From: Geosiphon pyriformis
Lineage: Eukaryota; Glomeromycota; Glomeromycetes; Archaeosporales; Geosiphonaceae
Direction of reading: 5' to 3'
Length of the DNA stretch: 64,000 nt
Assembly (NCBI GenBank): GCA_016748015.1
Contig: JAAOMT010000697.1
Coordinates: 1,011,152-1,075,151, forward strand
Shown: positions 1 through 64,000 of the stretch, in pieces
How positions within the stretch are numbered: the first letter of the stretch is position 1
Layout of the letters: every line of letters starts with the position of its first letter
Made by a program: the position numbers and the translations under genes
Notes under the pieces: model-generated
The model's input: the letters and a program-made list of their open reading frames with translations, nothing else
Databases searched by the model: none
Told to the model about the DNA's origin: nothing

Positions 1-420
1 ATAGCTCAGTTAGTTTCAGTGAAAAATAGAGAAAAATTAAGGATAACTATGAGAGGGATACAGGGATTTGGATTCATGGGTAGAATAGACATACCAGTCA
101 ATATGGCAAAAGAAAAAATTATTGGCCAAGGAGAAATTATCTCAACCAGTCAAACAATTTTCATTCCACTATATAGCTGATACATATTAGCAATAGAAAG
201 GAAAGAGAAGGAGCAAGAACAGATTTTTAAAACAGAAGCAACCCTTTGTGAATCAGGAGAAATTGGACTTATCAATCTACACATACCAGCCAAAAGCCAT
301 AACCATATCAAAATTCCCATTTACAACAACACCAGAAATATTGTAGAGATACTGGAAGGAACCACTCTTGGATATTTAACCACAGAAATTGAAGATCAAG
401 CACCAAGCAGCATTCCAGAT
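1..420 (+). pseudogene. A1 pol: dUTPase C-terminus and following linker module
   Basis: The frame opens in the dUTPase tail, with motif 5 visible as GIQGFGFMG (canonical GGFGSTG, so the Ser-Thr are changed). It continues into a module of about 100 residues that is conserved in A2 (39,106–39,422), including ESGEIGLINLHIPAK and IPIYNN. A TGA near 178 replaces the Trp/Gln-type codon seen in A2. No separate start codon is expected because this is part of a gag-pol reading frame. Confidence 0.75.
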
Positions 421-1960
421 TTTCTACAGCTTTGTAGATATGTGAACATTACATCACAAACTATCTATGGACAAAACAAATGTTATCTGTTACAGCCAGA
501 ACAATTAGAACAAATGAACATAAGAAATCTAGACCCACTTGAACAGATGCAATTAAAGATATTACTCAATAATTTCAATAACATCTTTGTTAGTGAAAAC
601 AAATTTGGCAGAACTGATATTATCTAGCATTAGATCAAGACTGAAGAGGCAATGCCAATTAAACAGCAAGCATATAGGATACCACCAGCCAGCCATAAAA
701 TCATTCGTCAAGAAATCAACTGAATGCTTGACAATGAGTTAATTCAGTCATCAATGAGCCCATAGTTGTCACTTATAGTACTCATTCATAAGAAAAATGA
801 AAAAATTTGATTTTGTGTAGACTACAAGAAACTCAATGGTGTAACTTGTGAAGACAGCTATCTAACTCCATAGATACAAAAACTATTCAATGCTTTCAGT
901 GGAAACAAATAGTTCTCAATGTTAGACTTGGATAGTAGTTACTGACAAGTAGCCATAGATCCAGCTGACAAAGAGAAAACAGCATTCACCACAAGAAAAG
1001 GGAATTTCGAATTTGAAATAATGCCATTCAGCTTAACCAATGCCCCAGCAATCTTCCAATGGCTAATAGAAATTATGTACACTGGCTTATTGTGGAAATC
1101 AGTAGTTGTGTACTTGGACAACACCAATGTATTTTCAAGAACATTTGATGATCATTTCCATCATCTTCAACAAATATTTGAAAGACTGTGACAAACAGGG
1201 TTAAAACTAAATGCTACCAAATGCTTCTTTGACAAAACAGAACTGAAGTTTCTGGGACATATAGTCAGCAAAAATGGTATCAAGACAGACCCAGACAAGA
1301 TAGAAATAGTAAAGAACTTTCCAGTACCAACCAATGTGACTGAACTAAAATTATTCTTGGGATTTGCAAGCTATTATTGTTACTTCATCAAAAACTTTTC
1401 TAAAATAGCTCAGCCACTCAACTATCTACAAACCAAGAATATGAAATATGAATGAATGAAAATGCAACAAAAAGCTTTTGACATTTTAAGAGGAAAGCTT
1501 ATTCAAGTGCCAGTATTGATCTATCCAGATCACAACAAACCATTCATCATTATTACTGATGCATCAGGTCAAGCATTGGGAGCAGTACTATCTCAGAGAA
1601 GACCAAATAGAAGAGAACATCTAATAGCATTTGCCAGCCGAGGTTTGATTTCAGCCAAAAAGAACTATGAAACACCAGAATTAGAATATCTAGCAATCTA
1701 TTGGTTAGTTATAAAATAGAAAAAATACTTGAGCCAAAATTTTGAAGTATATATGAATTACAAAGGATTGACATCACTCCAAAAACAAGAATTTGGAGAT
1801 AAAAGACAATCAAGATGGAAAATGGCACTTGCATCATATAATTATACTATACATTATAAAAAGAGAAAAAACAACGGAAATGCTAACGGTTTGTCATGAA
1901 TGAGACAAATCTAAACATTTCAACCCAAAAATATAACAAAACCAAAACAATATTCACGAA
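421..1960 (+). pseudogene. A1 pol: reverse transcriptase and RNase H (decayed)
   Basis: The Ty3/gypsy RT is recognisable from FCVDYKKLNG, the SMLDLDSSY block (DLxSGYxQ motif), MPFSLTNAPAIFQ and the polymerase box. The box reads YLDNT instead of YLDDT, so the second catalytic Asp is Asn. RNase H follows with FIIITDASGQALGAVLSQ and the LAIYWLVIK block (canonical ExLAIVWAVxKW). About ten in-frame stops occur; most match Trp, Gln or Arg codons of A2 changed by one transition (for example TGG to TGA in the DLDSSY block). It cannot encode an active enzyme. Confidence 0.9.
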
Positions 1961-1974
1961 AATATAACAAAAGA

Positions 1975-3386
1975 TGAACACACAAAAATATCAACAACTT
2001 CAACATTATATAGATACTTAACAGTTCAAGGAGAAATTATCTCAACTAAAACAAAAGAGGATCAAACAACAATCTAAATATTTTATCACTTACCAAAATA
2101 TACTTTATCAGAAAAATAGAAAAGATTCAGATCAACCAACCAGAGTAATTACAGAACCAGAAAAAGAAACAATACTATTCAACATGCACTCAGATCCAGC
2201 TGCAAAACATTTTCATAAAGAAGCAACCATAGAAAAAACTAGAAAGAGATACTATTGGCCATCAATGTATCCAGATATTATCCAATATGTTCAAAATTGT
2301 GATGGTTGTTAGAGAAGAAAAGAAACAAAACTCAGTGAACCATTAAGACCAATCAAAGTAGGACAACCATTTGACTGCATTGGAATTGATTTAGTTAGAC
2401 CATTGACAATTACCAGCAAAGGCAACAGATATATTGCAATAGCCATAGACTATCTTACTAAATGGCCAGAAGCCAAAGCAATTCAAAGAGCGGATGCAGA
2501 ATCCATTGCCAAATTTGTCCATCAAGATCTGATTTGTCAACATGGATGTCCAAAAAAACTATTATCAGACCAAGGAACCCATTTTGTGAATAGAACATTA
2601 GCAGAACTAAGCCAAAGATTCGGAATTAAGAGACCACTATTATCACTATACCATCTACAAACCAATGGATTAGTTGAAAGATTTAATAGAACATTGTGTA
2701 AAACAATAGTAAAACTCAGCCAAGAAAACCAGGACAAATGGAATTTGTTCATACCATCAGTATTATTTGCTTATTAGACAATGAAGCAAGACACCACACA
2801 AGCAACACCATTTGAATTGATATATGGTAGAACAGCAACATTACCAGTTGAGATAAAAGTTAACATATATCCAACTGAACCAATAACAGGAGAGAATTTT
2901 TAAGAGACATTGTTAAGAAAAACATATGACTTAATGGAAACAATGGAAAACAAACGAAGAAGAGCAGCTGATAACATACAAAAGTCACAAGAAAAACAGA
3001 AAAAAAGACATGATAATCAACTACCAAACAAACCAGTTGAATTCAAAGTTGGAGACAAAGTACTGCTACATTGTACCAAAGCAGAAAAACAATGGAGTGG
3101 AAAATTTGACCCCAAATGGGATGGACCATTTCACATAGAAGAAATTCTAGAAAATGAAGCTTACAAATTAAGACTGGATAACAAAATCTTAACCAAAGCA
3201 GCACATAAAGATCAACTGAAATCATACCACAACATCACATCACCATTCACCAGTAATATTCCACAATTAGGAGTACAGAAAATACTAGTCCAACCAGAGG
3301 AGATTCCATAAGATCTGGAACCAATCATCATCATTGACAACAACATGTTAATTAATCCATCAAAAGAATATATAAAAACATGGTAG
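1975..3386 (+). pseudogene. A1 pol: integrase (decayed)
   Basis: The HHCC zinc-binding region is present (MHSDPAAKHF, then NCDGC followed by TAG where A2 has Gln). The DDE core shows GIDLVRP, SDQGTHF and NGLVERFNRTL. A C-terminal SH3-like block follows (FKVGDKVLLHC, WDGPFHIEEIL). Stops near 2,310, 2,776 and 2,902 each correspond to CAG or CAA in A2. Pol appears to end at TAG 3,384–3,386, just before ORF3. Confidence 0.88.
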
Positions 3387-3388
3387 AC

Positions 3389-4027
3389 ATGATAAGAAAT
3401 ATCAAAAAAATGAAAATTACAGACAACATCCACTCACTAGCACAACAATTCTTTTAATTGATTCAACACCAAGAGATGGAAATTACAATTAATCAACAAA
3501 CCATCCAATATCAAGACACTAGAAAAACATTGTCACATAAAACACAGAAGAAAACAGAAAATACTGTTAACAAAATCATGGCAAAAGTAAAATTAGCAAT
3601 AAAAAAGTCACTATATTAAGAGTTGACTAAAAAAACTTGGAATTGGTAGATACAACAATTTCCAAGAAACTATTGTTATTTTTACTTGAAACAACATATG
3701 AATATTCAGAATCTATATATGAATAAAACAAAGCAATTATTTGACACCAGAATACTACAACAATTAGAACATTTTGTGGGAAAGAACAATTTATTCACAC
3801 AAGCCCGAGCCATATACCAAATACACACAGCATTTCAAGATCAACCAGAAATCTTACTCAACAAAGCAATGGATACAGTTATCAGTAATTAATTAAGAAA
3901 AATTACCAATGTTCAATTTAAAAAATTACAGACTCAAATAACACAAGTAATTCTCGAAAATGAAATTCAGGAAATACTTTAAGAAGAGAAATTGACAGAG
4001 TTAGATTTCAATGGAGCTCAATATTAA
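3389..4027 (+). pseudogene. A1 ORF3, unknown protein downstream of integrase (decayed)
   Basis: This is the decayed counterpart of A2 ORF3 (42,380–43,030). The ATG lies 2 bp after the probable pol stop, in a different frame. It is 12 bp shorter than the A2 copy through one in-frame deletion and has several stops (TAA/TAG where A2 has CAA/CAG/TGG). Recognisable blocks are NIQNLYMNKTKQLF, LQQLEHFV and IYQIHTAFQ. No family is recognised. No signal peptide or membrane segment is seen, which argues against an envelope protein. Confidence 0.65.
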
Positions 4028-4040
4028 AAGAAGGGAATAA

Positions 4041-4901
4041 TATTACTTATAGAAATATAGAGAATATATATTAGCATAGTTATTAGCCAATCAGAAGTAG
4101 ATGTAATAAAATGTGGAATTCCAGGATTCTTCTTAAGAATTGTAGAATTCCAGGAATTACAGAATTTTCATGAGGAATTGCAGGATTCCAGAATTCCAGG
4201 ATTCCTCTCAAAAGAATTGCAGGATTTCAGGAATTTCAGGATTCCTGTTGTAAAGAATTGAGGAATTGAGGAATCTCAATTATGTATATATAGCAGTAGT
4301 ATTAGAAGCTAAAAAAGGCAGACATCCAAGTTTAGATTTCATCTAGACAACCTTCCAAACACAATAAATAACTATTTGGTATCTTAAACCTAATTCCACT
4401 ATTAACTCTCCATGTTAATAGTAATTGATACTTAACTACACTGGAACAATAACTCTTGATTATGGCTATTGACGGACTACTGACTTGCAAAATTGCCTTG
4501 GCTTATTTATGATTTTCTTTTATTTCTTTTCTTTATTTTATTTTGATTTTATTGTTGTGTACTAATTGGTTGAATAAAGTGCTAGATTACTGATGTCAAG
4601 GATTGCTTGATAAAAGACCCCTGCGAGAGGGTAGGACATGTACAGAAGATACGGAATACTTACCAGAGGATTGCTGGCCATTACGCTAAGAGAAAAATTA
4701 ACAGAATTGTGATTCTGGGAAGCTATAAATAAAACAACTATTGAATCTCTGTCCATTATACAAAGAACTCAAACCAAAACCTTCAGATACAAAACCTTTA
4801 GATACAAAACCTTCAGATTAATAACATCAATGCGAATAACTTTTAGCACCAAGTTACAGGTTTGTTATTTGATTCAACACCCCAAATAATTATTTATAAC
4901 A
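4041..4901 (+). repeat. 3' LTR of element A1 (861 bp)
   Basis: It starts with TATTAC right after a purine tract (AAAAGAAGGGAA) and ends with ATAACA. It aligns throughout with the two LTRs of A2 (834 and 820 bp). The canonical TGTTAC start has become TATTAC in this family. At 4,902 the sequence changes to reverse-strand RT of element B. Confidence 0.88.
4116..4292 (+). promoter_or_regulatory. LTR U3 region: GAATTCC-type repeat array and TATA box
   Basis: An array of degenerate GGAATTCC / CAGGATTCC units fills about 4,116–4,275. It is followed by a TATA-like TATGTATATATAG at 4,281–4,292. The same array plus TATA box is kept in both A2 LTRs, so it is probably the retrotransposon promoter with upstream sites. 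The protein that would bind is unknown. Confidence 0.55.
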
Positions 4902-5420
4902 CCGATAATCTACACAGAATCTGATTTTTCTGGTTTTTTTTTTAACAAAAACTACTGGTGAAGCCCAAAAACTTTTTGATGGTTGAATCAATCCATTATT
5001 GAGCATTTTCTGGACTTCTTCTCTGATGAATTGGTGGCTGGCAGATGACACTCTGTAAGCTTGCTGATATTTTGGTGGAGCATCTTCTGTATGAATCTGA
5101 TATTAGACAATATCAGTTTTTCCCAGGTCATTGTTGTTTTTTGCAAATATATTTGCAAATTCAGCTATCAATTGTTTCAATTGTTTTTGTTGTTGAGGTT
5201 CTAAGGGACCCATGTTGATTTAAAAAAATTTTTCTTCCAAAAGATGGTAGTTTTCAGTAGTAGGAATAATATTTGGATTTGAGAGTAAAGTGTGTCTTAC
5301 AATTTTGATGAAATTAGAGACAATTTAAGGGTTTTCATCTTAAAAGATATTACTGTGTATGATTCCAATCTCTAATTTGTTTAATAAGACAATAGGATAA
5401 TTATTGGAATTGTAGAATAT
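4902..5420 (-). pseudogene. Element B pol: start of reverse transcriptase
   Basis: On the minus strand the pre-RT region shows FANIFAKNNND and YRVSSASHQFI, matching FNNIFASKNEF and YRVPPVSKII of A2. It goes on through LNNGLIQPS and ASPVVFVKKK, and stops in RKIRFCVDYR at the junction with A1. This residue block is the normal fingers region of Ty3/gypsy RT. A few in-frame stops are present. Confidence 0.82.
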
Positions 5421-6050
5421 AACTCAAAATTTTTTCATTCCTTTGGAAATATAAACGTTTGGAATTGAGATTTCATGCTTCAAACAGATTTGTTCATTGA
5501 ATTCAAAAATTTGTTGAGTAATAGTGGGTTTTGAGCCAGTGTAAATTTTGTGATGTTCTCCAAAAAGTGAAATAGTAATTGGTTGGGGAAGTTGAAGAAT
5601 CTGGTGAGATTCATTCTGTGTATTGAAAGCTATGTTTACTGGTACTATAAATCGTTCAGTTGAACCAAAACCTTGAGTTCTTCTTTCACTTTTTTCTAAT
5701 TGTTTTTTGTTGTTTATTGATTGTAAACCTAAAATGTTGATTAAAGGTAGGTAAATTGCTTGGGCAATCTTTTCAGTATGTTCAATCTTGAATGGTTTGT
5801 TTGTTTCATTCTGTAACATGATGGTAATATCTCCAGTATATCTTGCATCTATAACTCCTTCTCTAATATTGATTTCTTTGCTTGCCAATAATGATCTGAA
5901 TGCAATTTAAATCATTGCTTCTGGTGGTATTTCAAAAGCAATTCTGAGGTTGATTTTGGTTAAGAATTTTGGTTAAAGAACCAAAGTATCTTTGCCAGGA
6001 TATCTTAAGTTATATTTTACATCAATTTCGTGAGCTTTTTCTGGTTTTAT
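5421..6050 (-). pseudogene. Element B pol: dUTPase domain and following module
   Basis: On the minus strand a dUTPase fold is visible. Motif 1 is degenerate (KYNLRYPG). Motif 3 is well kept (GVIDARYTGDITIML, with the catalytic Asp). Motif 4 is EKIAQAIYLPL and motif 5 is RTQGFGST. A module similar to that of family A follows (QQIFEFNEQI, ISIPNVYI). Family knowledge: such domains hydrolyse dUTP to dUMP and keep uracil out of cDNA. Stops near 5,910 and 5,975 break the N-terminal half. Confidence 0.8.
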
Positions 6051-6960
6051 CCCTCTTTAATTGTTGTCAAAGTATTTGAGTTGTATAGCAGACTGGTTTT
6101 TAATAAAATAAATTGGTGTGATTGCAGTTTCTTCTTTTGTTTCTGGTTTTCCAAATTCAATTTCTTCCTGGTCATTTTTACTGGACAGAGGAATGCTAAG
6201 AGCATAGTATTCTGGACACCATTTGTCATCACAAGACATGATGCATTCTTTACACAATTAAATGTTCATTTGCTCTAATCATTGAATTTGAGCTTCTTGG
6301 GTTGGGTATGTGTGGCTTGCAATTTGGTGGTATGTCTCTACTTTATCTTTATAGTTGAATCCAGCTAATTCCATTGTATACTTAATATATTCAGCTTTTT
6401 TCATTTGGCGGACATTTTCTTGTATAGCTCTATTGATTAATGCCATTGCTAAGTCAAAAATCATTTCAGCATCATAAGGATAGTGGTAGAGTTTATTGAG
6501 AGCACTGTTGCATGCTGCATCAAATAGTGTTCCTCTTCTGACTTTTTCTGAAATTGACAGAGCATATTGGCAGGTTTGATCACATACTCCTCCTCTTATT
6601 GCAACATCAATCTAGTTGCATTCTTTTGATAGCATATCTCCACATATGAGGCAAGGTGTGTTGTCCCATTTTCCACTTCTTTTTGGGGATTCAAATTGTT
6701 CTCTATGGCATGTTTTGCAGAAGTAGTAGGTGCAAGTTTCATATTCCTCTTCTGAGGAAATACATGCTCCTATTGATGAAAGTTTTTTGTTGCAATTTTT
6801 GCATTTGAGTGGAATATAAGATGGTTGTTTCTGTGGTTCTGGTGTAAAATATTTAACTTTCTTCCATCTTCTTGATTCTTCAAAAATTTTCTTTCTGTTT
6901 TTTCAGTCCAATTGGATGTTAATCCAATAGCCATGTAGGTTTCAGTAAGTGGCATTTCTT
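6051..6960 (-). pseudogene. Element B pol: Cys-rich module between protease and dUTPase
   Basis: The minus strand encodes many Cys pairs: CKNCNKKLSSIGAC, EEEYETCTYYFCKTC, KWDNTPCLICGDML, GGVCDQTCQYALSIS, and distally CKECIMSCDDKWC. The same blocks occur in A2 at 37,795–38,657. The spacing suggests zinc binding. No known domain name is recognised. It is broken by a few stops. Confidence 0.65.
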
Positions 6961-7049
6961 TCTTCTCTTCAAATTCAAATACTGGGGCTTTTTCTGATCA
7001 TTTGTTAAAAGTATTACAAGTAGCAAGTACTATAGTATATTGTCCTTGG

Positions 7050-7345
7050 TATGAGATTTTTAGTTCCTAAGTTTTCCAGTCTAAGTTTGCATTGGTCTTA
7101 AGAAGCCAATCATTTCTGACCAGAGCTTGATATTGGGATGCATCCATGACTAGAACTTTGACTGAAATGGTGATTCCATTAATGGTAAATAGGAAATTGT
7201 CAATTTTTTCTACTGGTGTCTTTTTCATACCATTTGCTGTAACAATTACAGTTTGGGCTGGTCTGTCAACAGTTTTTTGAAACTGCTGCATTAACTAGTA
7301 GGTGATAATACTTTCAGTTGATCCACTGTCTAGAATTAATCAGAT
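7050..7345 (-). pseudogene. Element B aspartic protease
   Basis: The retropepsin-type active site is LILDSGSTESIIT, with the catalytic Asp retained. It is followed by DRPAQTVIVTANG and LVMDASQYQALVRNDWLL, which align with the A2 protease. The normal role is cleavage of the Gag-Pol polyprotein. TAG/TAA stops occur in the flanks. Confidence 0.82.
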
Positions 7346-9440
7346 GAATTTTCCTTCTACTGTAGCTTCAGTGTACATGGCAGTAATAGCTTTTTGTTTA
7401 TTAGCTGCTGTATTACTAAGCAAGAATGGTAATTTATTGGCTTCAAATTCGAATGGAAAAATATCTGAAAGGTTGGCATTTTGGACAATTTGGGCTGGTG
7501 GAATGGTGTTGTTGGAAGGGTTTGATCTTGGTGCTGCAATTTTACCTTCAGAAAGTGCAGGTTGTTAAAAATCCGATTTTTCAGGCATTGTAAGATAACT
7601 GGGTTGAGTGTGATAGTAATTGGGTTTTTGCTGACCAGAATTTCGAAGAACCAACTAGTTATTTGGATTGATTCTGTTGTTGTTATTCTGAAATTGATTT
7701 TGAGGTGTGAATTGGTTATGTTGAACCAATCTTCTGGCTGGTACTTGATATTGTTGAGTGAGTAGTATCTGATATTGCTGAATTGGTAAAGATTGCTGAT
7801 ATTGTTGCTGCATTGATTGTGGAGCTGGTTGATAGTAACTGTTTTAATTTTGTGGTTTTGGTGGATAATAAGTTGGTAGTAGAAGTTGGTAGTAAGATTG
7901 TTGTAGTAAAGAATAATGTTAATTACTCCTGTTTTGTTGGTCTCTTTGTAATTTCCTACAATCTTGTTTCCAGTGTTCTGAGATCCCACAATAATGACAA
8001 CTTTAAGGTTGGTTGTTGGATGGTGATCCAAAGTTGTTTTGGTTGTGTTATTGTGGTAGTTGATATCTTTGGAGTTGCTGCTACTGTTGTTGGTTTGTAA
8101 AGTAGTTTTCAACCTTTTTTGTGAGTTGGTCTATCTTCTTTTTAGCTGTTGAGCTGGTTTCTCTAATAGCTAAGTTTACAAGTTTGGTATGATTTGCTTT
8201 TTTCATTGCTATTTCATAGTTCTTTGTATGTCTAATGACAGTTGATAAGTCTGCTGGTGCATGTGGACAGACTTTCTTAATCAATTTGTCTTTTAATCCT
8301 GCTATAAACTAATCCAGAATCTGAACATTAGAATAGTAGTCATTGGTTTCCAATTGTCAAATTTGTCAAAGAAGTTTGTTGAATCTTCTAAGATAAATCA
8401 TAACAGTTTCAGATATTTCTTGTTTAATATTGCAAAAGCAATTGTAAAGAGTAATAGAGGTGTTGTTGTTAGTGAATTGTTGTAAAAAAGCATCTTTGAA
8501 TGCTTGCCAGTTTTCAAAAGGGTCTTCCAAGTTTTCAAACTATTCTTCTGCAGTTCTTTGAAGAAAGTATGGGATTGCTTTGAGCATTCTTGCTGCATTC
8601 CAACCATTTGTGTCTCCTGCTTTCTAAACTTTGTCAAACCATTCTTGAGGACTGGTATCATTATCTTCACCAATAAATTCTGGAATTTTTGCAATGTAAG
8701 TAGTTGTCATTTCTTTTTCATTCTTTATAATTTCTTCTGATTCTGATTCAGTTTCTTCACTTTCTAAGTTCTTTGAATGATTACTTTTATTTTTTTGTAA
8801 GTACTCAATGATATTAGTGCTGGTTAATATTGGTTCTTGCTGTTGAATAGGATTTCTAGGTGACTGAAAATCTTCTGGTTTGAAGAAATGGTTAAGTGGT
8901 AAATTTGGTGTTTGTGATTGAGCAAGTGAAATTAGAAATGGTGTAATAGAAAGTGGTAATTTGGTACTGGTTTCTTGTTCTGGTGTTTGCAAGTGTTTGG
9001 CAGTTGTCTTTGGGAGTATTGGAGTGTTTGGAGTGGTTCTTGAGTATTGTTTCACTTTTTGTTTGCCTTTGTTGCTTGTTTCTGTTCTAATTCAAAGTCA
9101 AGAGAGTATTTGGGCTGGACTGGGTATTTTTCTTCACAATACTCAATAATATTAAAATTAAGTTCTTGAAAGTAGGTAGCAAGTGTTTTACTGTTCAAGT
9201 TTTCTGTTCCCAATTGTGAATAGTACACTAAATTATTATAGAAGTTGCTTCTAACTTCTGAAATGTTATAGTTTCCAAAAAGATAATTGTTGATGCAGTT
9301 TTCAATATATTAGTATACTGATTTCTTGACAACTTCAATTCCATCTGAGATGTTGAATCTTTGTTTGCAGTGAGTGTAAATTGACTGATAATATTCTAGA
9401 GTTGTTGTGTCTGGTGTGGTCGCCACTTTGAATTTGTTGT
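7346..9440 (-). pseudogene. Element B gag with CCHC zinc knuckle (decayed)
   Basis: The capsid-like part includes AKIPEFIGEDNDTSPQEWFDKV, the same module as KLDNFTGEEDDAQVWLNDV in A2 Gag. A nucleocapsid knuckle SCHYCGISEHWKQDC (CX2CX4HX4C) lies at about 7,953–8,004. Between knuckle and protease is a Gln/Asn-rich stretch. Several frameshifts and stops split the frame. An N-terminal acidic segment precedes the capsid part. Confidence 0.8.
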
Positions 9441-9460
9441 TGTTGTGTTACTTCTATAAG

Positions 9461-9471
9461 AGAGCACCAAA
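9461..9471 (-). promoter_or_regulatory. Primer-binding site of element B
   Basis: Directly after the LTR end (AACA) the minus strand reads TTTGGTGCTCT. The A2 element has TTTGGTGCTTTC in the same place. The position and the TGG start (complement of a tRNA CCA end) fit a minus-strand primer site. The tRNA identity cannot be set from the window. Confidence 0.6.
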
Positions 9472-10443
9472 TGTTATTAGAGGTTTTTGGTCTCTTATCT
9501 TGAATGTTGTTAATGTTGATTTGCTGTGAATTCACGTTTCTAGGAAGTAGTTGGACCTCCAGTAACTGAATTTATCTTCAAATTATCTTCTATAATTTGA
9601 ACTGCTGGGCTTATAAGTGGAATGGCCAATTCCTTACCAGTTACTTTATGTAGTTATGTTGTAGTAAATGTCAACTCTTTCCCAGAAATTGCTCGTCTAG
9701 AGACTTACTAAAAATGTGTAGTTACTTCACTGTGAAAGTCAACTCTTCTACAAAAATCTTGTCTGTAGGCTACTCTAATAATTGTAATAAGAAAATAAAA
9801 AAAAATCAAAGAAATATAAAAGAAATAGAATTCTGTCAAGGGAAACGTTTTCTATACAGGCCTGAAATCACTAACAGATTATTGAAATTGGTAGCTAATC
9901 AATTTCAAAATGTTAGTTGTGTTGAGGAAATTTCAAGTGTAATAATTTTAAGAATTTGGTTTTTGAATATTTAATTTTTATTTGAATGTGTAAAAGGTAA
10001 TTTGTTCTAATTAAGATATCTAAAATAAAGTACTTATGATAAGATATTATGAGAAGATACATTTTCTTGAAGAAAGAAGCTCTTCTTTTATACAAATTGT
10101 TGTAGTACTAATCTTTAAACTTGTACTTTTCTCTTTGCTACAATTTGGATGAACTAAAGATATATTTTGGCAAACTACAAGTTATTTCACTAAATTATTT
10201 AATTATTTCAGCCAATTTCCATTAATTCAGCAAATTTTGACTATGTTAAATGGTTCAGAGTATTGTGTAATTTGATCATCTTAATTTCCAAAGTACAAAT
10301 TAGATTATTGATTGAATAATGATATTTGATAATTTGATTAAATAATAAGTGATAATTGAAATAATAATAATATATGCTAATTGATAATAAGAATTATGAG
10401 AGTAATTTCATGCTAATTAATAGCTAAAATTCTACTGGTAATA
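9472..10443 (-). repeat. 5' LTR of element B (972 bp)
   Basis: On the minus strand it runs from TATTACCAG (10,443) to CTAATAACA (9,472). It is homologous over its full length to the 973-bp solo LTR at 21,364–22,336, which is in the opposite orientation. The right end abuts LINE-1 endonuclease coding sequence; the next four bases (ACGT) are the candidate target-site duplication. Confidence 0.88.
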
Positions 10444-11085
10444 ACGTCATTGACTTTATGCAATATAATAGTAGAAGTAAGGTTCTTACTCACAAAAATA
10501 AAATCCAACACCTTTTCAACACCTCTAGAATTACTCCAAGTAGAGGCTTTGGCTAAGGAATGTTCATTAAAAATATTGACCAGACCCAAGTCTGAACAGA
10601 ACTTGAAGCTGGCACTTCTTTTAGATCCATTTTCATTGAAGTCACCACCAACAACCATAAATGAGCTAGAATTGGCTGCTCTAGAAATCAAGGAGTTAAT
10701 AGAAGAAGCTTGGCCAAAACGTGTATCAGCAGAAGCACCAGCATACAGATCTAAGATTGTAACTGAAAGTTTGTCTTTAAACAAAAGATGAACAAAGATC
10801 AGCTGACCAGGAATTTTGTCCACTTTTGAAACATGCTGAGCTAAAAAACTGTTTATAATAATGGCAACCCCAGCACTGAGAAAACCCACACCCAAACCAG
10901 AAGTAAAAATCCAAATTCCATCAAACTTATTTATGATCTAAAGTCTAACATTAGATTTTAATTTGGTTTCCATAATAATTGAAACCATATTCCCTGATTT
11001 CTTATGCCAGCAAACAATGTTTTCTTGCTTCGTAGGAACATTAATATCTCTAACATTGCATGTAGCAAATTTCCAAACTAAATCA
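10444..11085 (-). pseudogene. LINE-1 ORF2 start: APE endonuclease (truncated)
   Basis: The minus strand reads KFATCNVRDINV, the catalytic-Glu block METKL, then LYAGAS and GGDFNENG. The frame is open except for one stop at about 10,938. It ends at the LTR junction before the TDH motif seen in LINE-2/3. The enzyme would nick target DNA for target-primed reverse transcription. Confidence 0.85.
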
Positions 11086-12924
11086 CTCAGTGAGAAGTAG
11101 GAGGAATTAATAAACCCAAACCAGAACACAAACAATCCAACCTCTCTAATATCGACTCAACCGATACTTCTAGAGCCACCATCTTGGATTCCAAACCTTC
11201 TACCTTGGTGGTCAAAATCTTAGAATTACTTAAGCTAATGTTAGCAACTATATTAGTAACAACCATAAGAAGAGGAATAGAATGAATCAAAACATCATCC
11301 AAAGTCATATCTGAATCCATGCCCATCACCAAAGATGTAAACGCAATAGGAAGAAGGACAAGAGATAAAGATGCCAAAGGCACCAACTCAATATAGCTCA
11401 ACTTTCTCAAAATATCAAAAACTTGGTCTGCCAAAAGCTTTAAAGAGTGCTCCAGAGAAGACAAACAGTCATGTAAAACAGAGTCACTAGGGAAAGCAGA
11501 TATTACCAAAGAAATTCTAGCACCAGAAAACAAACCACTACCAAAAGGCACTGAAAAAACCACACAAGGTGAAGAACCATCAGAAAAGGAATTAAACAAC
11601 ATGATCTGTGCCCATGACTTGCTATCAAAGGTGGCAGAATCGAAAATAGGGACAGTTTTCTTTGCATACAACTTGGCTAGCCAAAAACAATGTTCTTCTA
11701 AGGCAACCTTTCTAACAACTTTTGAAGACTTAGGAGTAAAAGCAAGTAGTGCACCACATTCCAAAGCAGAATGACCAAAAAACCCACATCTCTTACAACA
11801 AACCAAATCTAGTCTAGTCCAAGAAAGTTTAACACTACTAAATATTAGCTCAGTGCGATATGCAGATTCCATTGCATTCTTAGACTTAAAGCCAATCACA
11901 GCACAATGAATCTTATTGTCAAAATCCAATAAATGATTTATGATACAAGTTTTTCCACCAGCTTTTTCCAAAAAAGTGCCCAAATTATGAGCAGTCATTC
12001 TCATAGGCAAAGTAAACAACAAAGCTCTGAACCAGTCTCTTAATGCTCATGTTTTGTGATCTCTTATAGCCATAGCCACTCACACAAAATCTTTCTCAAT
12101 CAAAAAGGACTATTTAGCAGCTAATTGTTCAGCCTGACTTAGTTCAGCAAATTCTACCACAGCTTTTTGCCACAATCCAATAAGTTAAATTTTGATCAAC
12201 TTAATTTCACCAAACTCAGCTAGTGCAGTGACGATCATTTTCTTTAATGTGTTCATGAAAATTTTTTTAATGACCACAGCCCAATCTGAATGGATTCCTT
12301 GTCTTTTGAGATTGCTGTTTATGTCAATTCCTTTTTCTCTGGCCAATAACATAGCCATATTCATGTTTTTTTCAGAAATGAAGGTAGATTGGATGATTTC
12401 TTCAAATTTTGAGAGGGTAGTGACTCCCCCAAAACTATTAACTGATGAAAAAATTTTTCTAATTAACTGAGTCTTTGCCATTGCTGATTTCTCTTTCACA
12501 GCACTAAGATTGATATCAAGAGCAAAAGATTTTTTGGCAAACACTTCAATCTGAGTCTTAATAATTTTTAGGTCAATACATTTTTTTTCCAGGGAAATTG
12601 GAAGACAAAAAGGGAGAGAGACATTTTCATCATTATCCATAACAAAATTAGGAAATCCAAGAGGAAAACCAAAATTGGCACCAGTATTAACATGCTTAGC
12701 TTTAGAAGTGTTGACAGCTAAATCCAGAAGAGACCCAACATTAATGCCAGTCATGTTAGCATTTTTATCATCATCAGACAAACTATCCATATCAAAAAAC
12801 ATATTGTCACCAAGCTCAAACTTGTTAAGAAAAATATCTTTTTCATTACTTAAGTGTTTAATATTCTCAAGTACAACTTTCTTCTTTTGCAAAAAAGAGC
12901 CATCTGCAAGACCATGAAAAGCAC

Positions 12925-14011
12925 TGTTACAGGTAAACTTGGTGGATATGAGAAATGATAACGTTTGGTGCTCTTAATTATTGATGATGTGTCTTCCATG
13001 TAATTTTGTTGACTTAGTTTTGATTATCAGTCTCTGAAAATCTATTCCTGGATGTGAATTTTACCTGTTGAGTTTTTTGGTTATAAAGCACAGAGTTTGT
13101 TTTTCATCGATTGCAACATTTTTCGTAAATGTGAGCTTTTTTCTCTAAACTAACAAATGCAGTCATTAGGGTCTGGCATTATCTTTTTGCCCTTCTGGTA
13201 AGCTAACAAGATAATATTAATATCCAAAACTTAGGGGGAGCTTCCCTTTTTTACCAGGCTATCACGAAGTCTATTTCCAGACAGTTGATTTTACTATGTT
13301 GCTGCTCCACAAAAAATAAGACAGAAAAAGAAAGAAAAAGAAAAAGAAAAGAAAAGAAAGAAAAGATAAATTAGTATCGTCAATTGCTGTGATCAAGAGC
13401 AATTGGTCCAAATCATTAATAGGTTTGAGGTGGTTATGCTAAGAGCATCTGTTCTAGAACGGAGGTACAAGACAAGAGTTAATTTACGTAAAGTTCACGA
13501 AGTTTGAGAACATGAATTCATGATTCTGATTTTTTTTAATAATTGGTTTATTTTAGGAGATGAAATAGGAAAGATAATAAAGAATGAAGGGATATGGATA
13601 TTTTAATTTCTGGTCTAGAGGTTCATATCTATTTTTTCTTTTCTGTCTTTTCTTACTTCTACAACTACTTGCTTTTATAAATTCTTTTGGTTTTACAGGA
13701 TTGCTTTCAATTGTCTTGTTATCACTAGCTATTGTTTTGTTGTTTCTGTTATTGCTTCGTTTTTCTATGTTATCGCTAGTTATCCTATGTTATAACACGT
13801 TATCTGACATTATTACATGTTATTCTGTGTTATCCTGCATTATAACATGTTATCCTATATTATTGCATGCTATTCTGTGTTATCCTGCGTTATAACACGT
13901 TATTCAATATTATAACGCATTATCCAACGTTATTGTGCGTTATTCTGTGTTATGTTATATTTTGGTCACGTTTTTTCATAACTTTGGATCGGTTTTTCTA
14001 CTCGGATAACA
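12925..14011. mobile_element. LTR-like insertion in LINE-1 ORF1 (TSD GCAC)
   Basis: The segment starts TGTTACAGG, ends GGATAACA, and is flanked by GCAC at 12,921–12,924 and 14,012–14,015. Removing it plus one GCAC restores the LINE-1 ORF1 frame. Ends and 4-bp duplication match the LTR elements here. At 12,960–12,972 it contains AACGTTTGGTGCT, the LTR-end plus primer-site motif of the other families, only 39 bp from its left end. A purine-rich tract lies at 13,320–13,367. No protein gene is seen. It could be a diverged solo LTR or a small non-autonomous LTR element. Confidence 0.75.
13771..13953 (+). repeat. 10-bp tandem repeat (about 18 units) with 50-bp super-repeat
   Basis: Units of exactly 10 bp start with TAT and mostly end in GT or AT (for example TATCCTGCGT, TATAACACGT, TATTCTGTGT). 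Certain unit types recur every 50 bp, giving a higher-order period. A weak ORF across it is just the translated repeat and is not called a gene. Confidence 0.85.
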
Positions 14012-14190
14012 GCACCCTTCAGTGCTTTTTTTTTAGACATGATGCTACTAGAAGCAGCCTTCAGGTCTATGAAAAAGGAGTTATTAGAATAAGAAATTGT
14101 AAAATACTAACAAGAAAAAATTAAAAAAACTTCTTTTTCAGAAAAACACTTTTTGATTATTTGTGGATGTAAAAGAAAAAGAAGTTTTTT

Positions 14191-15444
14191 TTCTTTTTTA
14201 ACTATTGCTATATTTAAAAAAAACTTAAAATACAAATTTTATATAAAAAAGTTTAATATTGTTTTTTGTAATTAATTTAATTCAAAAAAACCATGTAAAA
14301 ATTAAAATCTAGTTTTAACATAAATTATTTTGATTTTTGTAATTTTATTAAATACCAAAATAAAAATTCAAAAACTCAAATTTTTTTTGATAATTTATAA
14401 TTTTTAATTATTATTAAAAAAATTAGTTTTTATTTAATTTATCTAATTTTTAAGATTAAATAATTTAATAAATTAATTAATTAAAATTATATATAAAAAC
14501 ATAACTTGTTTTGTTTTTAAAACTAATAAAAATTAACCAAAATTCAATATATTAAATAATTTAATTATATATTAATTAAAACCAGTTTTAATAAATATAA
14601 TAATAATAATATTATATAAATAAAAAAACTTATTCTTTATAATCAAATTTAAAATAGACACTATAATTAATATAATTGCAATAAAATTGTATAATATCAA
14701 AAAACTATTATTATTGAAAATTTTTATTGTTTTTTTTATATTATTAAGCTAATTTATTTTGAAAAATTTTTTTTTATATTTTAGATTATTTGTGTTATTA
14801 AATTTATATAGAATAATTAATTTTATATTATTTATTTTGCTTATGATTATTTTGTAAAAATTAATTTTTTTACAAAAATTTTTAACTAAATTTTTTAATA
14901 ATATGTAATTATTTTGTTATAAAAATTGTTTTTTTATAAGAAATTTCAATTATAAATTATTTAATAATATAAAAAAAACAAAAAAACATTAAAAAAAAAT
15001 ATTTTTTATTTAAATTTAAAATTAATTAAATTATTGCTAAAATTGGTAATTAATTAATATTAGAATATTAAGTTAAATAATAATTTTTAAACCAATATTT
15101 AATTATTAAGAAGTTTTAATTTTCAAAGTAAATTTTATTTTCTTGATTTGTAATAATTAATTAATATAACAAATCTATAAAAAAATTATATTTTTTAAAA
15201 AAAAACTTTTATTATATATTTTATTATAATATTATTTTAAGTTTTAACACTTTTTTATTAAAATTTTAATAAACAAAATGTATATTTTAGCAAATTATAA
15301 AATATTTTAATAAATTGCAATAAATTTTTAAATTTTTTGGAGTATTATATAGTTTAAACTATTATATTTAATTATATTTATATATTATATAAATTAAATT
15401 ATTAATTAAAATAATAATAATTAATAAATAAAAAATTAAATAAC
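14191..15444. other. A/T spacer without genes
   Basis: Nearly pure A/T sequence with long homopolymer runs. No coding signal, RNA gene or repeat array is seen. It separates the 5' ends of LINE-1 (minus) and LINE-2 (plus). Confidence 0.8.
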
Positions 15445-15559
15445 ATTAAATTTTTTCTCTTGTCAATTTCCTAACTATAGTGAAAGCAAGAAGTAAATTG
15501 ATAGAATAGCTTTCTCCTTTTTCCTTTTTCCTCTTTCATCTTAAAAGTTATTTCTCTTA

Positions 15560-17502
15560 GTACACCCCTTTATGTTAATATAGAACCAACAAGCTTTTCT
15601 GTTGGTGGTTCGGGTTCTGTTTTGGTGGGTTTGGAGACCCATTCTAGTGTTAAATCTAAATGTTTGGCGAATGCTCACTCGTGTGGTGCATCCTACAAGA
15701 AACCCAAGAAGCTTGCTGCTGTCAGCAGTGTGGTCAATACATTTGCTGGCCCTCTTAGCTTGGAAGATTTGAGTGAAGCTGGTGCCAAACCTGCAGTGTC
15801 CTGGAGTAGTGATATCGGTAGTATAGCAAGCAGTGTGAGCAGTCTTTTGGATGTGGAAAATATGACGAACTTGGTAGCCAAAGAAACAAGCTATGTGGAA
15901 TCTGGTGAGAATGACGACATGGACAAAGCTACGCTAAGGAAAACACACACCAGAACGTACACTCTGGACAACCTGATAAAACAACCCCTTTTCAACAATG
16001 TAAGTGATGACGATAGTGTACTAAAGCTCCCTCTTTGCATGCTTAGTGGTTCCAATTAATTGCCACCGCTTGTGTCACGTGCCTCGAAAACACGTAGTTT
16101 TGATTCAATGAAGTCTTTCGCACTTGATATTGAGCTTTTTGTGGTGTCTGACAAATTAGTTAGTGACAAAGTTAATTGCTGTAAAAAAAATTTTTTATTG
16201 AATTGATGGTTTTGGGGGGGGAGCGTTGACTCCTTCAAAAGTTTCTGGGATTATTAGATCTTCATTTACTTCTGAGAATAGCTTGATAAAGGCAAAAGAA
16301 ATGGCAGTTCATGAGAAGATCTTGGTTAATAATGATATTAAAAGAGCTAACAGCCACTCAGATTGAGAAGTAATCATTAAGAAGATCCCAGTTGATCTTC
16401 TAAATTTGGTAAGATTGTTTTCATCAGGATGCAATTGATTGGTCTTTGGCAAAAGGCTCTGATTGAATTTGAGTCATCAAAAGTTGTCAGTTTGGTCGCT
16501 TCTAAGTGGTCTGTTCTTGTGGGAAAGGATTCAATTCGTGTTATACTGGCCGTCAATGATAAACAAACATGGGTATCTAGGGATCGACATTGGGCTATGC
16601 TTTATACTTTGTTTATGGATACTTCTGCTCATTATTTGTCTGATTGGTTGATGTTGTATAGTGGGAAGACTTGTTTCATTGGCCGCAATCCCAGTTCATA
16701 TGTCCATGATTAGTGTGCAATCATTTGTTTTAAAGATAAAGCTGCCAGATTGGCTGCTGTTTTTACTATTCCAATTTTCAAGGGTGTTAGTTTGCATTGG
16801 ACTAGTCTTGTTTTGGCTAGTTGTGCCAAGTGTGAACAATTTAGTCATATCACTGTCAATTGTTCTGTGAGTGGAAGTCCTGGTATTTGTGAGAAAAGGG
16901 TGGTTTCTGATCATGATCAGGTTTGTCTGACTGGTATATATAAGAAGAAATCGGCTCCTATTGCTTGTCTGGTTTTGTTTGGTGGCAAGACATGGGCTCA
17001 AGTTGCTAGTGGCACCTCTTCCTGTGCATTTCCTTCTGGTTTTTCTGGTTCTGGTTTGCATTCTGGTTCAGTTCCTCCTTCAGCAGTCTCTGATTCTCTT
17101 GTTGTTTCCCATTTGAGTGATTATTTGGCAGTTTTGGAGTGCTTTTTGGAGCTTTTGGCTAATCATGTTTCTGGCATCCTGGTTAGGTTGGATTCCTTTG
17201 GTATGGTTTCTTCAGTTCCTTTTTCCCTGGCCTCTCCTCCTGTTGCTTCTGCAGCTTTGGGTTCTGAGGTGGATTCAGATATGATTGTGGACAATGCTTT
17301 GGGTTTTCCTAATATTACCTCCCCTGTCATTGATGATGCTGTTGTTGATCTCAGTGCTAGTAGTTTCAAGGTTCTTACTGCCAAGGTGGGCAGTTTGGAG
17401 ACAAAATTGGTTGCTTTGGAAGCTTCAGTTGATTTGGTTTTGAATAAGTTGAATTTTCTGTGCTCTGGTTTGGGTTTGTTAGCTTCCACAGTATCTCAAT
17501 GA
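15560..17502 (+). pseudogene. LINE-2 ORF1 (RRM-like, CCHC knuckle, coiled coil)
   Basis: The frame is broken into pieces. The N-terminal part (about 15,600–16,059) differs from the other LINE copies. Later blocks align: IQLIGLWQKALIEF-type RRM end, KWSVLVGKDSIRV, then CAKCEQFSHITVNC (CX2CX4HX4C) near 16,826–16,867. The C-terminal heptads include LTAKVGSLETKLVALEASV. Stops and small frameshifts between 16,060 and 16,430 destroy the first RRM-like module. Confidence 0.78.
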
Positions 17503-18530
17503 CTTGTTTAATTTGGAAGATTGCAACATGCAATGTCAGAGATATAAACAATTGTGCAAAGCAGGCAGACATTGTTCGTTGACATAAAGATATGAACAAT
17601 TTGGTTTCTATTGTCACTGAAACAAAGTTAAAGGAAAAGGTTTGCCCTTGGATCGCTGATAGGTTTGATGGTGTTTGTGTTTTTACTTTTGGTCTGGATT
17701 CTGGTCACATGAGATCTGGTGTTGCTATTATTTTGAACTCTTTATTGGCAAGACATGTGTGCAAGGTTTTGGAGGTGCCTGGTCGGCTCTTGTTGGTAAG
17801 GCTGCTTTTTAAGAACAAGCTTTCTGTGTCAATTCTGGGGCTGTATGCTGGTGCTTCCTTGGTGGTTCATTTTTCTCAGGCTGGTGATATCAACTTTTTC
17901 ATCACTAAAGTGGTGAATGAATTTTTCTTCATTATTTTTGGTGGTAATTTCAATGAGGACAGTTCTCACAAATGTGCCAGTTTCAAAAAGTGTTTCAATT
18001 TGGGTTTGATCAACTCTTTGGGTGGGAGTTTGTTTGTGAAATCTCTGACTTGGTGCAATTTTTATGGTGTCACCAAGACAATTGACTATGTTTTTGTCTT
18101 CTCTAATTTGATTAATGCAGTTGTAGATTGCAGTATGGCTGGTGTTAATGACTTTTTTGATACTGATCATAAGGCTGTTTCTGTGTCTGTGGGTATAGGT
18201 GGATTGTTGGATGTGCAGCTTTCTTCATTGCGCAAACAGGCCAACAGGGATTGTTAGAAATTTGACATCAAAAATGCCAATGGAGCTAAGTAGTTAGAGT
18301 TCAAAGACACTTCGGCTGCTAATGCCTCTATGTTTTCAGATGTGTTTGGTGTTGCTGTAAAATTTTCTGATATGGACACTATGTGGGACATTGTTCGCAA
18401 GATTATGATTCTTTTTGCGGATGGTATATTTAAAAGGAAGTGGTTCAAGGGTTTTGATGGCATTTTTACCAAGATGTTTTCTAGGTTCCATAAGCTAGAA
18501 TTGCTGGTTTCAAAGTTGGTCAAGGCTTCA
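17503..18530 (+). pseudogene. LINE-2 ORF2: APE endonuclease
   Basis: The motifs are TETKL (catalytic Glu), LYAGAS, GGNFNED (canonical GGDFNE, so Asp is Asn), IDYVFVFSNL and DTDHKAVSVSV (the terminal D-H pair). The main open stretch is 17,592–18,257. Stops at 18,255 (TAG where LINE-3 has TGG), at about 18,290 and at 18,531 separate it from the RT frame. Confidence 0.85.
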
Positions 18531-18533
18531 TAA

Positions 18534-21363
18534 TTGGTTTCTAGTAAAGAGTTTGTTGCTTTGTTGGAGGTGTGGCACAGGCTTGATTTCTTTGGTGTGT
18601 CAATGGTGAGGTCTTTGTTTCTTTCAGCTTCTGGTTTTGATCTTATTTGTTCTGCACTGGCCAAAGCGAGGAAGTTGTATCATGCTTCTAAGTTGTTGAA
18701 ATCTAAACATGCTGAGGAATCTTCGATCAAGCAGGCTATTAGTAAGAGGATGGAAAGTTTTGAACTGGACAAGGGTCACACTATTAGGAGTGTTTTGGAG
18801 CATCCCTTTCACAAGATGGTCTTGGATCATCTGATTATGGAAGATGAGTTGATTTTGGAGCCTGATTCTGTTAAATCAAAGGTAGACAAAATCATGGAAG
18901 GGTGGACCAGGAAACATAGGATGGTTTCTAATATCTCCAGAGATTGGGCTCACCAATATTGGCCTCTAGAGTATGTTTTTGATGGTGCTTTTTCTGATGT
19001 CATGTGTCCGATTAGTTTTGATGATATGTCAGCAGTCATCAAGAATCTTTTTAATGAGAAGGCGGCTGGTCTCTCTGGTATCTCTAACAAATTGTGGAAG
19101 TGTTGTGACAAATCAGTTTTGGATATGCTTCTGGTGCTCTTGAACTTGTGTTTAGTTAGTAAGTCAGTTCCTGGACCTTGGAAAGAAGCTTGGGTTTCTA
19201 TGATCCCTAAACTGTATAAATGGGAAAGAGTTCTTATAAACACTCATCCTATTGCTTTAATTGAAATGGCCCACAAGATTCTTTCCAAGATCCTTTCAGA
19301 TAAGATTTCTTTAGCTTGCAGCACTTTTGATGTCTTTCACAGGGACAATTTTTCAGTTCTAAAAGGTACAACAACCCAGTCTCCCATTTTTGCTATTGGT
19401 TTAGTGATTGAAGATGCCCTAGAGAAAAACCGAGAACTCTGGTTGGTTTTACAAGACATGCATAAGGCTTATGACTCAGTTGGTTGGGAACATTTCAAAA
19501 GAAGTCTGGTTAGGATTAAGATGTGTGAAAAGTTTATTAAATTTTTTGGCAGCATTCACAATGGTTGCATTAACAGAGTAATAACTGACTTTGGCCTAAC
19601 TGATGGATATTGTGTTCATGATGGGCTGGACCAAGGGGAAGTTTTCTCTCCTCTTTTCTGGTGTATATTCTACAATTCACACTTGTGTGAAATCAAAAGA
19701 CAGGATAGTGTGTATGGCTACAGATTAAATTCTCATTTTATATCCAAAACTGGCCAGGTGGATCCTCAGGCTGGACTGTCTTCATTTCTTGCTGCTGGTG
19801 CTTTTGTTGATGATACTATTTGGGTTGATAGCAGCCAGGCTGCTACACAATGCATCCTTGATGTTGCTAGTAAGTTTTTCAAATTTAACAATATTTCTGT
19901 AAATAACGACAAAACAATGGCCATTCCCATCAATTGCCGGGTGTTGGACTCTTATTTGACTATCAGTGGTGCACCTATTTCTATTGCCAAGAAAGGGGAA
20001 TCTCATCATTATCTAGGCATTTTTTTATTTTCTGAGGGTCTTTCAAAGTCCAGCTTAGTTAAAGTCCAGGCGGATGTGTGGTTTTTTGTGAATTTAGTTT
20101 TAAAAAAAGCAGTTTCTGATAAACAGTATGCATATTTGGTGTCTGCAGTTCTTTTTCCCATCATTAGTTATAGAACTCAGTTCAGTTTTGTTTCTGTGGG
20201 TGTTTGTAACAAATGGGATGCTCTAATATGCAAGATCTTGAAATCTAAGTTTGGGTTGCTCTGTGATTTCCCCAATAATGCACTGCACCACCCCTCATTG
20301 TATGGTTTAAAGACTTTTGAGCAGATTCAGGCTGAGGGTAAATTGGCATCTGCTGTTACTTTTGCAAATTCTGCTGGTATTTTGGGTTGCCTTTTTTCTT
20401 ATAGGTTTTATGATCTTCAAGTTCTTAGCTGGTGCCTGTGTTATTCTTTGCTGTTTCTATCTTGTATTGGTGTCAATCTTTCAAACAATTTTTTGGCTGG
20501 TGTGGTTCGTATTTTTTCCGGATGTGATTTGTCTTTGGATGGCTCTCTGGCTTGTGCTTTTCACCGATGGTGCGGTATTTCTATGTCTTTGGTTCTTAGT
20601 GAACCCTGTTTTTTTAGGTGTGTTTCTTTGCTCAGATGTTATGAAATTGCTTTTGTGAAACAGCTTTGTGACCATAATGGTAATGTTTTCAGTTGGGGGG
20701 CCTTCAAGTGTTGGAAGAGACTGGACCCTCATGGCCCAATCCCTTTCTGGTTTGATCTCTCCATTCACTTTCTTGGTGGTGTTGGTCTCCTTTCTTCAAG
20801 TTCTTCTTTAGTGGATGGTTATGCTGTGTCAGATATTTGTCTCTCTCATGATTTTGGTGTGGTTTGTGACATTCTGCTAACCACTAATGCTGCCCATCTT
20901 TCTGTGTATACGGATGGGTCTCTGTCTGGTCTGGGCACTGTTGATGTAAAAGCAGGTGCTGCCATTTTTTTTAAGGACATTAACTTGGGTTTGGGAGTTG
21001 GAGTGTTTGGTTTGGTCTCTTCTACTCTGACGGAGCTGCAAGCCATAGCTTTGGCCTTTGAGTGTGTTCTTTCCTCTTGTTCAATTGACTTGTTTTCGGA
21101 TAGCCAAGCTGCTTTGGATGCATATAGGTCAGAGTCTTCATTGGTTCATCTGGATTTCAGGAACCACTGTTGGATTGAGCGTTACCACATTGCTACTATT
21201 ATTTGTTGAAAGAATTTGGATGTGAATTGGGTTAAGGTAAAAGGTCATTCAGGTGTCTCAGGCAATGAGCATGCTGATGCATTTGCCAAAGATACTACTC
21301 TTTCTGCTTGGTGTCTGTCTCATTTAGTTAGTAAACGTTTTCTGTGTGCTAGTGATATGGTGG
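18534..21363 (+). pseudogene. LINE-2 ORF2: RT and RNase H, 891-codon open stretch
   Basis: This is the longest retroelement frame in the window (18,534–21,209, open without stops). The RT shows SMIPKLYKW, LVLQDMHKAYDSVGW, GLDQGEVFSPLFW and the intact active site FVDDT. RNase H shows YTDGS, TELQAIALA, DSQAALDAY and, after a TGA at 21,207, VKGHSGVSGNEHAD. Because endonuclease and ORF1 are broken the element cannot move alone, but the RT-RNase H block could still be translated if initiated. The solo LTR follows. Confidence 0.88.
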
Positions 21364-22336
21364 TGTTACCAGACAAAATTAGAGATATTGCTTAGCATAA
21401 AATTACCTTTATAATTCTTATCATTAATTAGCATTTCAAATTATCACTTATTACATTAGCAAAATATCTGAAATTATCATTTAATTAATAACCCAATTTA
21501 TACATAACACAAATATAACCTAATTGTGATGATCAATCATGCAATACTCCAAACTATGTAACATTCAAAAAGTTTGCTGAAATTTGTAGAAATTTGCCAA
21601 AATAATTGATAGTTTACCAAAATATCTAATAGTTTGCAGAAATAACTTGTAGTTTGCCAAAATGTATCTCTAGTTCAGCAAAATTAAAGAAAATAGCAAA
21701 GTTTAAATTCATATAATAGTGTTATGACAAGTTGTATAAAAGAAGAGCTTCTTTCTTTGAGAAAAATGTATCTTACTTCAGATTTAACAATTAGAATTAT
21801 TCTTTATACACAAAACAAAATAAATATCAAATAAATTCGAAAAGCCAAATTATTAATTATTTTTCTTGAAATTAACCAATTCCTACCAACAGTTTGAAAT
21901 TGACTAGCTACCAATTTCAGTAAACTGTTAAAGCACTTCCAGACCTGAATCCGAAATGACTTCCATAAATCATCAGTTTTACTTTTCTTTTACAATTCTT
22001 TTATTCTCTTTTTTTTCTTATTATAAATTATTTGAGTAGCCTACAGACGAGAATTCCTGTAGAAGAGTTGACTTTCACAGTAAAGTAACTACATATTTTA
22101 GTGAGCTTCCAGACAAGCATTTACTAGAAAAGAGTTGACATTTACTACAACATAACTACACAAGTAACTGGCATGGAATTGGCCATTCCACTTATAAGCC
22201 CAGCTGTTCAAATTATAGAAGATAATTTGAAGATAAATTCAGTTACTGGAGGTTCAACCGCATCCAAAAAATGTGAATTCACAGCAAACAAGCATCAACA
22301 ACATTTAGGAAAAGAGACCAAAAACCTCTGGTAACA
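21364..22336 (+). repeat. Solo LTR of family B (973 bp, TSD GTGG)
   Basis: It begins TGTTACCAGA and ends TCTGGTAACA, a perfect 10-bp terminal inverted repeat. GTGG flanks both sides (21,360–21,363 and 22,337–22,340). It is homologous to the element B LTR (9,472–10,443). The LINE-2 reading continues after it, so it marks an insertion reduced by LTR–LTR recombination. Confidence 0.92.
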
Positions 22337-23161
22337 GTGGTTTCTGGTAATTCTAGACACTTTGTTCGCAATATTTTCTGATCAGTTCATCGTGCTTGTT
22401 GGGAGGTTGGAGTTGGTTCTCGTGTTGTGGCTGATAGTTTGTGCTGATGTCAATTGGTTTAAGTCTTCTATGGTATGGCACACCGATTCTCACTTGGCAT
22501 CCAGTTTCACCAGCATGCGCATGGCAAGCTGTCGCACTTATTTTATGAAGGCTCTCTATCATTGGCTTCTTGTTGCTGTGCACAAGCATTTATATGATAG
22601 GAAATATCCCAGTGTAGTCTGTCTATTCTGTGGTGATGTTGAGATCTCAGATTATGTCTTTTTGTGTCCTCAGGATGCCGCTGGTTGTGCTCGTTTGTTG
22701 GATACTCATGCTTCAACTTGGAAGGCTCTTTCTGGTCTATTTCGCTCTTCTTCATGTGTTTTGTGGGTGTTGGCTTCTTGTATTTCTGAGGTTGGAATTG
22801 GTGTTGCTCTGTGTAAGGGCTTTGTTTTTGATGACTGGTTTCAGGAGTCTGTCTTAGTTTTTAAAGATTCTAAAGAAGATACTAAGAGGATTGTGGGCTT
22901 TGTGCATGAGTTTTGTCTTGCATTTTGGGATGACATCTGGTTGGTCCGTGCCAAATACTGGGCATTTATGGAGAGGCATGGTTTGATCCCACATAATGGG
23001 TCCATTCCCATGTCAATTTCTGGTTTGCCTGTGGCATTCTCAGCTGGTGTGATTAGACTGTTGGATATTGCTGAAGCTTTTGGGATTAGTTTCAAGTTTT
23101 GTAAGCTTTGTTTGTTCTTTTCGGGTATTGGGGACACAGTCTCTGTACATATAGGTATGTA
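22337..23161 (+). pseudogene. LINE-2 ORF2 C-terminal region with Cys-His motif
   Basis: The frame 22,362–23,162 encodes the C-terminus: YFMKALYHWLL, then CLFCGDVEISDYVFLC. LINE-3 has CLFCGNVEVSDHVFSC, so the His of the C-C-H-C motif is Tyr here. It ends GDTVSVHIGM before TAG. In related LINEs this zinc-type tail helps nucleic acid binding. It would be continuous with the RT frame without the solo LTR. Confidence 0.8.
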
Positions 23162-23277
23162 GTGTTGTCCTGACTGGCTCGAATGGCTGGTCACATGTAG
23201 AAAATGCATGATTCACACCTAGTTTAGATCATTTGTATGATATATAGTGCTAGATAGCATTTGGACCTCACTCGTAA

Positions 23278-24475
23278 AATAATAATAATAATAAAAATTA
23301 ATAAATAATAAATTGAAAATAATATTATATGTTAATAATAAAAATCATAAAAATAATTTTATGTTAATTAATAACTTAATTTTTACTTAACAATAAAGAT
23401 AAAATAATTTATATTATTAAATACTAATAAATTTTAATATAATTTAAAAAATTTTACCAAAAATATTTTCAATATTGTTATGGGTTGGAATAACAAGCTA
23501 ACAGATAACAAGAAAAAACAGAATTGCAGAATAATAGAAATAATCAAAGAAAAAATTACAATAAGGAAGCAAATTGAATATGTATAAATTCAATGTGTCT
23601 AATCAGTCTTATAAAAATCATAGTTGTAAATCTTTTCTGAAAATTTGAAGGTAGAGGAATAGTTTGTAATTATTAATAAGATAATACTATTACTATTATT
23701 TTATGCCTTAACTTGACAATTTTTAGAATCAATAACAAGTATTGTTGTGCTTTTCAATTATTTCTTTATTTAATAAATTACAAGAACAAACAATTACTTT
23801 TCAGGCTAATTCTAATAAATACAAATTAAGAAGGGAAAAAGATAAGGTATGTGAATACCAACAAGTAATTTTTTATTCCAAGATATTCAGATACTTAAAG
23901 ATAGAGAAAAAAAATAAGTAATATGAGAGAAAGTAATTAATAATGTTTTATTTTGTTACTTTAATTATGTTTTTCTATAACTAAAGAACTTATTATTTAT
24001 ATAGCTATTGAAAGTGGTCAATAATTAAACCAATGATCAGGTCAATAATTAAGTCATTAATTAAGTCAATAATCAGGTCAATGATCAGGTTAACAGTTAG
24101 ATTATTGATCAAGTTAATAATTACTATTTAAAAATAAGGTGGCTAATTATATAATATTAGTGGCTAATACATATAATAACTAATAAAAAGTATAAATTTC
24201 AACTGTAACAATATTTTTAATATTAATAACAAAAATATTTTTAAAAATATTTTACAAAATAACAACAATATAAATTTAATTATTAAATATTTAATAATTT
24301 TAAACATAAAAAAATAAATAAAATTAGCAAATTTAATTTAAATAACAATATTTAAAAACATTTAAAATATAAACTTTTATATAAAAATATTTTATGTTTT
24401 TAAATATTAATTTTGAATTAATAAAACTAAAATAAAATACCAAATATCAAAATAAAAACTAAAAACCAAAAAACA
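23278..24475. other. A/T-rich spacer between LINE-2 and LINE-3
   Basis: No coding signal. It holds the 12-bp tandem repeat at 24,019–24,124; the rest is AT-rich, with long A/T runs in its right part. Confidence 0.75.
24019..24124 (+). repeat. 12-bp tandem repeat (about 8–9 units)
   Basis: Units in 12-bp register: CAATAATTAAGT, CAATGATCAGGT, CATTAATTAAGT, CAATAATCAGGT and similar, decaying toward the right end. Confidence 0.8.
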
Positions 24476-24611
24476 AAAACTTTTTTCTCTCCTTCATCTC
24501 AAATTTCTGAAAAAGAGTCATAAATTTGAAAAAAGTTTTTCTGTTTTTTATATACTGTCTTCTACTATTTCACAAAAAACAAACTCTTTCATTGTCAGTC
24601 CAGCTGCCACT

Positions 24612-26459
24612 ATGAGTGGCCCTAGTGTTAAGAGAAGGTCAGCCAGAGTTTCAACTACTGGTTTGGTTGGTGGTGGTTCAGGTCATAAAATCAAGAAACC
24701 TCCTGGTGGTGCTAAGCTCTTGAGTAGTAATGCAACTCTTGAAAGTGGTAGATCTGGTCGTGTGGTTGGAGAGTTTAATGGCATGGATACTGATGGTGAA
24801 GCTTCCGAAGGTGAAGAAGTACCTGATTTCAAGATGAATATGTCTCAAGCCAAGCATTTCAATAATGATGCGACTGTTGGCTCCCCTCTCAGCTCTATTA
24901 ATTATGACATAGAAGAAGAAGAGGAAGTTTCCCTTTCCCCCTGTATGTTTTTCTCTTTGAATAAGGTGTGAGTGGATCCCAAAATCATTAAAACTCAAGT
25001 GGAAATGGCCGTGAAAAAATCATTCGCTTTGGACATTAATCTTTTGGCTGTAGAAGGGAAATCGACAATGGCCAAAACTCAGGTCATAAGAAAATTATTT
25101 TCAGGAATCAATGGTTTTGGGGGGGCCACTACCCCCTCAAAATTTGAAAGAATTATCTGATCAATGTTTACTTTGTCTGAGAGCATGGAAAAGACCGCAT
25201 TATTGGCCAGAGCAAATAACATCATAGTAAACAGTGATCTTAAGAGACAAGGAGTTCACTCAGATCAGGCTGTAGTCATCAAAGAGATTCCCATAGATAC
25301 ACCAAAGAAAATGATCATTGCCGCAGTATCTGTATTTGGGGAAATTAAATCAATCAAAATTCAGCTGATCGGAATGTGGCAGAAGGCTGTGGTGGAATTT
25401 GCCAAATCAGGACAGGCAGAGCAATTGGCTTCAAAATGGTCCTTCTTAATTGGGAAAGATTCTGTGCATGTAGCAAAAGCCGTGAGAGATCACAATATCT
25501 GGGCCTCTAGGGATTGTTTTAGGGTGCTTCTGTTTACATTACCAGTAGGAACAACTGCACATGATCTTAGTAATCTGCTGGATAGAACTAGTGGCAGAAC
25601 TTGCATCATTAATTGTTCATTGGACACTGGCAATAGAGTTCATTGTGCTGTGGTTGGCTTTGAATCTGAGAATGATCTGAATTCCACTTTCCTCACTAAG
25701 CCTGTTTTTGGTGGTGTTCATCTTTCTTGGGCTAAGTTGGATTTGGTTTGGTGTGGAAAATGTGGGCATCTTGGTCATTTGGCTTTGGAGTGTGATGCAT
25801 CAGATATGTCATCTTCTGATCTTTTGAATATTTTTAATAAGAGATGTGCTTCTGGTGTGGACTGCCTTCAGTTGGCCAAGTTATACGCGAAAAAAAATGT
25901 TCCTATATCTCATTCTGCTGCCTTTGGTAGCAAGTCATGGATCCAGGTAGTCTCTCTTGCTTCCCCTTCTGGTGGCTCTCCTTCTGGTTCTGGTCTTGGT
26001 GTTGGTTTTCCTTTTCATACAACCTCAGATTTGGGCAGTGGTCCTCCCTCCTTTACAATCACTGATTCTTCTTTGAATGCTCGCTTGGCATCTTTGGAAC
26101 ACTCTCTTGAGTTATTGGCTGACCAAGTTTCTGGTATTTTAAGAAAATTGAGTTTTGTTGAATTGGTGCTCATGGTTCCATCTTCTGGTGCCCCTCTTTT
26201 GGTTGGCTCTATGCCTTTGGCCCCTGTTTTGGATTTTGACATGGCTCTGAATGGTAAGCTGGCATCATCCAATCCCCATTTTCCAAGTGTTGATATGGAT
26301 GCTGGCTTTAATTCGAGTAGTTCGAAGATTCTAACTACCAAGGTGGATGGTTTAGAGTCTAAGATGTCGGCTCTGGAGGCTTCTGTCAGTTCTGTTTTGG
26401 CTAGATTAGATCTTTTGTGTTCTGGTTCAGGTTCATTGGCTCTCCTTTTTTTTCAATGA
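24612..26459 (+). pseudogene. LINE-3 ORF1 (two in-frame stops)
   Basis: A frame of 615 codons starts at ATG 24,612 (MSGPSVKRR) and has only two internal TGA codons (24,969 and 25,158), where other copies have Trp/Cys and Gln. Module 1 is RRM-like (AVVIKEIPIDTPKKM, FGEIKSIKIQ, KAVVEFAKSG). Module 2 is similar (RVLLFTLPVGTTAHDL, HCAVVGFESE). A CCHC knuckle CGKCGHLGHLALEC lies near 25,755–25,796. The C-terminus has heptads (LTTKVDGLESKMSALEASV). The presumed role is binding LINE RNA as an RNP. Confidence 0.85.
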
Positions 26460-27175
26460 ATCAGTTGGTTTGAAAGTTTGCTACTTGTAATGTTTGAGGC
26501 TTGAATAACTCTGCTAAACAGGCAGATGTTGTTTGCTGGCACTTTGATATGGGTAATTTGGTTTCAATTTTCACAGAATCTAAACTTAAAGATAAGGTTA
26601 GACTGTGAATTGCTGACAAGTTTAATAGTATTTGAGTGTTCACTTCTGGTTTGGATTCTGGTTGTCTTGGTTCTGGTGTGGCAATTGTCATGAACAATTC
26701 TTTGGCTAAACACGTTTACAAGATTTCTGAGGTGTCTGGTTGGCTTCTTTCCATCAGACTTCTCTTCAAGAATAAGCTTTCGGTTTCTGTTTTGGGTCTC
26801 TATGCTGGTGCTTCTTCGAGTGTTCGATTCTCACAGGCTGGCGACATCAATTCTTTGATTGCTAAGGCAGTAAATGAATCATCTTTTGTAGTCTTGGGTG
26901 GTGACTTCAATGAAGATGGCACTCGTAAGAGTGCCAGTTTCAAAAAATGTTCTGATTTGGGTCTGGTTAATGCCTTGAGTGAAAGTGTGCTTACTAAGAT
27001 GCCAACATGGGGTAACTCTCATGGTGTTGTCAAGACTATTGACTATATGTTGATCTCTTCAAGCTTGATCAATGCTGTGGTGGATTGTGATATGACTGGT
27101 GTTAAGAACTTTTTTGATACTGATCATAAGGCTGTTTCTGTTTCTGTGGGCTTGGGTGGCTTGCTTGACTCTTAG
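26460..27175 (+). pseudogene. LINE-3 ORF2: APE endonuclease
   Basis: The motifs KFATCNV, TESKL, LYAGASSSV, GGDFNEDG, TIDYMLISSSL and DTDHKAVSVSVG are all retained, including the catalytic Glu, Asp and His. Early stops (TGA for TGG/CGA, near 26,475–26,635) and the stop at 27,173 break the frame. The RT frame continues in register. Confidence 0.87.
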
Positions 27176-27184
27176 CTGAACTTA

Positions 27185-29668
27185 ATGCACAAGCAGACTA
27201 ATAAAGATTGTTGGAAGTTCAATTTTGGAGATGCTGGCGAGAAAGGATGGAACAATTTTAAGGATGCTATGTTGACCAATAGCATAATGTGCTCGAGTGA
27301 TTTCACTGCCTCTGTGGAATCTTCAGATTTGGATGCTATGTGGGACATTGTGCACAAAATAATGATTCTCTCAGTGGTTAGAACATTCAAAAAGAAATGG
27401 TTTAAGAGTTATGATAAGGTTTTTACCAAGAGTTCTTCTAGGTTTCACAAGCTTGAGTTGCTTGTGTCCAAGCTGATTAAGGCATCTCGTTTGTTGTCTA
27501 GTGTAGAATTTGTGTTGTTGTTAAATATGTGAGAGAGACTCGATGTCAATAGTGCTTCGGTGGTAAAGTCTTTGTTTCTGTCAGGTTTCAATTTTAACAT
27601 GATTTGTTCAGCTCTGGCTAAGGCGAGGAAGTCTTACCACTCTGCTAAGTTGCTGGAATCCAGACATACTGAGGAATCCTGTATTAGGGCAGTTATTGAT
27701 AGAAGGATGGAGCATTTTGAATCAGACAAAGATCGCACCATCAGAAGTGTTTTGGAGTATCCCTTTCGCAAAGTGGTACTGGATCATCTAGTTGTAGGTG
27801 ATGAGTTGATTTTGGAGCCCAGCTTAGTCAAAGCTAGGGTGAATGGAATCATGGAAGGCTGGACCAAAAAGCGCAAGATGGTGCCTAATATCTCTGATAA
27901 TTGGTCTCGCCAATACAAGCCTTTGGAGTATGTTTTTAATGGTGTGTTTTCTGGTGTAATGTGTTTTATTGGTTTCAATGAGTTGTTTAGTGTGGTTTCT
28001 GGTCTGTCTGAAGGCAAGGCTGCTGGTCTCTCTGGGATTTCAAACAAGCTCTGGAAACACTGTGACAAATCAATTTTGGATATGCTTTTGATGCTTCTAA
28101 ATTCTTGTTTGATTCATGAGTTTGTGCCTAGTGCTTGGAAGGAAGCTTGGGTCTCAATGATTCCTAAGCCATATGAGTGGAAAGGAGTTTTTACAAACAC
28201 TCAACCTATTGCCTTGATTGAGACTGCCTGCAAGATTCTCTCCAAGATTCTTTCAGATAGGATCTTGTTGGCTTGTAGTACTTTTGATGTTCTGCATAGG
28301 GACAATTTTTTGGTTTTGAAAAGCACAATGACACAGTCTCCCATTTTTGCCATTGGTTTAGTTATTGAGGATGCTTTGGAGAAGAATTGTGAGCTCTGGT
28401 TGGTATTGCAGGACATGCGGAAAGCTTATGATTCTGTTGGGTGGGAACACCTTCGGAACAGTTTGGTTAGGATAAAAATGTGCAGCAGGTTTATTAGGTT
28501 TTTTGGTGGCATCCACAATGGTCGCGTCAACAGGGTTATGACAGATTTTGGTTTGACAGATGGGTATGAGGTGCATGATGGCTTGGACCAGGGAGAGGTG
28601 TTCTCACCACTCTTTTGGCACATCTTTTATGATCCTCTTTTGTGTGAAGTTAAGAAGCAGGCAGATGAGTGTAGTTACAGATTGAATTCTCATTTTATTT
28701 CCGGATGTGGTCGTACTGAGTCTCGGGCTGATGTATCTTCATTTTTTGCAGTGAGTGCCTTTGTTGATAATACTATATGGGTTGGCAGCAGTCGAAGTGC
28801 TACACAGCACATTCTTACCGTTGCTAGTGAATTTTTTGATATCAATGACATCTCGATTAATAATGATAAAACTGTTGTCATCCTCATCAATTGTGATAGT
28901 ATGGCTTCCTCTTTGTTGATCAGTGGGTTACCTATTTCTATTGCCAAGAAGCGGGAATTGCATTGCTATTTGGGGATCTATTTGTCAACTGAGGGTTTTT
29001 CGAAGCTTAGCTTGGCTAAAGCACATTCTGATGTCTGGTTTTTTTCTAATTTGGTCCTAAAAAAGGCAGTGTTTGATAAGCAGTTTTCATATTTGGTTTT
29101 GGCAGTCCTCTTTCTTATTGTTGGATATAGAATACAGTTCAGTTATGTTTCTATTAGTGCTTGTAAAAAATGGAACACTTTGATTCATAGGGGCTTAAGA
29201 TCTAAGTCTGGTTTGCTGCATAATTTCTCCAATGATGCGATTCATCATCTCTTTCTGTATGGTTTGAAGACTTTTGAACAGGTTCAGGCTGAGAGTAAAT
29301 TGGCTTCGGTCGTTTCTTTTGCGAACTCTGTTGAGATTTTGGGGTGTCTATTTTCTCACTGGTCGCATGATCTGCAAGTCCTCTGCTGGTGTCCACTACA
29401 TCCTTTGCAGTGTCCAGTCCATGTAAAGATCAATCCTCTTAATAATTTTCTGGCAGGTGTGGTGCATATTTTTTCTGGGTATGATTTGTCATTGGGTGGC
29501 TCTCTGGTTAGCGCTTTTCGTTGGCAAGGTGGAACTCTTATGTCCCTTGTTCTTGGTGAATTGAATTATGTCAAGAGTGTCTCTTCACTTTGGTGTTATG
29601 GGATTGCTTTTGTGGATCAGCTGCGGGACCAAAATGAGGCTGTTTTCGAATGGAAGACCTTCAAATAA
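27185..29668 (+). pseudogene. LINE-3 ORF2: reverse transcriptase with FVDN active site
   Basis: It is open in one frame except for TGA near 27,530. The RT blocks are SMIPKPYEW, LVLQDMRKAYDSVGW, GLDQGEVFSPLFW and INNDKTVV. The catalytic box reads FVDNT instead of FVDDT (LINE-2), a GAT to AAT change, so the enzyme should be inactive even though the frame is long. Confidence 0.87.
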
Positions 29669-31119
29669 TGGAAGCAGTTGGACCCATGTGGTCCGGTTCC
29701 TGCTTGGTTTGAGCTGTCCGTTCAGTTTCTCGATGGTGTGTCTTCTCTTCCTGTTTGTTCTATGCTTTTGGCTGGTAATGCCTTTTTAGATGTTCTTTAG
29801 TCTCGTGAGTTTGGCATCATTGGTGCCAGTTTGTTTGATTCTAATGTTGGTCATCTTTCCATTTATACAGATGGATCTCTAAGTGATTTAGGGACAGTCA
29901 ATATGAAAGCTAAAGCTGCTGTTTTCTTTGAGGACATTGGTATGGGTTTGGGTGTAGGGGTATCTGGTTTGATGTCTTTTACCTTGACAGAACTGAAGGC
30001 CATTGCTCTGGTGCTCGAATGCGTTCCTTCTTCTCGCTCAATCGACTTGTTCTCAGACAGTCAGGCTGCTTTGGATGCTTGCAAGTTGCCTGGATTTTAG
30101 GAATTGGTGTTGGATTGAATGCTGTCATATTGTGAATATTATTCATCATAAGAATTTAAAAGTTAATTGGTGCAAGGTTAAAGGACACTTAGGGGTTTCA
30201 GGCAATGAACGGGCTGATAAATTGGCCAAAACTGCAGCTCTCTCTGGTTGGCATCTGCCCCATTCTGTCAATGAACGCTATCTTAGAGGTGGTGGTGCAG
30301 CCATTTCTGGTAATTCTAGGCATTTTGTTCAAAATGTTTTTCAGTCTGTTCATCATGCGCATTGGGAAATCAGTTGTGATACTGGAGTGGTGGCAGGTAG
30401 TCTGCATACAGATATTGATTGGTTTAGGTCATTGCTGGTTTGGCATCTGGATTCTCATATGGCTGCTGGCTTTACTAGCAAGCGGACGGCTGGTTTATTT
30501 TATGAAGGCATTGCACCATCGGCTCCCTGTCACAGTACATAAGTGGCTTTATGATAAGCACTACCCTAGTGTGGTGTGTTTGTTCTGTGGTAATGTTGAG
30601 GTCTCAGACCATGTTTTTTCTTGTCCATTTGATGCCGATGGTCGTGTTCAGTTGTTGAATGCTCATGTGGCAGTTTGGGGTGTGTGCTCTGGTCTGATTC
30701 ATTCTTCCTCAGGTGTCTTGCGGCTGTTGTCCACTTGTGTATCTAACGTTTCAGTTAGTATTGCTCTGTGCAAGAGTTTTGTTTTTAAGAATTGGTTTTG
30801 TGAGTCTGTTTCTGTCTTCAAGGATTCCAGGAAAGCAAGTCAGAACATTGTGGCCTTTGTGCGTGAGTTCAGCTTGGCTTTTTGGGAAGACATTTGGTTG
30901 GTTTGCGCCAAGCACCACGCATTCATGGAAAAAAATGGGCTTATTCCGTACAATGAGTCTGCTCCTATCCCAATTTCTGGGCTTTCTTTAAGGCTGTTAT
31001 CTGGTGTGATCCAGCTGCTGGGTGTTGCTGAGGCGATTGGTGTTGGTTTTGGGTTCCGTAAGTCTTGTTTGTTTTTTTCAGACATAGGAGGTGAAGTCTC
31101 TGTTCATATAGGTGCTTAG
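29669..31119 (+). pseudogene. LINE-3 ORF2: RNase H and C-terminal zinc-type tail
   Basis: RNase H shows IYTDGS, TELKAIALV, FSDSQAALDAC and VKGHLGVSGNERADKLAK. Two frameshifts (near 30,090 and 30,490) and stops at 29,666 and 29,798 break it. The tail has CLFCGNVEVSDHVFSC and ends GGEVSVHIGA before TAG 31,117. The 3' UTR starts with TGTTGTCCTGATTGG. Confidence 0.85.
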
Positions 31120-31237
31120 TGTTGTCCTGATTGGTCCGAGTGGCTGGTCACATGTAGATATTGCATGATTCACACCTAGTTTAGATCATTTATATAATGT
31201 ATTGCATTAGGCAGTATATAGACTTTACTTATTAAAT

Positions 31238-31241
<4 letters not shown>

Positions 31242-31293
<52 letters not shown>
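31242..31293 (+). repeat. Poly(A) tail of LINE-3 (52 A)
   Basis: An uninterrupted run of 52 A residues directly follows the LINE-3 3' UTR, as expected for target-primed reverse transcription of a polyadenylated RNA. Confidence 0.9.
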
Positions 31294-31295
<2 letters not shown>

Positions 31296-31654
31296 AAAAA
31301 ATCTTAAAAAATTAAAAATATATAATTTAAAAATACATATCTGTATTTCATAATAGTAGTTAATTTTATTTTTTATTTTTATTTATATATGTTTAATATA
31401 TCTTATAGTATTATTTATTATTATTATTTTAAAATAATAATGTACTTAAAAATTACAGAATTTTATATTTAATAATACTTATTTAATAATATAATAATAA
31501 GTAAAAAGACAATAATATAATTATAAATATTTGTTGTTTTATAAACTAAAAATTAACAAAAAATTATTTAAATAAAATATTAATATTAAATTTCTTAACT
31601 ATACTCAAATTTATAATATTTATTTTATATTATAAATATAATAAAAATAAAAAA
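31294..31654. other. A/T spacer between LINE-3 and LINE-4
   Basis: About 360 bp of A/T sequence; no feature seen. Confidence 0.75.
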
Positions 31655-31802
31655 TAAACTTTTTTCTCTCTTACTTCTCAAATTCTCCAAAAAGAAAATT
31701 TTTGAAAAGAAGTTTTTTGTTTTTCTCTTATTATTTCTTGCAAATATTTCTTAATCAAATAATTCTTTTATAATAAACCTGACTGCTGCTTTAGGTAGTT
31801 CT

Positions 31803-33655
31803 ATGTTTAAGAAAAAAAGCATCTAAGAGAAGTCTACATGGTTCTGTTGGTGATTCTTTTTCCCAAAAAAAAAGTTTCAGTTGGTAATATCAAGCATTTC
31901 AGAGACAAGAAAAATATTTTTCTAGTCAAATCTAGTTCTAATGGTAGTGTTTATTCAGATATGGACAGCATTTTCAGTAATAGTAGAAATAATAATATTT
32001 CATTGAGTGTTAGTAGTGATTTTCTTCTCAGTTCAGTAGCAAACACTCCTAAAGCTAAAAAAATTAATACTGGTCTGGTTTGTGGCTTTCCTCTTGATTC
32101 AATTGATTATGGCATAGATGAAAATGGTAAACTCCTCCCTTCTTTTCTTAAAATATTTCTAAATAGAAAATGGGTTAACCCAAAAATTATCAAAACTTAG
32201 GTTAAAGTATTCATCAAAAAATTCTTTGCTCTTAATATTGATCTTAGTACTGTGGAAGAAAAATCTGTTATGGCAAAGACTTAGGCTGTGAGAAAACTTT
32301 TTTTATCAATCAATGGTTTTGGGGAAGCCACTACCCCCTCAAAATTTGAAAAAATCATCTGATCTATCTTTACTTCAGAACAAAACATGGTTGTAACTGC
32401 TTCATTGGTCAGAAAGAAAGGAATCAATGTAAACAGCAATCTTAAGAGACAAAGAATAAGATCAAATTGGGCTGTAATAATCAAAAAAATTCTCATGGAC
32501 ACACTTAAGAATATAATTGTTACTATAATATTTGAATTTAGAGAGATTAAGTTAATTAAAATTCAATTGATTAAGATGTGACAGAAAACTGTAGTAGAGT
32601 TTGCTAAATTAGATCAAGTTGATTAGTTGGTCTCAAGATGGTTATTTCTAATTGAAAAAAATTCTGTGCATGTAGCCAAGACTGTGAAAAATCATGAAAT
32701 TTGGGTATCTAGAGATCAGTTCAAAGCACTTCTATTTACTTTGCCAGTAGGAACAACTACACATAATCTTGGAACTTTTTTGGAAGGGGCTGGTAGAAAA
32801 ACTTGCATCATTAATAGATCTATAAAAACTGGTAATAGGGTTTACTGTGCTGTAATTGGTTTTGACTCCAATAAAAATTTGGAATCTGCCTTTTACACAA
32901 AGCCAATCTTCAGTAAAATAAGACTTTCTTGGACTAGAATAAATTTGGTTTGTTATAAGAAGTGTGGGCATTTTGGATATTTGGCTCTCAAATGTGATAT
33001 ATCAGATATATCTGTGCTGTTATCATTAAAAAAATTCTATAAAAGAATTGCTTTTAAAGGAGTTTGCTTTTAGCTTACCAAGTTGTATGAGAAAAAAAGT
33101 GTTCCAATTTTTTGCTCTGCTGTTTTTGGTAACAAATCTTGGGTCCAAGTGGTCTTATTTGCTGGTTTGCTTGGTAGTTCTCACTTTAGTTCTGGTCTTG
33201 GTTTTTTTTCTTTTGGTGTTTCAAGCTCAAATAGTACTTTTCCTTCTATTTCTGCTAATAACTCTTTTCTAAATGCTCATTTGGTCTTCTTGGAACAATC
33301 CTTGAAACTTTTAACAAATCAAGTTTCTGGTATTGTGCACAAGCTCAGCAATTTGAAATTAATGCTTCAGACTTTTATTTCTTTCTTCTTAGTTTTGGCT
33401 ATCCCAATGGCTACCAATTTGGATTTGGGTTCAACAATGATTTTGGATGGCCCCAAGTTGGTGCCTCCACTTCCCTCTTTTATTACCTCTGATGTCTTAG
33501 TTCTGGATCCAAGTAATTTAAAAGTGCTGACTACTAAAATGGGCTTTTTAGAATCTAAGTTAGTGGCTCTTAATGCCTCTGTTGATTCAGTGTTGGTAAA
33601 ATTAGATCAATTGTGTACTGGATTGAGTTCTCAAGTGCCTTCCTTTTCCCAATGA
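31803..33655 (+). pseudogene. LINE-4 ORF1 (decayed, knuckle lost)
   Basis: It starts MFKKK like LINE-1 ORF1, but indels in A-runs shift the frame within the first 25 codons. RRM-like blocks survive (WAVIIKKILMDTLKN, ALLFTLPVGTTTHNL). The knuckle region reads CYKKCGHFGYLALKC, in which the second Cys position and the His are lost compared with LINE-3. The C-terminal coiled coil (LTTKMGFLESKLVALNASV) is kept. Confidence 0.8.
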
Positions 33656-33831
33656 GTGATTTGATCTAAAAGATTGTTACATACAATGTTTATAGTATCA
33701 ATGTGCTGGCTAAGCAAGAAAATATTGTGTATTGACACATAAACTCTGGTAATATAATTTTGATAATCACTAAAACAAAGTTAAAATCTAGTATTAAACT
33801 TTAAATTATAAGCAAATTTGATAGTGTGCAG

Positions 33832-34665
33832 TATTAGTCATAGAAATATAGGAAATATATTAGCATAATTAGTAGCCAATCAGAAGTAGGTGTAGTAAAT
33901 GAGGAATTCCAGAATTCCTCTCAGGAATTGCAGGATTCCAGAAATTTCAGGATTCTCTGACAAGAAATTGCAAGATTCTAGGAATTCCAGAATTCCTGTC
34001 ATAAAGAATTGAGGAATATTAATTATGTATATATAGCAGTAGGATTAAAAGCTGAAAAGACAGACCTCCCAGTTTAGATTTAATCTAAGCAACTTTCCAG
34101 TTCCCAATCATCAAATAAAATAATTATTCAATATTTCAACCCATTCTTTACTATCAACACTTCATGTTGATAGTAATTGATACTTAACCATGCTGGAACA
34201 ATAGCTCTTGATCACGGCTATTGACAAGATACTAATGTACTAAATTGCCTTGGCTTATTTTCTCTATTTTTTTTATTTTATTTTCTTTATTTTATTTTCT
34301 TTCTTTTTTTGATTTTGTTGTCATATGCTAATTGATTAAAAGATTAAGCACTGAGTTATTGATGTCAAGAATAGCCTGGTAAAAGACCCAGAAATAAGGG
34401 TAGGATTTTATATATTATTGGATAGCTTACCAGAAGGACATGACTGCCAGACTAAATTCGGCCACCACACTGAAAAAGAAATTGAGAAAACTTTTAAAAA
34501 GATACATCTACCATCAACACTATTGAATCTCTGTCTATTATACAAAAGACTCCATCAAAACTTTCAGATACAACACTTGCAGAACCTCATCCATGGAAGT
34601 AGCTTTTGAGCACCAAGTTACAGATTTGGTATTTAATTCAACAGCAGAAATAATCACCTGTAACA
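33832..34665 (+). repeat. 5' LTR of A2 (834 bp)
   Basis: It starts TATTAGTCATAG and ends CCTGTAACA. It is preceded by GCAG (33,828–33,831) that recurs after the 3' LTR. Confidence 0.92.
33898..34036 (+). promoter_or_regulatory. A2 5' LTR: GAATTCC array and TATA box
   Basis: Degenerate GGAATTCC/CAGGATTCC units span 33,898–34,010. TATGTATATATAG lies at 34,024–34,036. The arrangement equals that in the A1 LTR, so it is a likely U3 promoter. Confidence 0.55.
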
Positions 34666-34684
34666 TTTGGTGCTTTCTGTGAGG
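34666..34684 (+). promoter_or_regulatory. Primer-binding site of A2
   Basis: TTTGGTGCTTTCTGTGAGG follows the LTR end directly. It contains TGGTGCT, shared with element B and the 12.9-kb insertion. The tRNA primer is not identified. Confidence 0.6.
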
Positions 34685-34835
34685 TATAATTCTACAGAGA
34701 ACCAGCACCGACAACACCAAACCAAAAGTGGCAGAATCAGAAATAATAAGGACAAACCATCTAGGATTTGCAAAATCCTTATTTTAACAGTACAGCCAGC
34801 AGCTAGGCCTAAACAACAACCATTACCCAGCAGAA

Positions 34836-36900
34836 TCAGCTTTCAATTTCTACATCAATGAAAGAATCACAGATTTTCTAGGAAGACCAGTTGACATTGA
34901 ATCAACAAGAGAAAATTTCTATTCGAAACTAATTCAACACACCAACTTACCCAAAAATCACAGCTTCACACCCATCATTAGAGAAATCAACCAAGAAATT
35001 GAAAGATATACACAAAAGACATTCTCTATTACTTACTAGAACAAAGGCAAAGGAAAACTACAGACACCAGCAGTAACACCCAAAGGAATACAAATTCCTA
35101 ATTAGAAAAAACAAAGAATTGAATCTCTGATATACCCATTATACCATCACACACCTGGAAGTACCATCAACATCACATCAGTAGACACATCCACCAGTAC
35201 AAAAATGCTGCTAGCAAGAATCGCATTTCAGATTAAACAAAAGAAAAATGAACTATTAGGAGCATATGGCGATTATTTTAAAGGATTTAAATCGAGGTCG
35301 CCAACACCATTAGGATTTTGATTACTGCCTCATCAGCCAGATTTTGGAACCATTAGTCTCTGGGAAATTACTGAATCAGAAGAAGAAGAAGACAAGAATC
35401 AGGAATTTAATTATCAAAACCTGATCCTAGAAGACCTAAACATTCAAACTCAGCAATATTTAGAAAATTTGGAAATTGAAACTCCGAATATTCAAACTTC
35501 ACCAAATCAAAGAAATCAAAACCCTGAGTTAATTTATTAGCAAAATCTACCTCCAGTTATTGTCATTGATCAACCACCAATTGAGCTGATTGGTGAGCCA
35601 ATTCAACCACCTCAAGTACCACCCCAACAACTGTTACCTCTTCAACAACTACTTCAACAGCCACCACAACCACCTAACTTAGATCCAATGGCCTATGCAC
35701 CAATCATAAAACTTGACAACTTTACTGGTGAAGAGGATGATGCTCAAGTATGGCTGAATGATGTAGAAAAGGCCATCGCAGCCAACGGATGGAATAACGC
35801 CTGGACAATGTAAGCCATTCCCTACTTTCTCAAGGATACTGCTGATTCATGGTACCAGAGCTTGATTAATAAACCACAAGATTTTGATGCCTTCAAAGTG
35901 GAATTCCTAAGATACTTCAGCAACAATAACAGCATCAATTGCCTAGTCAACATGTTCATTACCATGAAACAAGGAGAAACTGAAGCAGTTACTACCTACC
36001 TGGGACACTTCCATTGAAATCTGCGCCAAATACAGGCAATTAACACCCACTATTTCACAGCCCCACAGATACTCAACTAGTTTATCCGTGGTCTGTGCAG
36101 CAGCATCTTGCAACATGTATGTCCATTGCATCCAGGCACCCTTCAGGATGCAGTCACATGCACCAGAGATTTTGAATCCACTGAGTCAGAGGCTAATCAT
36201 GTCCAAGCTGTTAATCTAGTAATGAACGGATCATTTGAATTGGATTCCAAATTGGAGAAGTTCAGTGAATCAATTAATAAGAGATTGGAAGAATACTTAG
36301 CTGACAATCACGCCATTTATCAGTCTCCACAATAATGTAATAATCAAGAAAACTCTAATCGTGCTCAAAATCAGTTACATTCATCTTCATTGACCAATTA
36401 ACAGTGGCAACAGGAAATGCATATCTGCCACTATTGTGGTAAACAAAGACATATCCAAATTGACTGTCGTCAGCATTTAAATAACCAATGATCGGGAAAC
36501 CAATATCAAAACTCCGATTGCCAGTCCCAAACTCCGAATCAGTACCCAAATCAAAACCCATCTGCTTACCTACCAGTAATGCAGTCATTAATCTATCAAT
36601 CTCCAGTATATCAAGCTCCAATCTATCAACTGCAGCCACAAGTAATTTATCAACAACTGCAGTCACAAATAATCTATCAACTCCAACAAATCTAAACACC
36701 ACCCCAAAGCATACCACCCAATGGAATCCAAAGACCGAGAATGACTCAACAGAGCTGGAGATCAGTGATGGTAGTCTATCAACTGATCCCCAGTTTTTTA
36801 CAGCAACCATCTGGATTACACCAGAGGAATTCGGGTGCTGGTTAACCTCAGAACCCAAATTCCCAAAACTATTTAAGTCTCCTGGTCACCCCAGAAGACG
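34836..36900 (+). pseudogene. A2 gag with CCHC zinc knuckle
   Basis: The N-terminal part contains ITDFLGRPVDI, followed by an acidic stretch and a Pro/Gln-rich segment (VPPQQLLPLQQLLQ). The capsid-like domain runs from about 35,690 (KLDNFTGEEDDAQVWLNDV) to 36,335. The knuckle ICHYCGKQRHIQIDC (CX2CX4HX4C) is at 36,426–36,467. A Gln/Tyr-rich tail follows (repeats of YQ-P-IYQ type). Stops near 35,036, 35,104, 35,812 and 36,015 break the frame. Gag and Pol seem to be in one frame. Confidence 0.85.
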
Positions 36901-37049
36901 CCTCAACCAATAACCTGGCATTTACCCAAAAACAACCACTCACTAGTAATATCTCACCCACTACCATCACTGAAGACAAGTCTTTGGCTGCTATCTTCCC
37001 ATTCAAATTTGAGGAAACAACTATAATGTCATTATTTAGTTGAGCCGCT

Positions 37050-37400
37050 CTTGAAGCCAAACCAATCACCACAATGTACACTGATGCCAAAGTCAAGGGA
37101 CAATTCATCAAATTGATCCTTAACAGCAGTTCAGCAGGCAGCATCATCACATGACAACTCATGGATCAATTAGATTACCGAGTTGATCAAGCTGCCAGTG
37201 CCAGAATCATTACAGCCAATGGAGCGATCAAAACTCCAATTGGCAAAATTGACAACTTCCCTTTCAAAGTCAATGGTATCATGACTCCTATTAAAGTTCT
37301 AGTGATGGAAGCCACCTAATACCAATCTCTTGTTGGTAATGACTGGCTATCTAAAGTCAATGCGACATTAGACTGGAACATCCAGGAACTCCAGCTAATA
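37050..37400 (+). pseudogene. A2 aspartic protease, catalytic Asp lost
   Basis: It aligns with the element B protease (VKGQFIKLIL, ASARIITANG, VLVMEAT, GNDWLSKVNATLDW). The active site reads LILNSSSAGSII at about 37,116–37,151, where B has LILDSGS. The catalytic Asp is Asn (AAC at 37,122–37,124), so it should be inactive. Confidence 0.82.
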
Positions 37401-37794
37401 TATCAGGGCCGACACATACGTGTACCGGCCACATGTGGCCATTTCAAGACTCCTCCAAGAGAGAAACTATTGATCGAACTGGAGGAGGAAAAAGAAAAAC
37501 CTACTTGGGAAGCTTACCAAGTCTTCTGGACCGACGCCGACCACAACGAACTACTACCAATACTCTTGTAGAACAACAACCCTAAGGGAAAGCAAAAAGA
37601 GAAACTGACCTGGGAAACAGACGATTTGACCTGGACTGACAATGAACAGGAAAAACCATCGAGTTGGGAGTGGAAAAAAAAAAAGAGAAAAAGAAAAGAA
37701 AGGGAGAAAGAAAACACTCAAGCCAACAACACTTATATTCCATACACCTACAGTTAACAACAATCATTGACCTATCGCTAACCCAAACTAATAT
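37401..37794 (+). pseudogene. A2 linker: acidic, Trp-rich, then Lys/Arg-rich
   Basis: The translated gag-pol frame carries repeated acidic-Trp blocks (KPTWEAYQVFWTDAD, LTWETDDLTWTDNE) followed by a basic run (KKKKRKRKERERK) at about 37,675–37,712. No known domain is seen. The basic run could act as a nuclear localisation signal, but that is inference. Stops are present. Confidence 0.5.
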
Positions 37795-38657
37795 GCGTTG
37801 ATTATGGTAAGAAATTGTTATCAATGGGCACATGCTGTGACAACGATGAAGAATATCAGACAGCAACCAAGTTCTATTACCATGCATGCTATGTCAAATG
37901 TTTTGAAAGACCAAAACAAGTAAAAAAATGGGATAATACACCATGTATAGCCTGTAAAGAAACTCTCTTCGACAAAGGAATGTGGAATGACATTCCGGGG
38001 AGAGGAGAAACGTGCGACGTGTCCTGCCAATACACGATCCTCATCAGCGACTGAGTCGAGAAAGGAACACCTATAAAAGCTGTCTGGAGAAGAGCTGTAC
38101 AGTGATTGGACAGTTGTCCACATGATGATAATGAATTATGGTGAATAGCAATCGCCAAAATTGAAGGTGCATTACCAGAAGAAATCAGGATAATTAAAAA
38201 CAACCCACCAGAACCCATCAAGCTTGACTGGAACGCAGAGCCAGTCATAAATTTTCTGGAACCAGAAGAGTTCTATGAACACTACCAAAACTTGGCACTC
38301 ACTAGAAAAGAGCAAAAATAATGGCTAGCACAGTTGAATACAAGACTGTGTTGCCATTGTTTAATTCTCAGTGACTTTGAATATTGTGATAATTGTGACC
38401 TCATTTACAATCCACTATCATGCATGATCTACACGATTCCTGAAGAAGAAGAACCAATCAGCAGCTGTACATTGAAATCAAAATCGCTGATCAATCGCGA
38501 TCCAGACTCCGATGATAATGACGAAAACACCAGTTCCAGCTCTGTTCAAAATGGCAATAACAACAAAGACGATTCAAACTCAGATTCAAACTCCAATTTA
38601 AACTATGAACAATACATTGCACTACCAGATCTCTCCAAGAAACAAGAATTGAAATAG
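37795..38657 (+). pseudogene. A2 Cys-rich module between protease and dUTPase
   Basis: Block one: LLSMGTCC, EEYQTATKFYYHAC, KKWDNTPCIACKETL, GRGETCDVSCQYTILIS. Block two: LCCHCLILSDFEYCDNCDLIYNPLSC. The same two blocks, with the same Cys pattern, occur in element B (6,051–6,960) although the two families are far apart in sequence. This points to a real, selected zinc-binding domain. An acidic stretch (PEEEEP, DSDDNDE) leads to the dUTPase. No known family is recognised. Four or more stops occur (near 38,053, 38,104, 38,140 and 38,320). Confidence 0.65.
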
Positions 38658-39105
38658 TATAGTGACAATGGGGAAGGTATTATGCCAGAACATGCGCACA
38701 ATACTGATGCAGGATTTGATTTGAGATATCCAGGAACAGAAGCCATCAAATTGGAACCACATATGCACACCTGTATCGATTTGAAAGTAGCACTGGAAAT
38801 TCCAGCAACAACAATGGTTCAATTAACATCTAGGAGTAGTCTAGCGAAAAGAGTGATTAATATAAAAGGAGAAATAATTAACACGGAATATATAGGAAAC
38901 ATCATCACTATGCTACAAAATGACTCAGACAAGGCCTATGTAATAGAGCCCAATGAAAAGATAGCACAGACAATATTCCTGCCTCTGGTTAGAGTAGCTT
39001 AGTTAGTATCAGTGGGAAAGAGGGAGAAATTAGAAATAACAGCAAGAAGAATACAGGGATTCGGATCAACGGGTAGAATAGATGTACCAGTTAATATGGC
39101 AGAGG
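38658..39105 (+). pseudogene. A2 dUTPase domain in pol
   Basis: All five trimeric dUTPase motifs are present: DAGFDLRYPG (1), SRSSLAKR (2), GEIINTEYIGNIITML (3), NEKIAQTIFLPL (4) and RIQGFGSTG (5). Motif 3 has Asn where the family has its catalytic Asp (element B keeps it as GVIDARY). One TAG at 38,999–39,001 replaces a Gln seen in A1. Family role: dUTP to dUMP plus PPi. It lies between the Cys-rich module and RT. Confidence 0.88.
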
Positions 39106-39422
39106 AAGAAATTGTTGGCCAAGGAGAAATTATCTCAACCAGTCAAGCTATTTCCATTTCACCATATAACCAGTACACACTAGCAATAGAAAGGAAGGAA
39201 AAAGACCAAGCACAAATTTTTGAAGCAGAAGCCAGTCTTTATGAATCAGGAGAAATTGGACTTATCAATCTCCATATACCAGCCAAAGATTACAGCCACA
39301 TCAAAATTTCCATCTATAACAATACAGAAAATATAGTAGAAATACCAGCCAGAACCATTATTGGATACTTGAACACTGAAATGGAGGATCAACCACCAAC
39401 TCCCATTCCAGACTTTCCATAA
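39106..39422 (+). pseudogene. A2 conserved module after dUTPase
   Basis: About 100 residues, open in A2, with alternating short hydrophobic blocks (ISISPYNQYTLAIER, ESGEIGLINLHIPAKD, IKISIYNN, RTIIGYLN). It is nearly identical in A1 and clearly similar in element B (ISIPNVYI). It looks beta-rich. It may be a second dUTPase-like or protease-like fold, but no family is assigned. Confidence 0.6.
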
Positions 39423-39497
39423 CTTTGTGGATATGTTGATATTATATCACAAACAATATACAGACAAAGTGAATGTTATTTGCTCTAACCAGAACAA

Positions 39498-40905
39498 TTG
39501 GAACAAATGAACATGGGAAACTTAGATCTACTCCAACGTATGCAACTCAAGATGTTGCTCAACCAGTTCAATAACATCTTTGCCAGCAAAAATGAGTTTG
39601 GCCAAACTAACATCATCCAGCATCAGATCAAGACTGAAGATGCAATGCCAATTAAACAAAGAGCATACAGAGTGCCACCAGTTAGCAAGATTATTTGTCA
39701 AGAGATAAACCAAATGCTTAACAATGGGCTAATTCAGCCATCCATAAGCCCATGGTCATCACCAGTGGTACTCGTCCATAAGAAGAATAGAAAGATCTGA
39801 TTTTGTGTGGACTACAGAAAATTCAATGGTGTAACTCATGGAGACAGCTATTCAACTTCACAGATACAGGAATTATTTGATGCTTTAGAAACAAATAGTT
39901 CTCAACATTGGACTTAGATAGTGGTTACTGGCAAGTAGCCATGGATCCAGCCAACAAAGAGAAGACGGCATTCACCACGAGAGAAGAGAATTTTGAATTT
40001 GAAGTAATGCCATTCAGTTTAACCAATGCACCAGCCACTTTCCAATGGCTAATGGAAATCATCTATACTGGCTTATTGTGGAAATCAGTAGTTGTATACT
40101 TGGATGACACCAATGTATTCTCAAAAACATTTGATGATCATCTTTATCATCTTCAACAAGTGTTCAAAAGACTAAAAAGAGCAAAGCTAAAGTTAAATGC
40201 AACAAAGTGCTTCTTTGGCAAGACAGAGCTAAAATTCTTGGGACACATAGTCAGCAAAGATGGCATCAAAACAGACTCAGAAAAAATAGAGATAGTAAAG
40301 AACTTTCCAGTGCCAACTAATATGACAGAACTGAAATTATTCTTGGAATTTGCCAGCTATTATTGACGTTTTATCAAGAACTTTTCCAAAATAGTGCAGC
40401 CACTCAACCAACTGCAAACCAAGAATACCAAATATGAATGGACAGAAAGTCAACAAGAAGCTTTTGACATTTTGAAAAGAAAGCTCATTCAAGCTCCAGT
40501 ACTGATTTATCCAGATTACAGCAAACTATTTATTATCACCACTGATGCATCTGGCCAAGCATTGGGAGCAGTATTATCTCAGAGGGGACCAGATAACAGA
40601 AAACATCCAGTAGCATATTCCAGTAGAGATTTAATGCCAGCCGAAAAGAACTATAAAACACTGGAACAAGAACACTTAGCAATATACTGGGCAGTCATGA
40701 AATGGAAAGAATACTTGAGCCAGAAGTTTGAAGTATACACAGACCACAAGGGATTAACATCACTCCAAAAACAAGAATTTGGAGATGGAAGACAGTCAAG
40801 ATAGAAAATGGCACTCGCACTATACAATTATACTATACATTACAAAAAGGGAAAAGACAACAGAAATCCTGACGGTTTATCGCGAATAAGACAAATCTAA
40901 GAATA
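39498..40905 (+). pseudogene. A2 reverse transcriptase and RNase H
   Basis: RT motifs: FCVDYRKFNG (after a TGA at 39,798), TLDLDSGYWQVAM, MPFSLTNAPATFQ, the intact box YLDDT (40,097–40,111) and FLGHIVSKDGI. RNase H: FIITTDASGQALGAVLSQ and LAIYWAVMKWKEYL. A 4-bp deletion near 39,886 and stops at 40,364 and 40,801 break the frame, so it is not functional although the catalytic Asp pair is intact. Confidence 0.9.
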
Positions 40906-42376
40906 TTTTAACCCAAAAATATAATAAAACCAGAACAATACCAACAAAAAATACAACAAAAAGATGAACATACAAAAATGTCAACAATTGCAACATTATC
41001 TAAACACTCAACAGTTCAAGGAGAATTTATCTCAAATGGAACAAAAGAGGATCAAACAACAATCAAAATATTTTATCACTTATCAAAATATACTTTATCA
41101 GAAAAATAGGAGGGATTCAGATCAGCCAATCAGAGTAATTACAGAGCCAGAGAAAAAGACAATATTATTTAATATGCACTCAAATCCAACAGCCAGACAT
41201 TTTTACAAAGAAGCAACCATAGAAAGAACCAGAAAAAGATACTATTGGCCATCAATATATCCAAACATCATCCAATATGTTCAAAATTGTGATGCTTGTC
41301 AGCGAAGAGAAGGAACAAGACCCAGTAAACCATTAAGACCAATCAAAATGAAACAACCATTCGACCGGATTGGAATTGATTTAGTTGGACCATTAACAAT
41401 CACCAACAGAGGAAACAGATATATAGCAGTAGCTATGGACTATCTCACTAAATGGCCAGAGGCAAAAGCAATGCAAAGAGCGGATGCAGAATCCGTTGCC
41501 GAATTCATTCATCAAGATTTAATTTGTCGACACGGATGTCCAAAGGAATTATTATCAGACCAAGGAACTCATTTTGTGAACAGAACATTAATAGAATTGA
41601 GCCAAAAATTCAGAATTAAGAGACCATTATTATCACCATACCATCCACAAACCAATGGATTAGTTGAAAGATTCAACAGAACATTGTGTGAAGCAATTGC
41701 CAAACTCAGCCAAGAAAACCAAGACGAATGAGATTTGTTCATACCATCAGTATTATTTGCTTATCAGACAATGAAGCAAGATACTACACAAGCAACACTA
41801 TTCGAATTAGTATACAGTAGAACAGCAATATTACCAGTAAAGAGAGAAATTAATACATATCCAGCTGAACCAATAACAGAAGAGAATTTTCAAGAAACAT
41901 TGCTAAGAAGAACATATGACTTAATGGAAACATTGGAAAACAAACAAAGAAAAGCAGCTAATAATATTCAAAAGTCACAAGAGAAACAGAAAAAAAAACA
42001 TGATAGTCAACTACTAAACAAGCCAGTTGAATTCAAGATTGGAGACAAAGTACTCTTATATTGTACCAAAGTGGAAAAACAATGGAGTGGAAAATTTGAC
42101 CCCAAATAGGATGGGCCATTTCACATAGAAAAAATTCTAAGAAATGGAGCTTACAAATTAAGACTGGATAACAAAATTTTAACCAAAGCAGTACATGGAG
42201 ATCAACTGAAACCATACCACAACATCATACTACCATCTATCAGTAATATTCCACAATTAGGAGTACAGAGAATACTAGTCCAATCAGATAAGATTCCACA
42301 AGATCTGGAACCAATAGTTATTATTGACAACAACACGTTAAATTGATTCAGCAAAAAAATATATAAAGACACAGTA
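40906..42376 (+). pseudogene. A2 integrase
   Basis: Zinc-binding HHCC (HSNPTARHF, NCDACQ), DDE core (GIDLVGP, SDQGTHF, NGLVERFNRTL) and a C-terminal SH3-like block (FKIGDKVLLYC). The main open piece is 40,964–41,731. Stops are at 41,729 (TGA), 42,107 (TAG for TGG in A1) and near 42,343. Pol likely ends just before ORF3. Confidence 0.9.
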
Positions 42377-42379
42377 GAC

Positions 42380-43030
42380 ATGACAGAAAATATCAGAAAA
42401 ATGGAAATTACAGACAACATTTACTCACTAGCATAACAACTCTTTCAGTTGATCCAACACCAAGAAATGGAGATTACAATCAATCAACAAACCATTCGAT
42501 ATCAAGATACTAGAAAAATATTACAACTCAGAACACAGAAGAAAACTGAAAATATGGTGGACAAAATCATTGTGAAAGTAAAATTAGCAATAAGAGAGTC
42601 AACAAAAGAGGCACTATATCAAGAGTTGACTAAAGAAACTTGGAATTGGTGGATACAACAATTTCCAAGAAACTATTGTAATTTTTACTTGGGACAATAC
42701 ATAAATATCCAAAATCTATATATGGATAAAACAAAGCGATTATTCGACAAAAGAATACTACAACAATTAGAACATTTTGTGAAAAAGAACAACTTATCCA
42801 CACAGGTCCGAGCCATTTACCAAATACACACAGCATTTCAGAATAGACCAGAAATATTACTCAACAAAGCAATGAATATGGTTACCAGTAATCAATTGGG
42901 AAAGATCACCAATGCTCAATTTGAAGAATTACAGACCCAAATAACACAAGTAATTCTCGAAAATGAAATCCAGAAAATACTTCAAGAGGGGGAATTAAAT
43001 GAGTTGGATTTCGATGGAGCTCAATATTAA
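42380..43030 (+). pseudogene. A2 ORF3, unknown protein after integrase (one stop)
   Basis: ATG 42,380 starts a 216-codon frame with a single stop (TAA at 42,434–42,436, CAA in A1). The protein is charged and rich in Gln, Asn, Lys and Ile, and looks largely helical. It has a WNWWIQQF block and the conserved blocks NIQNLYMDKTKRLF, LQQLEHFV and IYQIHTAF. There is no signal peptide or membrane segment, so it is not envelope-like. It ends 13 bp before the 3' LTR. Conservation with A1 supports a real gene. Confidence 0.65.
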
Positions 43031-43043
43031 AAGAAGGGAATAA
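43029..43043 (+). promoter_or_regulatory. Polypurine tract of A2
   Basis: AAAAGAAGGGAATAA lies directly before the 3' LTR. A1 has the same tract at 4,026–4,040. It would prime plus-strand DNA synthesis. Confidence 0.75.
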
Positions 43044-43863
43044 TATTACTCATAGAAATATAAGAAATATATTAGCATGATTAGTAGCCAATTAGAAATA
43101 GGCATAATAAATGAAGAATTCCAGAATTCCTCTCAGGAATTGCAGAATTCCAGAAATTTCAGGATTCTCTGATGAGGAATTGCAGGATTCCAGGAATTCC
43201 AGAATTCCTGTCATAAAGAATTGAGGAATATTAATTATGTATATATAGCAGTAGGATTAGAAGCTAAAAAGACAGACCTCTCAGTTTTAGATTTAATCTA
43301 AGCAACATTCCAGTTCCCAATTATCAAATAAATAATTATTCCATATCTCAACCCATTCTCTACTATCAACACTTCATGTTGATAGTAATTGATACTTAAC
43401 CATGCTGAAACAATAGCTCTTGATCACAGCTATTGACGAGATACTAACATACTAAATTGCCTTGGCTTATTTTCTCTATTTTCTTTATTTTATTTTCTTT
43501 CTTTTTTTGATTTTGTTGTCATATGCTAATTGATTAAAAAATTAAGCACTGAGTTATTGACGTCAAGGATAGCCTGGTAAAAGACCCAGAAATAAGGGTA
43601 GAATTTTATATATTATCGGATAGCTTACCAGAAGGGCATGACTGCCAGACTAAATTTGGCCATCATGCTGAGAAAGAAATTGGGAAAACTCTTGAAAAAA
43701 TATATCTACCATTGACACTATTGAATCTCTGTCCATTATACAAAGGACTCCATCAAAACTTTCAGATACAACACTTGCAGAATCTCATTCACGGAAGTAG
43801 CTTTTGAGTACCAAGTTACAGGTTTGGTATTTAATTTAACAGCAGAAATAATCACCTGTAACA
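43044..43863 (+). repeat. 3' LTR of A2 (820 bp)
   Basis: It starts TATTACTCATAG and ends CCTGTAACA, followed by GCAG and LINE-4 endonuclease sequence. The GAATTCC-type array and TATA box are repeated here (about 43,110–43,250). Confidence 0.92.
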
Positions 43864-44560
43864 GCAGGTTTTTACATCTGGTTTGAATAAGAATTTTCTT
43901 GGTGTTGGTGTGGTGATTATTATGAACAATTTCTTGGCTTGACATGTTTCTAAAATTGAAGAGATGTCTGGTCATGTTATTTTGGTTCAGCTTCTTTTCA
44001 GAAACAAGCTTTTGGTTACAGTTTTAGGCTTATATGTTGGTGTCTCTGCTAAAACTAAATTTAGTCAAGTGGTTAAAGTTAACTCTTTTATTGCAAAAAC
44101 AGTTAATGCCAGTACTTTTGTGGTCTTAGATGGAAATTTTAATAAGAATGGATCTAAGAAAAGTGTGAGCTTTTGATTCTGTTTGGATTTGGGTTTGGTT
44201 AATTTACTTAAAAGTCATTATTTGGCTAAGACTTTTATATAAAACAATTCAAAGGGAGTTGAAAAAATTATTGACTACATTTTTGTCAATAAATGTCTAT
44301 TGTTAGCAATTGCTAATTATGGAGTTGCTTTTGCTTCTGATTTTTTCAATATTGATTACAAAGCAGTTATGGTATTAGTTGGTCTAAGTAGACTTTTGGA
44401 TTATCATTTGAATGATTTGTGTAAACAAGTTAACAGTGATTGTTAGAAGTTTAAGATTGCTAATGTAGATGTCTCCAAATAGGCTTATTTCAAAAAGTGT
44501 GTTTCTGTCAAGTTTTTTTCTGTAATTAGTGAGTTTTCATTTGCAAATACTGGTGAAGAT

Positions 44561-46900
44561 CTTGATATTATGTGAAATTTGCTAAAGAAGATAATAGTAG
44601 ATTTGGCTGATAATGTTTTTTCTAAACTTTGGTTTTGCAATATTAACTGTTCTTTCAACAAACAATCTTCTAAGTTTTTCAAGCTAGAACTGCTGGTTGT
44701 CAAAGTGGTTAAGTCTTTTCAATCTGATAATTCTTTTAGGACTGACTTATTGCTTAGTGCTTAGTTAATTGCTAATAGAGTTAAGGCTTTGGAAATTCAG
44801 GACATGTTGAGTAATAATACTAGCAATGTGAATGTTTTTAGTTGCTTGTCCAAGATTTGAAAGAGTTACTATTATCCCAAAATACATGAATTTAAGACTG
44901 CTCAGTCTGTTGTTATTAAGTGTGTTATTAATAAGAAAATGGAAAATTTTTGCTCAAACAAAAACTGGATAATTAAAAGTATATTGGATAGATCATTTTG
45001 TAAAGTGGTTCTTAACTATTTAATTGTTAATAGTAAGCTGGTTTTGGATTCTGACAATGTTAAAAATAAAATTGATGCTATAATAGAGGAGTGGATCAGA
45101 AAGTGTTTATTTTCTGGGTTTTTGTCTAATATTTGGGCCCACTAATATGCTCCTTTACAGCATGTTAATAACAATACTTTTTCTGGTATCATGGCTGTTG
45201 TTGGTTTTGATGATTTGGTTCAAGTTGTTAAACACCTACCAAATAAAAAAGCTGCTGGTCTTAGTAATATTCCTAATAAATTGTGGAAGCATTGCAGTGA
45301 TAATGTTTTTAGGGGTTTTTTGGGCTTTTTGAATTTGTGTTTAAAGTTAAGTGCTGCTCTACTTTTGTAAAAGAGAACATGGGTTTCAATAATACTCAAA
45401 CTTTATGAATGAAATGGTATTTTGACAAATATTTATCCTATTGCACTAGTTGAAACTACTTGTAAGATTCTTTTTAAAATTCTTTTGGATCAGATCTTTT
45501 CTGTTTACAGCAAATTCAGTGTTTTCCATGGAGATAACTTCTTAGTCTTGAAGGGTACTTTAATGCAATCTCCTATTTTTGCAGTTGGTTCAGTAGTTAA
45601 AGATGCTTTAGAAAAGGGCAAAAAGATTTGGTTGGTTTTGTAAAATATGCACAAGACATATAATTTAGTTGTGTAGTATTACTTGAGAGCTAGTTTGCAG
45701 TGTATTAAAATGTACAAGAGATTTATTGAATTTTTTGGTGAAATTTATGAAGATAGATTGAACAGAATCATAACAAATTTTGGTCTTTTAGATGAATATT
45801 GGGTTTTTGATGATTTTAATCAAAGTGAAGTGTTTTCTCCTTTTCTTTAATGAATTTTTTATGACCTCTTTTTGTGTAAAGTCAAAAGACAGAAAAGTGT
45901 ATATGGTTACTAGTTTGATACCAAATTTGTGGCCAAGATGAAAAGGATTAATAACATGAGTGAAGTGACCTATTTTTTTGCAGCTAGAGCTTTTGTGAAT
46001 GATACTATTTGAATTGGGAATAGCCAATCTACTATGCAATTTATATTGGACATTGTTAGTGAGTTCTTTTTAATTAATGACATTTCAATCAATAATAACA
46101 AAACAGTTGCTATTTCTATTAATAGGAGAGTTAAAAATGCTGCTCTTAGAATTAGTAAGTTCTCTATTTCGATTGCCAAGTGTGGTGTATCTCACAGGTA
46201 CTTGGGTATTTTTTTGTCTACAAATGGTTTATTCAAATCTAGTTTGGCTAAGACTTAGTCTGATGTTAAGTTTTTTTCTAATATGGTATTGAGAAAAACA
46301 ATTTCAGATAAGCAGTTCTTATATTTGGTCTTGGCAGTTTTGCAGCCCATTGTTGGCTACCACACTCAGTTTAGTTTTGTCTTTTCTGCTGTTTGCCAGC
46401 ATTGGAATGCTATGATTAGGAAAAGTTTTAAGTTAAAAGCTAGACTGCCATGTGATTTTCCAAGTGAAGTGCTGTATTATTTTGTGTTGTACAGTCTAAA
46501 AATGTTCAAGCTGATTCAGGCTGAAGGAAAGTCAGCATCAGTTGTCATTTTTGCTAATACTTTTGGAATTCTTAGTTAGCTTTTTGAACATAGATTTTTG
46601 AATTTGCAGATTTTGGGCTGGGCTTCTCTGAACTCCTTGCAATATCTTGTGTAGTTGTGTATTAGTTCTTCAAACAATTTTTTGGCTGGGATTGTGCATG
46701 TTTTTTTGGACAATAGTATTTCTATGGCCAACAATCTGCCTTATGCTTTTTATTGTCTTGGCAAATTTTCTGTTTCAAAAGTCTTGAGGTCATCATTGTA
46801 TTATAATTATGTTAATTTCTTAAAAAGTTTTGGTATGGCTTTTTGTAATAGACTTTTAGACAAATATAGCAAAGTTTTGGATTGAAAGACATTCTGACAT
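44561..46900 (+). pseudogene. LINE-4 reverse transcriptase (decayed)
   Basis: Blocks match LINE-2/3: IYPIALVETTCKIL, LKGTLMQSPIFAVG, FNQSEVFSPFL and AFVNDTI in place of FVDDT (first Asp is Asn). There are many stops and short frames. Confidence 0.85.
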
Positions 46901-48378
46901 TAGAAAAAATTAGACCTTAGAAGACCTGTGCCCTTTTGGTTTGTTTTGGTATCAAAATTTTTGCATAATGCTATGTTTACATTAGCATCTTCTAACAGAG
47001 ATTCTATGTTGAATATTAATAATATTTTGTTATCTAATCAGTTTTTTGATATTAAGAATGGCTTGTTTGAAATCCAGTTAAATACTTTTACTGTATATAT
47101 AAATGGTTTTTTGAAAAGTCTTGGTTTTGTTAATGTGGCTGAGAGTACTACTGCATTCTTTTCTGAAATTGATTTGGACATTAGAGTTCAGGTTGTTGGG
47201 CATTTGTTTTCTATAATAACTGAATTACAGGCTATTGCTTTGGCCTTAGAATACATGCTTTCTTTTTGTTTAGTGGTAGTGTGTTTTGACAGTTAGGCTA
47301 TTTTAAATATATGTGTCTCAGAATTGGAGTTGCCTGGTCCTGATTTTCATAATTGTTGTTGAATGGAGAAAAAACATATTGCAAATTTAATTGTTAATAA
47401 GGACATTTCTGTGGTTTGATTAAAGGTCAAAGATCACTTAGAAGTTCTGGATAATGTTTACATAGATGCTTTGGTGAGGAGAGCTACTTACTCTTCTTTG
47501 CTATTGCCAACTAATGCATGTAAATGCTTTATTGTGGCTAATAGTTTGCTGGTTTCTAGTAAATTTAGTCATTTTGTTTGGGACATTTTTAAGTCAATAA
47601 ATTGGGTGTGTTGGAAAATTGGTCCTAGTTCTAGAGTTTTAGGTGGCTTTTTAGTTCATGATATTGATTGAGTTTATACTGTGGCTGTTTAACATTCTAA
47701 TTCACATATGCTGTCAAGGTCTATAAGCAGAGCTTCTGCTGACTTGTGCACTTATTTTATGAAAGCTGTCTATAAAAGGCTACCTGTTGCTGTTAGAAAG
47801 AAGCTTTATAACAAATATTATCCTGGTGTTTTATGTTTGCATTATAATAAGGTTGAGTTTTCTGATCATGTGTTTACATATTGTAAAGAGTTTGTCTCTC
47901 ACAGGGTGATTTTGTTTAAGTGTATTTTATGTTGAAAGTTTCTGATTGGTTCTTGTTTTTTTGGCTCTTTTGTAATTGTAAAATTTTTTCTCTCATGTTT
48001 ATTTGATGTTGGTCTGTATGCTCTTTTCTACAAGGGCTTTGTGCTTGTGAAGTTGTTTGAGGAGACAGTGCAAATTTTTGATGATTATAAAAAAACTACT
48101 TGGATCTTAATTAATTTTGCATATGGTTTAGATATTTTATACCATTCTGAGTTGTAAAAATTTAGGTCTAGATTTAGAGTAAATATAAAGAAAAATAATT
48201 TAGTTGATGATTTAAAAGTGGTGTCTGTGATGTCTGTTGACTTATTGTTGGTCTTATTAGATGATATAACTAGATTGATTGGTATTGATGATGCATTTAG
48301 AATTAGTTTTGGTTTCCACAAATCTTGCTTGTTTTTTTTTGGCTTAGGTAATGAAGCTACTGTTCATATAGAAGCTTA
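46901..48378 (+). pseudogene. LINE-4 RNase H and C-terminal tail (decayed)
   Basis: RNase H is seen as TVYINGF (YTDGS, so Asp is lost), TELQAIALA and VCFDS. The tail has CLHYNKVEFSDHVFTYC for CLFCGNVEVSDHVFSC, so one Cys is lost. The reading ends NEATVHIEA before TAG 48,377. Confidence 0.8.
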
Positions 48379-48509
48379 GTGTTGTTTTGATTAGTTTGAA
48401 TAACTGGTTACATGTGATAAATGCATAAATTGTATCTAACTGAAATCCATAGTATTGACTTTGTATACTAGATAGTAATTGGACTACACTCATAAACATT
48501 AATAAAAAA

Positions 48510-50098
48510 AAATTAAATTAAATATGAAAAAATATAATAATTAATACAAAATAATATTCAACTTGTTATTAATTATAATAATTATAATAAAATATTGTTA
48601 TAATTAAAAAAGTTTATTAATTAGCATAAAAAATAACAGCTATATTTATTAAGTCATTATAAAATCAAAATTTTTAAGAATTTTCTAAAATTCAAGCCAA
48701 TAATATAAACAAAAAAATAAATCTAAACCAATTAAAAATTTGTTAGTTTTATTATGAAAAAAAATTCAAAAACTACATGTTATAAATTTATTACTGAAAA
48801 AAAAGAAAATTACATATATATATTTGTAATAAATATAGTTAACTAGAGCATAATAGCACAACTTGTTAAAATATTAAGTATTTATGCATTTTTTATTTAT
48901 ATATTTTTTTTATTTAATTACTCAATTTTATTATTTTTAATATTTAAATAATAGATAAAATTACATTAAATACATAATTACTTTTTTATTTAATTAAAAT
49001 TATTATGTATCATATTTTTTAATAATTAATTAAATAAATTTCTGCAATTTTCAGTTCAAGTCAAAGTAATTTTTCGAAATAGTTTTCGGAATAAAGTGTT
49101 CTATTTAGATTTATTCTTTTTATAATTTTTGATACTTTTAGCAATTTTAAAATTTTTTATATATTTTCAAATTTTTGGTATTATGTTATATTTTTAACTT
49201 TAATAAATACTAATAATAAGTTTTTATATTTTTTTTTATAAATAATAATACCAAGTTTTTGATTAATTTATTTATAAAAATTGCAATTTTTTTATTTTTA
49301 CATTATTTAATTTTTAATTTTTTTAATAGATAATTAATAATAATATAATTTTAATATTATTAAAGTTTTAAACACATTTGCAAAATATTAAATAATTGAT
49401 ACATAACTTAAATTTTTTAGAAATCAAATTTTTAGAATTTATGTATTTTTATTTTTTAATTGATTTACAAAAGCCATACTTATTTTTTTTAAAACTTTAA
49501 TGTATTTGTTGTATTTTAATATAGCCAAACATTTAATATTAATATGTTTAAACTACAAATAAAGAACCAAAAATAAATATTATTTATAGTAAGCTTTAAT
49601 TTTTTAAGCAAATATAATTGTTTTTATATTATTAAAAGTTTTAATTTGAATATTATTAATTACAATTTATTAATAATTATGTAATTTAATTATTATTTTT
49701 GACTTTTAATTATTTTTTGTTTTATTTTGTTATTTAAATTTTGTTATTTTGTAATGTAAACTTTAATAGAAAAAGTAATTTAAATAAATAATATTTAAGC
49801 AAAAATATATAATTATTATTAAATAAATAAATAAATAAATTATTAATATAATATTTTTAACTTTTTTTATTTAAATTTTCAATTAAATTCTATTAAAAAG
49901 CCTAAAATTAAGAATTTAATATAATCAAATATTAATTACACAATATTTTCAAAAAATTATTTAAAAAGCACCATATTTATTATAATTACGATATTATGTT
50001 TGTTTTTGATTAACTTGTATATATTGAAATTATATATTTTTTATTTTAATTAATAATAATTATCATTAATTATTAGCATTTATTATCAATTTTCAAAT
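48510..50098. other. A/T spacer at the repeat/gene boundary
   Basis: About 1.6 kb of nearly pure A/T. No coding or RNA feature is seen. Right of it, base composition becomes more balanced. Confidence 0.8.
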
Positions 50099-50255
50099 TT
50101 GCAGATTCCGGCCTCCATTTTTCAATGTCTTCGATTTCTTATGATGAGCAATTCGATTTTTTTATTTGGAATTGATGATTTTTCACAGGAATTAAAGATA
50201 AATATAACTAATTTTCCCCCTCGGATGGATTGTAACATATCAATAATAGGGAATA

Positions 50256-50720
50256 CTAAGCATTACTATGTAACGCCTCAAATCCGTGAGAAAATGTCAC
50301 AGCCTTTCTGTATATTTCTGTCTGCAAGTGTAACATCTTTTGACGCATGCACACAATCGTCTTTTCTAACCTTCTGGCTTTAGCTTTCTTACGTTTTGAG
50401 GAGGTTATTAATTTATCTTACTTTGGGCAAAGGTCATCCATAAATTTGGGAACAATGGATTGATGTCACAAGAGCCTATTTTGTCTACATATTTTGTTGG
50501 GGAATACAATGTAAATGGAGTGCGAATGCCAGGATCCATGGAAACTGCATGAATTGAATGATCCGTTTGGGCTTGGCGAACTTGTCTTTGTATCTCGTAG
50601 ATCCAGGCAAATGTCCACTTGTTGGTTTGTCGACAATAAGTAAATCTATCACATGTGGTCTTGGCCACTTTTTATTTATGCGTTTTTTTCGAAGTGGAGA
50701 GCCATAAGGCATGCTTATCC
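50256..50720 (-). pseudogene. TnpB/Fanzor-like nuclease relic (RuvC-I core)
   Basis: The minus strand encodes CDRFTYCRQTNKWTFAWIYEI followed by SMDPGIRTPFTLYSP and IGSCDINPLFP. The DPGxRT core with a following G-x-D-I is the RuvC-I signature of TnpB/OrfB and eukaryotic Fanzor proteins. After a stop at about 50,408 a second frame continues with SSKRKKAKARRLEKTIVCMRQ, like the basic helical segment that follows RuvC-I in that family. RuvC-II, the zinc ribbon and RuvC-III are not seen, and stops and a frameshift are present. It is best read as a dead fragment. No end repeats or guide RNA are found. Confidence 0.55.
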
Positions 50721-51309
50721 TTAAAAACAAAGCATAAAAACGACATAAATAATGATATAAAAAAATTATTATCTTTCGGGAATGGGAGAAGTTGTTTTTG
50801 TCGCTCAAGATCCTTTTTTGCTTTGCACTAGAGACACGGGCGTAGAGGTAACCTTCGAGAGGGGGGTTGCGGTAGCATCAGCATTTTTCGAAAGGGTGGG
50901 GCATTTATTTTTACGATTGAATCTGATAGCAATTGATTAATATTTTATTGATAGGCATTATTAAGCAAATCTTTTCAGTACTGTATAATACATAAAATTG
51001 AATATTATTTGAAGTTTGCAATTCCAATACAAAAAATCTCAATCAAGGGACTATTTTATGATATTATAAAGTAATTAAATTAATTTCAGATGTAACTTTG
51101 AAGCAAAAATGACAAACATAACATTTTACTTGCCTATTGAAATAGTTTGGTTTTGCATGAAAAACTAGATGGTTCCTATTTATGAGTTAATCCATTTTGC
51201 TAAATACTATTCAAAGGTTCGTATGCTTAGGCCTCTCAATGACAATCAAATGGGTCAGGGTGTAGCAATAGCCACACATGTCAAAATTATCATCATATAA
51301 ACTCCGCGC
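50721..51309. other. Intergenic region, no gene seen
   Basis: The USP 3' side. The 50.72–50.83 kb part may be the N-terminal remnant of the TnpB-like relic. No further feature. Confidence 0.55.
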
Positions 51310-52535
51310 TTATTCATTCTGTTGAAGTTCCAACTCATTAATTTTAAAAGCAAGCTCGTCCACTTTTAGAGATGCAACCTTTCTTACTTCATTCTCATCA
51401 TGACTAAGACCATCAAAACTTTTGCTGCTGGCTATAGTATCCTCAAGTTCACTATTTTCCACTTCAATTGTGCTACTACTCCTCCATTCTGATTCCTCTA
51501 TGTTCAACTTTTTTTTTGATTTTTTCTCCTTTTCGGATTTCATATAATCTGCCCGAACCACAATGACTGGCACTGGGGAATGTTGTATACAATAAAGTGA
51601 TGTGCTACCCATTAATAAACTCTTGGCCTGAGAGCGCCCGCGAGTTCCTACCACAAGCAACTCAGGTTGATACATTTTGATCTGATTTCGAAGGAATTTA
51701 AAAAACATTAGATTAAGGGAACCTGGTTTGTTTGTAAAAGAATTATCATGATTATTACCATATTTTGGATTGTATCCTGGACTTTCCCAACCATAAATTC
51801 TACCACAATATTAATCTTAGTACGTGGGTTCCAGATCGAGATCAAAAAGATAATTAATGAAAATTACTTAAAATATAATTGAAAACACATGCCAATCTAT
51901 TGAAATTACCGCTTTCTCATCGTTTAATTCAATTATTTTTTGCATTAGTTGATTGGCATCTTGTCTTGTCTATTAATTAGGAGAAAATAAATTAAAATCA
52001 GAACTGAATTCTTTTAATAAATGATAGGTTCAAAATCTAGTTGACCATTCAATGTAATAAGTACCTTTTCTTTTTGAGCTTCAACCGAGGAACGCATTGA
52101 GGTTTTTGAAACTACAGAAATCAGAAATAACTATTCATCTGGCTCTCTTTGAAGAGAATCAAGTCAACTTTTTGCTACATACTAGAGTCCATAAAGTCAA
52201 GCGGTATAACTCTGAGTGCTACCACTTCGTCACCGTCGCCTACTAAGGTTTCCATTAACCATTTGATCCCGTTGTCGCTATATCCTTCCAAGTCAGTCGC
52301 GACCAAAAAGGTACGTGACCGCTTGTGAGTTTGGTATTCGGCAACCTTGGTTTGTAAGGTGAAAGAAAATTCGCGTGATGCGGTTTCTTGTGCCGAAAAG
52401 GTGTCAAAGCCAACCCTAGATCAAATACGTGGTTAAAGTTGAGACCTTTGTTTGGGAAAAGACCACGGGGCAAACTTTACACCTTGAGACATAAGACTTT
52501 GGGCCAGGGGAATCAGAGTTTGTAGCTTCTTCCAT
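51310..52535 (-). CDS. Universal stress protein (UspA-type), six exons, 273 aa
   Basis: Exons on the minus strand: 52,535–52,483; 52,415–52,183; 52,111–52,065; 51,969–51,910; 51,815–51,759; 51,681–51,310. All introns are GT–AG and the frame closes exactly at 273 aa plus TAA. The start MEEATNSDSPG is chosen because it opens the fungal USP signature SRVGFDTF, followed by SRTFLVATDLEGYS and ALRVIPLDF. The ATP-binding motif is complete: G162-x2-G165-x9-G175-S-T (GTRGRS to MGSTS). The C-terminus from about residue 195 is Lys/Glu/Ser-rich and looks disordered. USPs are cytoplasmic nucleotide-binding stress proteins; the exact role is unknown. It is divergent from PNP with 146 bp between the start codons. 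Confidence 0.85.
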
Positions 52536-52681
52536 TGCTGGAAAGTTTGATTTGCTAACATGAGAGTATAAAGTAACATCTTAAGATGCGGTGCCCCGTG
52601 ACACAATTATTTGGATTTTCCACGGAACATTGTAATTATCACGTTAAAATGAACAACAGAAAATTTTTTTAACCCGCCAGA
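52536..52681. promoter_or_regulatory. Shared divergent promoter between USP and PNP
   Basis: Only 146 bp separate the two start codons, so both genes must be transcribed from this interval or from within each other's 5' region. No clear TATA box is seen. Confidence 0.6.
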
Positions 52682-53778
52682 ATGCCACCTTTACAACTTT
52701 TTGATGGTCATGCCGACGAAAGGATTTTAGCGCTCAGGGATACGATCGAATATCTTCGCTCTCGACTTCCGAAATGGGCCTGTGAACCAAAAGTTGCTAT
52801 TATTTGTGGATCTGGTCTTGGTGGGCTGGTTAACACTTTAGATAAAACGCGAATCGAATTCGATTATTCCGAAATACCGAATTTTATAAATAGTACAGGT
52901 TCGTGTCTTGTTAATTTTCGAATCTTACATCAAATTGATAACCTTGCATTAAATTATATCTAAGAACTCTTTCTTTGATCATTACAGTGGAAGGTCACGC
53001 TGGCAAACTTGTCTTCGGACTACTTGGGGTGAAAAAAACACCTGTGGTATGTATGGTTGGTAGATTTCATATATATGAAGGTCATACAAAGGAACAAATT
53101 ACCTTTCCTATTAGAGTGTTTAAACTCCTAGGGGTAGAAATTTTGCTGGGTGAGTTCTAAGAGTGAAAAGAGACTCCTTGGTTTTTCTCGGATTTTTGAT
53201 TTCTTAGATCTTTTTTTACAATAGTGACAAATGCCACTGGATCATTGAATCATGAACACTTTCAAGTTGGTAGTATCATGGTCATGGCAGATCATATTTC
53301 ATTACCTAATATGACAGGAAGTAATCCATTGATAGGTCCAAACATGTTTGAATTTGGGCCTCGTTTCATCCCAACTTCAGATGCGTACGATTTCGAACTT
53401 CGAGAGATCGCGTTCCGTGCAGCAACCTCCTTAAATTTCCCGAAAGGAGCCTTGAAGGAAGGCACATACTGTTGGGTAATCGGACCATCGTATGAGACTA
53501 GAGCTGAATCTAGATATCTTGAATCGATTGGTGGAGATGTGGTCGGTATGTCAACCGTACCAGAAGTTATCGTGGCCAGGCATTGTGGACTCCGGGTGCT
53601 TGGTTTATCTCTAGTGACTAATATGGTTATATTGAGAAAACCTCGAAGTGCAGATCCTTTGAAAAAAGAGGGACCAATTATTGAGAAGCATTCGACCCAT
53701 GCGGAAGTTTTGGAGGCGAGTCAAGAATGGGGCAATGAGATGCAGAAGTTGGTTCGAACCATTATCGAAATGATTTAA
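52682..53778 (+). CDS. PNP1: Purine nucleoside phosphorylase, three exons, 310 aa
   Basis: Exons: 52,682–52,898; 52,988–53,149; 53,225–53,778. Introns are GT–AG and codons split in phase 1 at both junctions. The 310-aa length is normal for trimeric class I PNP. Motifs: phosphate loop CGSGLGGL (42–49), [23 protein letters not shown] (96–105), TNATGSLN (128–135; TNAAGGLN is usual), GPSYETRAE and [14 protein letters not shown], then SLVTN for the base-binding Asn. It cleaves inosine/guanosine with phosphate to base plus ribose-1-phosphate in purine salvage, in the cytosol. The start is the first ATG after an A/T leader. Divergent from USP. Confidence 0.92.
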
Positions 53779-54991
53779 TGAATCGAACGACGATTTTTAT
53801 TTTATTTGAAAGAATCCATAATTTATTAGTAGAATTTGTATTTTTACCAATTTATAAATTTTGAACTTGACCTAATTTCACAAGTTTTATTTGGAAGAAA
53901 ATATCTCTCGAAGCTCAAGGATCATATTCAAGCAATCAAGTAAACTTAAAAGATCAATAATGTCGGTTTATCAGAACAAAATCATATATTTTCTCATAAG
54001 AAATTGATAACACCTTTGAGAAAGGTTTTCCAACAAGTCCCGCTAGAGCAATATCCAAAGATTTAAAAATACTGATTTCTTACCAATTTTGTCAGCCTTT
54101 TCTATCATCTTCCGCCCATCCGGATATTATAACTTCTGGATCAAAAACGAAATAAGAGGATGGGTTTTCAAGATCACGAATGACAAAAGGTAGACATAGC
54201 ATTATGTCGCAAGATTGCTGGGAAGTTATAAGTAATACTGCCAGGTTAAAAACGAAATCAAATCGGTGAAGAAATTATTTCGATTCACCAATGTCAAAAT
54301 TTTAATGGGCTTTCGATCCTCAGCGATAATCTGTTTGAAAACCTTATAGTAGTATAGTTTCAGTGGTCATATTGGATTCCATTTTTTCCATTTTTTGTAG
54401 GGTAATTATCTTCATAATGAATTGGAGCCTTCTTAATGGTTCTTGCTATTTTATAGGAACAGCTAATTATGTTCGCTAAATTTACAAAAATGTATTTAGT
54501 TTGAGCAAAGTTTCAGAACAATGTCAACCGTACGAGCACTCAATTATCGAGTAAAATCAAAAGTAATATTAAGAACACTGCATAAGGGAGCGAAAGTCTT
54601 TAGAAAAGCGCTGACTGTTAAAAGCGAAAGTGGAATGGTTGTCAATTGAGCAAAGTTTATTTAGGTGATACGCTGTGAGGCACAATTCCAGATCCCAAAA
54701 AAGCTAGGGTTCCTTGTATTTCCTTTTTGTTCGATAAATGCTTTACTAATCGTCTCAATTGTTATATATCAATTGGTAATCTAGCCACTGATTAATTAAA
54801 AAGTTTCGTTTAGAATTTCCAGGTAATTGTGTTCTTTCCACTTTCGTGCTGGTTACGAAAGAATAAACAAAACCGCTCGTTGTCGCTGTACCCCTTTTTC
54901 TCTCTTTTAAACAAAACATTTGGTTATCAGTGCTGCCCGAACCTTTTTTCTTCAAATTCTTCTTTTCATACATATTTGTTATCCTTGTAGC

Positions 54992-55026
<35 letters not shown>

Positions 55027-55153
55027 GAAATTTAATAAAATTAGGTCGAAAGGTTCTGACTTATTCTTGGACTTTACTTTAAAATTTGATAAGCGGTACT
55101 CCTTAAAGTAATTGCACAAGACTCGGTAATTTCAGACGTGCGTCGATAGCATT
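53779..55153. other. Intergenic region between PNP and copper ATPase
   Basis: Mixed-composition DNA without a convincing gene. A 42-codon ORF at 54,521–54,649 (MSTVRALNYR start) is too short to support. It contains an (AAT) run at 54,997–55,026. It should include the ATPase promoter. Confidence 0.6.
54997..55026 (+). repeat. (AAT)n microsatellite
   Basis: About ten AAT units, roughly 130 bp upstream of the copper ATPase start codon. Confidence 0.85.
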
Positions 55154-58100
55154 ATGGAAGAACTTGGAGAGGACCTACTTTTTGACGAGAAAACTACGCA
55201 TATACTGATTCCGGTTAAAGGAATGACGTGTAAATCTTGCGTCAATTCCATTTTAAGCGTAGTTTCGCCATTGTCTGGTGTATCAAGTTGCGAAATAAGT
55301 CTCGAGAAGGAAGAGGCAAACATCATCTATGATCCGACTAAAGTTACAAAGGCTAAAATAATTGAAATCATCGAAGATTGTGGTTTTAACGTTCCGACTG
55401 ACGAAAATATATTGGCATTAGAAAATTCCCTTTTGGCAGAAATACTGTTAGGATCATCAAACGCTCAATCAGTTATTACTTTGCCTGTTAAGGGCATGAC
55501 ATGCATGTCTTGTGTGAATTCGATTACCAATGCATTAAAATTAATAAAAGGGATTCAAAGTGTTGATATCAGCTTAAAAGATGAACAGGCTACAGTTGAA
55601 TTTGATTCCGGAAAATTAACCAAGGAAAAAATTATTGAGGTAATTGAGGACTGTGGATTTGTGGTACCAATTGTGACATCCAAGAAATCCAATGATCTCT
55701 CACAAATCGTCCCCGATACAAATATTTTTGCCAACATCGCTCTCAAGACTCCCCCTTCAAAACAATCTACCTTCCCATTAATATCTGTAAATTCACATTC
55801 ATTCTCATCAGAAAGTATTCGCGTTGCTCAATTGAAAGTACAAGGAATGACTTGCGCTTCCTGTGTAAATAGCATTGAAAGATCTCTCGGCGCATCATCG
55901 GGAATCATTTCGGTTAAAGTTTCATTATTGGCTGAGCGTGCTACCATTGAATATAATTCAGAGATTGTAGATGAAAAACGAATTGAAGAGATGATTAATT
56001 CAATTGGATTTGACGCTTCCCTTATTATTCAGAAACGCCAAGATACTGCCGAATTACGAATATTTGGCTTGTCGAGTGGAGCTTGTCTCAGTACACTTGA
56101 GCAGGAACTTTGTAAATCTCGGGGTGTCCTTAAAGTTTCCATAATTTTGGAGATAGAAAAGGCTCTCATTCAATTTGACAAGGAGATACTTGGCTTACGA
56201 GATATTGTTAATTTAATCAAAGAACTGGGATATCATGCTGTATTATGGGACAATACGCGTAATGCACAGCTTGAATCATTAAATCGAACACGAGAAATTG
56301 GAGAATGGCGAAATTCATTCTTTAGATCACTTGCTTTCGCTTTTCCTGTATTTATTATATGTATGATTTTGCCTGAATTTGAATGGGGCTCAAAACTTGT
56401 TGGAAAAAAGTTATTACCAGGGATTTACAGTGGTGATCTTACTTCTTTAATTTTAACAATTCCTGTCCAATTCGGTGTTGGCAAAAGATTCTACAAGTCT
56501 TCATACAAGGCACTTAAACATGGTACTGCAACAATGGATGTTTTAGTTGCGTTGGGCACATCTTCAGCTTTCTTCTTTTCTTGTTTTGGGATGTTTTATG
56601 CTCTTTTTGATCCGATGCATATAAAACCATCGACATTTTTCGATACTTCCACAATGTTAATAACATTTGTCACACTCGGTAGATATTTAGAAAATGTTGC
56701 AAAAGGAAAAACATCAGCAGCTTTATCCAAATTAATGTCGCTCACTCCGTCGACTACCACCATTATTCACAAAGACCCCAAAATTGGAGAAATTATCAGC
56801 GAGGAAAAAATTTTTACCGAATTAGTTCAAGTTGGTGATATAGCAAAAATTCTACCTGGTGATAAAATACCAGCTGATGGTACTGTAATTTCAGGAGCTT
56901 CAACAATTAATGAGTCCTTAATTACTGGAGAAGTTGAACCAGTCGACAAGCAGCCAGGGGATCCGGTAATTGGTGGAACGGTCAATTGCTTGGGAACATT
57001 TGAAATGCAAGTTACGCGGGCTGGTAATGACACCGCATTGGCACAAATTGTTAAGCTTGTAGAAGAAGCTCAAACCTCGAAAGCACCTATTCAAGAATTC
57101 GCTGATACAGTGGCTGGATATTTTGTCCCAGTTGTTATTACGTTAGCCATTATTACATTTTTCATTTGGATCGTTTTATCACATCTTTTGAATCCAGTCC
57201 CAGAAATATTTCATCATGAGAGCAGTTATTTTGTTGTTTGCCTTAAACTTTGTATTTCGGTCGTTGTAGTTGCATGTCCATGTGCTTTAGGATTAAGTAC
57301 ACCAACAGCTATGATGGTTGGGACGGGAGTTGGTGCTCAAAATGGGATTTTAATTAAAGGAGGTGGTCCACTTGAAGCAGGAAATAAGGTTACGAAAGTA
57401 GTATTTGACAAAACTGGAACGCTCACCAAGGGACAATTACATGTTGTTCAACATGAAATCTTGTCAGATAATTTGAGTTTGAGTGCCGAGAAATTTTTTG
57501 CCATTGTGGGAGCAGCAGAGTCATCAAGTGAACATCCTCTTGGAAGAGCTATCTCACAATTTGGTAAAACTCGATTGGGAATAGAACATTATGATGCTGA
57601 GATTACTGATTTTCATGCAATCCCTGGATCGGGCATAGAGTGTAACGTACTTCACAATGCTTCTTATTCACTCCCTAATGGATCGATAAAATCTATACCA
57701 AAATCATCAACTGCAACCTCATATAATGTTTTAATCGGTAATGCAAGTTTTCTCACAGATCATCATCAAATCGTGATTCCAAAATCGGCAATTGTTATGA
57801 TGGAGGCACAAGAGCAACAAGCTCATACAGCAGTTCTAGTGGCAATAAATAATTCATTTACTGGTCTAATATTCTTATCAGATACCATCAAACCCGAAGC
57901 AAAACTCACTGTCGCCGCTTTACATAATATGGGGATATCTGTGGCGATGGTTACCGGAGATCAAGAACTAACAGCGCGAGCTATTGCAGCAAAATGTGGA
58001 ATTACCGAGATTCATGCTGGGATATCACCAAAAGGTAAAACCAAAATCATAAAATCGCTTCAACGCTCTGGAAATATTGTCGCTATGGTTGGTGATGGTA

Positions 58101-58570
58101 TTAATGATTCGCCAGCATTAGCAGCCGCCAATGTAGGGATCGCGTTATGTAGTGGCACTGATATTGCAATGGAGGCAGCTGATATAATTTTAATGGGTCA
58201 TGATTTGACTGATGTTGTTGCAGCACTCGATCTTTCACGGTCAATCTTTCGACGTATCAAAATGAACTTTATGTGGGCATGTGTCTATAACATCTTGGGA
58301 ATACCTTTAGCCATGGGATTTTTTGTCCCATGGGGTTATCATCTAAATCCAATGGTGGCTGGTGCAGCGATGGCATTCTCAAGTGTGAGTGTTGTATGTT
58401 CAAGTCTAATGTTGAGATTTTGGCAAAAACCTCAATGGATAGATGATGGGAAAAGTGGTGTGGAAAGGGTTAAGTCCAGGGATAATAGTTGGTTCAATGG
58501 GATTGTTCACCGGAACAAGCAGCGTTCAAAACAGGGATATGACCGAGTTCCTATAGGTGAAGATATTTAA
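55154..58570 (+). CDS. CCC2: P1B-type copper-transporting ATPase, 1,138 aa, no introns
   Basis: Exports Cu(I) from the cytosol into the secretory pathway (Ccc2/ATP7 family). Three N-terminal metal-binding domains carry GMTCxxC at residues 23–29, 114–120 and 231–237. A fourth HMA-like fold at about 299–365 has lost CxxC (GLSSGACLSTLE). The membrane part follows (helices from about 388). Actuator: TGE at 591–593. Ion site: CPC at 708–710, with YN 1045–1046 and MxxSS 1073–1077 as expected for Cu. Phosphorylation: DKTGT with Asp752. Nucleotide domain: SEHPLG (His794), and GDGIND 980–985. Length is typical. The start is the ATG just after GCGTCGATAGCATT. All catalytic residues are present, so it is functional by sequence. 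Confidence 0.95.
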   Translation: MEELGEDLLFDEKTTHILIPVKGMTCKSCVNSILSVVSPLSGVSSCEISLEKEEANIIYDPTKVTKAKIIEIIEDCGFNVPTDENILALENSLLAEILLGSSNAQSVITLPVKGMTCMSCVNSITNALKLIKGIQSVDISLKDEQATVEFDSGKLTKEKIIEVIEDCGFVVPIVTSKKSNDLSQIVPDTNIFANIALKTPPSKQSTFPLISVNSHSFSSESIRVAQLKVQGMTCASCVNSIERSLGASSGIISVKVSLLAERATIEYNSEIVDEKRIEEMINSIGFDASLIIQKRQDTAELRIFGLSSGACLSTLEQELCKSRGVLKVSIILEIEKALIQFDKEILGLRDIVNLIKELGYHAVLWDNTRNAQLESLNRTREIGEWRNSFFRSLAFAFPVFIICMILPEFEWGSKLVGKKLLPGIYSGDLTSLILTIPVQFGVGKRFYKSSYKALKHGTATMDVLVALGTSSAFFFSCFGMFYALFDPMHIKPSTFFDTSTMLITFVTLGRYLENVAKGKTSAALSKLMSLTPSTTTIIHKDPKIGEIISEEKIFTELVQVGDIAKILPGDKIPADGTVISGASTINESLITGEVEPVDKQPGDPVIGGTVNCLGTFEMQVTRAGNDTALAQIVKLVEEAQTSKAPIQEFADTVAGYFVPVVITLAIITFFIWIVLSHLLNPVPEIFHHESSYFVVCLKLCISVVVVACPCALGLSTPTAMMVGTGVGAQNGILIKGGGPLEAGNKVTKVVFDKTGTLTKGQLHVVQHEILSDNLSLSAEKFFAIVGAAESSSEHPLGRAISQFGKTRLGIEHYDAEITDFHAIPGSGIECNVLHNASYSLPNGSIKSIPKSSTATSYNVLIGNASFLTDHHQIVIPKSAIVMMEAQEQQAHTAVLVAINNSFTGLIFLSDTIKPEAKLTVAALHNMGISVAMVTGDQELTARAIAAKCGITEIHAGISPKGKTKIIKSLQRSGNIVAMVGDGINDSPALAAANVGIALCSGTDIAMEAADIILMGHDLTDVVAALDLSRSIFRRIKMNFMWACVYNILGIPLAMGFFVPWGYHLNPMVAGAAMAFSSVSVVCSSLMLRFWQKPQWIDDGKSGVERVKSRDNSWFNGIVHRNKQRSKQGYDRVPIGEDI

Positions 58571-59151
58571 TGATAAAAAGGAATATTTTCAAAATGGGTG
58601 TATTTTTACAAGATTTATTTCAAATACGACATAGAAATTTTCCCTATTCTTAAAAGACATGTACATTTGATAATTCAAAGTTTTGGATTAAAATTCACGC
58701 ATTACAATTAAAAAATAAGCTTAAAAAGCATTACTAAAATGATAAATCAGATAATTATTAGTTTTGAGCAAAAAAGATTTATTTTAATTAAAACTCATTT
58801 AAAATATTATTATTTTAATAAATTGTTTAAATTTGATAAATAATTTTTATACATGAATAAATTTTGATTATGATTAATTGTAATATTATTTGCAATTGAA
58901 ACAATTTTTTATTAAATTTACCAATATTTACATTTTAATTATTTCAAAAATTGAATTTATTCAAAAAAAAAAAAATTTTACAACAGTTAAAAAAATGATT
59001 AATGATTAAAAAATAGATCAAATCATGTGAATGGTAGTCTTTTTCATATCATAACTTGATTAAAATTACATTTTAATAAAAATGGGTTTAAAATGATAAA
59101 AACGTTATGTAAATTTAATATTATGCAAAAAAATAATTACATTTAATGAAA

Positions 59152-59152
59152 C

Positions 59153-59198
<46 letters not shown>
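59152..59198 (+). repeat. (ATT)n microsatellite
   Basis: About 15 ATT units. Confidence 0.85.
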
Positions 59199-59200
<2 letters not shown>

Positions 59201-59275
59201 GTTTATTATTAAAACGATCAAGAAAAATGAAATTTCTTTTTTTGGAAGGTTTATCAAAGATTGTGATGTTAAACA

Positions 59276-59300
59276 AGAAAGAAAGAAAGAAAGAAAGAAA
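59276..59300 (+). repeat. (GAAA)n microsatellite
   Basis: Six GAAA units. Confidence 0.8.
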
Positions 59301-61090
59301 ATTCTGAAACTTGTGGTTAATAGTTTTTTGATTGTCAGTATCACTTAAAAAATTGGGAATATAATTATTAAAAATTTTTGGTAGTACCATTTAGTTTTTG
59401 TCAAACTTGAATTTCATAAGATTGGTAATATTTTTAATTTGATTTACAAAACACGTTTCTAAAACTTGATCCGTAAAGGTCAAATAATGACGAAAATGGA
59501 TCTTACTAAATTTGTGATCCCTTTTTTAAACGCCACAATAATGATAAGAAAATAACACAAGAAAGAAATATTTGAAACTTTTTATTTTCAAAGAAAAAAA
59601 CCTAACCTACAAAGAAATCTTAACCCTTTTTTTTTTTTCATTTCTTTTACTTTTGAAATTTCAGTTATTTTTGAAGAAGATTGGACTTTGTTATGGAAAA
59701 ATTTATCTGCAGAATTCCCCAGCGCGGGCCTTGTCCCTAATACATTTGCCTAAAATGCAAAAAAAAAAAATTACTGAAAAAAAGAGCCTTCTCGTACATA
59801 TCGTAGCCCTCCTTCATGTAAAAAACGCACCAGGAATAACCTTTTTACTCAAAGATCATGGTTTTTTTGTTTTTTTTTGAACAATGCACACAAAGTTTTA
59901 AAATATTTAAATGTGTATTAATAATTGTAATTTCTGATGCCGTACAATCATTTTTCCTTTTGATCATCATATGATGAACCCTTTTTTAAATAATTGTGTA
60001 AGCATACTTGGACAATTGCTATGATTCTTACATTCTAGTTTTAGGAGAGAGGAGTTTTGAGCCGAGCCAAATTTGTAATTGAAGAGGATAGGGATAATAA
60101 TAGGAAGAATTCTATTTTTTTTTTATTTTTTTTATTTTTATTTTTTTGAAGGGTTCTTTGATTAATTAAACTAGACACTTCAAGGAAAAACTGTTATTTG
60201 AACTTCTTTGTTTATTTAAATTACGTTTTACGATTCAAAAACTTGTCGGGATTTTCCTTTTTTTCCTTTTTTTTTAATAACGAAGAATTCCGCGCTTTAC
60301 GGTATGACGTTTTGATAAATTATATATTCAACGGTTAAAGGTTAAAAGTTTTTCATTCATAATAAAATGATGTCTTATTTCTTTTTTTTTTTTAAAAAAA
60401 AACCTATTGTTATAGTTTAGTTTAAATTTAATTTTAAATTTAATTTAATCTTTAAAGTTCAAAACAGGCTAATTTGGTTATGTTACTCTAATCAAAATGA
60501 CAAAAATAAGCCATTTAGAATAAATTTAAAATTTTCAAACAATATTAGCCCAGGAAATTCGGAAATTGTAAAGGGAGTAAACGGAAAAAGTTTGTTAAAT
60601 ACTATAGGAGATAGGTTTGATTGGTTCCATTAATAATAATAATAATAATAATGGATTTTTATATGTGTTAAAATAAAAGTTTTTAATTATTTAGTAACAC
60701 CATTCTAGTTTCTTTAAAGTCTTGGAATTAAAAGAATTAATACCAAAAAAAAAATGCTAGAATAATCACAACCACCATCACCATCACCACCCCACCCCAC
60801 CTTCCCTCCCCTCGTTTTCGGTCAGGATAAATTAGGAAATCTTTTTAATAACCAATAAATAATCAGCTTTAAAAAAAAAACAATGAAAAAATTTCATTTT
60901 AGTAACACATAATTTATCAATTTAAAAAACTTCCTTCCCGATTTAGTAATTATTATTGTATATCTTTTGAACACAAAAAACATTATTCCCAAACTCAACA
61001 TATTTGCTCCTGATTAAACCATATTAGCACACATGTTGGAAAAAAGTTCTTAACTACTATTAGTAGCTGTAATAAATATTTAGTTAATAG

Positions 61091-61113
61091 TAGTAATAAT
61101 AATAATAATAATA

Positions 61114-61162
<49 letters not shown>
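61091..61162 (+). repeat. (AAT)n microsatellite with one variant unit
   Basis: About 23 AAT units with a single AGT interruption near 61,116. Confidence 0.85.
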
Positions 61163-61163
<1 letters not shown>

Positions 61164-61846
61164 TGTAAAAGCAACCTTTTTCAGTCTTCATTATTCGAAA
61201 TTTCTTTTTCACCCACACCCACTCCCACTCTAACCCCAGTTTTTACTATTGACAACAACACCCAATTCAACAACTATCATTTTTACCACTTAAACCCGAG
61301 AAAAAAGTATACAAATACACTTTTATCCTTTTTACCTTCTCGCTTCCACTCTTCCTAAAACCCCAATTATTGTACATCTCTTTAAAATCAACCCCCCCTC
61401 CTCCCCTCCCTTCCCCCCCCCTCTCCCTCCCAAAAAACAAAAAACAATACGGTGGTTTTGTTTCTTAAAAAGTGTTTTGTTATCATACTCATCGGTACTT
61501 GTAGGCTGGTGTTGTATCATAGTAATATTAATAGCAGCATTTCCCTCCTCCACTTACCTTTGTAAAAGTTCCCTTTCTTTTAATACTTAAAAGTTTTGGT
61601 TGTTTTTAGTTTTCACTCGTCGTTGTTGACCAACAAAACACGAACACTTGTAAAAAAATTCTTTGTAATCTTTAGTCTCCATAGAGTACATATTTGAACC
61701 AACCAAAAAAATTCCTTGTGGTGACAACACGAAATATCTATAAAAAGACCTCCATATACCAAAAAAAAAAACTCTTCGCTCTTTTAGTTATTACTATAGT
61801 TCGTAACTTTTATCACCTTTCCACAACCACAAAAAAAATCACAAAA

Positions 61847-63309
61847 ATGGGTTGCTGCATGAGTCAAGAGGAAAAAGATGGAAAACGCAAAAATGACGAA
61901 ATTGAGAATCAACTCAGACGCGATAGGCTTTCAATGAGAAATGAAGTAAAAATGCTATTACTTGGTATGGTTGCTTCTTTATAAATTATTAAAAAGAAAA
62001 ACTTAAAATCAGTTCATTCAGTAAAGATAAAACTTTGCTCTAAACTATTCATTTCATTTCTCTTAGGTGCTGGTGAATCTGGCAAATCTACCATTCTAAA
62101 ACAAATGAAATTGATCCATGACGGTGGATATTCACCCGAAGAACGAGAGTCATTCAAAGAAATAATTTTCTCAAACACTGTTCAATCCATGAGAGTCATC
62201 TTAGATGCAATGGACAATATGAGTCTTTCATTAAGAAATGAAAGTAACCAGCGTTATGCAAATATTATAATGAATTTGCCCAATCAAATTGAAGGTGACA
62301 ATCTACCTCCTGATGTGTCGACTGCCATCAAATGTTTATGGGCTGATCAAGCTGTACAGGATTGTTTTAGGCGTTCAAGAGAATATCAACTGAATGATTC
62401 GGCAAAATAGTAAGTTTTCTCAAAGTTTTATTTTTAACTTATTATTACTATTACTATTACTATTATCATTATGTTTATTATGTTTAACAAAATAATCTAA
62501 TGCTTTCCCCTTTCTATCTTCTTTCTCTTTCTAATTATATTCGATTCTCTTTCTTTTTAGTTATTTTGACTCCATAGATAGGATAGCTAGGCCAGAATAC
62601 CTTCCAACTGACCAAGATGTACTGAGATCTCGTGTAAAAACTACTGGTATCACTGAAACAACATTCTTAATCGGAGAATTGACCTATAGAATGTTTGATG
62701 TTGGTGGACAACGATCTGAACGTAAAAAGTGGATTCATTGCTTTGAAAATGTAACTGCCATCGTATTTTTGGTTGCTATTTCAGAATACGATCAACTTTT
62801 ATTAGAAGATGAGACAGTGGTATGTATACTTTACCATCACCATCATCATCATCATCATCATCATCATCACCATCACCATCACTACCACCTATTGTTGTTC
62901 TATCTCTTTTTTTTATCCATAAAATCTCTAAATTTTTCTTAATTCTTTTTTTCAACCTCTTGATTAGAATCGTATGCAAGAAGCTTTAACATTATTCGAT
63001 TCAATCTGCAATTCACGATGGTTCGTGAAAACATCAATCATATTATTCTTGAATAAGATTGATCGTTTCAAGGAGAAACTTCAAATCTCTCCGATGGAGA
63101 AATATTTTCCCGATTTTGAAGGTGGAAGTAATTATGAGGCCGCATGCGAATACATACTGAATCGATTTGTCGCCCTTAATCAATCCGATGTGAAACAAAT
63201 TTATACACACTTCACTTGTGCCACCGATACTCAACAGATCAAATTCGTAATGGCTGCCGTCAATGATATTATTATTCAAACGAATTTAAGAGACTGTGGG
63301 CTACTATAA
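61847..63309 (+). CDS. Heterotrimeric G-protein alpha subunit (group I), four exons, 353 aa
   Basis: Exons: 61,847–61,964; 62,067–62,409; 62,561–62,819; 62,968–63,309; all introns GT–AG, frame exact, 353 aa as in most G-alpha proteins. The N-terminus [10 protein letters not shown] has the myristoylation Gly2 and nearby Cys for palmitoylation. G1 GAGESGKST (40–48), switch I Arg178 with Thr181, G3 DVGGQ (200–204, catalytic Gln204), G4 NKID (269–272) and G5 TCATDT (323–328) are all intact. The C-terminus CGLL keeps the Cys at –4, as in Gi-like proteins. It resembles the GNA-1/FadA group of fungi. It acts at the plasma membrane, coupling receptors to effectors. A long CAT repeat lies in intron 3. 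Isoform number is not determinable here. Confidence 0.95.
62834..62886 (+). repeat. (CAT/CAC)n microsatellite in G-alpha intron 3
   Basis: About 16 CAT/CAC units just after the intron donor (GTATGT at 62,820). Confidence 0.85.
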
Positions 63310-64000
63310 AATAAATCGGGGGAAAAAAAAATCAACTTTCAAAACTCATTTTTGCAATGTATTGGCAAAATGATTCACACAATAACTCTTACTATCATCT
63401 TCATCTTCATTGTCATGAATAGCATCATTAACATCAACATTAACTTTTAAATATCCTTATGTAAACCTAATTATTAAGCAAAAAATTTTGGATTTGGATT
63501 CTCTATCCCATTATACCATCCAAGTCAAGTCTGTATGTAAAGCAAATAATTCTCCTATAAGCCTAAAGTTATTTTAATAGCTTAGTTGTTCTTTTCTAAA
63601 ACAGCAACAACATATTTGTTTTACTCAGTTTCTCCCATTTTTCTTTCCTACTTCTAAAATTTCCTTGAGTTTCGTTGGCTATTAAACCGCGTTTTTCATC
63701 CCCCAAATCAACTTGTTCTCCCATCATCGAAAAATGAATTTTTATAATCTTTATTTTTCTATTTTCCCATTTCCTCATGTTCTCATTTGACATCGGGATT
63801 TCACCAGGATTGATTATGTTTCTCTCTTTATATATATAGATATTATGTATAATCTTCAATCACGACTTCCCGTTTTTTCTTATCATAGACTTTTCCTTAA
63901 TTAAAAATGTCTGATGAGTTCGTGAAAAACAACTGGGGCTAAACTTTTTGAATCAAAAAGCCACCAATCTACCCAATATTTTCGTTTTGTTAAATTCCTT
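63310..64000. other. G-alpha 3' flank
   Basis: AATAAA lies just after the G-alpha stop. No other gene is supported; a short minus ORF at 63,596–63,859 has no recognisable content. Confidence 0.6.

What the first reader, a model, noticed from the sequence alone, without database searches (positions are those of the whole stretch)
37795..38657. Unrecognised Cys-rich module shared by two Ty3/gypsy families, sited between protease and dUTPase
Elements A2 and B are distant in sequence, yet both carry the same Cys pattern (KWDNTPCxxC, then CDxxCQY and a distal CxxC pair) in the same place. Conserved Cys between divergent elements suggests selection for a zinc-binding domain. I know of no domain with this signature in LTR retrotransposon pol genes. 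It could be a nucleic acid or host-factor binding module added to pol.
Basis: partly seen in the sequence, partly recalled or inferred. Interest (0 to 1): 0.82.

Follow-up and report, generated by a model that had tools for sequence, protein, structure and literature searches.

The report
Cysteine-rich module in fungal retrotransposons
Two related families of jumping genes in the fungus Geosiphon pyriformis carry the same unrecognised cysteine-rich protein segment between their protease and their dUTP-cleaning enzyme, probably a zinc-held docking piece that natural selection kept.

Summary
A module of about 215 residues with 13 cysteines in register lies between protease and dUTPase in two Ty3/gypsy families (A2, here family A, and B). 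One A and one B module align at 39.7% identity over 209 columns; 13 Cys columns coincide (18 in A, 17 in B, 1.4 expected). Of 72 full modules read, 71 have dUTPase downstream and 71 protease upstream. Both window copies are decayed; stop-free copies exist elsewhere. The genome is Geosiphon pyriformis. CDxxCQY as DNA occurs 1413 times against 1 for the reversed pattern. Median dN/dS between sampled A copies is 0.25. Pfam, NCBIfam, PHROGs and PDB sequences gave no credible match. The 120 listed hits in each of three protein searches are Geosiphon; 54, 114 and 118 more were not listed. Structure models were poor, so the fold is open. I read it as a zinc-stabilised accessory domain, most likely a docking piece joined to the dUTPase. 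dUTPase between protease and RT, and an extra zinc knuckle beside it, are in print for other elements: a new variant of a known kind.

The parts
33832..34568 (+). 5' LTR of element A2 (three repeated pieces)
   Evidence: direct repeats 92-93% identical, spacing 9198-9212
37044..37400 (+). protease region of A2, decayed; approximate bounds
   Evidence: translation; Pfam protease hits in other copies
37788..38444 (+). Cys-rich module of A2, decayed: 4 in-frame stops, Tyr at two shared Cys
38349..38396 (+). distal CxxC-x8-CxxC of the A2 module
   Evidence: translation and coordinates
38445..38627 (+). acidic Ser/Asp-rich linker to dUTPase
38646..39077 (+). dUTPase region of A2, decayed; approximate bounds
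   Evidence: GFGST motif 39057-39071; PF00692 in other A copies
39902..40366 (+). reverse transcriptase piece of A2
   Evidence: PF00078 E 1.2e-24
40931..41731 (+). integrase piece of A2 (H2C2 and core)
   Evidence: PF17921, PF00665
43044..43766 (+). 3' LTR of element A2
6183..6809 (-). Cys-rich module of element B, decayed: 3 in-frame stops, Tyr at the last Cys
5640..6060 (-). dUTPase region of B; approximate bounds
   Evidence: GFGST motif 5658-5672; PF00692 in B copy L051

Best explanation
The module is an accessory domain of the Pol polyprotein in a dUTPase-bearing Ty3/gypsy lineage that multiplied in Geosiphon pyriformis. Shown: position, homology of A and B, 13 conserved cysteines, purifying selection. 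Inferred: it folds around zinc, probably three ions (CxxC...CxxC; CxxC...CxxxC; a distal CxxC-x8-CxxC, plus an extra Cys at position 16), with a helical stretch between. Proposed mechanism: after cleavage by the element's protease it stays joined through an acidic flexible linker to the dUTPase and works as a docking piece, holding dUTPase (perhaps RT) in the particle or on a partner protein so that dUTP is removed where cDNA is made. Docking to protein is favoured over broad nucleic-acid binding because most of the module is acidic. My estimates: folded zinc-binding domain 0.85; docking or tethering 0.4. The confidence below is for the whole statement.
For: A-B homology 39.7% over 209 columns, 265 bits against 5.1 for the best of 500 shuffles. 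13 shared Cys columns, each kept in 35-41 of 41 A and 26-31 of 31 B copies. Full proximal spacing in 10 of 11 stop-free modules, distal spacing in 10 of 11. Median dN/dS 0.25 for 300 sampled A-A pairs, pN/pS falling from 0.56 to 0.31 with divergence. Protease upstream in 71 of 72, dUTPase downstream in 71 of 72; one open frame of 716 aa holds all three in a B copy. dUTPase motif strings readable in both families (motifs recalled). Charge pattern. A zinc part N-terminal to dUTPase is published for betaretroviruses, with placement near RT suggested (PMC4531489, passages).
Against: No zinc measured. Both AlphaFold models are weak (mean pLDDT 58.3 and 59.4, pTM 0.34 and 0.36) and gave no fold match. 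Position 16 gives an odd number of shared Cys. Nothing shows that module and dUTPase stay joined after proteolysis. No partner is known. B-B dN/dS is 0.66, near neutral decay.
Confidence: 0.4

Rival explanations
1. A second nucleic-acid-binding (nucleocapsid-like) zinc domain in Pol that binds element RNA or cDNA and helps reverse transcription.
For: First Cys set basic, +3 (A) and +4 (B); NC-dUTPase fusions bind nucleic acid (PMC4531489, passages); an extra Zn knuckle follows dUTPase in bdelloid Juno elements (PMC5408684, passages).
Against: The rest of the module sums to -17 (A) and -19 (B); CX2CX4HX4C in 0 of 11 modules; a CCHC knuckle stands in the same frame upstream, in the gag part of B copy L051.
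Confidence: 0.25
2. A structural scaffold or spacer: zinc sites only stiffen the chain between protease and dUTPase and help precursor folding or assembly; no outside partner.
For: Fixed place and narrow spacing to both neighbours within each family; acidic flanks.
Against: 13 Cys and dN/dS 0.25 among A copies are more constraint than a spacer would need (inference).
Confidence: 0.2
3. A distant member of a known zinc-finger class (treble clef, GATA-like or zinc ribbon) whose sequence has diverged past recognition, with that class's usual role.
For: GATA-type spacing CX2CX17-18CX2C in 10 of 11 modules, relaxed RING-like spacing in 3 of 11; one of 11 members touches Pfam double zinc ribbon at E 6.1; predicted helices start beside C31/C34 and C76/C80 (weak model; treble-clef reading recalled).
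Against: No Pfam match near a curated cut-off in 11 of 11 members; C3HC4 RING, LIM, PHD and C2H2 spacings in 0 of 11 each.
Confidence: 0.4

Closest known systems
Fungal gypsy elements with dUTPase (PosPlaTy3-5, Postia placenta; PMC2864245, passages)
   Same: Ty3/gypsy element of a fungus with dUTPase between protease and RT.
   Different: The passages seen mention no Cys-rich module; the carrier is a basidiomycete.
Bdelloid rotifer Juno elements (PMC5408684, passages)
   Same: dUTPase between protease and RT, with an extra Zn knuckle next to it.
   Different: There the knuckle follows the dUTPase; here a 13-Cys module of about 215 residues precedes it.
Betaretroviral NC-dUTPase fusion (PMC4531489 and PMC8961515, passages)
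   Same: A zinc part N-terminal to dUTPase in one polypeptide.
   Different: There it is gag nucleocapsid made by frameshifting; here a non-CCHC, mostly acidic domain lies in pol downstream of protease.

Membership tests
Ty3/gypsy LTR retrotransposon (the carrier) | gag, protease, RT, RNase H, integrase domains between LTRs, RT before integrase | tested here: met
   Pieced from several copies: Retrotrans_gag (P0138, P0068), protease (L051, L042), RT and RNase H (L045), RT then integrase in A2; LTRs of A2. No RT tree was made.
dUTPase (neighbour) | PF00692 above curated cut-off and catalytic motifs | tested here: met
   L040, L039, L041, L038, L051 and L045; five motif strings in L051 and L038 (motif set recalled). 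Activity not tested.
Retroviral CCHC nucleocapsid knuckle | CX2CX4HX4C | tested here: not met
   0 of 11 stop-free modules
RING finger (C3HC4) | ligand order and spacing | tested here: not met
   0 of 11 for C3HC4; a relaxed all-Cys/His form matches 3 of 11
LIM domain | ligand order and spacing | tested here: not met
   0 of 11
GATA-type finger | CX2CX17-18CX2C with family sequence | tested here: inconclusive
   spacing in 10 of 11, no Pfam match
A fold in the PDB | structural match | tested here: inconclusive
Zinc-binding domain | bound zinc | not testable with these tools
   only conserved Cys pairs

The most novel reading that the evidence does not exclude
A new zinc-domain family, so far seen only in retroelements of one early symbiotic fungus, that couples Pol-borne dUTPase to a specific host or particle partner and helped this lineage reach thousands of copies.
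Probability: 0.2. Interest if true: 0.7.

Novelty: new variant of a known kind. Interest (0 to 1): 0.45.

Why it matters
Fixation of extra conserved domains in LTR retrotransposons is considered rare (abstract of PMC9289625). This is an uncatalogued, selected domain in abundant dUTPase-bearing elements of a fungus that houses cyanobacteria (symbiosis recalled) and whose assembly is given as 64.35% repeats (PMC9453076 Table 1, passages). A profile of it would help clean annotation: the 120 relatives listed in each of three searches are Geosiphon 'hypothetical proteins'. It also gives a testable case for why dUTPase in retroelements is repeatedly found next to zinc parts.

Tried and rejected
Rejected: chance. 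Rejected: convergence of A and B. Rejected: free-standing host genes; the four 164-aa gene models looked at (P0246, P0249, P0250, P0253) start at a Met inside the module and end where other copies have a stop, so I take them for element fragments. Considered: programmed readthrough at the stop repeated in B (column 182: 14 stops, 13 Gln, 3 Arg of 30 distinct copies). Transitions at CpG are about two to four times as frequent as at other dinucleotides, so decay of an Arg codon holding CpG would explain it; the ancestral codon was not established.

Led nowhere: internal repeat test (first against second Cys set, 11 columns, probability 3%); PDB profile search (one match, prefoldin, E 0.46); NCBIfam and PHROGs (single-member matches, best E 0.016); viral contigs (108 pattern matches, 0 relatives); AlphaFold and fold searches. 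The BLASTP on whole open frames listed the dUTPase part but not the module; module against module gives E 1e-47.

Limits: protein searches listed 120 of 174, 234 and 238 hits, so relatives in other fungi may lie unseen below. No fungal genome but this one was searched. Genome searches scored 150 of 2954-3581 first-look candidates, so copy numbers are rough. Module counts use 72 of 88 hit frames from 79 sources; the other 16 frames did not span the module. Two loci repeat the window copies, leaving 70 distinct; counts keep them. All loci were fetched as matches to the module or its motif.

Full report
What is there. The window lies in G000, 124.7 Mb, contig C317. Listed protein relatives are named Geosiphon pyriformis, and contig lengths agree (541392 for C403, 2055023 for C366), so this is the Geosiphon genome. 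A2 is an LTR element (LTRs 33832-34568 and 43044-43766, 92-93% identical). Between its protease and dUTPase lies the module, 37788-38444. Element B, on the other strand, has it at 6183-6809. Both copies carry stops and have lost two (A2) or one (B) of the 13 shared cysteines.

Copies elsewhere. The DNA form of CDxxCQY occurs 1413 times against 1 for the reversed pattern. Three module pieces gave 3581, 2954 and 3500 first-look candidates; 150 each were scored and all 150 matched at E <= 0.001. PF00692 gave 3181 candidates, 150 scored and matching. From 78 loci and the window, 88 frames hit and 72 span the module (41 A, 31 B; 70 distinct); 11 of 72 are stop-free. In one B copy (L051) protease, module and dUTPase share one open frame of 716 aa. 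Of 72 modules, 71 have dUTPase downstream and 71 protease upstream (L052 misses the first, L014 the second). These loci were fetched through the module, so this says what goes with a module, not what goes with a dUTPase.

Do the cysteines correspond? Yes. One A and one B module align over 209 columns at 39.7% identity. Thirteen Cys columns are shared, against 1.4 expected from 18 and 17 in 214 (p 8.5e-14), the strongest excess of any residue; 92 of 214 columns agree overall. Each shared Cys is kept in 35-41 of 41 A and 26-31 of 31 B copies; most family-specific Cys are kept less well. The spacing CX2CX9CX14CX2CX18CX2CX19CX3C is present in 10 of 11 stop-free modules and CX2CX8CX2C in 10 of 11. 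The test treats columns as independent and does not test zinc.

Selection. Median dN/dS is 0.25 for 300 sampled A-A pairs, and pN/pS falls from 0.56 to 0.31 with divergence, as expected when old change was constrained and recent change is decay. A-B gives 0.40 (291 of 300 pairs usable, dS 1.6, near saturation). B-B, closer and decaying, gives 0.66.

What it is not. No Pfam family comes near its cut-off in the 11 stop-free modules. NCBIfam, PHROGs and PDB sequences gave single weak matches. CCHC, C3HC4 RING, LIM, PHD and C2H2 spacings are absent (0 of 11 each), relaxed RING-like spacing occurs in 3 of 11, an HHCC-integrase-like string in 5 of 11 and GATA-like spacing in 10 of 11, none backed by a profile match. 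Three searches of 5.8 billion proteins listed 120 hits each, all Geosiphon hypothetical proteins; 54, 114 and 118 hits were not listed, so absence from other species is not shown.

Mechanism. The first Cys set is basic; the sets after it, the helical part and the linker to dUTPase are acidic. With the position before a dUTPase whose motif strings are readable, I favour a zinc-stabilised docking piece that holds dUTPase, perhaps RT, where cDNA is made. The parallel is the betaretroviral NC-dUTPase fusion, for which placement at sites of reverse transcription was suggested (PMC4531489, passages). Nucleic-acid binding and a pure scaffold stay open.

Known and new. dUTPase between protease and RT is published for Postia placenta gypsy elements (PMC2864245, passages) and bdelloid elements, with an extra Zn knuckle after dUTPase in Juno (PMC5408684, passages). 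The listings of paper searches showed no report of this module; I read passages of six papers only, most subscription journals are not held, and the Geosiphon genome paper was not seen. Verdict: an uncatalogued domain in a known kind of element.

Noticed in passing
modules of loci L001-L078 and the window: Copies decay mainly by G>A and C>T; rates at CpG are about two to four times those at other dinucleotides and CpA is not raised, which looks like methylated-CpG decay rather than CpA-type RIP (interpretation recalled). G>A exceeds C>T in both families.
   Followed up: partly
L045:800-3259 (-), residues about 384-446: Between dUTPase and RT lie about 240 further residues with a sub-cut-off match to spumavirus aspartic protease PF03539 (E 0.0021); the same Pfam label is precomputed for several listed Geosiphon proteins. 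Possibly another beta-rich domain.
   Followed up: no
protein records listed: Pieces of these elements are annotated as many separate 'hypothetical protein' genes of Geosiphon, several cut at internal stops, which would inflate gene counts.
   Followed up: partly
55130-58570 (+): Open frame of 1146 aa with HMA domains and E1-E2 ATPase: a heavy-metal P-type ATPase, apparently a host gene.
   Followed up: no
18534-21209 and 27533-29668 (+): Two long reverse transcriptase frames (PF00078), probably non-LTR elements; a CCHC motif lies at 25752-25793.
   Followed up: no
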